From Aquilaria yunnanensis (lineage: Eukaryota; Streptophyta; Magnoliopsida; Malvales; Thymelaeaceae), in contig CM077593.1 of the NCBI GenBank assembly GCA_039654915.1, forward strand, positions 43,122,501 through 43,186,500: a stretch of DNA of 64,000 nucleotides. The letters are read 5' to 3'. The position numbers and the translations under genes were made by a program. The notes beneath the pieces are model-generated. The model saw only the letters and a program-made list of their open reading frames with translations, searched no databases and was not told the DNA's origin. Below, piece by piece: positions 1-64,000 of the stretch (positions are counted from its first letter, which is position 1; the number at the start of each line of letters is the position of its first letter).

Positions 1-1104
1 TAAGTGATTTTCATAGTGATCATGTATATGTAGTCCTTTGACCTAAGGTCATTTAGGTTCCCTACATGTGAGTCACCTACGTTGATACTTCCCTTTGTTG
101 CTCGTAATTGAGTGAACTTGAAGGAGGTCATTGGGTATGTCACAGATCATGTGAAGGGTTTTGTATGATCAAGATGAGATTTGTCCCTGCTATGTAACGG
201 AAGTGATATATTCGGGCTCTTTGGTAGAATGAGACTAAGAAAATGCATGGCCATGCTCAGATGAGTTGATATACGATATCAATGTCATCAGTTTAAGTTA
301 GTCTACTCGGTAATCAAGAAACCATAGATCGGGCTATACGAGAGTGACACATTCCATGTCTCGTGCTTGGTCTTGATATCTTGGACTAAGGGACAATGTT
401 ATATATGGATAATGATCATAAAAGTTTAGTCGAATCACCGACAATTTTGTCACTTGGGTGGCAATGATGTATTACTAGACATCTCTCATTGTTTATGATC
501 ATAAATGTGATTTATGAACATTGCCAATGTGATAGGAGCCTATTAGGTTGCACACATAGAGCCAATTGAATTATTTAAGTGCATGGGCCAAATTGTTTGG
601 TGTTGGTTTCATGATAATTTTGTATTAGTGATTGGCCCAAAGGTTGAGTCATTATTAGGCCTGAAATTAAAGCCTAATTGGATTAAGGCTTTGAAACCCA
701 TTAGACTTGGGAGTTGAGTCTTACTATAAATACATCATATAGTGAGAAATTCGTCGCTCTTTCCCTAGCCTCCTTAAGGATGAAATTAGAAGAGTTGTGA
801 AAGTTCCAGGTGCACTCTTCTCTTGCCATGTCTTGGAGGATGCAAGCTAGCATTGCGAGCATAAGAGGAGCACATCTAATGGGACGTGGTGGAGGCATGG
901 TGATCTCAAGACACTCATGTGGATACCATAGAGAGCTTGAACATGTCAACTATTCAAGTTTTGTGATTCAACTCAACAGTTGGGTGAAAGATCTCAACTG
1001 AGCTAGGTATAAAATTTTGAGCACTCGATTTAACCCATTTCACTTAGATCCTAGAGGGTTTTGGTTACATTCTATTGCGCTTGCTTGCCTCCCGAAACCC
1101 TACA
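1..1104 (+). repeat. F1 solo LTR, copy 1 (left end outside window)
   Basis: This is the right-hand three quarters of the F1 repeat that recurs at 3069, 14513, 15753, 37393 and 57528. It starts at about base 340 of the full 1416-bp unit and ends in CCCGAAACCCTACA, with the family's CCAACA end slightly mutated. It contains the family's TATA box near 724 (CTATAAATACA). It is more diverged from the other copies than they are from each other. The left TSD is not visible, so it could be a solo LTR or one LTR of a longer element; the five bases to its right are GTAAT. Confidence 0.85.
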
Positions 1105-1434
1105 GTAATGATGCGTGTTGAGTGTACACAGTCGTTTACTTGACCCTGTTAACCCTGTGTTGTTATTCTATGTTCCAAAAAAATTAGGGTCCAGAACATG
1201 TGGCACGCCCATTTTTAGCGACATGCTGAGGAAGTTGTGGGAAACACAGGCTATGTCTTGCCTCTATTTAAGCTCGTTCGTGATTTTTTTGCCTCACTTC
1301 ACACAAAACTCACTCAAACTCCCCCATAACACCCCAAACTCAAACCCTAGCTTCCTTGTATCCCAAGTTATGTTTTTCATCATAGGAGGAGTCCGGTTTT
1401 GGTCTGAATTCTCAATTTTCATCTTTACATATTT
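1105..1434 (+). other. Spacer of element At-p upstream of the env-like ORF
   Basis: There is no coding sequence here. The stretch is pyrimidine-rich toward its end, like the leader found before Athila env-like ORFs, and it resumes at 5345 after solo LTR delta. Its assignment to At-p is inferred from that continuity across a perfect TSD. Confidence 0.4.
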
Positions 1435-4400
1435 TGTTACCCACTCCAGGGTAGTCCAATTATGGTGCCAAAATTATGCATGTAGACTCCTAGGATTGGT
1501 AATGTTCTATAGGCCATCAGAACACTACCCTTAGTGTGCATACCCAAGTGGCCTTCTTGGGCACTATGTAAACACATGCATATTGGCCCAACCATCACAC
1601 ACATATTCAAATTTCATGCACACTATGGTACCAAAGAAGGAAAACACTAGCATAACTCTTAATCTTGACTACCACACATTTGGCAATCTTGTTAAGTTCT
1701 AGTGACCAGCCACTGCATCTATAACTTCGACTAATAAACTGTATCATTCTAGCCATGTACTCCTTTATTTTCTTTGCTCTATTATCAAGTATAGACTTGG
1801 ATCAAACCAGGGAATTTTTTTTTACATCAATAGCCCATCTATGGACCAAGTTATGAATTTTTTAAGTTGGTTACAAAATTCTGACCAAATGAATACTAAC
1901 TTAGCCAACTTAGCCAACTTTACAATGTCATATCTTTGGCTACAGGGCTCCAAATTCAGAAATTCTAAATCTTAGTTCAGCCTCTAGATGTTCTCTAGGC
2001 ATGATCAAAATTTCATACCAAGATTCCTTCTACACAGGGAGATATAGAACTTTAAGTACAGAGTCAAAATTCTAGTCACTTTATGACTATTTTGCCCATA
2101 CAAAATTTCATAAGTGTGAAAATACTTCATTCATAAGGGGAAAACCCTCCAAAGCTATCCCATATATCTCCATTACACATAGGAATTACATTCCCTTGAT
2201 TTTAACAACTTTATGTGGCCAAAACATAATTTAAAAGTAAGCAACCCATCATCCACATTTAGGCATTTTTGCACCACATCACTTACATAGCCAAAACACT
2301 ACTCAAATGTTCACATACTTGTCTCATTTTACATACACTACATGTACATGCATACATGCACTAAAAAAGGTCTTAACTCAGCTAAATACACACCCTAAGT
2401 TACATGAGTACCTGAGACACAATGGACTCTAGAACAGGATGCTGGACAGCTGCTGCACAACACAATAAGTACCATCACTAAAAATACCAAATGTGCTCCT
2501 AAAATCACCAAACTTTCCGGATCATAACTAGACACATGGAAGTTCATTTACATGAAATTTCAGATCAAAACTCAAACCAAAAGGGTCATTTTGAATGTGA
2601 TCTTTCTGCTGGACCTGAAATGACAGAATTGAGAGGAGTAAGTTTCATTGAGAAACTTAGTAAGGGTAACACTTGAATTCGATAGGCAATGTGACCATGA
2701 TCAAAACCTGCATCCAAAGACACTAAAACACAAAAACCACAATGCATATACACAAGATGCAGCAGCCATTCACAACCAACAAACACATGAAATGCAGCAG
2801 CAACAATAACCATAGGTTAATCCATAAAACACATAATAAACATAACCAAATCACTGTGGCAGCCTTCCTCAAGCTAATGCTTGGTCTCAGGAGGATTTTA
2901 ACATTAGTTAGTACTAACTTTGGGCTCTAGAAACCCTTATTTCACTGCCATCTTTGTGCACTTCACACTAGGTCACAAAACCTTCAATAAGTGCACTTCC
3001 TTCACTAAGCTTGGTTCATCAAGCTCATGACTCTCTTCCAAGCTTAGCCCTATCTCCATGGTTGTTTGTGTTAGTGTTGTGCGCAAAAGGCCAATCATGA
3101 GACGATTGTATTTTTGCACATTGAGTCATGATATTTTATTGAGGCATTAATCCAGCAATTTTGTTTGTTGTTTTGTTTCTGCGTAACGTAATAAACATAA
3201 TTGTAACCCTAGAATAATGATATTCCCAAACGCCCCTAGTCTAGTATTATTGTGGAGCGGGTTGCAATAATACATAATGACTAGCATATGTGGAGACTAA
3301 TATGAGATATGTAGTCTACATATGGGTACAAGTTGGAGAACTTGTGTACTGGACCGACCCACCATGAGAACACTTCATGGATCGTTATATGAGTGTCATA
3401 AGTGATTCTCATAGTGATCATGGTATATGTAGTCTTTCGACCTAAGATCATCAAGGTTCCCTACATGTGAGTCACATACTTTGATACTTTCCTTTGTTGC
3501 TCGTAACTGAGTGAACTTGAAGGTGGTCATTGGGTATGTCACATATCATGCGGAGGGATTTGTATGATCAAGATGGGATTTGTCCCTCCTATGTAACGGG
3601 AGTGATATCTTTGGGCCTCTTGATAGAGTAAGACTTAGAAAATGCATGGGCATGCTCCGATGAGTTGATATATGATATCAATGTCGTCAGTTTAAGTTGG
3701 TCTACTCGGTAATCAAGAAACCAAAGATTGGGCTATACGAGAGTGACACATTCCATGTCTCGTGCTTAGTCTTGATATCTTGGACAAAGGGACAATGGCA
3801 CATATCGGTGATGATCATAAAGGTTTAGTCGATTCACCGACAATCTTGTCACTTGGGTAGCAATGATGTGTTGCTAGACACCGCTCATTGCTTATGATCA
3901 TAAATGTGATTTATGATCATTGCCAACATGGCAAGAGCCTATTGGGTTGCACACGTAGAGCTATTTGGATCATTAGAGTGCATGGGCTAATTATTTGGGT
4001 TATGGTTTCACTTTAATTTCGTATTAATAATGGGCCAAGGAGTTGAGCCATTATTAAGCCCGAAATTAAATCCTAATTGGATTAGGGCTTTAAAACCCAT
4101 TAGGCCTGGAAGTTGAGTCTCACTATAAATACAACTTTTAAGTGAGAAATTCGAAGCTCTCCTTGGCCTAGCCTCCCAAAAGGACAGTCGCACTCTTCTC
4201 TTGCAATTCCTTGGAGGACGCAAGCTAGCACTGCGAGTGCAAGAGAAACGCATCTTCCGGGACATGGTGGAAGCGTGGTGATCCCGAGAGGCTCGTGTGG
4301 ATACCATAGAGAGCCTGAACACGTCAACTATTCAGGTTTTGTGATTCGACTCTACAGTTGAGTGAGAGATCTCAACCAAAAATTAGGTATGAAATTTTCG

Positions 4401-5339
4401 AACACCCGGTTTACCCCGTTTCACTTGGATCTTGGAGGGTTTCGGTTAAATTCTGCTGCGCTGTTTGGCTCCCGAAACCCAACAGTTTGAAAATATAGTA
4501 AACAATCCATGACAGCAAGAGAACCCTTACCTTGATGGGTATGCTAAAATTGGAGCTTGATCCTAGATGCACTCAAGCAATAGCACCAAATAGTTTCCAA
4601 TTGCTTCCTTTTGCCTTCAATTTCAATCAATTGCAAGTTTGAAGGTGTGATGGCTATGGTGGAAGTGTGGCTGTGTTCTTGGGCTAGAGGAGAATGAAAA
4701 TGAGAGAGGGATAAGTGATTTGGCCACTTAAATGGCCTTAAATGAGCTTACGGGCACAAAACACACCTAACAAGCTTAACTTTGCTTTATGTCATTTTCC
4801 TTCTGACTAATTATGGTTTCTTTGTCTTAAACTAATTGGTACACATGTGCCCAAAATTTTTGACTATTTATCAAGTCTTGGATGCCTCCCCCATGGTGGG
4901 CAAACCCCATAATTCCACCCTTAGACTTAAGTCAAAAGCTTGAACACCTTAAGGTTTATACTAAGACATTTAGGTCCTTAATGCCTTTAGTGTTTCCTTT
5001 GTCCAAACTTGTCTTCCATGAGCAATTTGGTCCTCCAATAGCACTTTCATACCATTCATATCCTTCCCAACACTCTCCAAGACTTTTTCTTGAGAGTTTT
5101 GCAATTGAGTACCCGAATTTCTAAAACCTTACAAAAAAGTCCATATGTTGCTTGAGAAACAAGCAATCCTTAAGGCTTTTCTTGGGGGCCAAGTTACTAA
5201 CTTGGAACACTTTTAAGGATGTGTTGATCATGCCTTTTACCCTTCACACTTCAATCACTATGGTGAGAATTACACAATAAAATGGTTTTTAGCCACTATG
5301 ACACACTTGTAATTCCCCCATTTTTGTGAGGTGGTAACA
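1435..5339 (-). repeat. Solo LTR delta (TSD TATTT), split by an F1 copy
   Basis: The unit begins TGTTACC and ends GGTAACA, a 7-bp inverted terminus with TG...CA, and is flanked by TATTT at 1430-1434 and 5340-5344. Without the nested F1 copy and its duplicated target it is about 2.48 kb. No PBS, gag or pol is present, so it is a solo LTR left by recombination. Minus orientation is my preference because the minus strand reads into a CT-rich leader-like stretch near 4.7 kb; I could not confirm it. No protein-coding ORF in it is convincing. Confidence 0.8.
3069..4484 (+). repeat. F1 solo LTR, copy 2 (TSD GTTTG)
   Basis: This is a complete 1416-bp F1 unit running from TGTTAGTGTTGTGC to GGCTCCCGAAACCCAACA. 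It is flanked by GTTTG at 3064-3068 and 4485-4489. A TATA box (ACTATAAATACAAC) lies near 4122, and the downstream transcribed part ends at the right edge. It is inserted in solo LTR delta. It has no internal domain. The superfamily is unknown, because no member in the window carries coding sequence. Confidence 0.92.
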
Positions 5340-5344
5340 TATTT

Positions 5345-5957
5345 GATTTCCTCTCTCTCAAGGTAACTCTTTCTCTCTAACTTTATTTGAATTTTATGGA
5401 ATATTAGCTTGATTTCTTACTATGGGCAGGTTTCATATGAGTTAGTTGGTAGATTTTGCATGCCTATTCATGTTAGTTTTGTGTTGATATCATGTTTTTC
5501 AAGTATTGGATTTTTAGTTGTTGTGTTTGGATGATGAAGAGTTGGAATTGATAGTTATTGGAATTTATGTTATGTATGCTTGATTTGGTGGATTTTATAG
5601 CCTATATTAATGTTGTTTTGGGTTTTGATTGTTGAAAAAAACCTTGATTATCTATTTTTTCTTGATATTTCTTAAAATCTAGGAATTAGTAGCCTTTTGG
5701 TGTCTTTGAATATAGATTTTGTAAGGACCAACAAAGAGCAAAATTGTGAACTACATTGTTTTAAATTCCTTTGATTATTATGAATTTAGCTTTGGTTGTT
5801 AAGCCTGATCGCCTTAATACCTAAAGTTGAATTGGAATTGTTTCATATGAGGGAATTTTTTAATTTTTGTCTAGAGCTCTTATCTTTGGAATTATTGTTG
5901 ATTATATGGTATTCGAGATTATTTACTGTAATTGGAAAAGTTTTCTACCTTTTGAGG
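5345..5957 (+). other. At-p spacer before the env-like ORF
   Basis: This is AT-rich noncoding sequence that starts with a CT-rich run after the delta TSD and leads into the env-like ORF. I see no ORF or repeat of note. It may hold the splice acceptor that Athila elements use for their third ORF, but no specific site can be assigned. Confidence 0.4.
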
Positions 5958-7268
5958 ATGACAAAGTGCTAGGAGAACCTGTTAATCCATACTAAGAGGC
6001 TAGCCAAGAAGTCAAAGAAGTCACATCCACTGCTCAACTTCAAAGAGGACACCCAGTGGGACAAATACGATAATCTGAGGGCAAAGAAGTTCAAGGCGAA
6101 CAAGACAATTTATTGTGACACTTTAGCTCAGTTGGGTCTAGTCAAAGAGGTGCGAGCACTAGTGGATTTTGATGAATGGCTGTCGATGTTCAACTGCCAG
6201 GTGCCTACATATGTGTGCTCACCCTTCAATTTTTAAGCACATTTGAGTTTAACATGACCAACATCATCTGGAGCCTCCCCAATGCATTTAGGTTCCACCT
6301 TGGATAGCAGAACTTTGTGTTGAGTCTAGATGAGTTGGGATGGTGCCTCAATTTCTACACTCAAGAGTTCACCAGTTTTGATGAGCACAGAGGCTCAATT
6401 TATGAGTCTGGCACCACCGCTCCCATTCCACAGGAGTTTTGGACAAACATCACTAAGGATGGAGGCATATACCAACCTAATACATCCAAGGCATCCAGGC
6501 TGATGTCGTCGGTCATGTATTATATGCACTATTTGATCTCCCATTCCATTAGTGGTAGGAGGGAAAGCACAGGCGTGGTGACCAAGATGGACCCTTTCCA
6601 TCTATATTGTGTTGTCCACTAAGTGTATTGCCATTTAGGCATTTCATTTGCTTGGTGGGCACAACTGACTACCCATCATTTGAGGACCAAAGCTTTATGT
6701 GTAGGACCATTCACGATGAGGTTAGCCCAAAACCTTATTGTATTCCCACTTGAGGTGTTGATTACTAAGGTGGCCAGGCCTGGGATGGTCAACATGGACT
6801 CATTTATGGCTGCGGGGCAACCAAAGAAGGCTAGGCTCCCAGATGGCTCGGCAAGATTTATTTTCAGGACATAGGCAGAGATTCAAGTTGAAGAGACTGC
6901 TCCTACTAGAACACAGGCTGCCTCTACATCCACTAGTGCTTCACCAGTCATATTGTTAGATATTTTTTAGAGGTAGCAACTTATCCTAGATCACCTCCAT
7001 TTCATGTCAAATTAGATGGTGGATATGAACTCTCACCTTTCTATTGTTAAGGCAAAGACCTTGAGCTTGGAGGAAGTGATCCATTTATATTTCCAAGGAA
7101 ACATTGAGGTAGGTACATCATGACATGGCCAGCAGGGTTTAGTTCATGATGGTGATGATGATTCCATTGACTACTTTGTCCTTCCCCAGAGTTTGGATGA
7201 ACAGGATGGGGCCAATGAGCGAGTTTTTGAGGAGGGTGCTGAGGCCACAATTGCTATACCATTGATTA
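5958..7268 (+). pseudogene. Athila ORF1 / env-like protein, N-terminal part
   Basis: The reading starts at ATG 5958 with a Lys-rich stretch, then NLRAKKFKANKTIYCDTL, the hallmark of the third ORF of Athila elements (ATHILA ORF-1 family). The continuation FWTNITKDGGIYQPNTSKAS and ISHSISGRRESTGVVTKMD (about 6437-6593) matches the same family's core. The function of this ORF in plants is unsettled; it has been called env-like from its position after pol. The copy is broken by several stops (5970, 6233, 6304, 6620) and at least one frame change. The ORF is cut by LTR beta at 7268 and resumes in frame at 24847. No pol of At-p lies in the window. Confidence 0.75.
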
Positions 7269-7989
7269 TGTTATAGCTGTCCTAGTGAAATGTTTGGTAA
7301 GCGAGGTAAATCCATAAATCCCTAGCTTAACTACCTTAATTAAAGGTGAATTATTAAGATCAAGTAAGTTATTAAAGGTTTAGTTGATTCCGAGTGGTTT
7401 ATGGCACTATGTTTGCCTGGGGGCAGATGGCCATTTTACACCTCGGAGAGTCGAGACGAGTCTCCAAGAGTAAAAATGAAATTTTTGAAACATAAAGGCC
7501 AAGTTAGCAAAGTTTTTCTAAGTGTTCCTTTACCTAGTTACTATTTGGGGAAGGAGTTTTTTTGCAAGTTTTAAAAACTTTTGAAGGGGGAAAGGCTTTA
7601 TTGCTATTTATACTTGTTGAAAGGCTGGGGCTCGCAATATTCCTCCCATTTCCAGCCCAAATTCGCATCTCACTCTTCCTTTCTTCATCTTTTGCTCAAA
7701 TCTTCACAACTTCATGGTTTCTTGCCAAAATTAGAAGGCTTTCATGTTGCCCAAGCAAGAGGAAGCTTGTTCTACACTTGTTTTGGTGTTTTTGAAGCTC
7801 TTGGAGGTGTTTTCTAGCTTTGGCAAGCTTGTGTGTGTGAGGTAACCTTTTGCCCATGTTGTTTTCTCATTTCTTGAGCTTAATCAAGCTGGGGTTTTGT
7901 TGGGTGTATGATAATTTGGTGCCATAAGCCTTGCATTTTGCTTGGAACTTAGGAAATCTAGTGGAACCCATGGATTGTTGAATGCTTGT
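7269..7989 (+). repeat. Solo LTR beta, left segment
   Basis: It starts TGTTATAGCTGTCCTAGTG, close to the start of LTR alpha (TGTTACGGCCCTTCTAGTG), and shares with alpha the stretch around 7430 that reads through a GAGACGAGTCTCC motif. Element E is inserted after 7989 and beta resumes at 22738. Target duplications are GATTA (7264-7268) and AGTTA (24842-24846), two transitions apart. Removing beta rejoins the env-like ORF in frame. The whole LTR is about 2.8 kb. Confidence 0.75.
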
Positions 7990-9385
7990 TGATGCATACT
8001 CGTAAGTGTATTGTTATTAAGAGTTTAAATCATCATTATACACTTTGATTATGATTAATTTCTATATTCTGAGCATTTTTCCACCGAGTCACTATTCATA
8101 TATTTTTACTATTCATCAAGTCACTATTCACCAACTTACTATTCATACATGTATTTCACTGTTCGCACTCATATTTTACTGTTCATACATGTTTTACTAT
8201 TCATCAATATTAAATAATTATTTTTTACGTAGGTAAAATCATCACTTGGCGACCATTGACGAAAAAAATCATATCTGAAGCTGTAGATGTCGGAACTGAG
8301 TGATTCCAAATTTATCTGAAAGCCAATACATAGATCCTCAACTCTACTTCATTCGCGAGCTTGTTTGATCATTTTCATTGCTGAAATCTGATTATAGATG
8401 AGACCCTTTGTTATTTCATGTGCCGAAGAGCAGTTTCCGTAGAAAAATCACAACTTGAGTTACAGATGTCCAATTTGAAAGAGCAAGCTATCAATTCGAA
8501 GCTAAAGAGGAGATCTACAACTTCCAAGCTTTCAGGAAGAGCTGATCTGATGTCTACAATGGTTGAAAAATTAAAAGAAGTTGCAGCCCGCCATTATTGA
8601 TTTGTATTTACCTACATTTTACCATTTCATTTTTACCATTTCACCCACCCCAAAACTCTATAAATAGGCACCTTGGCGGCAGGGTGAAGAATGCCATTTT
8701 TCTTAGGCTTCCTTTATGTTCTTGTATCATTTTTAGATTTTCTCCTTTGTTCTTGTTCTTATTTTCAATACCGAAGCTCTATCCAAGTGTTTTCTCGTTC
8801 TTGTTCTTGATCTTGTTCTTTCTTTTGATCTTTCAATCCATGCTCATTTCATCTTTCTACATGTTGTTTACTTTTATCATGACTAACTAATCTTTCTTTT
8901 GCTAAGGTGAAAGGGTGAAGCTTTTGGTATAAAGGTTATGATTGATTTGAATGGATCACAACGTTAATGCTATTTTCTTCCTTAATCTATTTAACTTTCC
9001 TCCTTGTTAAGTGGGAGTCTTGATTCATCATAGTCAATCATTGGCACAAAAGCTGGTTGATTCCCTCTGTAGAACATGCCTCTACCAGCTATATTGGAAT
9101 CTTGAGCTATTGTCGACAAAGGTTGGCATGATGGATACTTGAACCCATTAGCAAGTGTTGGCGTTTTAAGATGAATGAAAGTTAATACTAACTAAATTCC
9201 GCCTTTTGGGACCTCATTTATGTGTGGATCTCAATTGAGTGGTAAGATTGACTAAAATTAATCATAATCGATATACTAAAAGTGGATCCCCCAACCTTAG
9301 TTATTTTATTTGAATTTGAGTTTTTAATCAACACCTGTTCACACCATGCACCAATATCTTTCCTTATTACCAAATCTATAATTTG
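7990..9385 (+). repeat. Element E 5' LTR (3' end missing)
   Basis: It aligns with the 3' LTR from its first base to 9385. After that the 3' LTR continues for 99 bp to its CAGCA end, whereas this copy jumps to gag leader sequence. The end of the LTR and the primer-binding site are therefore deleted. A TATA-like CTCTATAAATAGGCACC lies near 8658. This copy could not start a normal replication cycle now. Confidence 0.85.
8088..8205 (+). repeat. ACTATTCAT repeat cluster in the 5' LTR of E
   Basis: Seven imperfect copies of ACTATTCAT or ACTGTTCAT are spaced 13-21 bp apart, upstream of the LTR TATA box. Such clusters in LTR U3 regions are often transcription-factor binding arrays. No factor can be named from the sequence. 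Confidence 0.7.
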
Positions 9386-9431
9386 TACATCAAGTGGTAG
9401 ACTGGTGAGAGAATCTTCAACTTCTTCAAAC

Positions 9432-10970
9432 ATGGCTTAACACATTAATGAACAAGAAGATAATGATTCTCTTCATAATGACCAAGATTGACTTAGGACA
9501 CTTAGAGAACACATGAACCCCATAAGAAATAGCACATCATCATGTCTAATTTTTCTGCTGATGCATGTAATTTCAATTTCAATTTCAAGCCAGGTATTAT
9601 TCAACTTTTACCAACTTTTTATGGCTTTGATTTTGAAAATCCTTACTTGCATCTGAGAGAATTTGAGGAAGTCTGTCATACATATAACAACCTAAACTGT
9701 AGCATGAACACCATTAGGCTTAAGCTTTTTCCTTTTTCTTTAAAAGATTAAGCTAAAACTTGGCTACAGAATCTTAGGTCAAGCTTCGTTAATTCATGGG
9801 ATGAACTGCAATAACAATTTTTGAAAAAAAATTTTCCTGCCCATAGAACAAATTCTTTCAAAAGGCAAACCACCACTTTCACATAAAGACTAGGAGAGAC
9901 TTTTTACCAATTTTGGGATAGATACAAAGATTTACTTAACACATGCCCACACCATGGTTTTGAAACTTGGAGATTAGTCTCACATTTTTACGAAGGTTTG
10001 ACACCTAGGGAAATACAAATGGTAGAAATGATGTGTAATGGAACATTTGAGGATAAAGATCCTGATGAGGCAATGGATTACCTAGACTTGTTAGCAGAGA
10101 ATGCACAGAATTGGGACACCGCTGGTACCTATGAGGCCCCAGGTAAGACTCAAACCCTTGCATCTAGTGGAGGCATATATCATCTTAAAGAAGATAATGA
10201 CCTTTAACCAAAATTTGCATCTCTAGCTAGAAAGGTTGAGGCCTTAGAAATGAAGAAAACTGGTCACTTAAAATATGTTGAAGAAGTTGTTTGTCATATT
10301 TGTGAGGCCAATAACCATCCCACTAGCAATTGCCCAACCTTGCCCACTTTCAAAGAATGTCTCCATGAACAAGTTAATGCATTGAACAACTTTGAGAGAC
10401 CAACCCAAAATCCATACTTGCAAACTTACAATCCTGGTTGGAGGAATCATTCAAATTTTAGTTGGAGAGGTGATAATTATGCTCAATCATCACAACCACC
10501 TTTGCACACCCAACAAAATTTTCAACAATCTCAAGGGTATGCACCATATGTTCCTCCTCTTAGGAAAAATCTTGAAGATACATTGCATTCATTCATTGAA
10601 AAGCAAGAGTCAATCAATGCCCAAACAAGTCAAACCATGATTGATTTGAAGGATATTTTTGCAAAAATTGCATCTGCACTCAACATTTAGGAGAAAGGGA
10701 AATTTCCTTCTCAACCACAACCAAATCCCAAAAATCAAACCATGGATCAAGTGAAGTAAATCATTACACTTCATAGCGGTAAGGTTGTTGAAAAATCCAT
10801 TCTTGATCCTTGTGAAGAAGACGGTGAGTCAACTTCTAAGAGTAAAGAAGGGGTTGAACCTATACCAAGCGTTGAACAAATTGAAACTCCACCTGCACCT
10901 CCATTTCCTCATGCATTAACTGCTCCTAAGAAGGTGAATAAGAATCCTAAAATTCTTGATATCTTCAAGT
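9432..10970 (+). pseudogene. Element E gag
   Basis: This is the structural capsid protein of an Athila-like element. The start at ATG 9432 is followed by a stop at the third codon (TAA). The readable parts give the capsid region (GIIQLLPTFYGFDFENPYLH near 9594, then the WDRYKDLLNTCPHHGFETW stretch near 9915) and a C-x2-C-x4-H-x4-C zinc knuckle at 10292-10333 (CHICEANNHPTSNC). The Asn/Gln-rich TYNPGWRNHSNFSW segment near 10425 is typical of Athila-type gag. In-frame stops occur at 9438, 9489, 9750, 9813, 9882, 10206, 10689 and 10758, several as TAA or TAG where CAA or CAG is expected. It is not functional as it stands. Confidence 0.85.
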
Positions 10971-11487
10971 AGGTAAAGATCAATATCCCCTTGTTGGATG
11001 CGATTAAACAGGTACCTTCTTATGCCAAATTTTTGAAGGATTTGTGCACTATTAAAAGAAACCTGAATGTGAAAAAGAAAGCCTTCTTGGCCGAACAGGT
11101 AAGTTCTATTATTCAAAATAACACTGCTTTGAAATACACGGATCTTGGTTGTCGAACAATTTCATGTTTCATTGGAGAACATAAAATTGAGCAAGCATTA
11201 CTTGATCTTGGGGCTAGTGTAAACTTACTTCCATATTCAGTTTACCAAAAACTAAATTTAGGTGAGTTAAAACTAACCGAAATAACTCTTTTGCTTGCTG
11301 AGAGATCAGCGAAAATGCCCAGAGGAGTCATTGAAGATGTGTTAGTCCAAGTTGATAAATTTATTTATCCAGTGTATTTTATTATTTTGGACACACCACT
11401 AGTGGAAATTAAAAATTCAATACCTGTTATTTTGGGAAGTTCATTTTTAGCAACATCTAATGCTTTGATTAATTGCAGGAATGGATT
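10971..11487 (+). pseudogene. Element E protease (aspartic), N-terminal part
   Basis: The stretch from about 10991 runs open to the insertion of LTR alpha. It carries the linker KQVPSYAKFLKDLCT seen before Athila proteases and the catalytic motif LLDLGASVNLLP near 11201, where Athila enzymes use DLGA in place of DTGA. The flap and the second hydrophobic motif (IPVILGSSFLATSNALINC) follow. The ORF is interrupted after NCRNG by alpha and resumes at 13928. Its usual job is to cut the Gag-Pol polyprotein in the virus-like particle. Confidence 0.85.
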
Positions 11488-13927
11488 TGTTACGGCCCTT
11501 CTAGTGGGAGGTAAGGACTTTAGAATTTAGTTTAGAAGTTTAATTTAAGTTTGCCTAGCAAGAATTTAGAAGTTTGCCAAAGTTCACTAAGTTCCGACAA
11601 GAATAAAGCTCTGAACTAAGTTCAGGGGCAAAATGGTAATTTTGCACCCTGAGTGGCCGGGACGAGTCCCGAGTGTTTTAAAATGAATTTTTAGAACTTA
11701 ACTTTTAACCTTAACTCAAACTCAACAAATAGACAAGAATTTAATCAAGAACTGTTAAGTTACAAAGATGGGGGACCTAATTGCACTTAACTTGAAACCT
11801 TGGTGATCTTGGTTGCTAAGTGAGGGTTTAAGAAGGGAAAGAGGGGGAGAAGCTGCCATTAACACGTTCTTAAGCTTCCCTCACTCATTTCTCTCTCAAA
11901 TTGAACTTGGAATCAAGTGATCTTGGTGTCAAGAGGCGCAATTAAGGATGTTCAAGCTTGGAGAAGTGATTTTCAAGCTTGAATCCTTGTTTTTGAAGCT
12001 TGAAAGGGCGTTTTTCTCCATCCCCTATTTTTGAACGAGGTATGAGTTATGTTCTTGATTGAATTCGTGTTATTTGGTTGATTGGAAGCTTGGGTTTTGG
12101 TTGAAAGATGTGTTTTTGATGTTTTAGAGCTTTGTTTTGGTATGGTTTTGTGTAGAACTTTGGAAGCTTGTTTGGAAGAGGAAGGGTTCGAATTCTTGCT
12201 TGTTCTTGGTGTTAAGGTAAGGGAGAAAGTGTTTTTAAGTTGTTGGATTGCTTTTGGATTGAAATGGATTGAGAAAGTTGAGTAATTTTTTGTTATGGTA
12301 TGAAGAAACGTTTTGGGAATTATGATGGACTAGCTAAATTCGAAGGGTTGGTTTGATGCTTCTAATGCATCATAGTTTGGCTTTGATAGTTGGTTTTGTT
12401 CCTTGCAACATGTACTTCATGTGTATGAAATTTGGTAACTTTTGATGCATGTTTGCTATATGTATTTGGTTGCCAAAGTTCATAGCAGCAATCGGCCAAA
12501 TTCTGCATTTTTGCAGAATTGGCGACGCGGCGCCAATTCGCCCGACGATTGGCGACGCGTCGCCAATCCAATTTTTGTTCACAGAGCGTTTGTTCGTTGG
12601 CGACGCGTCGCCAATTCCTTTTGCCTTTGGCGACGCGGCGCCAACACCTAAAAATGGGGGGTTTGACTTTTTGCTGCGTTGACCCGACCGAGACTACGGA
12701 AGGTTCGGAACGTGCCTAAGGGTCCGAGGATCCCGATGGTACTCCGAGACTTCCGAAAGTCCCACCGGAAGTATGAGTTTTCTTGAACTGTTTGAGGTAA
12801 GTAAGTTGCTTAGGCAACAAGTAAGGAAACAAATGTTGCAATTGAACTTAATTAGCTATCAATAGCTCAGGTGAGAGGTTTAGAACCCTCGTCGGCCTAG
12901 CCGTGCCGAAGCCACGAGGCCACGAGGCGAAACCTTGTTCATCTAGTTTACATCAAAGAGGCCCTGTGGCCTAGTCTACAAGTCCCGTCATAAATTCCCC
13001 TGCATAACAATTAGGTGAGAGGTTTTATGATTGTTTGGGGCTTGCTAAGGTTCGCCCTTGGGCCATATGTGTCAGGTTGCTAAGTGATTACGCTTGGCCT
13101 GATACAGAGGACTACTTGAGGAGAGGTCTACCGACCTAGTATATATATATAGACTAGTACCCTCATGCTGTGTGAGCTCGCAGCCAGAGTCCTAGCTTTT
13201 TCTTGCAGGTACATCGAAGACCCTTACTGAGAATTGTTGAATTATCACTCCCTGTTTGTTATGCAGAGCCTGGAGTAGCAGGACCGGATAATCGCTGAGG
13301 ATTATCACGGTAGTACCTTTTTGTCTGTAAACGTACGGTAGTTGAGAAACTTTAAGTTTCTAGCTTGCTTAAGTGTTTAGTTGGTCTGTTGGTCAGGCTG
13401 TGGTACTAACTTGCTTCTTCCTTTGGCTGCAGAGCCTAGTAGCACTTGGCAAAGGACTTGTGAGACTCGCCACTGGGACAGGAGTCCAAAGTGGGAGCTA
13501 GGGTAAAAGATCTCAGCAAAGTCTTGTATTTTGATACAGTACTTTATTTTGCCTCCAGTATTTATGTTATAAAGAGTCCTTGACTCAGGGGATTGTTCTC
13601 TGGGTGAGAGCATTAGTTACTTATGTATAAATGCTTTCACGAGCGGTGTATGTGTAGTTAATCACTCAAAGGTTGATTTTGATATGCTTTGGCATTTTGT
13701 ATTTATTTATATAGAATTTTACTTAGCCGGCTAAATGTCTAAATGATTAAATGTTTTATGGTTTTAATAAACCAAGTCAAAGCATAAGTGCATACATATT
13801 GCATTTCTAGATTAATCAACTAGTAGCATTGGATTTAATCCACACACATAACCAACTAGCCAATTACAATCCACCGTGAGACAAACGCTCACAGGGTATC
13901 CCGGGCAAGGGCACGGGGATCGTGTCA
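11488..13927 (+). repeat. Solo LTR alpha (TSD GGATT)
   Basis: This 2440-bp unit starts TGTTACGGCCC and ends GGGATCGTGTCA, flanked by GGATT at 11483-11487 and 13928-13932. Excising it restores the protease reading frame across the junction. It shares its start, end and several internal blocks with LTRs beta and gamma, so the three form one family. No internal coding region is present. A tract of CpG-rich palindromes lies at 12517-12644. Confidence 0.9.
12517..12644. repeat. Cluster of four CpG-rich palindromes in LTR alpha
   Basis: The 18-bp perfect palindrome TTGGCGACGCGTCGCCAA occurs at 12549-12566 and 12597-12614. The variant with GCGGCG in the right arm occurs at 12519-12536 and 12627-12644. 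The copy at 12547-12568 is a perfect 22-bp palindrome. The motif stands out in an AT-rich LTR. LTR gamma has the same cluster in decayed form. Confidence 0.9.
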
Positions 13928-14512
13928 GGATTGATGAAGTTGACATTTGGGAATATGACATTGGATTTAAATATTTTCAATTTGCTTAAGCAACCTCCTG
14001 AAAAAGAAGATGAAGGAGAAGATGTTTGTGTTATTAACACAACTAAGGAAAATTATATCCAAGGAGGGAGTATCTCTGATCCTTTGGAAAATTGTTTAGT
14101 TAATTCATTTGAATCAAATATGCATGTAGATCAGGATACATTTGACATTTGTGCGTTGTTTGATTCTTCACAGGTAGAGGGAAGCACATGTTGGACACCA
14201 GAAATTGAAGAATTAGGAAAACCTAAAGTTGAAGAGCAAATTAAAATCCACACAACAAAGTTGAAACTCTTGCCCAAACAATTGAAGTATCGAATGTCAA
14301 AGAAAGATGCTAAATCAAGGCTTATTCACTGGATCATATTACTCCAAGAATTTAACATTGTGATCAAGGATAAGAAGGGCACCAAAAATATTGTCCCTAA
14401 CTATTTGCCAAGACTGACAATGAATTCGACAATTGAGGCTAAACCCATAAATTATTATTTTCCTGACAAATTTCTATTTTCTGTCACTACAGTACCTTGG
14501 TTTGCTAATATT
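13928..14512 (+). pseudogene. Element E protease tail joined to RNase H tail (RT deleted)
   Basis: The ORF resumes with LMKLTFGNMTLDLNIFN, the Athila protease C-terminus, then an acidic linker. Near 14275-14300 it reads KLLPKQLKYR and passes directly to MSKKDAKSRLIHWIILLQEF. In intact Athila pol these two segments flank the whole reverse transcriptase and RNase H. The deletion is in frame, so a 198-codon ORF from 13922 stays open. The sequence ends at VPWFANI, where an F1 LTR is inserted (TSD ATATT), and resumes at 17353. No polymerase activity is possible. Confidence 0.82.
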
Positions 14513-17347
14513 TGTTAGTGTTGTGCCCAAAAAGCCAATCATGAGATGATTGTATTTTTGCACATTGAGTCATGATATTTTATTAAGGCATTAATCCAGC
14601 AATTATGTTTGTTGTTTTGTTTCTGCGTAACTTAAACATAATTGTAACCCTAGAATAATGATATTCTGAAACAACCCTGGTCTAGTATTATTGTGCAGTA
14701 GGTTGCAATAATATGTAACGACTAGCATATGTGGGGACTAATATGAGATATGTAGTCTACATATGGGTACAAGTTGGAGAACTTGTGTACTGGACCGACC
14801 CACCATGAGAACACTACATGGATCGTTATATGAGTGTCATAAGTGATTCTCATAGTAATCAAGGTATATGTAGCCCTTCGACCTAAGATCATCAAGGTTC
14901 CCTACATGTGAGTCACATACTTTGATACTTTCCTTTGTTGCTCGTAACTGAGTGAACTTGAAGGTGGTCATTGGGTATGTCACATATCATGCGAAGGGAT
15001 TTGTATGATCAAGATGGGATTTGTCCCTCCTATGTAACGGAAGTGATATCTTCGGGCCCCTTGATAGAGTAAGACTTAGAAAAATGCATGGCCATGCTCA
15101 GATGAGTTGATTTACGATATCAATGTCATCAGTTTAAGTTGGTATACTCGATAATTAAGAAACCAAAGATTGGGCTATACGAGAGTGACACATTCCATGT
15201 CTCGTGCTTACTCTTGATATCTTGGACAAAGCGACAATGGCATATATCGGTGATGATCATAAAGGTTTAGTCGAATCATCGACAATCTTGTCACTTGGGT
15301 AGCAATGATGTGTTGCTAGACATCACTCATTGCTTATGATCATAAATGTGACTTATGATCATTGCCAACGTGGTAAGAGCCTATTGGGTCACACACATAG
15401 AGCTATTTGGATCATTAGAGTGCATGGGCTAATAATTTGGGTTTTGGTTTCACAATAATTTCGCATTAATAATGGGCCCAATAGTTGAACCATTATTAAG
15501 CCCGAAATTAAAGCCGAATTGGATTAGGGCTTTGAAACCTATTAGGCCTGGAAGTTGAGTCTCACTATAAATACAACTTCTAGTGAGAAATTCGTAGGTC
15601 TCCTTACCCTAGCCTCCCAAAAGGATAGCCGCACTCTTCTCTTGCAATTCCTTGGAGGACGTAAGCTAGCACTGCGAGCGCAAGAGAAACGCATCTACCG
15701 GGACATGGTGGAAGCGTGGTGATCCCGAGAGGCTCATGTGGATACCATAGAGTGTTAGTATTGTGCCCAAAAAGCCAATCATGAGATGATTGTATTTTTG
15801 CACATTGAGTCATGATATTTTATTGAGGCATTAATCCAGCAATTTTGTTTATTGTTATGTTTCTGCGTAACATAATAAACATAATTGTAACCCTAGAATA
15901 ATGATATTCTTAAACGTCCCTAGTCTAGTATTATTGTGGAGCGGGTTGCAATAATACATAATGACTAGCATATGTGGAGACTAATATGAGATATGTAGTC
16001 TACATATGGGTACAAGTTGGAGAACTTGTGTACTGGACCGACCCACCATGAGAACACTTCATGGATCGTTATATGAGTGTCATAAGTGATTCTCATAGTG
16101 ATCATGGTATATGTAGTCCTTCAACCTAAGATCAGCAAGGTTCCCTACATGTGAGTCACATACTTTGATACTTTCCTTTGTTGCTCGTAACTGAGTGAAC
16201 TTGAAGGAGGTCATTGGGTATGTCACATATCATGCGGAGGGATTTGTATGATCAAGATGGGATTTGTCCCTCCTATGTAACGGGAGTGATATCTTTGGGC
16301 TCCTTGATAGAGTGAGACTTAGAAAATGCATGGCCATGCTCTGATGAGTTGATATATGATATCAATGTCGTCAGTTTAAGTTGGTCTACTCGGTAATCAA
16401 GAAACCAAAGATTGGGCTATACGAGAGTGACACATTCCATGTCTCGTGCTTAGTCTTGATATCTTGGACAAAGGGACAATGGCATATATCGGTGATGATC
16501 ATAAAGGTTTAGTCGATTCACCGACAATCTTGTCACTTGGGTAGCAATGATGTGTTGCTAGACACCGTTCATTGCTTATGATCATAAATGTGATTTATGA
16601 TCATTGCCAACATGGCAAGAGCCTATTGGGTCGCACACATAGAGCTATTTGGATCATTAGAGTGCATGGGCTAATTATTTGGGTTATGGTTTCACTTTAA
16701 TTTCGTATTAATAATGGGCCAAGGAGTTGAGCCATTATTAAGCCCGAAATTAAATCCTAATTGGATTAGGGCTTTGAAACCCATTAGGCCTGGAAGTTGA
16801 GTCTCACTATAAATACAACTTTTAAGTGAGAAATTCGCAGGTCTCCTTGCCCTAGCCTCCCAAAAGGACAGCCGCACTCTTCTCTTGCAATTCCTTGGAG
16901 GACGCAAGCTAACACTGCGAGCGCAAGAGAAACGCATCTGCCGGGACGTGGTGGAAGCGGGGTGATCCCGAGAGGCTCGTGTGGATACCATAGAGAGCCT
17001 GAACACGTCAACTGTTCAGGTTTTGTGATTTGACTTTACAGTTGAGTGAGAGATCTCAACCAAAAATTAGGTATGAAATTTTCGAACACCCGGTTTACCC
17101 CGTTTCACTTGGATCCTGGAGGGTTTCGGTTAAATTCTGCTGCGCTGTTTGGCTCCCGAAACCCAACATAGAGAGCCTGAACACGTCAACTGTTCAGGTT
17201 TTGAGATTCGAATCTACAGTTGAGTGAGAGATCTCAGCCAAAAATTAGGTATGAAAATTTTCGAACACCTGGTTTACCCCGTTTCACTTGGATCCTGGGG
17301 GGTTTCGGTTAAATTCCGCTGCGCTGTTTGGCTCCCGAAACCCATCA
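14513..17347 (+). repeat. F1 solo LTR, copy 3A (TSD ATATT), split by copy 3B
   Basis: The outer F1 copy runs 14513-15752 and 17174-17347 and is flanked by ATATT at 14508-14512 and 17348-17352. Its right end reads CCCATCA in place of CCCAACA. It is interrupted in its transcribed 3' part by copy 3B. Removing both restores the integrase reading frame of element E. Confidence 0.92.
15753..17168 (+). repeat. F1 solo LTR, copy 3B, nested in copy 3A (TSD TAGAG)
   Basis: This is a full 1416-bp F1 unit flanked by TAGAG at 15748-15752 and 17169-17173. It sits in the part of copy 3A about 170 bp before its right end. It is very close in sequence to copies 2 and 4, so it is among the younger insertions here. 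Confidence 0.93.
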
Positions 17348-17352
17348 ATATT

Positions 17353-17681
17353 ATCAACTTTTTGGTGACAGGATGGATACCAGGTCAATGGAGTATCCAA
17401 GATAAAAAGAAATTTCTACATGAGGTGACAAATTTTTATTGGGATGATTCTTATCTTTTCAAATATTGTCCTGACCAGATATTTACGAGATGCATACCTG
17501 AGAATAAGGTAAAAAGTGTGATTGAATTTTCTCTTTTTGAAACGTGTTTTTGTCAAAGAAAACAGCTGTAAAGATTTTGCTGTCTGAATTTTACTGGCCC
17601 TCTTTGTTTAAAGACGCACATGCATTCTGCAAAGCCTTTGAAAATTGTCAAAAAGTAGAATCCATTTCTTTCTGGTTAGGT
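17353..17681 (+). pseudogene. Element E integrase N-terminal fragment
   Basis: The first part (GQWSIQDKKKFLHEVTNFYWDDSYLFKYC) and the later FYWPSLFKDAHAFCKAFENCQ belong to the HHCC zinc-binding N-terminus of an Athila integrase. A short deletion and frame change near 17535 removes the middle of the zinc domain. The catalytic DDE core and everything after FENCQK is missing; sequence of a different character follows at about 17670. It is not functional. Confidence 0.78.
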
Positions 17682-17774
17682 GGCGGATACGGTACTCTGT
17701 GGCTCTCAAGTCGGTTATCTCAGTTTCCCATAATAACTTATTTCTTTCTCTCATCTCTCAATTTTTTCTCACCA

Positions 17775-18323
17775 ATGGATTCTGTTCTTTCTGCTTTATG
17801 AATCTACTTTCCCTCTCTCCCAATAAATGTTCTTAAAAGGATTTACCAAGCTAGATGTGAACAATTAAGAGTTTTGATGCACAAAGGCATTCCTAAAGAT
17901 GCGCATTGGTTAATTGAAGCTAAGGTCTGTTTGGTTGGTGAAACCCTAGATACATTTGTGTCTCATATGCCTGGCTTAGGCAAAAGCTCTTATGCCAAAA
18001 AGCGTAGAGCGAAAAGGTTACGAGTTTGTCATAAATGTGGTCGATGGACTTGTGATACTAGATGTCATTATTTAGAAATGGTGTCCGATAATCGAGAAGA
18101 TAAAATACAATACATCAAGAATGGCCTGAGTAAGGATTCTTTGGATAATATCCAATTGACTCTTGAGACGCATTCTTGTGGATTAGTGCAACATGAACTT
18201 TTTGGTTTATGGAGTATTTTTCGTAAAGAACGAAAGCGTTATAGTCTTGGGAGTCTGACTTTAAAAGACCCTATTTGCCAGTTTGTAAGAAAACTGGATG
18301 GGAAGCAAATCCCCAACTCTTAG
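17775..18323 (+). pseudogene. Accessory ORF of element E: basic cysteine-rich protein resembling carlavirus nucleic-acid-binding protein
   Basis: The ORF begins at ATG 17775, has one TGA at 17799 (the CGA-to-TGA type of change) and then stays open to 18323, about 183 codons. Near the middle a basic run passes straight into a cysteine cluster: SSYAKKRRAKRLRVCHKC, followed by a C-x2-C-x4-C-x3-C spacing. This order resembles the small cysteine-rich nucleic-acid-binding proteins of carlaviruses (Carla_C4 family), some of which suppress RNA silencing or act in the host nucleus. The Ser/Lys-rich C-terminal half is unlike those short viral proteins and I do not recognise it. It lies between the integrase scrap and the LOG-like ORF. 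Similarity is by motif only; it could be a retroelement-specific zinc-finger protein that converged on this pattern. Confidence 0.6.
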
Positions 18324-18480
18324 AAGGTGTTGAAGCCGTTACTAGACGTAAAACCAGAGGAAGCTATGAGCCACAGTCACAACTACTGTCCATACACACC
18401 ATTATTGTTGAATTTTTTTTTCTTCTGAAAATAATCTACCTACTCTTGTAGGTGTAATCAATGCATTATCCTTTTATCTC

Positions 18481-18487
18481 TATAAAT
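18481..18487 (+). promoter_or_regulatory. TATA box upstream of the LOG-like ORF
   Basis: TATAAAT in a CT-rich setting lies 44 bp before the ATG of the LOG-like ORF, leaving room for a start site about 30 bp downstream and a very short leader. It is far from the LTR promoters, which suggests an independent transcript for the accessory gene. Confidence 0.5.
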
Positions 18488-18530
18488 GCACGTTCTTCTT
18501 TTGATTTTTTTCACACGGTTAAGGATAGAA

Positions 18531-19113
18531 ATGGAAGGAACCTCAACTCACAAATTCTAAAATATTTGTGTATTTTGTGGATCTTTTCCTGGAAAAGATG
18601 AAGAGTTCTTGAGGGCAGCCAACCATTTGGGTAGAGTACTAGTTGAGCGAAAATACATTTGGTTTATGGGGGAGGTAGTATCGGATTGATCGGAGGTGTA
18701 GCAATAGCATCATTTGTAGGGGGTAGCCAAGTTTTGGGTATCATCCCTACACCTTTGAAACTGATTTCTGGAGGCACGATTGGAGAAGAATTAGAAGTTA
18801 AAAACTTGCAAGAGCGTTTGTTGCAAATGCTTTGTAATTCAGATGGCTTTATTGCTCTACTAGGAGAGTTTGGCACTTTGGGGGAAAATTTTCAAATTGT
18901 TTCCATGGCACAACTTAATTTGCACAAAAAACCCATTGGTCTGTTGAATGTTAACAATTTCTTCACAGGTTTGTTATCTTTTATGGATCATGCTATGTAG
19001 GAGAAATTTATCTCAGAGACGGTACGACGGATCCTAATATCTGCATCAACTGCTGAAGAATTGATAGACAAAATGCAAGCTTTCATTCCTAAACCAGATC
19101 TAGTAGTGATTTA
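18531..19113 (+). pseudogene. LOG-like: Captured LOG-like cytokinin riboside 5'-monophosphate phosphoribohydrolase
   Basis: LOG enzymes release free cytokinin base from its nucleotide in the plant cytosol. The ORF starts at ATG 18531. After a TAA at 18558 it reads NICVFCGSFPGKDEEF, the LOG N-terminal signature. A one-base deletion near 18658 then shifts frame into LVYGGGSIGLIGGVA, and the rest follows to 19113 with one more stop (TAG at 18998). Also visible are the motif region FIALLGEFGTLGE (family consensus PGGxGTxxE), AQLNLHKKPIGLLNVNNF and a C-terminal SASTAEELIDKMQ. Length, about 194 codons, fits the family. The Arg expected before the motif is Cys here, and the Pro and second Gly are changed, all explicable by C-to-T or G-to-A. 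Plant LOG genes have several introns, whereas this copy has none. That and its place inside E point to capture from an mRNA. Confidence 0.88.
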
Positions 19114-19195
19114 GATAAACTGGACACGACAGTCTTTCTCAATCAGTTCCATCCCATAAGTATCATTTACCCTACTTGTCATTTTTATTTTCGTT

Positions 19196-19201
19196 AATAA
19201 A
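19196..19201 (+). terminator. AATAAA polyadenylation signal after the LOG-like ORF
   Basis: AATAAA lies 83 bp downstream of the LOG stop in a T-rich context. Together with the TATA box at 18481 it gives the accessory gene the outline of a self-contained transcription unit. Confidence 0.4.
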
Positions 19202-21211
19202 TGAGAAACACTATGGAGGAGAGCAATTAGACTTGTGAATCTTTTTATCTTGTCTTTTATTTTTACTATCAGCATTTTTTTTATTTTGGTTTAAGTTATT
19301 TCAGGTTTTTCATTTTCAATAACTACCATTTCAGGTAATTTCTTCTTCACTCTTCTTATCTATATTTTGACATTGGGGACAATGTCTTAATCTAGTTGGG
19401 GGGAAGGGATTGTTGATATTTGATTTTTTTTTTAGTTTAGTTTCTCTCATGCTGATATTAAAAAAATTAGACAAAACACTTAGTTTAAGATGGCTGAGTA
19501 AAAAGTAATTTTTCACTCTTGAGACGCATCCTATTTTATGTGACATCCATAACATTTTTTTTCCTTGCAAGCATGAATAGTTGCATGTAGGAACATTTAG
19601 CTGAATTTAGGTTGTTTGTTTGCATTTAGGAACCCAACTCATGGAAATGTCATCATTGGATGTATACCTTGTAAATTTGAAATGGTTGTTAATTTTTAAA
19701 AGCAATTAAAGTATGTTGCTTGTTATCTAAGGAAAATAAATAACCGGTGAGTACTTTTGAGCCCTTAGTGTTTATTAGGATGTGTGAATTTCTTTGTTGA
19801 GAGTGCTTACTTTGTGTTTTGAGCTAGACCTTGCTTGGATGGGTGACCTTAAGGACCCATACATCCTCACTTCTTGTATGTAAATTTAAGGAAGAAGATG
19901 GCATTTTAGGGCCAACTACTTACCAAAAGGCTAACCTTGTATATTATCCCTTAGTTAACCCCTTTGAGCCTTATAGCCTTATTCTTTGTTTGAACCCTGT
20001 ATGTTTAAACACTTCCACTTCATTTTGATCCTTTATTATCCTTGGAACTAGTGATGCTTATATGATTATGGGCTTAAAGAATTAAAATGAATGTGTTGTT
20101 TTTTGTAAAATAAAGAATAAGTGTGGGGTGTACTTCAGAATATGTTAGGTTACATTGTGCTTAATTTGTCATAGTGAAAAAATTGGGGTGGGTTGAGCTT
20201 AAATCATAAAACTTGAGTGTATATCATTGGATGGTTGAGTTTTAAACAAATTTTGATTTGTGGTAGAAAAGGGAAAAAGCGAGATCATAAGAAAAAACCA
20301 TCACAAAATAAAGTATATATATCTATATATATATATATATATATAGATAAATTAAATTAAAAAAAAAGACTCTTTGTTTCATAATACTTAGCCTTTTTTT
20401 CTTTTATGGCAGTCTAAAAAAAAATTGTTCTCTTTCCTTTTCAAATAAAATTATATATGCTCATACCCATGTGGAATCCTTACTAAAGCAAAGATGAAAG
20501 ACATATTCTTTTATCTTTTTCTGACAAATAAATGCATAATCAGGGGAGACAGTTAAAAAAAAAAAAAATAGCTTCAGCCTTAATATTTGTGCAAATCCAA
20601 TGAGGCCAACCATTTTGAAACGGAGAGAGGTAAAAAAAAAAAAGAGAAAAGGAAAAAAATTGTTAAATTCAATAAGCTTGAAAATCAACCTTATTTGTTT
20701 TCTAAACTCATGTGTTGTTAAGGAATTGTGTTTTGGAGAGGACTTGGAGACTAGGGTTGAATTGGGTATTTAGTGTTTTAGGTGCCCACATTTATTGTAT
20801 TACTAGTTCTCTTAAACTCCACCATTAAAAAGCCTCAATTCGATTCCCACTTTCACCAAACCCAGCCTCATTACAACCTTTTATAAAGACCATTGGACTT
20901 AAATTTACATTCAGTTCCCTTTTGGGAATCTAGTGAGGGTGAAGTTAGATCTTCTTGCAAGATCCGGATTGAGAAAAATAAAGTAAGCTGTTCACAAACT
21001 CACCTTAAAATAAGTGCAAATACTTAAGGAGTGATTCTTTGCCTATGGTAACAATGACTTACTTTTTCTCCTTTCATTAATTACTTGCAAGTCAAGTTTA
21101 CAAGTGCTATATATTCATAGCATGATTTGTCATGAGTTGTTAGATTATGTATTTTGTTCATTTTCTTAGGTTACACTTGCTAGGGACTAGCAAGAACCTG
21201 GTTGGGGGGTG
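19202..21211 (+). other. Element E 3' untranslated tract, microsatellite and polypurine tract
   Basis: No convincing ORF is present. A block near 19369 (GACATTGGGGACAATGTC, then TAGTTGGGGGGAAGGG) is the kind of G-rich tract Athila elements carry after their last ORF. An (AT)n microsatellite lies at about 20314-20346, and several A-runs follow. The purine run GGTTGGGGGGTG at 21200-21211 directly abuts the 3' LTR and is the likely primer for plus-strand synthesis. Confidence 0.65.
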
Positions 21212-22732
21212 TGATGAATACTCATAAGTGTATTGTTATTAAGGGTTTAAATCATCATTATATACTTTGATTATGATTAATTTCTATATTCTGAGCATTT
21301 TTTCACCGGGTTACTATTCATGCATTTTTTCTATTCATACGCATTTTTACTATTCATTGAGTTACTCTTCACCGAGTCATTATTCACTAGTCACTATTCA
21401 TGCACATATTTCACTGTTCACACGCATATTTTACTGTTCATATGTGTTTTACTATTCATCAATATTAAATAATTATTTTTTACGTAGGTAAAATCATCAC
21501 TTGGCGATCATTCACAAAAAAAATCATATCTGGAGGTGTAGATGTTGGAACTGAGTGATTCTAAATTTATCTGAAAGCCAACACATAGATCTTCAACTTT
21601 GCTCCATTCTGCAAGTTAGTTTGATTGTTTTCATTGCTGAAATCTTATTATAGATGAGACCCTTCGTTATTTTATGTGCTGAAGAGCAGTTTCGGTAGAA
21701 AAATCATAACTTGAGTTACGGATGTCCGATTTGAATGAGAAAGCTATTGATTCGAAGCTAAAGAGGAGATCTACAACTCCGTGCTTTAAGGAAGAGCTAA
21801 TATGATGTTTGTGATGGTTGAAAAATTAAAAGAAGTTGCAGCCCGCCATTATTGATTTGTTTTTACCTACATTTTACCATTTTATTTTTACCATTTCACC
21901 CACCCCAAAACTCTATAAATAGGCACCTTGGGGGCAGGGTGAAGAATGCCATTTTTCTTAGGCTTCCTTTATGTTCTTGTATCATTTTTAGATTTTCTCC
22001 TTTGTTCTTGTTCTTATTTTCAATACCGAAGCTCTGTCCAAGTGTTTTCTCGTTCTTGTTTGTGTTCTTTCTTTTGATCTTTCAATCCATGCTCATTTCA
22101 TCTTTCTACATGTTGTTTACTTTTATCATGACTAACTAATCTTTCTTTTGCTAAGGTGAAAAGGTGAAGCTTTTGGTATAAAGGTTATGATTGATTTGAA
22201 TAGATCACAACGTTAATGCTATTTTCTTCCTTAATCTATTTAACTTTCCTCCTTGTTAAGTGGGAGTCTTGATTCATCATAGTCAATCATTGGCACAAAA
22301 GCTGGTTGATTCCCTCTGTAGAACATGCCTCTACCGGCTATATTGGAATCTTGAGCTATTGTCGACAAAGGTTGGCATGATGGATACTTGAACCCATTAG
22401 CAAGTGTTAGCATTTTAAGATCAATGAAAGTTAATACTAACTAAATTCCCCTTTTGGGACCTCCTTTATGTGTGGATCTCAATTGAGTGGTAAGATTGGC
22501 TAAAATTAATCATAACCAATATACTAAAAGTGGATCTCCTAACCTTAGTTATTTTATTTGAATTTGAGTTTTTAATCAACACCTGTTCACACCTTGCACC
22601 AATAACTTTCCTTATTACCAAATCTATAATTTGAATTTCTTAATTCACTTCCCTGTGGTTCGACACTTGGACTCCTGAGATTTTATTACTTGCGACAACC
22701 TACCCTTGGGTTACAACTGCTAGAGCGCAGCA
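21212..22732 (+). repeat. Element E 3' LTR
   Basis: This is the complete 1521-bp LTR. It starts TGATGAATACTC, ends TAGAGCGCAGCA and is followed by the CTTGT duplication. It matches the 5' LTR throughout 7990-9385 with scattered substitutions and small length changes. The ACTATTCAT-type cluster at about 21311-21460 is longer than in the 5' LTR. TATA (CTCTATAAATAGGCACC) lies near 21911. Confidence 0.9.
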
Positions 22733-22737
22733 CTTGT

Positions 22738-24841
22738 GATGTGGTTGCTTGATTGAGCTAATTCAAGGATAATTGAGGTAAGGGATTTATTGCATTTTTA
22801 TGTTTGATGCCATTTATAGTTTGTTTGCTTGTTGGAATCAAGTAATTTGGTAAATTGCATTAGTTGGTGGATAGTGTTGCTCATAGTGGACTAGTATTGA
22901 TGCAATGGCTTGTGTGATGTTTATGGACACCAAAGATTTGGTTCTAATGGCACATTGTAGCCTTGAGAGTATGCACATGCAGGTTTAGGTCATGGGGCAA
23001 AGTCCCTAGCATGGCCAAGGAGCATAGAGGCCTTGAACACAAGCTAAAGCACTTAAAAGCAACACCATGCTTGGCGCAGCCAATGACGTGTCTTTGGCAC
23101 CTGAAGATGTAGCTTTGGGCTCTAAGAAAATTGTAAATTTCTGAGTGCCCAGGAAAGGATGCATCCATAGTTTCCAAAGACACAACATTAAGCTCACTAA
23201 GACCTCAAGGACTACTCTTTAGCACTTGAGGACATGGCTTTGGTATCCCTTCATGAGCTCCAAGCAGAGATGTGGCATTGGGCTCTGAGGACACAGCTTT
23301 GATACCTAAATTGACTAAGGTATTCTTAAGTCAATTAGGAGGTTTCCTTGGGAACAAAGGTGGCACCTTGTGAGACTCTAGGGTGAAAGGTGGTAAGAAC
23401 TACCTTAGTGCACCCAAGAATCTCACAATGTGCTAAGAATGGTATCAAAGCTTAAGTTGTAAGTCAGGTTTTGGTGTTGGTAAAATTTTTGACTACATTA
23501 AGTGCTAGGAAGTGAGTGAAAGGTTTAGTGACCATTAGTGGCCTAGTTATGCTTCGGACTTAAGGTGCTAATGTAAAACCTTAGTACACTCATGTGGGTT
23601 CCGTGGAACCTAGTAAATATTAGTCCATCCATGGCAATTTTTACTCCACTAGGGTGAACCAAGTAATGGTGGATAGGTATGTGCCTTAAGTGAAGGTTTA
23701 GTGCACTTGTAGCCTAGGTAGGGTTACTTGAAGTGGAAGCGAGAACCCAGTGCACTCTTGGTGTCATTTTTAGGTGGAAGCTTATTACACAAGTGACCTA
23801 GGCAAGTCTAAGGACTCGAGGCATTATGTGGAAGCTTAGTACACCTAGTGAGTTCCTTAGAACTCAAGCAAAGTGCATCCACCATGTTTACTTGCATAAC
23901 AATAAGGGGAAGGTTATTTAGTGAGCTTGGAGCATTGGGTCGTTAACAAGCAAAGGCTTGGTAGGAGTGAGTTAGGGGCCAAAGCTCACTAGGCATAGGG
24001 TGATGTTCATGCGAGGACTAGAAAGAGGTGGGGTCCCAAGGGGTCCGAATATATGTAGATATGTTAGCCCTTAGATTGTAATCGTGCATAGTAGACTTCA
24101 TATATTATATATATGTGTGTCCTTTGGGTTTTTCTTGTAGGTTGAAGGATCCCTTACTGATAATCTTTGATTCTCACTCCCTTAGCTTTTATTGTGCAAT
24201 TTTTGGGTGTCATTGAGCTAGCAACCACAAAGTGTTGTTGAGCTAAGCTCATAAGTAGGTATGTGGTTTATTTGAATATTTATGATTCTAGTTTGTGGTT
24301 TGGTTGTTGGTTATGATATGGCGCTAACTAAAGTTGTTTATTTGACTGACATAGGCTAGTGAAGCACAAGGGAGGGCTTCGAAGCTTGCCACCAGGAGTT
24401 TGTTCTAAGGTGGGAGCTTGGTTGCGAATCTCAGTATTATCATTTAGTGTATAGTTTTCATACACTAGTTGCCTCCAATGTTCATGTTGAGTATGTACTC
24501 TAGAGTAATTCTTGGGTATGAGTATAGTCTACTTTTGTATGGATGCTTTGACATGATTGATTATGTGTAGTTAATTCCATAGTTATTTTGTATGCTTTGA
24601 CTACTTTGAAACTTGGATTTTAGTGGAAAGCCCAAGGAATGTTTTATGATTTATTTTTATATTTTATATATTGTTTTATTACATAAGTCAAAGCATTACT
24701 CATGCATGGTCACATAGTAGGATTAATTAACTAGAAGCTTAAAGGTTTTAACTAGTGTGTATATAATCAATTAGCTAATTGTGACTATTGTGGGACAAGT
24801 TCCCATAGGCTTCCTGGGTAGGCCCATGAAGAGCCGTGTCA
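22738..24841 (+). repeat. Solo LTR beta, right segment
   Basis: This continues LTR beta after the nested element E and ends GAGCCGTGTCA, like the end of alpha. It holds a degenerate run at about 23050-23310 of short units built on GACATGGCTTTGG-type sequence. No gene is seen. The At-p env-like ORF resumes after its right-hand duplication (24842-24846). Confidence 0.75.
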
Positions 24842-24846
24842 AGTTA

Positions 24847-25079
24847 AGTAGGCCAAGTTGAGTTCTGCTATTGCTAAGGAGAAAGTCAAGGATGGAGCTA
24901 TTGAGACTACTACTGTTGACACTACTACTGCTGCCGAGGAGGCTGGAGGGATAGGAACTGATCCAATGATAAAGGAGCCGAGTACTGAGGCTAGGGTTAT
25001 TGAGAATCCTACTATGCCTACACCGATGATGATGGCTCCGAGCACCTCTACTAACATTCCACCTCCTGAAAATGCTTGA
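24847..25079 (+). pseudogene. Athila ORF1 / env-like protein, C-terminal part (At-p)
   Basis: With beta and its duplication removed, the reading continues in frame from the segment ending at 7268, with one TAG just after the junction. The product is a low-complexity tail rich in Ala, Glu, Thr and Pro, ending at TGA 25077-25079 (PSTSTNIPPPENA). Such a disordered C-terminus is common for this ORF. The in-frame join is the main evidence that both parts are one gene. Confidence 0.7.
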
Positions 25080-26470
25080 TTCCTTTCCAATCCAAGGCAT
25101 TTATTTATTTGTTTGTTTATATGGTTATGTTATTATGGATAATGGTAATATTTTTATTTTCCATGTTCATTTAGATTTCCATTATTTACATTTTGATATT
25201 GGAGCATCGGTTGATCCTTTGTTAGTTTGATACTATTTTGTATTAGTTTTGCTATATTTGCTTATGTTTCTTTTTCATATATTTTGTGGTTGATCACCTT
25301 TTATGTTTTCTTTGGAGGCCTTTAAATTTTTGATTCGAAGCTTGATTCAATACCTTTTATGGAACTACTTTTTGGGGAGACAAGCAATTCCTTTTTCTTT
25401 TCAAGGGTGGTCTCAGTTTCTATCGCCCATTCTTTTTTTATTTATCATTTTATTTTTAATGCTAGTGCATTGAGGGAAATGTACAATTTAAGTCTGGGGG
25501 AGTGGATTTTATTTTTGAACCCTTATTTATTATTATTATTTTTTTTTTTTGCATTTACCCTTTTGGTGATTTTTCTGAAAATTTTAAAATTTTTTGCGCT
25601 AAAGTGTTTTTGAATGATTTATTGAGCATTTCCTTGTTAAAGAGTGATTGTTAATTTGACATCTTGAGTTCTTAACATGAAGACTAAGTAAGTGATTCAT
25701 AATCTTTCACTTCTTATGCTTAATTTGTTGTTAAAATGTTTTTGTGATTTATTAGCAAGCTAATGGAAGATGGTCTCAAAAAACTATTTTTGTATCAATT
25801 TTTTGTGTTTAGTACACCGTTTAAAGCATGCTAAGTTTTGAGTTTCTTTGTTGGATTGATGGAATATTTGGTTGATGGATTTGTGGTTGATTGCTGGTAA
25901 AGTAAAGTAAATATGCTACTATGCTGTTTTAAGTGTTATAGTAGGATGGGGTCTTCTCCTAAGGCATCACTCGATCATAGCTTGAAAAGATGCTAAAAGC
26001 ATAAGTATGATCAAAAGATCATCTTGGACTGTGTTGAAAATTAGCTTGGGTATAGATAGGGCTCCTGTAGTGTACACTTGCTACAAAAGTTTTTGACACA
26101 TAACTAGAATTGGTGGTTTGAATGGTTGCGCATAGTTATCTTTGACTTAGTGTGGTTTATGCTTTTTACTTTGTATGAAAATTTGATGTTATCTTCTCCG
26201 ATTTTGAGAGATATGGGTTGCTAGCTTGAGAGTGAATTGTTACCATTAAATTATTTTGTTTTGGAAGTGTTTGATAGAAGGAGTTGCATGATTGGTAGTC
26301 TTGTTAATTTCTCAAGATAATTAGAGTCTCAATTCTCTCTATTTCTTTTCTCAAGGAAATGATTCCACACTCTATATTCTAATTGTTTTTAAAGTTTTTA
26401 AAAAAAATTCAGATTTTTCTCTTGGTTTTTGCTTGAAGGCAAGCAAAAGTTCAAGTGTAGGGGAAAAATA
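25080..26470 (+). other. At-p 3' untranslated tract and polypurine tract
   Basis: AT-rich sequence without a gene. GTGCATTGAGGGAAATGTAC followed by AAGTCTGGGGGAGTGG at about 25491-25505 is the recurrent 3' signature of Athila-type elements. A second purine tract, AAGTGTAGGGGAAAAATA, ends at 26470, immediately before the 3' LTR. Confidence 0.65.
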
Positions 26471-27851
26471 TGATATACTCATATTTAGTTATGTTTTCTA
26501 TAGGTTTTTCCTTTATATTTACTTGTCTTTTGAAGTATTTTTTGCGAGGATATGGTGCTTAATTGATTAATATTTTATTTTAGCTTTATGAGAGATGGGA
26601 AGGATTTTGGTGAAGTTTTGGAGCTGAATTGTAAGTTTTAGCGAAGTTTTGGATCTTACACACCCTTGTACATGCCCATGTAGTGCCTTACACGCCCACA
26701 TTCCAAACTATGTTGAATTAAGTGAAAATTTAAAGTCCAAAGAAGTAACACGGCTTCTTACATAGCCATGTATCAGCCTATGTTTGTCTAGTTTTTAGGG
26801 TTTCTTGGGATTAATTTAAAAGAGGAGAGATAGAGGAGAGGAGACAAAAAAAGACAAAAAAAAAGTGAGTTTTTCATGGAAGAAGGATGCCGAAGGCAAT
26901 TTTGATGGTCAACACCATTCTATGAGTGTCGGATTAAAGATTTCTTTGAAAAGAAGAAATTTAGCCATGGATCATTCTTTTCTTAGTTTTCTTTTGATTC
27001 TTTGGTGTTTATTTTATGACACTATGAGCTAAACTTTTCTTGCTCAAGCTTAGAGTAGATGAACCCTTAGATGATTTTATGATTCTGATTATTTCTAGTT
27101 TACTATGATTATGTGTTTCACTTGCAATTTATCAAATGTGCTTTGTTGCATTGATTAATAGTAGCAAGCTTGTTAATTCAATATGGGATGATGAACATGT
27201 ATCAAGCAGTATCTGGTATGTTTGTTGAAAATCACCATTGGATAGAGGGGATATTATCATAACCGGGAGTAATAGGTGCAATATAATACCTTCAGAGTAG
27301 GGTGAAACCTAGTAATAGGTCATAGGACTTGTAATGTGTTCTTAGGAAGCACAGTAGGCCTAGACAACCTATCAATACATAAGAATGGAGTTAGTGTAAT
27401 GGCATAATAGGGAGCTAATCTACATCATGTAGTACAACATGGTCCAAGTTAACTGCAATCCTATTAAACTAGAATAAAAGCAACATAAAGGAAGTTCTAA
27501 GGGGATTTTATTCTAATTATGAGGTTTTTTTATCGTTGATGGTTTTAGTTGTTTTTCATTGCTTGCTGATAGTTAGTAGTTTATTTTAATGTATTTGTTA
27601 GTTTAGTTAATTCATAGTAGTTAGTTAAACAATTCCTCTTAATTTTCGGTTGCATAATAGAGAGACATTAAAGACGGTAGACAACCTCCATTCATTGGGA
27701 AAAATGATCTTGGTAGTTGCGACTACTATACTTCGATGATAAAAGCACTTGCCTATGAGTTCACTTGTTTGTTTACGTATAGGGAGAATTAACACATCCA
27801 CACTATTAATAGTATAGTGGGAAAGGTTTGTTTTAAACTACGAACACACTA
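26471..27851 (+). repeat. At-p 3' LTR
   Basis: It starts TGATATACTCATATT right after a polypurine tract. The right edge is set by similarity to the end of the At-m LTR (AGGTTTGTTTTRAACTACGA near 27823 and, on the other strand, near 35743), so it is accurate only to a few bases. The matching 5' LTR is outside the window. The stretch 26640-26790 carries decayed copies of an ACACGGCCATGT-like motif. Confidence 0.55.
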
Positions 27852-28600
27852 AAACACAGGTAAAAATATGGGCATGTAAAGGACCGTGCATAGGTGACAT
27901 GACTAGCAAAACTGTCATGTAAGAGACTATGTTTAATGTTTGATGCCCAAAATTTTTGCAAAACAAAGAAACAAGAAGGGTAGTAACATGGGAAAATTAG
28001 AGACTATGTTAGATAAACACAATTAACAACACAGTAATGTGTATGACCACGTATGTACTCTAGAACACCAAAATTCTTCAACTCAAAGACGAAACACGTT
28101 TTTAAACATGGGAATGTATATGACCATGTAACATAAACACTTTTTAAAATGTGGGCACGTATGTGGATGTGTTTAAGCTTTGAAATTTTAAATTTTTGAA
28201 AAATATGGGTAAGAACATGGCCATCTATGGAACCGTGTAAGGTAACATGCTTTATAACACAGTTGGAACACAAACTATGTTTGGCTATTGTAGCTTAAAT
28301 AAAAAAAATTCTTGTGAAAAGTAATTTTTGAAAAATCAAACATAGCTGTGTTTTAGACTGTTTTGAGCAACACGGTTTTGAACATGAGCATGTTTGGCCC
28401 CTAGACTTTGAAAAATTTTGCACACTTACCCAGAATAATGCTTAACCTTTTTCTGCCACTTTCAACCGCAAATTCTTCCTGAAATACTTTAGATTCCCAC
28501 ATCAACAACACAAATTATAAGATCATAGGACAAACAAAAGGTAATTAAACCACTATAATATAAAACCAAATAAAAAAATAGAAAAATGGAAAATTTAATG
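27852..28600 (-). other. At-m untranslated tract with decayed ACACGGCCATGT-type repeats
   Basis: No coding sequence is seen. On the minus strand the tract holds many variants of an inverted motif near ACACGGCCATGT or ACATGGTCATGT, at spacings of roughly 25-60 bp (for example near 27880, 28045, 28125, 28160 and 28220). It lies downstream of the At-m gag remnant. Confidence 0.55.
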
Positions 28601-29123
28601 CTTTGGTTGCCTCTCAAGAAGTGCTTGGTTTAACGTCATTGGCTTGGCATTGTCCTTGATTCTTGAAGGAGGTTCTTCCTTCCTCTCCAACACCTTTACA
28701 TCAACATGAGTATCTGGCTTATGACGGAAAGTGGGATGGTAGACTTCTTTAGGATTTGGCTCGGTATTCACCAGTAAAGCTCATTGTGGCCTTTCTAAAA
28801 GTATCTTAGCAAGTTAACCCAATTGTGTCTTGAAATTCTATATACTTGCCCTCATATTCCACAATTCTATCTTATCTATGCTTGCATTAGAATGTTACAC
28901 ATTCTTGGAAATCAATTCCTCCATAGTTGGTCTATTTTCTTATTGTGGTTGAGGCTGAAAACCAGGCAGTTGTTCCCTCTGATTATTCCAAGAAAAATTA
29001 GGATGATTTCTCCATTTCAGATTGTACATATTATTGTATGGATTGTTTTGTGGCCTCAGTCAATTTCCAATGAAGTCCACTTACTTAGTTTTGCTTAAAT
29101 AATGGGACATCTGAGATTCACTA
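28601..29123 (-). pseudogene. At-m gag C-terminal part
   Basis: Reading the minus strand from 29123, the gag continues with NNMYNLKWRNHPNFSWNN near 29010, the same Trp/Asn-rich segment seen in the gag of element E. It ends near 28610 with a basic tail (NQALLERQPKH). Several TAG and TAA stops interrupt it. The joining sequence to pol and all of pol are absent. It continues across LTR epsilon to 31578. Confidence 0.75.
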
Positions 29124-31572
29124 TGTAATGCCCGCAAAATCCTAAGTAATTAAGCCTCAAGATATGAAGAATTTTGACTAAATTGGAAATTAAGTTCATT
29201 GAGTTTGGGAGACACTAAATTAAGTGGGATTGGGAGTATGATGAGTGTTGAACACTCTCAGAATTTAATCTTGGCTTAGGCCAAGCAAAACGATGAAAAC
29301 TTAAGGTGAGGGACTCAATTGAATAAAGAGGACTTTTGGTGGTTGGGCTCAATTGCCCAAATGGGAGGAATTAAGGGACTAAGGGGGGGATTAGCCAATT
29401 TTATAGGCATTGGATACCATGGCTGCCACCTCCCTCTGTTTTCCATTAGTTTAATCCACCTCCCATCCAACTCATCACTTAGGATTCCTTCCCCTACCTA
29501 CTTGTCCCCTACTTTTGACAAATTCTCCCAACTTTCACCAAAGTCTTCCAATTTGTCACCTACTTTTGACTATCTCACCCACCACCCACACCAGTCTTCC
29601 AATTTTTCACCTACTTTTGACTATCTCACTCACGACCCACACAAGTCTTCCAATTTGTCTCCCAATTTGTCTCTCACTCACTCCCATGTGAATCACATGG
29701 TTTCACTTTATATATACACCCATGGCTGGCCATACAAATTCCATTTTAGTCTCTATTTCACTCATTTCACTTACTTACTCTAAAACACTCATTCTCTCCT
29801 CCTATAGCTCAAACACTTCTCCAACTCTTTCTCCCACAATACCATTCAGCCAAGTATTGCTCTTGGTGTTCTTGAGTGTGAAGCTTGTGTCTTCAATGTT
29901 GATAAGCTTCTAAAGCCTTCCAAGGCAATGAATCAAGTGGCAGGAGGAAGCTTGAGGGAAATCAAGCATAAAGATTCGGCCATACCTCCTTTGCTGAGGT
30001 ATTGTGTGTTTCACCAGGTTTTCTTGGTATATGTAAGCTTTCGAGCTATGGTAATGCAAGAATATACTTGCTAATAATTCAGCCATTGTAGGTTCTAGCT
30101 ACGACAAGTGAGGAAAAGGCAAAGAAACAAGCTTCTAAAGCTTTCTGCAACAAAGTTGCTAAGGGTTTTATGGTAAGGATTCTTATACTCTTTGAGTATT
30201 CGGGCCCTTGGGTGATGGATATTGGATGCCATGCGATCCTCAGAGTGCTAAAGAGGGCTATGTTTTGTTGCTTAGGCAACTCTGTGCTAGCTAGCTCCGT
30301 GCAAGCATTAAGACTAGGAATTGAGTCAGCCAACTCAATTCCCAAGCATAAAGAGCTCAGATTTTAAAATGGATTAATAAAATGGTTAACCTAAGAAATG
30401 AGAAATATGGATCATGCTTGCTCTGCCCTTCAGGGGGATCAGGTGTTAAGTGGTGTGTGTGTTGTGTGCTTCTATGTTAGGTTGTGCATGCTAACCCCCG
30501 ATTATTATTATTATTGTTTTATGCATGTACTTGTATCTTCTTTGTCTTAGTGTTTTCTTTGCAAGAGCATGGAATATTTGTTGCCATGTTATTCTTGGCT
30601 ATGTTAGGCTTTGGAAGCCATATGTTGGGCTCTGGGAGCCATACATAATCCTTACTGAGTTTTACTCATCCGCCCTTCTATACTTCATGTAGGAAAAGGA
30701 GTACTTGAAAGGCACTAAGGTCAAGATTATTTTATACTCTTTCTGTGGTAAAGGTATTATGCATATGTGTGGTAGTTGCTCAATATTCTAAGTATTCTAA
30801 GTGTTATAGGTTGCTTGTGTAACAAGCTAATAAGTGTGGACTTTATGTGCAGGACTTGGAGTCAAGATTGTGGGAACAAAGTCTCTAAGGTGGAAATGTG
30901 TTCTATGTGTGATTTTCCCTGTATAAGCATGGGCTATGTATTTTTGTTTGTCTTAAAAACCAAATTTGTGAATTTAAGTGCTTATGGACACTTTTGGGTA
31001 CTTAAGTAAAATGGCATATATGTGAACTCTTGGGCATTCTGGTTGATAGTGATCTTTAGGCCTAAGTTAAAAGTTGATAGATATGCATGATTATGTGTTC
31101 TAAACACATGTTTGAAATATGGAATCATGTATGTCTCGGCCTTATATGTATGTTTATAGCTGAACATTAAGTAAACATGAACTACAAAGGAAATGTATGC
31201 CTATAATGAGCTAAAGTGGTAACCAATGGAATTAAAGACATGTATGTGTTTATGTGCAATAGTAGGTTACCAAGACACATATATGCAAGACGTATGCATT
31301 ATAAACAAGCTTTTCAAAACTTAAGTTGATGTTTTGGTTGCCATGCATGTACTTGGCTAGTTGAGTAATGAAATGTACACATAAGTTCCACATAAGTACT
31401 AGCTTGTTTCTGAGAGCACAATATAAACCTTTAAGTAAATAATTACTGAGCTAGTACTAGTAATATCCTAGGAACATGCCCGTAGATAAGGAATAAATGC
31501 CCCTTCGTGGAATTCCGCTGCATGAGTAATTAATTGGGCCTAAATGGGCTGGGGGCTAGGCTGGGCATGACA
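29124..31572 (+). repeat. Solo LTR epsilon (imperfect TSD CACTA/TGCTA)
   Basis: A 2449-bp unit from TGTAATGCCCGC, a common gypsy LTR start, to GCTGGGCATGACA. The flanking five bases, CACTA at 29119 and TGCTA at 31573, differ by two transitions. A plus-strand TATA stretch (TTTATATATACACC) at about 29707 sets the orientation. No internal domain. The 154-codon ORF from 29319 is built from its 51-bp tandem repeat and I do not regard it as a gene. Confidence 0.75.
29542..29660. repeat. 51-bp tandem repeat in LTR epsilon
   Basis: AGTCTTCCAATTTKTCACC begins at 29542 and 29593, and a partial unit begins at 29644, so the period is 51 bp with just over two units. Confidence 0.8.
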
Positions 31573-31577
31573 TGCTA

Positions 31578-31878
31578 CTTACATGACCTTTTCTACAAAC
31601 TTTACATTGCAGCACAACTTGCTTCTTTCTAGCCAAAAAATTTCTAAACTCCTTTATTAAAGCTTTAATTTGATTTTCCAAAAATGAATAAGCATTAGAA
31701 TTTTGAATCACAGCTGCTCTATTTGGCTTAATCCTTGATGATGATTGCCGTTGATAATTATTCATCGCCATCTCCTTAATCAAATCTTAGGATGCTTCAG
31801 GAATCTTACTATTAAGTGTACCATTAGCTGCTACATCAATCATGTACTTGGAAGCATAACTCATACCATTATAGAATG
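31578..31878 (-). pseudogene. At-m gag middle part with zinc-knuckle remnant
   Basis: On the minus strand from 31878 the frame reads TFYNGMSYASKYMIDVAANG, then IKEMAMNNYQ, the conserved region after the capsid core in Athila-like gag. A partial zinc knuckle (CKVCRKGH) follows, just before LTR epsilon cuts it. Epsilon removed, it joins the part at 29123. With gamma removed, it joins the N-terminal part at 35151. Confidence 0.8.
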
Positions 31879-33121
31879 TCTATTGACATGGCCGTCCTTG
31901 GCCCCTGCCCAGGAAGCCTGTGAGAATTGGTTTTACAGTGGTTGCAATTGGCTAGCTGTATATGTGTACTGATTAAAACTTCGTGAAACTAGTTGATTAA
32001 CCTAGAATACGCAAGATGCATGCTCTTATGCTTTTACTAGAGTAAATAGAAAACACAAAATGTTCACTTGGCCAAAATACTTCCATAGAAGATAAGTTCA
32101 AATAGCCAAAGCATACAAAACCAACATTTATATGATTATTACTACACATAACAACTGTGTGAGAGCATTCAACATAAAGTAGATAATGCTCCTCACCCAA
32201 GAGCAACCCTAAAGTCTAGGACTCTATCATAGACAAGGGAGGCAACTAAGAGTACAAAATATACAAGCCACAATCAAGATCTTCTCAAACTAACTCCCAC
32301 CTTGGTGGTAAGTACAAGTGGTGAGTCACAAAAGTCCTGTCCATATACTGCTAGGCTTTGAGGCCAAGAAAACACTATAGTTAGCACTATTACTTAACCA
32401 ACAAGTAACCAAAGTAGAATATAATAAAAAAGATTCTCAAGCACAATACTTGCAATAACAAGCTACTGTGGCATCCGTCAACGGTTATTCGGCCTAACAA
32501 TGTTAGAAATTGCACAACATAAGTTAGGGAGTGAGAATTAAAAAATTCTCAATAAGGGTCTTCACTTCACTCGCAAGAAAAGTTACTAAGGACCACATAT
32601 ATGTGAGCATATGTAACCTGCTGTGAGCTCATACAACTTGAAGCTAGACGTATGCACATAGATCTCAATACCTTAGGACCTTTCCTCAACCTAGTCCTTT
32701 AACTACAAGGTGGAGCCTTGTCTTCTAGCAAGCGTAGCTTACTAGCCTAACCAGTGATAAGTCACTAGTTAAAACTCCCTTATGTTGTACAGGGGTTCTA
32801 TGGTGGGACTACTATCGACTATGCCTTAAAGACCCACTAGGTGCATTAAGGTTTCACATCACAACCTCATGACTAACTACACGGCTAGGTTGGCGATGGT
32901 GCTAAACCTTTCACCTGAGTTAATGATACTTAGTTAATTACTTAGTTTTCTTGCTTATGGTGAAAGTAATCATAAAAAACCAAGAAAATTCCTAGGTCTT
33001 GGAGAAGTTTTGGAAGCCTCAAAGTACCTTCAAAATACATAGCCCCTAGGTACCCTAAGAACCCCATTAGATCTCCCCTTAAACCTTTTAGCAAACTTGA
33101 AAAATTTCAACCACCTTACCT

Positions 33122-33258
33122 GTGGCGACGCGTCGTCATAGTTGTGAACACTTGGACACATTTTTTCTATCTTGGTGACACATCTTCACTAAATGATGAT
33201 GCGTCACCAACATTCACAATGTTCTAGAAATTTTTATAGGTTGGCAACGCATCACCAA
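33122..33258. repeat. Decayed palindrome cluster in LTR gamma
   Basis: Four degraded versions of TTGGCGACGCGTCGCCAA are seen, at about 33122-33137, 33172-33189, 33195-33210 and 33241-33258 (the last reads TTGGCAACGCATCACCAA). Nearly all changes are CG to TG or CA, as expected from methylated CpG decay. Confidence 0.75.
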
Positions 33259-33552
33259 TACCTCCGAATGCCCAGAAAGTCTCAGTTTTGCTATTATGAC
33301 CTTTAAAGACTTACCAAACATACTAAACATGCTTAGATGGCCTTCAAACTTCATACACTTGTAAAACATGTTCCAAAGACCATAACCAACTATCGCAAGC
33401 ATTCTTATGATGCTTTATAACATCATGCCAATCTCTACAAACCTAGTAGTCCACCATGATTAAACTAGCCCACTAATTAATGCTATTGGAAAAACTACTT
33501 GATTTCATCAAGCAAACACAAACCAATAGCATTAATTAAACTTGAAAACATA

Positions 33553-34391
33553 CTCCCTTCATCCCAAAAAGGATGAAACATTTTCCTTCTTAGGCTGTAC
33601 AAAAAAAGTTGAAACGTTTTCTTTTTCAGCAAATTTTAAACACCCAATTTACTATTACCTTACTTTAAACTTCCCTTTTAAAATGTTTTATTCGGTCAAA
33701 ATCTCTAACACAATATCCTCCAACTCCATAGACCCATGTAATCTCCTCCAACTCCACCAACCCATGCCTCAATCAAGCTAGATTTCACCATCCCATGCCT
33801 TGATCAAGGCCAATGCATACAAAACCTGGGATCGATGGCTCTAACTTCGTGTCTTGTCAAGCTCCACCTTTATCTGTTCTCAAACCCAGGCCTCTTATTC
33901 TTCTTGTTCTTCATTTGCCTCCACCATCCTAACTTTTCGGTGACAATTTGCTTCAGTCTGGTGCAATTGGATTTGCTCTTCAGATGGGTCAAATGACACC
34001 ATCCGAAAATCTATGACATGACATCGATTTGATGGCGAGGGCGAGGGTGATTAATGATTAGTGCAAGGATGAGAGTGATCAACGATTGGAACAAGGGTAA
34101 GGGTGATTGATGATTAGTGTGAGGGAGAGGGTGTGAGGGTGAAGGGCGATCGACAATTGGTACGAGGGTAAGGGCGAAATCGCTCGAAGGGAGATTCGTG
34201 AATAATTCGTGTACGGTGGCAAGCCAGTGGTGGGTCTGGATGGTGGCGGGCAAGCGGTGGGTCTGGACTTTGGTGGGTGAGTGTTAAGAAAAGGAAATGG
34301 GAGGGTTAAATTGTCCAAAAATGCAAAAGTCAGAGTTAGCCTAAATAAACATGTCTAGAGAAATGTTTCAAGTATTTCAGGACGGAGGGAG
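33553..34391. mobile_element. Mariner/Stowaway-like non-autonomous DNA transposon
   Basis: The inverted ends CTCCCTTCATCCCAAAAAGG and, at the other end read inward, CTCCCTCCGTCCTGAAATAC are followed by shared GAAACATTT. Both sides carry a TA duplication (33551-33552 and 34392-34393). The CTCCCTCCGTCC terminus is the classic plant Stowaway/mariner end. At 839 bp it is long for a Stowaway MITE, and its small ORFs do not resemble a transposase, so it needs a transposase supplied elsewhere. Confidence 0.85.
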
Positions 34392-35150
34392 TAACTCCCT
34401 TACCTTAATTTCTATACACAAGCAAGAAACAAGCAACCCTTCCTAAAAAACCAAAGTTCTATAAAATTCTTCCTAGTTTCAAGCAACCAAAGGCACAAAC
34501 GCATCATTACTAACTTCTAACCAAAACCCAAGCTCCCAATCAACTAATAAACAAGAATTCACCAAGAATACAAGTGTTAAATCACATAAAAAATAGGGGA
34601 TGGTGGAAAACATGGTTCCAAGCTCTAAAAGCATGAAATTCTTCTTAGAACAAGCTTCCTATACCTGATACTTCCCTAGTAGCTTCAAATTTCATCAAAA
34701 ACTCTTGGTTTTGGGCATGAATTGATGAAGAAATGGTAGAGAAAAGGATGAGCTTGGTTTTGGAGTGGAAATGGTAGCCATTTTGCACCTCTACCATGTT
34801 TTATATCCATTTTTAAAATCAAGCCTCCAAAGTTTACAAAACCCCCTACCTTAGGTAACCTTAGTCAAACTTGGTCAAATCTTGTTTATTTGAACTAAAC
34901 TTGGGTTAAAGATAAAATTTAAATTATAAAACTCATTTTTAACACTTGGGACTCACCCTGACTATTCAGGATGTAAAATTATCATTTTACCCCCAAACAT
35001 CATTCGGTGCCTTAACCTTCTCGGAACTTAGTGAGCTTTGCTAAAGTTATATATTCTTACTATGTGAACTTGAAATAAGGTTCCAAACTAAGTTTCAAAT
35101 ACATAACCTTCCTCAAATGAGCTTCCAGCTATGAGATCCATACCATCTAT

Positions 35151-35575
35151 ACTTTCATCCATGTAAATAGTCCATTTTGTGGACATCTCCTTACTAAATC
35201 CTTGAACCTTTCCCAAGCTTCATATAATGTTTGCGCATCCATCAGACTTAAAGTAGAAATATCATTATGGAACTTTATGGTCCTGGTAGAAGGAAAATAC
35301 TTTATTAAGAATTTCTTGACAAGCATGTTCCAAGTGGAAATAGAACCTCTTGAAAGTAAGTTCAACCATTGCTCAGTTCTTTCCCTTAAGGAAACTGGAA
35401 AAAAGCCTTAATCGAGTACTATCCTTACTAGTTCCATTAATTTTGCTGCAACTCAGAATGTGACTATTGCAACTTGATACCCCTTGAAGATAAAAGTTTC
35501 CTCAAGGTTCTTTCAATTTCCAAATCCGCTTCAACAACTTTCTTGAGATAGCTATGAGTCATACACCAAATTTTT
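35151..35575 (-). pseudogene. At-m gag N-terminal part
   Basis: On the minus strand the frame from about 35380 reads WLNLLSRGSISTWNMLVKKF, then LYEAWERFKDLVRRCPQNG, the Retrotrans_gag core of gypsy elements. Upstream of that, frames are broken by stops and short shifts. It ends at the gamma insertion with WMKV followed by TAG, where other elements have a Gln codon. Confidence 0.82.
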
Positions 35576-35754
35576 TGCAAGAAAAGAAAAAGAAATTAAT
35601 AAACTAGAAATGACTAAAAATTCTAAGAAAAAACACTGAAATAAAATAAAATGGCTAGATTAATAAAGATAATTTTTTAAATAGTAAACTCACCAAATGT
35701 TATTCAGCAATGACACAAAAAACTTGATGTGTTCGTAGTTCAAAACAAACCTTT
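35576..35754 (-). other. At-m leader, primer-binding-site remnant and LTR stub
   Basis: The minus strand near 35727-35700 reads GTTTTTTGTGTCATTGCTGAA, a degraded form of the Athila primer-binding region (TTTTTGGCGCCGTTGCC type). Only the last 28 or so bases of the 5' LTR remain (35727-35754) before LTR O. The intervening leader has no gene. Confidence 0.5.
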
Positions 35755-36455
35755 CGATAGCCAAAGGCTATCACCCACTCGACCAGCGAACAAGTGGACT
35801 CGACACTACCCTTGGAAGTAAACGTGACCAACCTTGGAAAAGGTCTTGACACCATCTTCAGGTAATAACCTGACCAACCCTGGAAAAGTAGGTCTATCAC
35901 CCTTGGTAGGAGAAATGTTTCCCGCGCATGACTTATACCTTTGGTAGGCTTCCCCAGCCACCTTTGAAAAGGTACTCTATTTTTGAAGGGGTTCATTAGC
36001 TCTTAAAGAGCTAGAGGGAAGACGACAAACACACAGCTCTGAGGGACAACTGACGGGAACCTCGCACATGCCCATACCATCTGAGCATAACCACATATGG
36101 ATAGCTGGACATACCTTTCCCTAAGGTATGGACTGAATCTGGTTGATCACATGTCCTAATCTGCTTAACTCAAGTAAAACAGCCTTCTCCTGCAAGCCTT
36201 TTATAAATACGTAGAAGGCTCCCAGGTAATAGACATGAGAGACCTCTTTATACTTTTCTACTATCAGTAATCTCTCCCTCATACACAAACTTCGGCATCA
36301 AAGATCCTTTCCCCGAAAAACACTCTAAAGAGCTCTTAACCCTTGTTCTTTCAGTGTTGCAAATACCATTCAGGCAAAGTCTTATCGGAGACCAAGCATG
36401 TTCTACATTGGAGATGTCTTAGAGCATCATTTGGTCTCATTTGTGGTAAACCCTC
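35755..36455 (+). repeat. Tat-type LTR O with primer-binding-site remnant
   Basis: A diverged relative of the N LTR. It starts CGATAGCCAAAGGCTATC (TG mutated to CG), has a TATA stretch near 36201 (TTTTATAAATACG) and ends AGAGCATCA at 36429. It is followed by TTTGGTCTCATTTGTGG, which aligns with the PBS of M and N. Element N inserted at 36456, so any internal part of O lies beyond N. It is older than N. Confidence 0.65.
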
Positions 36456-37331
36456 TGATAGCCAAAGGGTTATTGCCTTTGGAGATTTCCCAAATTGGCT
36501 TGGTGAGTACCACCCTCAGGGAACGGACGTGACCAACCTCAGGAAAAAGGGAAGCCCCTACCATCCTCAGGGTAAACACCACCCTACAACTGAAGGGCCA
36601 ATGCCCCTAAGATCTGATCACCTAGGCAAAGACCACCTTCGGTCAAGACCTAGCCCCAACCTCAGCTACTCTTGGTAAGTGATTGGACCGACCTTGAAAA
36701 GGGCATGCACAACCACCCTCGGATGGGCGAGCCCACCAACTTTGGAAGTATATATCCCCATCCTCGGCAAGCTAGAACATCTCCTAAAGGTGCCCCATTC
36801 TGCCGAAGGGTCTCACCTAACAACACTCAGTGGTAATGTCAGGCCGAAGGAGACCTCCTGCCCTGAAGGAGTTCCATATTCTGAAAGGTTCTAGCTTCCC
36901 GAAGAGGTCTTGTGGAAACATGACAAAAATGGTTAAGGAGCCTTTGACACAGAGACCTTGCACACGCCCCTGACCTCTGGCCAGAATGGCCTACGGCCAG
37001 TTGGAGATGCCTATCTCCGAAGGTACGGACCACATCCGACCGAACATGTGTCATGATCTGAGCGGGCTGTGTCAAACAAACTCCTCCCTACGCCCTCTTA
37101 TAAATACTTGGGAATGACCTTGGTAAGAGAGAGAACCCTCTCTACTATTTTACTCTCCACTCTCTGCTCCTTACTTCCCAAATACTGACTTGGGCGTCGG
37201 AGGCTCCTCCCCTGGAAACACATTCTGGGGAGCTCTTAACCCTTGTTCTTCTGAGTGTTTCAGGCACCCTCTTACTTGAAGTCTCTACTTCAGGCCAACA
37301 TGTCAAATAACGAGGATGCCACTGGGCATCA
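36456..37331 (+). repeat. Element N 5' LTR
   Basis: An 876-bp LTR from TGATAGCCAAAGGG to CTGGGCATCA. TATA (CTTATAAATACTTGG) lies near 37099. A count by eye over the first 400 bp gives about 9% difference from the 3' LTR. The gag ATG at 37300 lies inside the LTR. Confidence 0.85.
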
Positions 37332-37392
37332 TTTTGCACCGTATGTGGGAACTCCCTTTTAGGTCACCATTGTTGAGACCCGGCGTTCTAAG
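37300..37392 (+). pseudogene. Element N gag, first segment
   Basis: Translation from ATG 37300 gives MSNNEDATGHHFAPYVGTPF, reads through the primer-binding site, meets a TAG at 37360 and continues VTIVETRRSK to the F1 insertion. It aligns with M gag, which begins MSYSKDADGHHLAPSVG. It resumes at 38814 and then at 61393 after element T. Confidence 0.78.
37334..37350 (+). other. Element N primer-binding site
   Basis: TTGCACCGTATGTGGGA begins 2 bp after the LTR end and corresponds to TGGCACCGTCTGTGGGA in M and many plant gypsy elements, with two substitutions. It would pair with the 3' end of a tRNA primer. Confidence 0.65.
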
Positions 37393-38808
37393 TGTTAGTG
37401 TTGTGCCCAAAAAGCCAATCATGAGATGATTGTATTTTTGCAAATTGAGTCATGATATTTTATTGAGGCATTAATCCAGCAATTTTGTTTGTTGTTTTGT
37501 TTCTGCGTAACGTAATAAACATAATTGTAACCCTAGAATAATGATATTCTTAAACGTCCCTAGTCTAGTATTATTGTGGAGCGGGTTGCAATAATACATA
37601 ATGACTAGCATATGTGGAGACTAATATGAGATATGTAGTCTACATATGGGTACAAGTTGGAGAACTTGTGTACTGGACCGACCCACCATGAGAACACTTC
37701 ATGGATCGTTATATGAGTGTCATAAGTGATTCTCATAGTGATCATGGTATATGTAGTCCTTCGACCTAAGATCATCAAGGTTCCCTACATGTGAGTCACA
37801 TACTTTGATACTTTCCTTTGTTGCTCGTAACTGAGTGAACTTGAAGGAGGTCATTGGGTATGTCACATATCATGCGGAGGGATTTGTATGATCAAGATGG
37901 GATTTGTCCCTCCTATGTAACGGGAGTGATATCTTTGGGCCCCTTGATAGAGTGAGACTTAGAAAATGCATGGCCATGCTCCGATGAGTTGATATATGAT
38001 ATCAATGTCATCAGTTTAAGTTAGTCTACTCGGTAATCAAGAAACCAAAGATTGGGCTATACGAGAGTGACACATTCCATGTCTCGTGCTTAGTCTTGAT
38101 ATCTTGGACAAAGGGACAATGGCATATATCGGTGATGATCATAAAGGTTTAGTCGATTCACCGACAATCTTGTCACTTGGGTAGCAATGATGTGTTGCTA
38201 GACACCGCTCATTGCTTATGATCATAAATGTGATTTATGATCATTGCCAACATGGCAAGAGCCTATTGGGTCGCACACGTAGAGCTATTTGGATCATTAG
38301 AGTGCATGGGCTAATTATTTGGGTTATGGTTTCACTTTAATTTCGTATTAATAATGGGCCAAGGAGTTGAGCCATTATTAAGCCCGAAATTAAATCCTAA
38401 TTGGATTAGGGTTTTGAAACCCATTAGGCCTGGAAGTTGAGTCTCACTATAAATACAACTTTTAAGTGAGAAATTCGAAGGTCTCCTTGCCCTAGCCTCC
38501 CAAAAGGACAGCCGCACTCTTCTCTTGCAATTCCTTGGAGGACGCAAGCTAGCACTGCGAGCGCAAGAGAAACGCATCTGCCGGGACGTGGTGGAAGAGT
38601 AGTGATCCCGAGAGGCTCGTGTGGATACCATAGAGAGCCTGAACACGTCAACTATTCAGGTTTTGTGATTCGACTCTACAGTTGAGTGAGAGATCTCAAC
38701 CGAAAATTAGGTATGAAATTTTCGAACACCCGGTTTACCCCGTTTCACTTGGATCCTGAAGGGTTTCGGTTAAATTCCGCTGCGCTGTTTGGCTCCCGAA
38801 ACCCAACA
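37393..38808 (+). repeat. F1 solo LTR, copy 4 (TSD CTAAG)
   Basis: A 1416-bp F1 unit with CTAAG at 37388-37392 and 38809-38813. It is inserted in the N gag between the codons for TRRSK and DKG. TATA near 38452. Confidence 0.94.
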
Positions 38809-38813
38809 CTAAG

Positions 38814-38890
38814 GACAAGGGAGTCCTGAAGTCCCAGCCCGCGCTTGAAGCTCCAACAATGACTGAACCACTTGCAGTAGAGACTTCTTT
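38814..38890 (+). pseudogene. Element N gag, second segment
   Basis: A short gag segment (KSQPALEAPTMTEPLAVETS) between the F1 copy and element T. It continues at 61393 with LPEDECPLTVMMSF, which parallels LPEDKRPLTITMSF of M. Confidence 0.75.
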
Positions 38891-40892
38891 TGTTAGGACC
38901 ATCCCCCAGTACTTGGACTAAGCCAAAAAATGTAAAAAATATGCAATGAAAACATGAAGGACTTGAATGGAAATACGAGTAGTGATACAAGTGCAAAATC
39001 AAGAAGTTTCAGGTTCGAAATGCACATAAAAAAGGGTGAGGTGATTAATGATGAGAAACAAAACTTAAGGGCCTTGTTGTACTCTTAACGGAGTGCTTAT
39101 GGTGAAACCATGGAGTACTAATGGGCTATGTGCACCATGTAAAATTCATGAGGCCGAGAAAGGGCATTGGACCATTTTTAAGGCCATGTGGCCTACCGCC
39201 AGTAATGCATGCTTCCATTACCAATTAAGCAACCATTTTCGGTCAAAGAAGGCTTTAGTTTTTGGGTTAGCCGAATGTGTGGTGTTCTTGGTGAGTTCAA
39301 GCCAAATCCTTGCCAAATTGTTGATGAATTGAAGCTTGGAAGAGAAATCAGGCTTGGATTCCTCATTTTTGGCACTTGGTGACATCACCATTGAAGTTAC
39401 AAGCTTGGTCTTGGATGATGAAGCACAAACCGAGAACTCAAGCTTGGATTTTGAGGTAGGGTTTCATGTTTTACTTGAATTCTTGGTACTTTTCCATGAT
39501 CAAGTAATTATGGTAACTAAGTGATGGTCAGAATATGCTATATGGTCTCAGTTGCTTGATGGGCATATTGAGGAGGTTTTGGACTTGTGCTCTTTGGCTA
39601 GCTAGTCAAGTTAATGGCATGTGTTAGAATTCCTAGTGAGTGAGGCCAACTTGCTATTGAATTCGGAGGTCTAGTGGAATGGGAGTGAAACTATGAAGTT
39701 TGGTGTGCAAGAATGCACATGAACACATGCTAGTGGTTTCGGCCAAATGTAGCATTGTATATGCATTGTATATCTTGTATCATGGTGTTTTCATGTCTTT
39801 CTTGTAGGACAAGTTAGCTTTGAGGAGGTTAAGTCTCGGACTTACCTAAATAGAGTCAATTATGTGTCGGTTTGAATTGTGAACCCTACTGAGTATTAGT
39901 ACTCATGCCCATATTGTTTGTGTTTCAGGCAAGGATATAGAGCTTGAGTGATTTGTGTTTGAGTGGGTTGCTTGTGTACTAGTTGTACATTTGTGCTCAA
40001 GGTATGTGCCAACTTGTACTTGGCTTGAAATTGTGTGTTACAAGTCTTATAGTTCTTGGCCGAAACTTATGCTTATGTTTTGTAGGCTTGAGTAGTTTGT
40101 GGGACATGTCTAGGTGTAGGATGGATGTGTGGACCATGGCTTTGATTGTTGTGTTCACTTTCAAGACCATGAATATGATCATTGGGCTTGTACTTCAATG
40201 TGTGCTCCTATATTGCACCCTTAGGTATCTTCTTGGGGAGTAAGGAAGACTTGGCTTGTAAAACTTAACCTTGGCTAGATTTTGGACTTGTAGCATCCTT
40301 GGTATGTTTCCAAGCTAGTGCTGCTTGTACTTAGGCTATGTTGTGTATATAAGTAGCCTCGATTATACATGGTTTTGTATGTACATATGTTGGATGCTTA
40401 TGTGCCAAGTTATGCTAAGTTTATGAGCTCATGGTTATGTTTCATGTAATGAACCTCTTGAGTTTCCTTGTTTGGCCGAATATACATATGCATGGAAACC
40501 TTGATTTTCAAAACTACAAAGAAGTGGGCTTCTTGGTTGTCTTTCATAAAAGTAGCACACTTGTTAAGCACACATCCTAAACACTTAATAAATTAAGTGT
40601 ATGCCTTGCTTGTGTTGCAAGTTATCTTTTACAGCCTTGCCTTGTGATGCAAGTTAGTGGTTTGGGCCTTGCCTTAAGCTGCAAGTAACTATTTTAATTC
40701 TCTCATAAGCCTTCTGGGGCACCTCCCAGGCCCTCAGCTTAAGAAAATAAGACTTAAAACTACCAAACAGAAAGTTGGCCGAAATTAAAGTAGTTAACAA
40801 CACTTAGAAACTCAATTGTCTAATAACTTTCTAGGTGGTTTTGGTGAGTGGCATTGAGTGTGCACAGGTTGGGGCCTGTGTGGGGTGTGACA
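38891..40892 (+). repeat. Element T 5' LTR
   Basis: A 2002-bp LTR from TGTTAGGACCATCC to GTGTGGGGTGTGACA. Relative to the 3' LTR it lacks about 85 bp around 39740, where the 3' copy has a GT microsatellite, and has an extra 30 bp or so near 39380. By eye about 18 of 285 bases differ between the copies in one aligned stretch. Confidence 0.92.
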
Positions 40893-40901
40893 GGATTTGT
40901 T

Positions 40902-40913
40902 TGGTATTAGAGC
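40902..40913 (+). other. Element T primer-binding site
   Basis: TGGTATTAGAGC, 9 bp after the LTR end, differs by one C-to-T change from TGGTATCAGAGC, the complement of the 3' end of plant initiator tRNA-Met used by this lineage. Confidence 0.85.
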
Positions 40914-41028
40914 TTAAGGTTTATAGCTTCTGATTTAGTGGAGAGTTAGCCTAGAGTTGTTCCCACATAGGATTATATAAGACTTGTATTTATTGAGCAT
41001 ACATGAATATCTGCATTTAAAGTGCAGG

Positions 41029-42650
41029 ATGAGAACAAGAGGTAGGGAAAGAGAATCCGTGGCACAGGTAGAGGACGTAGCAGCTCATCCTAGAGATGGT
41101 ATGCATATAGAGGTGCCTGAGAGGCAGGCAGAGGCCAATGAGCCTAGTTTGGCCGAAGAGCCAAATGCCAAGTTGCAAGTACCTGGACCTAGCAGAGGAA
41201 GACAAGATAGGATGGAATTAGTGATGGAAACACTGCAGGCAACTGTGGCTCAGCTTGTAGTAGGATTGCAAGCCTTGGCTAGAGGCCAAGTTCAATCACA
41301 GGAGAACCCAGAACATGTAGGAGCAGGGGAGAACTTTGAGGCCGAGGGCAGAAGAAGGAGGAGAAGGCCTGGCAAAGAGCCAATAAATTATGACCAGTCT
41401 AGCAAGAATGTGGGCAATTAGGAAGAAGATGAAGGTGATGAGGAGAGAAGACATCCCAGGGCCAAAAGAATAAGGTCAGAAGCTAGACAGGAGCCCAGGA
41501 CTGAGGAAGATGAGGAGAAGAGTCCATACATAAAAGAGCTAGATGCTTATATATATAACAGGAGGACTGAGCCTCCTACTGAGACCATAGCTAGAGGAAG
41601 GACATCCAGGAATAGAACCAGAAACACAGAAGTTAGAGAAGAGAGGTCTAGAAGGGGTGGGCTAAAGGAGGGCCAGCTGGAAAGGTTCCTGGCACTAAAA
41701 CCTCCAGTGTTTAAGGGTGGATGTGACCCAGATGAAGTTGAGTTCTAGGTATATCAAGTGGAGAGAATTTTTGAAAGGATGGATGTGTCATCTACTCAAA
41801 AGGTACTTTTAGCTACCTTCAAGCTAAAAGGAAATGCAGAGTTATGGTGGAGAGTAGTACAGAGGACATACCAAGAGAGAAACCAGAGGAGACCACCACC
41901 CAGGAGAAGGTCTATGAGGTGGGCAGACTTTCTTTAGGTCTTCCACCAGCAGTATGTTAGTGAAGCCTAGAAGAACCAGAAACAAGTAGAATCTGATCAG
42001 CTGGAGCAGGAGGACCTCAGTGTCCTAGAGTATGAACAAAGGTTCAATAGTTTAATCAGATATGGTCCACAATATGATGGACAGGAGGAGCTAAATACCA
42101 AGAGGTTTTTGAGAGGCTTGAGGCCTGAATTGAGACAAATTCTCATAGTAGTAGGAGCCAGAGACTACTACTCTGTGATGCAGAGTGCTATTGCATTGGA
42201 GTAGGAGTTTAAAGAACAGACCAGGAGTGGACTTGGAAGTGGAAGTGGAAGTGGACCCCAGAAGGGGCAATCATGAAAGAGGCCGAGAAAAGAGGTAGAA
42301 CTAAGTGGAGGTAGGAAAGGGAGTAAAAAAAAAAAGGACCACATCAGTATGGTCCTTAGTGCCACACTTGTGGGAAGTTCCATGGCAATAAGCCATGTTT
42401 CAAAACTTCTGCTGAGTGTCACAAGTGTGGAGCACCAGACCATTGGGTCAGAGACTGCCCAAGAAGGGGAGATGATAGGAAAATGCTGGGAAGGTTCAAT
42501 CCTAGAGGATAAGAAGGGTAGATACCTATTCCTCAAATGAGGACCAATGTGCCCAATTCAGGAGGGAGACAGGCATAGAGGGCACCTCAGGACCAGAAAA
42601 GGGCCAATGTACCCTCTGGTAGGGTATTTCAGCTGGATACTTCCAGAAAG
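41029..42650 (+). pseudogene. Element T gag
   Basis: Gag starts at ATG 41029 (MRTRGRERESVAQ). A charged N-terminal region with Arg/Glu-rich runs is followed by the capsid core (LERFLALKPPVFKGG near 41678, YEQRFNSLIRYGPQYDG near 42029). Two zinc knuckles then follow, C-x2-C type, at about 42360-42401 and 42418-42462 (CHKCGAPDHWVRDC). Stops at about 41419, 41746, 41935, 41968, 42202 and 42274 sit where CAG, TGG or CGA is expected. An A-run near 42327 probably carries a frame slip. Confidence 0.88.
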
Positions 42651-43678
42651 GTGCAGGGAGCACCAAAGGCCAAGAATGTAGGCAGAGAAACTTGTCAACA
42701 GAGGACTAGCAGGAGGGCCCTAAAAGGTACCATTTACCTTAATGGCCATTTAGTATCTGCATTGTTTGATACTAGAGCTTCATTGTCTATGATTTCTAAT
42801 AGCTTGGTTAAGGCCATGAATCTAGAAGTAAAATATATGACCAATATGTATTTGGTTAAAACTACTGGTAATGAAGTTCTATTCACATATCATATAGTTG
42901 AAAATTGTGAAATCCAGATAGACAAGCTGAAACTGAGAGCGGACTTGATAGTACTGGATACATATGATTATGATGTGATTCTAGGCATGAACTGGCTAGG
43001 AGAGAACAAATTAATCATTGATTGTCATGCTAGACAATTGATAATGCCTAGTTGTACACCATATGACTTAGATAAGTCATTAGAGTTAGCTATGGATTAT
43101 CAACTTGAAGTGTTGAGACTAGTTACTCTAGATGAGAGACATGAATGCCTGGAACTTAATGGCCAGGAAGCAGCTACTGAACTTAGGCAAATACCTATAG
43201 TTCAGGATTTTCCAGAGGTTTTTCCTATAGACCTACCTGGATTGGCACCTTTGAGGGAAGTGGAGTTTGAAATTAAACTGGTACCAAGAGCAGCACCAGT
43301 GTCTACTGCTCCATATAGGATGGCACTACCTGAAATGGTAGAACTGAGGAAACAATTAGATGAATTACTTGAGAAAGGGTTCATCAGACCCAGTGTGTCT
43401 CCTTAGGGAGCACCTGTGTTGTTTGTAAAGAAGAAAGATGGAACCCTCAAACTCTGTATTGATTACAGAAAATTAAGTGCATTAACCATAAAAAACAAGT
43501 ATCCCCTCCCAAGAATAGAAGATCTATTTGATCAGTTGAAAGGAGCAAGGGTGTTTTCTAAAATAGATCTAAGGTCTGGATATTTCCAGTTAAGAGTTAA
43601 GGAGGAGGACATACCTAAGATTGCTTTCAGGACTAGGTATGGACACTTTGAGTACACAGTAATGCCATTTGGGCTTAT
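42651..43678 (+). pseudogene. Element T protease and N-terminal half of reverse transcriptase
   Basis: The open frame to 43405 holds the protease, with the catalytic site reading LFDTRAS (DTGAS expected; a G-to-A change alters the Gly), then YDVILGMNWL. The RT begins with a linker (PIVQDFPEVFPIDLPGL near 43193). A TAG at 43405, a TGG-type site, is followed by [18 protein letters not shown] and the [13 protein letters not shown] motif. The RT is cut at VMPFGL by element M (43679) and resumes at 55453. Confidence 0.92.
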
Positions 43679-44549
43679 TGATGCCCATCGGCATCTTCGC
43701 TGTATGACATGGTGAGACTGGGAGGGACTTCCGGTGAGGGAGGAACGCCTGAAGGAGAGACTTCCTAGAGGAGATTGCCTGAAACACTCAAAGAATAAAG
43801 GTTAGGAGGTCCCTAGAGTATTTTTCTGGGGAGGAGCCTCCGACGCCCAAGTCAGTATTTTGAGAGACGGGAAGTAGTAAGAATATGAAATGTATCATTC
43901 CTCCCCCGTCCCCCTTACTGAGGCCATTTCCTTAATATATATAGGAGGGTGTAATGTAGATGCCTACTTGACGTGCCCCGCTCAGATTATGGCACGTGTT
44001 CGGTCGAATGTAATCCATACCTTTGGGCATGGGGGCCTCTAGCCGGCTACGGGCCGTTCTGGCCAGAGATCTAGGCCGGGGTAGGTTTGCATGACAGGAC
44101 GTGTGCGGCGGCGGCGTGGCAGCGTGTTATGTATGAGGGCGGCATGTCAGAGGCTCCTTAATTGTTTCTGCCGTACTCTTGAGATCCCTTCGGTAGAAAA
44201 GAGCTCTTCAGAATTGGAGGGCTTTTTTTTGAGATCGTTTCAGTAATCCAGGAGTCCCCTCATCACGGATGCTCCCCTTCGGGGCCGTTCTCTCTTGCCG
44301 AAGGTGCTGAGTCTTTCTCTTCCGAAGCCGGTTCAGTCACCTTGCCGAGGATGACGATACACCGTATTCCCGAGGTCAGTATTGTCATTCCCAGGGGTGA
44401 TGATGGATCACCGAGGTCAGATGTTCAAGGTGTCAGACCCCCTTTTTCCGAGGTTGGTGCTCGCATTCCTTGTGGGTGATGCTCGACTTTCTGAGGGTGG
44501 TGCTTTGCCCGAGCTTATGGGTTTAAAGGGCGTAGCACTTCGGGTATCA
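43679..44549 (-). repeat. Element M 3' LTR
   Basis: 871 bp; on the plus strand it reads TGATGCCCATCGG to CGGGTATCA. The purine tract GTGGGGGGCATG on the minus strand (44550-44561) directly abuts it. By eye about 35 of 440 bases differ from the 5' LTR. Confidence 0.92.
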
Positions 44550-45000
44550 CATGCCCCCCACTCAAAAAGTTGAAATGGAGACTTCGACTTGTAGAATCTC
44601 TGGGTGCACCTTACAGGTACTCAGAGTGGGACATCGTATAAGGGGACACTTCGCCACCCGAAGGCATGCCTCCCTAGCCGAGGTGTCATTACTTGCCTTC
44701 TAGTTAGTTCCTTGGTGTTCTTGAGGTGTGCGCTCTCTTTATTTTTACTTTTTCTATTACAGGTTAGTTGACCGTCATGTCTTGTAAGTAGGAGCGTCAG
44801 TTTGGATAGGCGTGCCTGGGTTTTTGTGGTGTCAGAAAGCATGTCCTCGTTTCACGTGTTGGAAGACATGTGGCGCACGGTGATTGGGGGTAGTCACGTC
44901 GGTCGCACCAGCCCCATCTTTTCACCTTAGAGGGGTAATTATTGCGACGATTCCCCTTCACAAAGTAGTTATGACGATGATTTGGTCACCCTTCTTCGGT

Positions 45001-45008
45001 CTATATAA
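45001..45008 (+). promoter_or_regulatory. TATA box of the antisense gene in element M
   Basis: CTATATAAACCTTCC lies 290 bp before the antisense ATG. The same box, CTATATAAACCCTTCC, lies at the matching place in element N on its minus strand (62846-62854). Conservation in two diverged elements supports a real internal promoter. Confidence 0.65.
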
Positions 45009-45297
45009 ACCTTCCTTCCCCTTATGGACCTCATTTGCTTTCTTTTGCCTCTGTCTTGTTCTCATCTGTTTTCGAGCTCTTCTTTCTCTTTTGCGGCGGT
45101 GCAAGCGACATAGTGATTTTCGGCAACCATTTACGACTGCGTCTTCTAATCCCGACTTCAGCAAATGTTTTGGTGGGTTTCCCTTCCAGAGGTCCTTTGG
45201 TCTCTTCGGTTTCTATTTTTTCTAGTCCCCGAAGCTTTTGTCTTTTTTCCCGAAGTCCCTTGACTCTCTTTTTTGAAGTCATTTTCTTTTGCCGAAC

Positions 45298-47769
45298 ATG
45301 TCTTCCCCTGTCCCCCTCATGTCCATCCAACCTATTCCCAAGAGCTGGCAACCTCTCATGTCTGACCCATGTTGTTCCACTTCGGAAAAATTAGCAAAGT
45401 GGACAACTAAATTCTTTCTTTCCTCATATGCCACTACCAGGCTACCCCATCCCGGCCATTTCAGCTTCATGAACAACGATAAGGAGGTCACCATTTTTCG
45501 AGCCCAACTGAAGGCCGGATTTCGGTTTCCCCCACCGAAGATGATTTGTGACTTTTGCTAATTTCATGGCATAGCAGTGAATCAGCTTCCTCCCAACTCT
45601 TACTGTTATTTCAACGCTTTTCTTTTCATGTGTGGGGTTTTAAAAATAAAACCCCACTTCATCATTTTCATGTAGTACTACAAGGTTTATCTTGTCCCGA
45701 AGGGTGGCTTTTATTTCATGCTGCCTCGGGGATCTGGGAGCAAAAAAAAAATGTTCACCTTCGACACTAAAGATAGTTGGCGAGGGTGGTAAAAGAAGTT
45801 CTTCTTCCTGAAGGTGGCGGAGGCATGGTCGGACATGCTGACTAGGTGGGCTTGGGGGAAGCTGGAGACGGACGTCGTTGATCCCAAGAAGTTGCAAACT
45901 CCTGAGTTGGCAGCGAGGTTTGAGGATTTCGAGAGCCGTATCTGAGCTATCGCCGACTGGGACGCCTGGGTCCCACCGCGCTCCTTGTATCCCTTCCCCA
46001 TCAAGTGGAACCTTATGACCGAGGAGGTTCTTCGGGAGCTGGGGTTGCTCAAGGAGCATAAGACGGACCTCGGCATGCCAGCTCCTGCCATCGATGGGAA
46101 GAAGTCCTGGCTGGTGATGCTCTTTCGGGGGGAGACTTATGAAGCCCTTTTTGAGAGTAAGTTATTTCCAATTTTTTGGTATAAGTATCCCTTTGGACTT
46201 ACACTGATATTTGCCTTTTTTTTCATAGATGGGCGACCAGTCAACCACCTTCTACAAATCCCTCTTCCTTGGTCAAGCTGAGAAGGGGGAACAGATGAAG
46301 AAGGGGGCCTCGAAGAGGCGAAAGACGTTTGGAGGCAGGCCGTCTTCGGCTAAGAAGGCGAAGAAGGACCTCCTTCCTCCACCTCCGGAGGACGTCGTGG
46401 AGGTCGTGGACCAGCCCGAGGTCTAGGCCGTCCTGCCACCGGAGCTTGTCGTTAGCTGCACTCCCCGGAGTCCTACCACTTCGGCGGACCTTTTGGGTTC
46501 TTCGGCCGGAGGCCCTTCTACTAAGGAACTTGAGGAGCACAAAAAAAGCAAGGGCAAACACGTCCCTGCCAAAGTGGAGGAAGTTCAAGACTCCGATGAT
46601 GATGTTGCCGAGGTGCCGCCAGGTTTGTCCCATAGACATTTTTAGCACTTTCAATCTTATAGATATATGGCTAAGGGACAATGTCCTAATGGAATTGTGT
46701 CTTGACTTTGCAGAGGAATTAGCGCCCTCGGCTGGAAAGTGGAGCACGCCCGGAGGCAGGCCCTTCGGGACTCTCATATCCCGAAGGATAAGGTCCAGAG
46801 GGAGCCTTTCTGGTCTTTCACAGAGGACATGAATTTGTTCTCCGAAGACGGCCAGCAAATGGCTCCCCAAATGGTGAGGGGCGTGCTCACTCAGGCTACC
46901 TTCAAATCCATGGCCGAAGAGTGCGCGAACGAGGAGATCCTCACCGCGAGGATGTTCGAGCACGCTGCCCAGGTACTCTTTAGACCCTTTATTTTTTCTC
47001 CCAGTTTTTCTAAGTGTTTGGCTTTCCTTGTGCAACTTTACCAAATGTCCTCCCCACCCCAATTTTTTTTTTACAGCTCTTGGCGTATAGCGAATACTTC
47101 AGAGCTTGGGCGGCAAAACAGTGTTCGGTCCGATCTTGGGCCGAAGAGCGTCTGAAGAAGGCCAAGATGTTTTGTGCCAACTCGGTCATCAAGAATGCCG
47201 AGTTGAGTAGAATTGCCTAGGAGGAGGTTGCCAAACTCCGGGAGGAACTTTTGAAGGGTCAGGAGGAGCTCTTGAAGGATTTTTCCTAGAAAATGTCTGA
47301 CCTCGGCGCGAAGGTCGTTGAGCTTACTTCTGCCAATGAGGCTTATTGAAAGGATAAGGAAGAAGATTCTACTCTCCTGATGAAGGTCCTTGCCGATAAT
47401 GCCGATCTTCAGGCCGAGGTTGAGGCCCTGAAGAAGGCGACAAAGAAGAAGAAGAAGACGAAGAAGCTGGAGAAGGAGGTCGCTGATTTGCAGAATGACG
47501 TGGAAGGCTTGTTTGTTGAGAAAGGCAAGGCTAATCAGGCGACTAAAGTTGCCTTCCAAGATGGCTTCTGTCTGGCTCGACACCAAGTTTTGGTGAAATA
47601 TCCAGACCTCGACCTCTCCTTCTTGGCTGCCTTGAACATCCCTGAGGGGCCTCGCTGGACTTGGTTAAAGATTGAGCTCCTCAACCTGCCATTTGCCCTT
47701 CCTCCATCGTCAAAGGTTGCGGCAAAGGATGTTGGTGATGGAGCTTCTTGCGATGGCGGGGTCTCTTAG
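45298..47769 (+). pseudogene. Antisense accessory gene of element M (Transposase_28-like domain and coiled coil), four exons
   Basis: The gene begins at ATG 45298. The N-terminal domain (EVTIFRAQLKAGFRFPPPKM near 45485, then a NQLPPNSYCYFNAFLF region) matches the plant family called putative gypsy-type transposon (Transposase_28, PF04195, from memory). I read introns with GT-AG ends at 46157-46228, 46623-46713 and 46973-47076. The last exon gives a long Lys/Glu-rich coiled coil (KKTKKLEKEVADLQNDVEG near 47450) and stops at 47769. In-frame stops at about 45559, 45676, 45790, 45943, 46423, 47218, 47287 and 47347 are C-to-T type. Its role is unknown. Tat relatives such as Grande carry antisense ORFs in this position. 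Confidence 0.72.
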
Positions 47770-47848
47770 GTGTCCAGGGCTTTACTTCTTCTTTTTTCTT
47801 TGTAGCTTTCCTTTTGTAGCCTCCTCCCTGTAATAAGGCTCCTTGTTA

Positions 47849-47854
47849 ATAAAA
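47849..47854 (+). terminator. AATAAA signal after the antisense gene
   Basis: AATAAA lies 80 bp past the antisense stop, in a T-rich context. The end of pol on the other strand is near 48207, so the two transcription units converge with a gap of under 450 bp. Confidence 0.5.
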
Positions 47855-48206
47855 TTCTATCTTTCCTCCCGAATTTGGCTAAGTCTCAAGGCAAGTTTTT
47901 CCTCAAGTAATTTCCGACCCCAAGGGTTAGTTTGAATACTTTCGGTCGGGGACCCTCAGGAGGACGTCTTTTTGCGCTTTCTATCAAACGTGTTCGGCGT
48001 AACATTAATTTTGACGATTGTCTTTTGGAAAATCTTTGCCTATTTTTACTAGCCATGTTCGGTTGACACTCCTTCGGGGGAAACGTGTAATTTTCGCAAG
48101 TACTTACTTATACCTTGTTCGGCAAGATTTCTTAGGTGGAGTTATTTTATCAGAAAATTTTCTGTACTTAGAAAAATTTATAACTGTACAATTTCTTGAC
48201 AAGATT

Positions 48207-49103
48207 CTAAGCATAGAATTTCTTCAAGGCATCCGAATGCCATGTATTTTTCAATTCTCCACCTTCGATATCGCTGAGCTTATAGACTCCTTTTCGAACC
48301 TCGTTAAGGACCAAATAAGGCTCTTCCCAGTTTGTCTGAAGTACCCCATGAGACGGCCTTTGGGGTTGAAACTCAGCCTTTCGGAGAACAAGGTCTCCCT
48401 TCCTAATTCCTTTTCGCCTAACGCGCAGGTTCGCAGCCATAACCACTCTTTGCTAAAAGGCTTTTCTTGTAAGTTTAGCCACTTCTCTGTGTTCGTCAAT
48501 TAGGTCTAGCTTAGTTCTTAATCCGAGGTCATTCCCTTCCTCGTCAAAAACTTGTACCCTGACCGATGGCTGGACTACCTCGATAAGAATAATGGCCTCT
48601 ATGCCGAAGACGAGCGAGAAAGGCATCTCACCCATGGCCCTTCGGGGTGTTGTCCGATAGCTCCATAGCACACTAGGAAGTTCCCCTGGCCATTTTCCCT
48701 TTGCTTCCCTCAATCTCTTTTTTAGATCATCTTTTATGGTTCTGTTAGATACCTCTACCTGTCCGTTGCTCTAAAGATGAGCTACTGGGGCAAAGTGGAT
48801 TTTTATCCCGAGGTCGGTGATGAATTCTTCGAATCCCTTGTCAATAAACTGGGAGCCATTGTCGGCCACTATCACCCTCGGTATGCCGAATCTGCATATA
48901 ATGCTCTTCCAGATGAATTTTTGTATGTCCTTTGCCGAAATGGTTACCAGGGGCTCTGGCTCGGCCCATTTAGTGAAGTAATCCACTGTAACCACACAGA
49001 ACTTCACTCCTCTAGGTGCAGTCGGGAGTGGCCTGATGAGGTCAATGCCCCATACTGCAAAGGGACAGGGGTAGTTAGCCGAGGTTATCAATTCCAAGGG
49101 TAA
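48207..49103 (-). pseudogene. Element M integrase
   Basis: On the minus strand the catalytic core reads WGIDLIRPLPTAPRG, VTVDYFTKWAEPEPL, then ADNGSQF and, after a stop at about 48774, SNGQVEVSNRTIKDDLKKRL. These give the D, D and E positions of the DDE triad. The C-terminal part (VWSYRTTPRRAMGEMPFSL) follows and ends near 48207 with NTWHSDALKKFYA. The zinc-binding N-terminus (49100-49350) is heavily broken by stops. It is not functional as read. Confidence 0.9.
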
Positions 49104-49351
49104 CCTCTGGACGTTGGTGTGTCTTTGGAAATTATCACATTTCTGGACAAACTGCCTCGCGTCCTTTCTTAGGGTGGGCTAGAAGTACCCCTGGCGGAGT
49201 ATTACTCCTGCCAAGGCGTTAGTTCCTATGTGGGAACCATAGGCCCATTCATGGACTTCATTGAGGATTGTCTCAGTGTCCTCTTCGCTGACACACCTTT
49301 GTAGTGGACTTGCATACCCCTGTCAAACAATTCTTCCCCGATTAGGAAATA

Positions 49352-50071
49352 TCATCCGGAGCATCTTCGCACTTTTGTTGCTTCATGAGGGTCATCGGGA
49401 AGCTCCGAGGTTATAAGATACCTCTTTATGGGATTTTTCCATCCTTTTTTCGAGGTTCCTATGCTCATTATTGCTATGCTTGGGTGGCTAAATACTTCAG
49501 TGGACTTTCTTGATTTAGCCAGACTATCTGCTTCAGCATTGCCTCGGTGAGGCACGTTCTCGATGTGCACCGTGTCGAACTCCTGAATGAGCTTTGATAT
49601 GAGCTCGTGATACTTCGCCAAGGTTGTGTCCTTCGCGCTATAGTCCCCTGCCATCTGTCGGACCACTAGCTGAGAATCGTTGTGGGCCTTTAGGTTTCTC
49701 ACGCCAATTCTTTTAGCAAGGCGTAACCCTGCTACGAGGACCTCATATTCTGCCATATTGTTGGTGACGTTAAACCCGAACTTGATGGCTTTCATAACTT
49801 CCATACCCTCAGGACCGCGAAGAATTACTCCTGCTCCCTGGTGTTCGGTGCCGGAGGCCCCATCGGCAAACAGAGTCCACTTCGGTTCATTTTTCCCGAG
49901 GTCTAGTTGACTTTCTTCGGCAACGGGTACTTCGGCAATGAAATCCGCCAAAGCTTGAGCTTTTATTGCCTTCCTCGGCCCATAGGTGATATCATACTCG
50001 CCGAGCTCTATGCACCACTTGGAAAGCCTTCCCGAGTGGTATACCTTCTTCATGATATCTCGAAGAGGCAA
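49352..50071 (-). pseudogene. Element M archaeal-type RNase H (aRNH)
   Basis: An open stretch of 239 codons carries LFADGASGTEHQGAGVIL near 49880, NNMAEYEVLVAGLRLAK and HNDSQLVVRQ, and then NVPHRGNAEADSLAKS. These supply the D, E, D and D positions of a second RNase H of archaeal type. That domain, between the normal RNase H and integrase, is the defining feature of Tat-lineage elements. It is the best preserved segment of M pol. Confidence 0.9.
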
Positions 50072-50077
50072 TTTACT

Positions 50078-51550
50078 TCAGACAATAATGGGGTGGCCTT
50101 GGAAATACAGACGTAGCCTTCTGCTTCCAAGTATCAAGGCATCAATAGCCTTTTGTAGTAAAGGGTACCTGACTTCGGCACCATGTAAAGACTTGTTCAC
50201 ATAATATACTGGCCATTGCTCCACCCACTCTTCCTTCACAAGGACTGAACTTAGCGCCTTTCCGGTGACGGCAAGGTATAGTATGAAGGGTTCCCCTTTC
50301 CGTGGTTGCCAGAGTGTCGGCAGTCGGGTCAGGTAAACCTTAAGCTCTTCCCAGGCCTTTTGGCAGTCTTTGTTCCAAGGGTGTACCTCGCTCCCGAGGT
50401 TAACACTATTTTTTGCTGCTTTAGTGAGGACCTTGAAGAATGGTCGGCAGCGATCCCCATATCTAAAGATGAATCTGCTGAGGGACATGATTCTCCCTGT
50501 GAGTCTTTGCACATCCTTTGTCGTTGTGGGAGTTCAGAATCTTAGTAGGGCCTTGACCTTTTTTGGATTGGCGTCGATACCTCTTTCTAACACCATAAAT
50601 CCAAGGAACTTACCCGCGTTTAGCCCAAACACGCATTTTTCGGGGTTGAGACGGATTCCGAAGATCCTCAGCTGGCGGAATGTTTCCTCCAAGTCCATGA
50701 TATGACTACTAGGCAATTTGCTCTTAACTATTGTATCATTGATATAGACTTCCATGTTCCTCCCTATTTGGGAGTTGAAGACCCTGTTCATTAACCTCTA
50801 GTAGGTAGCTCCTGCATTCTTAAGCCCAAAGGGCATTCTAATGTAGCAGTATGTTCCAACCTCGGTGATGAAGGTGATGTTTTCCTTGTCTTCAGGGTCC
50901 ATCCTAATTTGGTGATACCCACTGAAGGCGTCGAGGAAACTTAGGTGGCCATACTCGGCGGTTGAGTCCACCAACTGGTCTAGTGGCGGTAGTGGATATG
51001 AATCTTTAGGGTAAGCATCGTTCACGTTTCGGAAGTTGATGAACATTCGGAGTTTGTCACTCCCTTCCTTTGTGGCGATGACCACGTTACTAAGCGATTC
51101 GGGGTATTTGACTTCCCTTATTATGCCGGCCTCCATTAACCGTTGGACTTCAAATTTTATAAAGCTATTCTTATGTGCCGAAAAGCTTCTTTTCTTTTGG
51201 CACACGAGCTTCGCATCGGGGCATATCTTAAGATTATGTTGAATTATGTGAGGGTCTACCCCAGGCATGTCCTTCGGCAAGTAGGCAAACAGATCTTTTT
51301 TCATTAATAGAAAAGATACAAGTTTTTCCTTATCACCTTCGGCCACTTTTTTCCCTATTCAGGTATTTTGGCCTAGGACAAGTTCTATATTCTCTGTTTC
51401 TATTTTCTCGGGGTCTTCTGTTTCTTCCCTCTTTGCGTCTCCTGCGAGTACGGACTTTGCTCCCGTAGTTCATGTGCAGCTCTTCGCTGGGGCGTTTCTT
51501 GCTTTGAAAAACACCTTTCTCATTTCCCCTTGGTTGATGAAGATCTCAGC
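50078..51550 (-). pseudogene. Element M reverse transcriptase and RNase H
   Basis: On the minus strand from 51346 the RT shows KNSFIKFEVQRLMEAGIIRE, RMFINFRNVNDAYPKDSYPL, FLDAFSGYHQI and MPFGLKNAGATY. The catalytic box is EVYINDTIVKS near 50756, where YIDD is expected; the second position of the metal-binding pair is Asn, a G-to-A change. The thumb and RNase H follow (FILYLAVTGKALSSVL near 50275) and reach a stop at 50076. Stops at about 50796 and 50532 also break it. The part upstream of 51346 is the protease-RT linker with several stops. Confidence 0.9.
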
Positions 51551-52416
51551 TGATAGCCAAAGGTTATCGCCTCAATCTGGCCGAACACCCTGCCACAACA
51601 ATGGCCAGAAGAACTGGCGCTTCCCGGGAACAGGTGGAATCATGCACCTCGGGAGATAGCCGGAGAGCTCCGAGCCTCGACACGCCAGTAAAACTTGAGG
51701 ACTCTATTCGCCCCCCAAGGTTGTGAACAGCGCGCCTTCAAAAAAGTGGCACCAGACATTGCTGCCCGAACATGATATCCCCGAAGGCGGAACCCCCTAG
51801 AACTGGGAACCCCCGAACTGAGGGTATACTTCCCGAAGAGGCTCTGTCCGAACTAGAGGACGACCTCGCCCAGGGACCTCGGGAGTACGGCAGGAGCATT
51901 TAAGGAAGCATTTAAGGAAGCCTCTGACACGTCCCACCACAGACGTAAAAAGCCGCCCTGACGCGCAGACGCCATCAGAATCACATCATGGCCCGTCTCA
52001 GCACAAGGCTCGAGGCCATCTGGTTACCAACTATCTGTCCCCTACGCCCAGAAGTTCAGGAGCATCCGACTGCACACGTGTCATGATCTGAACGGGCTAG
52101 GTATTCCTATATATACAGGAAATAAATACTTGACAGGGGGTTGGTTGGCCGGAGATACAGCTCCCACACTCTGAGAAAATACCAGGCGAGACTTTTCTGC
52201 CTTTCTCTTTGAGCTAGTGACTTTCTCCTTTTTCCGGCCACCACTGACTTGGGCGTCGGAGGCTCCCCCCCGGAAAAACACTCCGGGGGCCTCCTAACCC
52301 TGTTTACTAGCTTTTCAGGTACTCTCCTTGGGGCGATCCACCTTCCAGGCGTTCTTCCTCCTAGAAGTCTCTTCAACAGTCATCATGACTCACAACGATG
52401 AGGCCCCAGGCCATCA
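51551..52416 (+). repeat. Tat-type solo LTR inside element M (TSD TCAGC)
   Basis: 866 bp from TGATAGCCAAAGGTTATCG to CCAGGCCATCA, with TCAGC at 51546-51550 and 52417-52421. TATA (CTATATATACAGG) near 52111 gives plus orientation. Its end encodes the start of a gag (MTHNDEAPGHH), as in N and M. It comes from a Tat family other than M. Removing it rejoins the M protease linker in frame. Confidence 0.9.
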
Positions 52417-52421
52417 TCAGC

Positions 52422-52840
52422 ATCTCCATCCTTTGTGGTGAAGGTGACAATCAGGTATTTCACATCTGGGCAAATGTGGAGGTTTCCTTGTGTCTGTCTT
52501 CCAAGAATGGCATTATACGACGAAGGGACATCTATGACGATGAACCTTGTCATTGTGGAGGCAAAAAGCTCATCCTTGTTCTGTAGTGAAGTTCCTCTTA
52601 ACATCAAAGGAAGGTCAATCCATCTGAGGACAGGGAGTTCAGACGGACCTACCTAGAAGTAGGAGAGGTGACGGGCTTGAGATCGCCCCTTGGGATACCC
52701 AAACTCGGCAGCAGATGAGAGAACAAAATGTCAGCATTATAACCATCATCAAGGAGTACTCTCTTGACGTCCCAACTCCTTATCCTTGCCATGACCAGAA
52801 GTGGGTCGTCATGAGGGAATAGAATGGTAGACCCATCTTT
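52422..52840 (-). pseudogene. Element M protease
   Basis: On the minus strand the catalytic region reads VLLDDGYNADILFSHLL near 52755. Other members have DTG or DTGSSAD here, so the active site is altered to DDG. The hydrophobic second motif SYNAILGRQTQGNLHICPD follows near 52530. A stop near 52647 separates the two. The region runs into the Tat-type solo LTR. Confidence 0.8.
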
Positions 52841-54607
52841 CCGAATAAGCTTTTTTGACGGGTTACCGTATTCCATCACCGAGATCTCCCTGGCTTTTCT
52901 TTTCCTTTCTGCCGAGGGTAGTCCTGTGGTGATCGTCTGTATTATTCCTGTCGGAGGTGGCGGATGTCTTCTGGGACTTCGGTTCCGGCGTCTGTCAGAG
53001 TCATATTCCTCGTCATCTCCTTTCCTTTCCTCTTCCCTTCTCCCCTTTGGGGAGGTCATCTGCAAGTAACGTCGAAGTTGGCCTCGCTTTATCAAGGACT
53101 CTATGTACTTCCTCAGCTGGAAGCAATCCTCGGTATCATGCCCATGATCCTGATGGAACTGGAAAAACTTTTTCATGTTCTTTCTGTTGTCTGAGGTCAT
53201 GGCCTTCGGTCGTTGAATTTGAGTTCCTTTCCTTTCCATGGCCATGAGAATGTTCGTCCTTGTGGTGTTTAAGGGAGTAAAAGTCAACGGCTTCTTCCCA
53301 CTTAGCTTCCAAGGTCGACCCCCTGATTCGGTTGGGTAGCGAGTTTGTTGGCTCGACCCCTCGGTAGGGACGTGGTCAAACTTTGGGCCTCACATCCTCA
53401 GCTCTTCAGCAGTCATATGCTGCTTCGCCCTTCGGAAAAATTCACCAAGGTTATCTGGGGGATCGTTCAAGAATTCGTAGAACAACTGTGAGTCTCTCTG
53501 AAGTCCCCGTATCATGGCGAGGATACGTATCTCTGGCTTGAAGTCCGGCACACTTAGGGCTTCTCAATTAAACCATTCAACATAGTCGCGAATAGTTTCT
53601 CTATTCTTCTGCACTATGTCGAACATTTGAACTGGCATCTTCACCGTCGGACTGTTTCCGATGAATTGGTGCGTGAAAGCGGTAGACAACTCTTGGAATC
53701 CCATGATGGTTCCGGGGGCTAACGAGTTGTACCATGCCGTTGCCGGCCCGGAGAGGGTGACCTTGAAGCTTTTGCACAAGGTGGCATCATCAGCACCGTG
53801 CAACACCATGTTGTGCCTGTATTTGGTTAGGTGAGCCTGGGGGTCACTTCGGCCATCGTAGGTTTCCAAACGAGGCACCTGAAAGTTACTCGGCATAGGT
53901 GCTTTGATTACTGCTCGAATAAACGGTGATTCATCTTCGTTGAAGGTTTCTGACAACCTAGACCAGATGAGCTTCCAAGCTACCTATCTTTCCACCCTCT
54001 CTAATGTCTTTAGGATTTTTTCCATGAGAAGTATGGCGCTGGGCTCTTCTTTTTGCTGCCTAGAGGCCTCCGGTAATGGAGAGCAACGCCTCCTTTTTGG
54101 AGAGTAACTTCGGCACCGAGGGGATTGCGATTTCTCTTCTGGTGAAGAACTCCTTCGGCGGGGAGTCCTGGGCCGTTTGGACCTCATTTCTTCCGTAGGT
54201 TGAACCCTGGGGGGTATGTTTTCCGTCGACGACTCATCACGTTGGTCTCTGCTTCTCGAACTCCGGTGAGTTGACTTTGGGATTCTCTCTCGATGAGGTG
54301 CTGGTGAAGGGGGCCTTCGGTCCGGAGGTGGCTGTGGCCATCTTCGGTCCAGTTGCTGTGTCATTTGGGCGACCACCGTGCGCTAAAAATTACCCAGGAA
54401 ACTCATCGTGATTGTTAGAGGACGCTTGTCCTCAGGCAAGGAAGCCCCTGCGGGGGCATGTTTGGTTACCGGTTGAGTTTCCGGTGCGGAGGGAGACTTC
54501 GGAAGTCCCTTGTCCTTAGAACGCCTAGTCTCAACAGTGGCTATCTGAGAGTGAATTCCCACAGACGGTGCCAAATGATGCCCATCGGCATCTTTGCTGT
54601 ATGACAT
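52841..54607 (-). pseudogene. Element M gag
   Basis: On the minus strand gag starts at ATG 54607, inside the LTR, reads MSYSKDADGHHLAPSVG through the primer-binding site, and continues with an Arg/Ser/Pro-rich region (54376-53984, many RS and SP pairs). The capsid core FQVPRLETYDGRSDPQAHL lies near 53890, with GPATAWYNSLAPGTIMGF after it. Later comes KFFQFHQDHGHDTEDCFQL (near 53170), the H-x-C zinc-like motif of Tat gag. Stops near 54381, 53981, 53562 and 53388 break it. Confidence 0.88.
54557..54573 (-). other. Element M primer-binding site
   Basis: TGGCACCGTCTGTGGGA on the minus strand, 2 bp after the LTR end. It matches the PBS type common in Tat elements and is translated as part of gag. 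Confidence 0.8.
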
Positions 54608-55447
54608 GGTGAGACTGGGAGGGACCTCCGGTGAGGGAGGAACGCCTGAAGGAGAGACTTCCTAGGAGAGATTGCCTGAAACACTCAAAGAATAAAGGTT
54701 AGGAGGTCCCCGGAGTATTTTTTCGGGGAGGAGCCTCCAACGCCCAAGTCAGTATTTTGAGAGACGGGAAGTAGTAAGAATATGAAATGCATTATTCCTC
54801 CCCCCGCTCCCCTTACTAAGGCCATTTCCTTAATATATATAGGAGGGTGTAATGGAGATGCCTACTTGACGTGCCCCACTCAGATTATGACACGTGTTTT
54901 TTCAGATGTATTTCGTACCTTTGGGCGTGAGGGCCTCTAGCCGTCTACGGGCCGTTTTGGCCAGAGATCTAGGCCAGGGTAGGTCTGCACGATAGGACCT
55001 GTGCGGCGGCGGTGTGGCAGCGTGTTGTGTACGAGGGCAGCATGTCAAAGGCTCCTTAATTGTTTCTGCCGTACTCCTGAGATCCCTTCGGTAGAAAAGA
55101 GCTCTTCGGAATAGGAGGGCTTTTTTCCGAGATCATTTTAGTAATCCGTGAGTCCCCTCGTCACGAATGCTCCCCTTCTAGGGCGTTCTCTCCTGCCGAA
55201 GGTGGTGAGTCTTTCTCTTCCGAAGCCGGTTCAGTCACCTTACCGAGGATGGCGATACACCGTATTCCCGAGGTCGGTACTATCGTTCCCAGGGGTGATG
55301 ATGGATCTCGAGGTCGGACATTCAAGGTGTCAGACCCCCTTTTTTCAAGGTTGGTGCTCACATTCCTTGTGGGTGATGCTCGACTTTCCGAGGGTGGTGC
55401 TTTGCCCGAGCTTATGGGTTTAAAGGGCGATAGCACTTCGGCTATCA
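54576..55447 (-). repeat. Element M 5' LTR
   Basis: 872 bp, the partner of 43679-44549. On the minus strand it starts TGATAGCCGAAGTGC and ends GATGGGCATCA. A TATA-like TATATATATTAAGG lies near 54840 on that strand. Confidence 0.92.
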
Positions 55448-55452
55448 CTTAA

Positions 55453-57527
55453 TAATGCACCTGCATTCTTTATGGATTTAATGCAAAGGGTGTTCAGAGT
55501 ACACCTAGACCACTTTGTGGTAGTATTCATTGATGATATTTTGGTGTACTTTAAGGATAAGGAAACTCATAAAGAACACATAAAAGTAATGCTTGGTTTA
55601 CTCCAAGAACATAAGCTTTATGGGAAGCTAAGTAAGTGTAAATTTTGGACACAAGAAATTGGATTTCTGGGACACATAATAAATGATCAAGGATTGGCAG
55701 TGGATCCTGAAAAGGTAAGGTCAATCCTTGATTGGAAGCAGCCCCAGAATGTGAGGGAAGTTAGAAGTTTCCTAGGGTTGGCTGGCTATTATTGAAGGTT
55801 TGTACTGAAATTTTTTGTTATAGCAGCACCTATGACCCAATTAATCAGGAAGAACCAGAAATTTAACTGGGAAACCAAATGTGAGGAGAGCTTCCAAGAG
55901 CTTAAAAGGAGACTAACAACAGCTCTTGTGTTAGTCCTACCAAACCCTGAAAAGGAATATGAGGTGTATACTGATGCATCTCATGTAGGACTAGGATGTG
56001 TCCTAATGCAGGAAAAACAGGCTATTGTTTTTGGATCTAGACAATTGAGACCACATGAGAAGAAGTATCTAGTGCATGACCTGGAATTAGCAGTAGTAGT
56101 CTTTGCCCTTAAGTAATGGAGACATTACCTATTAGGTAATAGATTTCAGGTTTATACAGACCACAAAAGTCTCAGGTACCTTTTTACATAGAAAGACTTG
56201 AATATGAGGCAAAGGAGGTGGTTGGAATACCTGAAAGATTTTGACTGTGTGATTGAATACACACCTAGGAAAGCCAATGTAGTGGTTGATGCCCTAAGCA
56301 GGAACTATACTAAAGTGCTCAAGGGTGGAGAAATAGAGTTTAAGGCCGAGAGCCTTAACCTTACTTGCTTGGCAAGTCAATGGCTAGCTTGGGAAGGTAA
56401 GCAGCTTAGTATACTCACTATTACCCCAAAATGGAAACAGCTTATCAAAGAAGCTCAAGCTGGTGATGAGAACATGGGGCTAGTGCCTGGACAGAGAAAG
56501 GGAGAACTTTTCCAAAGGTTTTCCTATAAACAAAGGATGCTATACTTCCAGAATAGGTTGTTTGTGCCTGAAAAGGATGACCTAAGACTTCAAATTCTGG
56601 AAGAAGCACATTCCAGTAAGCTGAGTATACGTCCAGGAGCCACAAAGATGTATCATGCTCTTAGAACTTACTTTTGGTGGCCATACAAGAAAAGAGACAT
56701 TAGTACTCATGTGTCTCAATGTGAAGTGTGCCAACAAGTGAAAGTTGAGCACCAGAAACTAGGAGGGAAGCTCCAAAGCTTACCCATACCTGAGAGGAAA
56801 TGGGGATCCATATCTATGGAATTTGTAGTGGGAACGCCACTGACTAGAAGAAAGCATAATGCCATTTAGGTCATTGTGGACAGATTGACCAAGGCAGCAC
56901 ATTTCCTTCCCATGAGTCTCACTGATTCTTTGGATAAACTTGCACAACTCTATATAAGGGAGATAGTAAGATTACATGGAATGCCTAATGACATTATGTC
57001 AGATAGAGATCCTAGGTTTGTTTCTAGGTTTTGAAAGTCCCTACATCAGGCACTAAGAACTAAACCTAAGTTTAGTTCAGCTTACCATCCATAGACGAAT
57101 GGACAGACAGACAGAACTATATAGACTCTGGAAGACATGTTAAGGTGTTGTGTCATAGACTTCCAGGGAGAGTGGGATGTGCATCTCCCACTAGTGGAAT
57201 TCTTTTATAACAATGGCTATCATTCAGTGGTAGGAATGGATCCATATGAAGCCTTATATGGAAGGAGATGTATTACTCCTTATTGCTGGCATCAACCAGA
57301 AGATAAGTTGGAGTTAGGGCCAAATATTATTAAGGAGACCACATAAAAGATAAGACTGATCCAAGCAAGGATCAAAGCTACAAATGATAGGCAGCAGTCT
57401 TATGCCAACCTGAAAAGGAGGAGAGACCTGGAATTCCAGGAAGGAGATTGGGTGTGGCTTAAGGTTTCTCCTACGAAGGGAGTAATCAAATTTGGAAAGA
57501 AGGAAAAACTTGCACCTAGATATATAG
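55453..57527 (+). pseudogene. Element T reverse transcriptase C-terminal half, RNase H and integrase
   Basis: The RT resumes with NAPAFFMDLMQRVF and the catalytic FIDDILVYF at about 55527. The thumb follows (LGHIINDQGLAVDPEKV), then RNase H ([16 protein letters not shown] near 55965; VYTDHKSLRYLF near 56152). Integrase follows, with its zinc N-terminus (EEAHSSKLSIRPG, where a His is Arg; CEVCQQVK), [23 protein letters not shown] and QGEWDVHLPLVEFFYNN. Stops near 55794, 56115, 56190, 56868, 57033, 57093, 57123 and 57345 fall at CAG, TGG, CGA or CAA-type codons. An F1 LTR cuts it at 57528 in the integrase C-terminus. Confidence 0.92.
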
Positions 57528-58941
57528 TGTTAGTGTTGTGCCCAAAAGGCCAATCATGGGATGATTGTATTTTTGCACATTGAGTCATGATATTTTATTA
57601 AGGCATTAATCCAGCAATTATGTTTGTTTTTTTGTTTCTGCGTAACTTAACAAACATAATTGTAACCCTAGAATAATGATATTCTCAAACGTCCCTAGTC
57701 TAGTATTGTTGTGGAGCGGGTTGCAATAATACATAACGACTAGCATATGTGACTAATATGAGATATGTAGTCTGCATATGGGTACAAGTTGGAGAACTTG
57801 TGTTCTGGACCGACCCACCATGAGAACACTACATGGATCATTATATGAGTGTCATAAGTGATTCTCATAGTGATCATGCTATATGTAGTCCTTCGACCTA
57901 AGATCATCAAGGTTCCCTACATGTGAGTCACATACTTTGATACTTTCCTTTGTTGCTCGTAACTCAGTGAACTTGAAGGAGGTCATTGGGTATGTCACAT
58001 ATCATGCGGAGGGATTTGTATGATCAAGATGGGATTTGTCCCTCCTATGTAACGGGAGTGATATCTTCGGGCCCCTTGATAGAGTAAGACTTAGAAAATG
58101 CATGGCCATGCTCGGATGAGTTGATATACGATATCAATGTCATCAGCTTAAGTTAGTCTATTCGGTAATCAAGAAACCAAAGATTGGGCTATACGAGAGT
58201 GACACATTCCATGTCTCGTGCTTAGTCTTGATATCTTGGACAAAGGGACAATGGCATATATCGGTGATGATCATAAAGGTTTAGTCGAATCATTGACAAT
58301 CTTGTCACTTGGGTAGCAATGATGTGTTGCTAGACACCGCTCAGTGCTTATGATCATAAATATGATTTATGATCATTGCCAATGTGGCAAGAGCCTATTG
58401 GGTCGCACACATAGAGCTATTTGGATCATTAGAGTGCATGGGCTAATTATTTGGGTTATGGTTTCACTTTAATTTTGTATTAATAATGGGCCCAAGAGTT
58501 TAGCCATTATTAAGCCCGAAATTAAAGCCTAATTGGATTAGGGCTTTGAAACCCATTAGGCCTGGAAGTTGAGTCTCACTATAAATACAACTTTTAGTGA
58601 GAAATTCGTAGGTCTCCTTGGCCTAGCCTCCCAAAAGGACAGCCGCACTCTTCTCTTGCAATTCCTTAGAGGACGCAAGCTAGCACAGCGAGCGCAAGAG
58701 AAACGCATCTGCCGGGACGTGGCGAAAGCGTGGTGATCCCGAGATGCTCGTGTGGATACCATAGAGAGCATGAACACATCAACTGTTCAGGTTTTGTGAT
58801 TCGACTCTACAGTTGAGTGAGAGATCTCAACCGAAAATTAGGTATGAAAAATTTTCGAACACCCGGTTTACCCCGTTTCACTTGGATCGTGGAGTGTTTC
58901 GGTTAAATTCCGTTGCACTGTTTGGCTCCCGAAACCCAACA
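57528..58941 (+). repeat. F1 solo LTR, copy 5 (TSD TATAG)
   Basis: A 1414-bp F1 unit with TATAG at 57523-57527 and 58942-58946. Removing it rejoins KEKLAPRYI to GPYQVLARVG of the T integrase. TATA near 58580. Confidence 0.94.
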
Positions 58942-58946
58942 TATAG

Positions 58947-59323
58947 GGCCATATCAAGTACTAGCCAGAGTTGGGAATGTGGCATATCAGCTAGATTTGC
59001 CAGCAGAGCTTGGTAACATACATGATGTGCTCCATGTGAGTCTACTCAAGAAGTATGTTCCAAGTTCTAAGCAAATAAAGATACCTGCTAGTGTGCCCAT
59101 GGCACCAAATCTTTCATATGAGGAAGTGCTAATTCAATTCCTAGCAAGAGATACTAGGAAATTGAGAAGTCGGTGGATTTCTATGATTAAAGTTCAGTGG
59201 ACTAACCACACTCCTGAAGAGGTAACCTGGAAAGTGGAATAGGAAATTGCTAGTAAGTACCCTCAACTATACTCTAGATTAGTGAAGAATTTGGAGGACC
59301 AAATTCCTTTAGGAAGGAGAAAT
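58947..59323 (+). pseudogene. Element T integrase C-terminus and chromodomain
   Basis: The frame resumes with GPYQVLARVGNVAYQLDLP (the GPY/F module), then DVLHVSLLKKYVPSS. The chromodomain-like end follows: VQWTNHTPEEVTWKVE near 59193, a stop at 59240, then KYPQLYSR. In chromoviruses this domain guides integration to heterochromatin. A polypurine tract (AGGAAGGAGAAAT) ends at 59323, at the LTR edge. Confidence 0.88.
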
Positions 59324-61387
59324 TGTTAGGACCATCCCTCAGTACTTGGCCCAGGCCAAAAAATGCAAAGAAAATTCAATGAAAACATGAGGGACTTGAA
59401 TGAAAATATGAGTAGTGATGCAAGTGCAAAACTGAGAAGTTTCGAGTTCCAAATGCACATAAAAATGGGTGAGGTGATTAATGGCGAGAAACGAAACTTA
59501 AGGGCCTTGTTGTACTCTTAACCGAGTGCTTATGGTGAAACTATGGAGTACTAATTGGCTATGTGCACCACGCAAAATTCATGAGGCTGAGAAAGGGCGT
59601 TGGACCATTTTTAAGGCCATGTGGCCTACCACCGGTAATGCATGCTTCCATTACCAATTAAGCCATCATTTTCGGTCAAAGAAGGCTTTAGTTTTTGGGT
59701 TAGCCGAGTGTGTGATGTTCTTGGTGAGTTCAAGGCAAATCCTTGCCAAATTGTTGATGAATTGAAGCTTGGAAGAGAAATCAAGCTTAGATTCCTCATT
59801 TTCGGTACTTGGATGATGAAGCACAAACCAAGAACTCAAGCTTGGATTTTGAGGTAGGGTTTCACGTTTTACTTGAATTCTTGGTACTTTTCCATGATCA
59901 AGTAATTATTGTAACTAAGTGATGGTTAGAATATGCTAGATGATCTCAGTTGCTTGATGGGCATATTGAGGAGCTTTCGAACTTGTGCTATTTGGCTAGC
60001 TAGTCAAGTTAATGGCATGTGTTAGAATTCCTAGTGAGTGAGGCCAACTTTCTACTGAATTCGGAGCTCTAATGGAATGGGAGTGAAACTATGAAGTTTG
60101 GTGTGCAAGAATGCAGATGAACACATGCTAGTGGTTTCAGCTGAATGTTTTTGGTGGTGTGTGTGTGTGTGTTTTGTGTGCTTGATTGAATTGTTGTGCT
60201 TGCTAGCCCCTTATGAACTGTGTTTATGCTTATATATGTCTCGGTTAGCATTGTATATGTATTGTATATCTTGTATCTTGGTGTTTTCATGTCTTTCTTG
60301 CAGGACAAGTAAGCTTTGAGGAGGTTAAGTCTCGGACTTACCTAAATAGACTCAATTATGAGTCAGTTTGAATTGTGAACCCTACTGAGTATTAGTACTC
60401 ATGCCCATATTTTTTGTGTTTCAGGAAAGGATATAGAGCTTGAATGATTTGTGTTTGAGTGGGTTGCTTGTGTACTAGTTGTACATTTGTGCTCAACGTA
60501 TGTGCCAACTTGTACTTGGCTTGAAATTGTTGTTATGAGTCTTATAGTTCTTGGCCGAAACTTATGCTTAAGTTTTGCAGGCTTGAGTAGTTTGTGGGAC
60601 ACATCTACATGCAAGATGGATGTGTGGACCATGGCTTTGATTGTTGTGTTCACTTTCATGACCATGAATATGGTCATTGGGCTTGTACTTCAGTGTGTGC
60701 TCCTGTATTGCACCCTTAGGTATCTTCTTGGGGAGTAAGGAAGACTTGGCTTGTAAAACTTAACCTTGGCTAGATTTTGGAATTGTAGCATCCTTGGTAT
60801 GTTTCCAAGCTAGTGATGCTTGTACTTAGGCTATTTTGTGTATATATGTAGCCTCGGTTATACATGGTTTTGTATGTACATATGTTGGATGCTTATGTGC
60901 CAAGTTTTGTTAAGTTTATGAGCTCATGGTTATGTTTCATGTAATGAACCTCTTGAGTTTCCTTGTTTGGCCGAAAATACATATGCATGGAAACCTTGAT
61001 TTTCAAAACTACAAAGAAGTGGGCTTCTTGGTTGTCATTCATAAAAGTAGCACACTTGATGAGCACACATCCTAGACACTTAATAAATTAAGTGTATGCC
61101 TTGCTTGTGTTGCAAGTTATCATTTACAGCCTTGCCTTGTGATGCAAGTTAGTGGTTTGGGCCTTGCCTTAAGCTGCTAGTAACTATTTTAATTCTCTCA
61201 TAAGCCTCCTGGGGCACCTCCCAGGCCATCAGCTTAAGAAAATAAGACTTAAAACTACCAAATAGAAAGTTTGCCGAAATTAAAGTAGTTAACAACACTT
61301 AAAAACTCAATTGTCTAATAACTTTCTTGGTAGTTTTGGTGAGTGGCACTGAGTGTGCACAGGCTGGGCCCTGTGTGGGGTGTGACA
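59324..61387 (+). repeat. Element T 3' LTR
   Basis: 2064 bp from TGTTAGGACCATCC to GTGTGGGGTGTGACA, followed by TCTTT. It has a (GT)n run at about 60154-60172 in a segment absent from the 5' LTR. Confidence 0.92.
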
Positions 61388-61392
61388 TCTTT

Positions 61393-61655
61393 GCCTGAGG
61401 ACGAATGTCCTCTGACAGTCATGATGAGCTTCCTGCACGATTTTCAGTGGTCTGTTGTGGCCGAGATGACACAACAGCTCGACCAAAGGTGGTCTTAACC
61501 ACCTTCGGTCCAAAGGTGGTCTTAACCACCTTCGGTCCAAAGGGCCTCTTCACCAGTTGCCCACCGGGAGAGAAGTCCTAAGTCTACTCACTAGAGTTCG
61601 GGAAGTGGGGACTTCCACGATGAGTCCTCCACAAATGACGATGAGGCCACTTGTC
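61393..61655 (+). pseudogene. Element N gag, third segment, ending at a deletion junction
   Basis: Gag continues LPEDECPLTVMMSF, then AEMTQQLDQRW and a Pro/Ser-rich stretch, with stops at 61497, 61524 and 61577. Alignment with M gag (DESST) ends near 61636. Beyond that the sequence is exon 2 of the antisense gene on the other strand. The capsid core, zinc motif and all of pol are therefore deleted. Confidence 0.75.
61483..61543. repeat. 27-bp tandem repeat in the N gag
   Basis: CCAAAGGTGGTCTTAACC plus nine more bases repeats from 61483 and from 61510, with a partial third unit at 61537. Each unit includes an inverted GGTGGT/ACCACC pair. M gag has a single corresponding segment. Confidence 0.8.
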
Positions 61656-62586
61656 ATCCATCTCTGCAAAAAGAAGAACATCAGTGTAAGTGCAGAAGGA
61701 GATATGGGAAAAAATCTAGAAAGAAACTTACTGTCTTCAAGAGCCGGATACGTGAGTTCGCCCCGAAGGAGTCTACCAACCATGTCTTCTTCCTATCAAT
61801 AGGAGGCTTCGGCATGTTCAGGTCGGTAATGTGTTCCTTGATCATCCCCAGCTCTCGAAGAACCTCTTCGGTCATGAGATTCCATCTAATGGGCAAGGCG
61901 TATAAGGAACGCGTAGGCACCTCGGGGTCCCAATCCGCGATAGCCCGAATACAGCTGTCGAACTCCTAAAATTGGGCTTTTAACTCTAAGGTTAGCAGCT
62001 TCTTGGGATCAACTACATCAATATCTAAAGTCCCTGAAGTCCATCTGGTTGGCAAATGCTTCCACTGCTCATCGACCTTCAGAAAGAAGAACTTCTTCTG
62101 CCACCCTTGCCAGCTGTCCTTCGTCCCGAAGGTGAACGTGTACTTCCTACTCCCAAAACCCCGAGGAAGCAAGAAGTAGAACCCACCCTTCGGGACGGGG
62201 TGGAGTTTGTAATATTGCATGAAGAAGATGAAGTGGGGCTCTATCTTGAAGACCCCGTACATGCAAAGGAAGGTGTTGAAATAAGAATAGGAGTTCAGAG
62301 GAAATTGGTTCATGGCTATGCCATGGAATTGGAAAAAGTCACAAACCATCTTCGGCGGAGGATACCGAAGTCCGGCCTCCAGCTGGGCCCGAAAGATGGT
62401 AACCTCATCCGAATAAGGCATATAACTGGGCATACCTAGACTGGGTAGCCTACTGACAGCATAAGAAAGAAGGAAGAATTTGGCCGACCACTTCTGAACT
62501 TTCTCCAAAGTGGCACGGCTTGGATGAGAGTTGAGGGGAAGCCAGCTCTTAGGAATGGGGTAGGTCTTATCTTGGGGAGCAGACAT
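61656..62586 (-). pseudogene. Antisense accessory gene of element N, exon 1 and start of exon 2
   Basis: This is the homologue of the antisense gene in M. It starts at ATG 62586 (MSAPQDKTYPIPKSWLPL), and the frame is open for 206 codons to a TAA at 61966-61968. It holds the Transposase_28-like core EVTIFRAQLEAGLRYPPPKM and FFMQYYKLHPVPKGGFYFLL. After the stop the same frame continues (PIRWNLMTEEVLRELGMIKE) to a splice donor GTAAGT at 61731. The acceptor is near 61662-61664, matching the first intron of M (68-70 bp here, 72 bp in M). Exon 2 ends at the deletion junction, so the coiled-coil part is missing. It is the best preserved ORF of the accessory family here. Confidence 0.75.
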
Positions 62587-63349
62587 GTTCGGAAAGAAGA
62601 AGTCTAACATCGGGAAGGTGAAAGAAAAAGAATAAGGAAGACACACAAAAAATACTGAAGAATAACTTCGGAAAGGAGACCCACCAAGCTCGAAACATGG
62701 AATGAACTTCGGAAGACCACCGCAAGTGTCACCGGAAATCACTCTGCTGCTAGCACCGCTGCCAAAAAAAGAAAGAGATAAGAGGAAACTCGAGAACAAA
62801 AGACAACGAAAGAACAGAAGCATGGAAAAAATTGAGGAGGAAGGGTTTATATAGGCCAATGGGGGCAGGTAAAGCGTCGCCATAATGATCCCTCAAAGGC
62901 GAAGAGACCCAAGTAACATAATGGACGCGACTGTTCGCCAATCACCAGGTGACACGTGTCACCCAACAAGGGAAATAAGGGCACGCCTCCTGACAGCTAG
63001 CAGACCTATGCACGCTTAGCTCAAAGTGACGCGTCTTTCTGATCAGGAAATGTGACGATTCACTAAGGCAACAACAAATTAGAAGTGGAATATGCAATTC
63101 ATTCCAAAGTAAAAACTTCAGGAAAATCAAAAACTCGGAAAAAAATGAGAAAGTACCGCTTGAATGATGATGGGACTACCTCAGCTTGAAGAGACATCTT
63201 AAGCTAAAGAGGTGCCTTCTTCCAAAGAACGTAACCTTGGTCAAAAGTTCAGTCATACTAGTTGGGACGGCTGACTGACACCTCCCAAGAGTTCCACGAC
63301 ATGCTTGTAAAAACCAAAGATACAACTTCAACTTCCCGAGGGGGGCATG
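62587..63349. other. Element N untranslated tract, with the antisense gene's promoter
   Basis: The antisense leader and TATA box (62846-62854, minus strand CTATATAAACCC) lie here. The rest has no gene. The tract ends with the polypurine run CCGAGGGGGGCATG, which primes the plus strand next to the 3' LTR. Confidence 0.6.
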
Positions 63350-64000
63350 TGATAGACAAAGGGCTATCGCCCTTGGAGATTTCCCAAATTGGGTTGGTGA
63401 GTACCACCCACCTGGAACGCATGTGACCAACCTCGGGAAAAAGGGAAGCCCCCACCATCCTCGGTGTAAACACCACCCTACAACCGAAGGGCCAATGCCC
63501 CCAAGATCTAATCACCTAGGCAAAGACCACCTTCGGTCAAGACCTAGCCCCAACTTCAACTACTCTCGGTAAGTGATTGGACTGACCTCAGAAAGGGCAT
63601 GCACAACCAACCTCAGATGGGCGAGCCCACCAACTTCAGGAGTATATATCCCCATCCTCGGCAAGCTAGAATATCTCCTAAAGGTGCCCTATTCTGCCGA
63701 AGGGTCTTACCTAACAACACTCGGTGGTAATGTCGAGCTAAAGGAGACCTCCTGTCCTGAAGGAGTTCCATACTCCGAAAGGTTCTAGCTTCCAGAAGAG
63801 GTCTTTTGGAAACACGACCTCACACAGAGACCTCTGATACAGAGACCTCACACACGCCCCTGACCTCTGGCCAGAATGGCCTACGGCCAGCTGGATATAT
63901 GTATCTCCAAAGGTACAGACCACATCCAACCGAGCACGTGTCATGATCTGAGTGGGCTGTGTTAAACAAACTTCTCCCTACACCCTCCTATAAATACTTG
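63350..64000 (+). repeat. Element N 3' LTR (truncated by window end)
   Basis: Starts TGATAGACAAAGGGC. The 651 bp present align with the first three quarters of the 5' LTR at 36456, including the TATA stretch CTATAAATACTTG at the window edge. About 225 more bases should follow. Confidence 0.85.

What the first reader, a model, noticed from the sequence alone, without database searches (positions are those of the whole stretch)
18481..19201. Intronless LOG-type cytokinin-activating gene carried inside an LTR retrotransposon
Seen: within element E, between the integrase remnant and the 3' LTR, the sequence encodes ICVFCGSFPGKD, LVYGGGSIGLIGG, GEFGTLGE and LLNVNNF in the order and spacing of LONELY GUY enzymes, across one 1-bp frameshift and two stops. 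It has no introns, a TATA box 44 bp upstream of its ATG and an AATAAA 83 bp after its stop. Known: plant LOG genes have several introns and make active cytokinin. Inference: E captured a host LOG mRNA. The surviving length (about 194 codons) suggests it was once functional in the element. I do not recall an LTR element family described as carrying LOG.
Basis: partly seen in the sequence, partly recalled or inferred. Interest (0 to 1): 0.9.

Follow-up and report, generated by a model that had tools for sequence, protein, structure and literature searches.

The report
Retrotransposon carrying LOG and virus-like genes
A plant jumping gene carries a copy of a plant hormone-activating enzyme next to a gene related to plant-virus nucleic-acid-binding proteins; the enzyme gene in such elements was already in print, but the pairing, its spread through a very young family in this genome and the enzyme's altered pocket look new.

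Summary
In detail: window 18531-19114 is a broken, intronless LOG (LONELY GUY) copy inside a bounded LTR retrotransposon (7990-22732, 5-bp TSD CTTGT). Other copies show three internal stops, not two, plus one frameshift.

All 40 of 40 examined genome copies (the window's own included) carry both genes. The cassette also occurs in a second, seemingly unrelated and very young element family (LTR pairs 99.87% and 100% identical, two of two examined) with gag, no integrase found, three tandem NABP genes and an open LOG. A relative from another assembly has open integrase and NABP frames but no LOG.

Pairwise dN/dS is mostly about 0.2-0.3 for both genes between lineages: purifying selection. Yet element-type LOGs have lost adenine/prenyl-pocket residues K100 and E125 (5 rows of 106 keep them; plant LOGs 12 of 12), while catalytic R99 and E122 are mostly kept. 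The product is therefore probably not an ordinary cytokinin activator. Function is inferred, not shown.

The parts
7985..7989 (.). Target-site duplication CTTGT, left copy
22733..22737 (.). Target-site duplication CTTGT, right copy
7990..9400 (+). 5' LTR of element E (similarity ends at about 9385-9400); its 3' end and the primer-binding site are lost
   Evidence: 1317 of 1402 aligned columns identical to the 3' LTR (93.9%), K2P 0.064
9533..10687 (+). gag remnants
   Evidence: stop-free pieces; PF03732 E=3.3e-4 for 9887-10204, below the family cut-off
10973..11527 (+). aspartic protease remnant
   Evidence: PF13650 E=5.2e-5 for 10991-11527, at the cut-off; 5.7e-5, just below it, for 10973-11527
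13880..14512 (+). RNase H region / start of the integrase region
   Evidence: 14281-14512 aligns with L001 pol 85-316
14513..17347 (.). Nested LTR insertion: tandem array of a ~1.4 kb LTR-like unit, read by eye as flanked by ATATT on both sides
17348..17653 (+). Integrase zinc-binding region; the integrase core is missing after it
   Evidence: aligns with L001 312-627; the same break in six of seven sister copies with longer flanks
17674..17774 (+). Leader before NABP, partly conserved with L001
17775..18323 (+). NABP gene (virus-type nucleic-acid-binding / cysteine-rich protein), 182 codons, one early stop at codon 9
   Evidence: PF05515 1.7e-7 and PF01623 2.4e-6; 225 homologues; alignment to relatives
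18324..18385 (+). Conserved 62-bp stretch directly after the NABP stop
   Evidence: alignment with L001
18481..18486 (+). TATAAA before LOG, shared with relatives
   Evidence: 36 of 40 E-family copies, 19 of 19 young loci with a recognisable start
18531..19114 (+). LOG-derived gene, broken here: stop at 18558, frameshift near 18655, stops at 18998 and 19112
19329..19410 (+). Conserved polypurine-type block after LOG; resumes the alignment with the LOG-less relative L001
21212..22732 (+). 3' LTR of element E

Best explanation
Shown: E is an old, decayed Ty3/gypsy-type element carrying two accessory genes after pol: a plant-virus-type zinc-finger NABP and a LOG-derived enzyme gene. The pair is a standing feature: E's family (most examined members lack the integrase core) and a second, very young family with gag but no detected integrase share it. 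Both genes evolved under purifying selection between lineages. Inferred: the pair works as a virus-like accessory module made alongside gag. The NABP would bind nucleic acid and weaken RNA silencing or reprogram transcription, as its carlavirus and mandarivirus relatives do. The LOG-derived protein kept much of the ribose-phosphate-cleaving core (R99, E122 and the GT loop) but lost the prenyl pocket, so it more likely acts on another nucleotide 5'-monophosphate, or as a nucleotide-binding regulator, than as a normal cytokinin activator. In many related plants it ends in a basic run plus LxLxL, a form like EAR co-repressor motifs. Both would help copies to be expressed and to spread in dividing cells. 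LOG presumably entered as an intronless copy into an element that already had NABP, and the cassette then moved between element families by recombination or template switching.
For: LTRs and TSD. LOG identity. NABP: of 81 aligned members (80 of the 120 listed proteins plus L001) 67 match PF05515 and 65 PF01623 at E<=1e-3, none another family. Both genes adjacent in 40 of 40 copies. L001 has integrase and NABP frames but no LOG match, with matching flanks on both sides of the gap. Young family: three NABP genes then a stop-free LOG match in 5 of 5 longer loci (picked because both genes were on the top-score lists); gag; no integrase match in these five nor in the flanks of two; LTR pairs 99.87% over 2283 bp and 100% over 2551 bp, TSDs GTGAG and GTTAA. 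By hand count 132 of 150 scored LOG matches have no stop, and 150 of 150 scored NABP matches are open; both are the best-scoring places, so biased to intact ones. dN/dS (NG86): NABP 0.17-0.33 between paralogues A, B, C and against L001; LOG 0.21-0.27 between the two families. Pocket residues with roles from PMC4979012 (passages). Viral CRPs as silencing suppressors, and CVB p12 as a transcription factor causing hyperplasia (PMC12172455, passages).
Against: No expression or biochemical data. Within E's own family polymorphism is almost flat over codon positions: those copies decay neutrally. Several pairs show weak or no constraint (NG86): NABP B among young copies 0.37, 0.39 and 0.75, NABP B against the window 0.55-0.61, C against the window 0.35-0.43; LOG L056 vs L035 2.08 on eight changes, LOG L051 vs L054 0.42. 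The LxLxL tail is absent from E's family (0 of 40) and from the young LOGs printed. Even catalytic R99 is kept in only 26 of 40 E-family copies (decay). NABP kinship to viral proteins rests on profile matches: no viral sequence was aligned, PDB gave nothing significant and viral-contig scans found none. Residue roles were mapped by motif, not by structure (no structure prediction was ever accepted). That LOG came from a plant gene is not shown: the tree root was my choice. Element-lineage names (Athila-like, Tat/Ogre-like) are recalled. Absence of reverse transcriptase in the young family was not searched for directly.
Confidence: 0.55

Rival explanations
1. The element LOG is still an ordinary cytokinin-activating enzyme: it makes active cytokinin so that cells divide and copies spread.
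For: Catalytic R99 (98 rows) and E122 (96 rows) are kept in 106 element-type rows, and the five basal rows keep both K100 and E125. Selection is purifying.
Against: K100 and E125 are changed in the other rows and H97 in most; this host's copies mostly also lack E121 and W129. PMC4979012 (passages) assigns these residues to adenine and prenyl binding and reports near-complete loss of activity on substituting residues tested for AMP binding and catalysis, one exception aside; the passages do not list every residue tested.
Confidence: 0.25
2. LOG and NABP are neutral passengers captured by chance and copied only because the elements are copied.
For: E's family shows neutral decay, the window copy is broken, and some NABP B pairs show little constraint.
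Against: dN/dS of about 0.2-0.3 between lineages for both genes. Three NABP paralogues at about 70% protein identity; A and B stop-free in 5 of 5 longer loci, C intact in 2 of 5.
Confidence: 0.1
3. The NABP-LOG block is a piece of an endogenous plant RNA virus that integrated into the element.
For: NABP is a virus-type gene, and in mandariviruses the CRP ORF is at the 3' end of the genome (PMC12172455, passages).
Against: No other virus domain turned up in the ORFs scanned around it, though replicase, movement and coat genes were not sought one by one. By branch length the element LOGs lie nearer the plant LOGs than the two outgroup rows. L001 has NABP directly after pol. I know of no flexivirus with LOG (recalled).
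Confidence: 0.07
4. The LOG segment is an independent processed pseudogene that landed in E.
For: It is intronless.
Against: Adjacent to NABP in 40 of 40 copies on eight large contigs and present in a second element family.
Confidence: 0.01

Closest known systems
Ty3/gypsy elements with a YgdH/LOG extra ORF (Steinbauerova et al. 2011, recalled and not read; Alvarado-Marchena et al. 2022, PMC9289625, section 12 read)
   Same: LOG domain inside plant Ty3/gypsy elements; Citrus and Populus named there, and Citrus LOG proteins fall on the same side of the tree as the window.
   Different: Section 12 of PMC9289625 mentions neither a neighbouring virus-type NABP, nor a carrier family without integrase, nor changed pocket residues.
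NABP / cysteine-rich proteins of carla-, allexi- and mandariviruses (PF05515, PF01623)
   Same: Basic region followed by a C-x2-C-x4-C-x3-C finger; PF05515 above the Pfam cut-off in the members tested singly.
   Different: Lies in a retrotransposon after pol or gag, as one gene or three in tandem; about 182 aa; no viral neighbours seen.
Orchid Gypsy elements with an AlkB m6A demethylase (PMC9289625, abstract and section 12)
   Same: Plant LTR element with an acquired enzyme gene.
   Different: Other enzyme; no virus-type partner gene mentioned in what I read.
Retand/Grande elements with accessory ORFs between pol and 3' LTR (PMC11963269, passages)
   Same: [quoted passage not shown] a title in its reference list describes a Grande accessory gene with its own promoter.
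   Different: Those with known domains are antisense (mostly TRP28); here both genes are in sense.
Gag-only non-autonomous LTR elements (TR-GAG type, recalled)
   Same: The young family encodes gag; no integrase found.
   Different: Adds three NABP genes and LOG.

Membership tests
LTR retrotransposon | Two LTRs and a target-site duplication | tested here: met
   E; two young copies
LTR retrotransposon | Primer-binding site after the 5' LTR | tested here: not met
   Lost in E; a PBS-like TTGGCGACTCC sequence follows the 5' LTR in both young copies examined. Read as decay of E, not as non-membership.
Athila-like (E) and Tat/Ogre-like (young family) lineages | Reverse-transcriptase phylogeny | not tested
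   No reference set; lineage names are recalled. The two gags do not match each other (BLASTP E>=0.17); proteases weakly (0.008)
LOG family | PF03641 domain | tested here: met
   5.9e-20 in the window; 9.8e-33 for an open young copy
LOG family | PGGxGTxxE with catalytic Arg and Glu | tested here: inconclusive
   Window reads LGEFGTLGE. In E's family Arg 26 of 40, Glu 37 of 40. Across 106 element-type rows Arg 98 and Glu 96
LOG family (cytokinin activation) | Adenine/prenyl-pocket residues K100 and E125 | tested here: not met
   Window L and Q; kept in 5 of 106 element-type rows, 12 of 12 plant LOGs, 2 of 2 outgroup rows
LOG family (cytokinin activation) | Phosphoribohydrolase activity on cytokinin riboside monophosphates | not testable with these tools
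   needs the bench
Viral NABP / CRP family | PF05515 / PF01623 profile match and CCCC finger | tested here: met
   67 and 65 of 81 members at E<=1e-3; finger in the alignment, with exceptions in single rows
Viral NABP / CRP family | Located at the 3' end of a virus genome | tested here: not met
   Lies in retrotransposons
Viral NABP / CRP family | Silencing suppression or nucleic-acid binding | not testable with these tools
   needs the bench

The most novel reading that the evidence does not exclude
Plant LTR retrotransposons carry a mobile virus-like accessory module: one to three virus-type silencing-suppressor genes plus a LOG-derived nucleotide enzyme or sensor whose substrate has changed and which in many plants carries a C-terminal LxLxL co-repressor-type tail. 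The module is kept by selection, is exchanged between unrelated element families, and drives recent amplification even of elements without their own integrase.
Probability: 0.35. Interest if true: 0.88.

Novelty: new variant of a known kind. Interest (0 to 1): 0.7.

Why it matters
If the functions hold, this is a plant retrotransposon with a virus-type counter-defence gene beside a hormone-pathway enzyme that has been re-tooled. That makes the old question of why plant LTR elements keep extra ORFs directly testable, and gives a system in which accessory cargo, not pol, is what the recently spread copies carry.

Tried and rejected
Independent processed pseudogene: rejected. Chance similarity: rejected. 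Full novelty of LOG in LTR elements: rejected. LxLxL tail as a general feature: kept only for other plants; absent here. Equal contig lengths (4511, 2425, 1558) in the NABP and LOG lists are only a hint of linkage: a fourth equal pair (799; P0021, P0237) is too short to hold both genes and shows that chance pairs occur. Viral relatives of NABP: a short-query profile search showed no virus-named protein among the best 120 of 280; viral-contig scans gave none; PDB nothing significant. Host LOG exons: none recognisable among 150 scored of 3288 candidates (50-56% identity, read as element copies). A tblastx of pol against young copies printed nothing and is not relied on; tblastn of L001's integrase was used instead. 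A zinc-finger regex of mine was wrong and counted 0 of 120; the finger is read from the alignments instead. The pieces fetched to look for primer-binding sites of E's family were not analysed. No structure prediction was accepted, so no fold was compared.

Full report
Observation. Window 18531-19114 encodes a LOG protein over two frames. The long open part matches Arabidopsis LOG structures (2e-27) and PF03641 (5.9e-20); 500 shuffles reach at most 23.9 bits with the plant LOG query that gives 128 for the real segment. There are three internal stops and one frameshift.

Element. E spans 7990-22732 with TSD CTTGT; the LTRs are 93.9% identical over 1402 columns. Gag and protease remnants, a nested LTR array at 14513-17347 and an integrase zinc-binding piece are present; the integrase core is missing.

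The neighbour gene. The ORF directly upstream (17775-18323) matches Viral_NABP and Carla_C4. 225 database proteins are homologous, 120 of them listed. Of 81 aligned members (80 of those listed plus L001) 67 and 65 match those two families and none matches another. Named sources among those listed are Xanthoceras, Populus and Orobanche and, in the short-query search, Parasponia and Striga.

A relative without LOG. L001, a 3330-bp contig filed as a bacterial MAG but plant-type Ty3/gypsy in content, has an open RNase H-integrase frame, an open 182-aa NABP and no LOG match. Its flanks match E on both sides of the gap: 1671-2409 to 17674-18385 and 2533-2616 to 19329-19410. So NABP occurs without LOG; that LOG came later is the simpler reading, but loss is not excluded.

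Copies in the genome. G000 has 842 Mb. The LOG segment has 40 scored copies at 88-100% identity, the window's own included, among 1607 candidates. All 40 were read: 40 of 40 have NABP beside LOG. Of the seven sister copies first fetched with 1.5-kb flanks, six lack the integrase core and one keeps it. Two of 40 have no stop over residues 1-199 of the compared LOG; one of these two has a stop a few residues later. Polymorphism within this family is nearly flat over codon positions, e.g. 29/32/34 singletons in the longer LOG part: these copies decay neutrally.

The young family. A LOG protein query gave 150 scored matches of 3604 candidates, by hand count 132 without a stop; a NABP query gave 150 of 8504, all open and 97-98% identical to P0001. 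These are the best-scoring places, so intact copies are over-represented. Of 20 loci read, 17 are of the young type, three of E's type; 15 of the 17 show a second NABP, whole or in part, within the fetched 1.5 kb. In 5 of 5 longer loci, chosen because both genes were on those lists, there are three NABP genes and then a stop-free LOG match; NABP A and B are stop-free in 5 of 5, C intact in 2 of 5. No integrase match was found in these five nor in the flanks of two. Long frames upstream were seen in three of the five; PF03732 in L078, a weak protease match below cut-off in L076, no family above cut-off for L075. Two copies were bounded: LTRs 99.87% (2283 bp) and 100% (2551 bp) identical, TSDs GTGAG and GTTAA, read by eye. 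Their gag does not match E's; by blastn the copy compared (L078-L080) shares with E only the NABP and LOG stretches and a short piece after them. By coordinates, at least 21 of the 150 listed NABP places have a listed LOG place about 2-3 kb downstream on the same strand, a lower bound because all lists are truncated (compared by eye).

Selection. NG86 dN/dS: NABP A against L001 0.17, A/B 0.23, A/C 0.18, B/C 0.33, A against window 0.21 (L075 copies), L001 against window 0.27; LOG young against open old copies 0.23-0.27, window against L075 0.21, young against young 0.11-0.42; in 12 young copies 26 silent and 17 replacement codon differences. Pairs with weak constraint are listed in the Against line.

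The LOG pocket. On a tree of 118 LOG rows (117 proteins of 160 aa or more out of 120 listed of 242, plus the window), rooted by my choice on two unnamed, presumably bacterial rows, the 12 plant LOGs form one group (SH-aLRT 94) and the window with 103 others another (96). In the 106 element-type rows, with CgLOG numbering (PMC4979012, passages), R99 is kept in 98, E121 in 102, E122 in 96, W129 in 83, but K100 and E125 in 5 each, the same five basal rows (up to two rows per site lack a residue or fall outside the printed counts). Residence of LOG in an element is shown here for this host only; 'element-type' for the other rows is inferred from the tree and from multi-copy clusters. In 55 of 106 rows (50 of 75 of at least 205 aa) the protein ends in LxLxL, in 53 of 55 after a basic run; whole-sequence shuffles give 0.4%; 0 of 12 plant LOGs do. 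The label needs 7 changes on the tree over 94 labelled rows. This host's copies lack it.

Literature. LOG/YgdH in Citrus and Populus Gypsy elements: PMC9289625 section 12. The domains named in that section (15 domains, 121 genomes) do not include NABP; supplementary charts were not seen. Searches for the pairing (listings, with passages of a few papers) showed no report, in an open-access library only. Steinbauerova et al. 2011 was not held; from recall its abstract mentions two Athila-like elements similar to LOGL4.

Verdict. The anatomy is firm; the mechanism is inference. A known oddity (LOG in LTR elements) turns out to be one part of a two-gene cassette with a virus-type partner, selected, apparently exchanged between element families, recently amplified, and with an enzyme pocket that no longer looks like a cytokinin activator's.

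Noticed in passing
window 14513-17347; also 3068-4484, 37391-38808, 57526-58941: A ~1.4 kb LTR-like unit, 95-98% identical at four places; inside E it forms a tandem array of whole and partial copies.
   Followed up: partly
L001 (DAIEQH010000041.1): A contig filed as a Candidatus Nomurabacteria MAG is in content plant-type Ty3/gypsy retrotransposon DNA (contamination).
   Followed up: yes
window 18324-18385 and 17674-17774: Non-coding stretches on both sides of NABP align with L001; the one after the stop looks at least as well conserved as the gene. Possible RNA signal or splice region.
   Followed up: partly
L078 from about 9500 into L080: A minisatellite of about 50-bp units follows LOG in the young elements compared.
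   Followed up: no
E's family, e.g. L003, L004, L006-L009: Copies without the integrase core were multiplied; L005 keeps the core.
   Followed up: partly
window 61966-62883 (-): A 305-aa ORF weakly matches Transposase_28 (E=0.0056, below cut-off), a domain of antisense ORFs in Retand elements.
   Followed up: no
G000 contigs C1-C8: Eight large contigs of 87-120 Mb hold about 805 of 842 Mb, suggesting eight chromosomes; species not identified.
   Followed up: no
G000:C4 about 2504653 and 2520335: Two young-type cassettes lie 15.7 kb apart on the same strand, perhaps tandem elements sharing an LTR.
   Followed up: no
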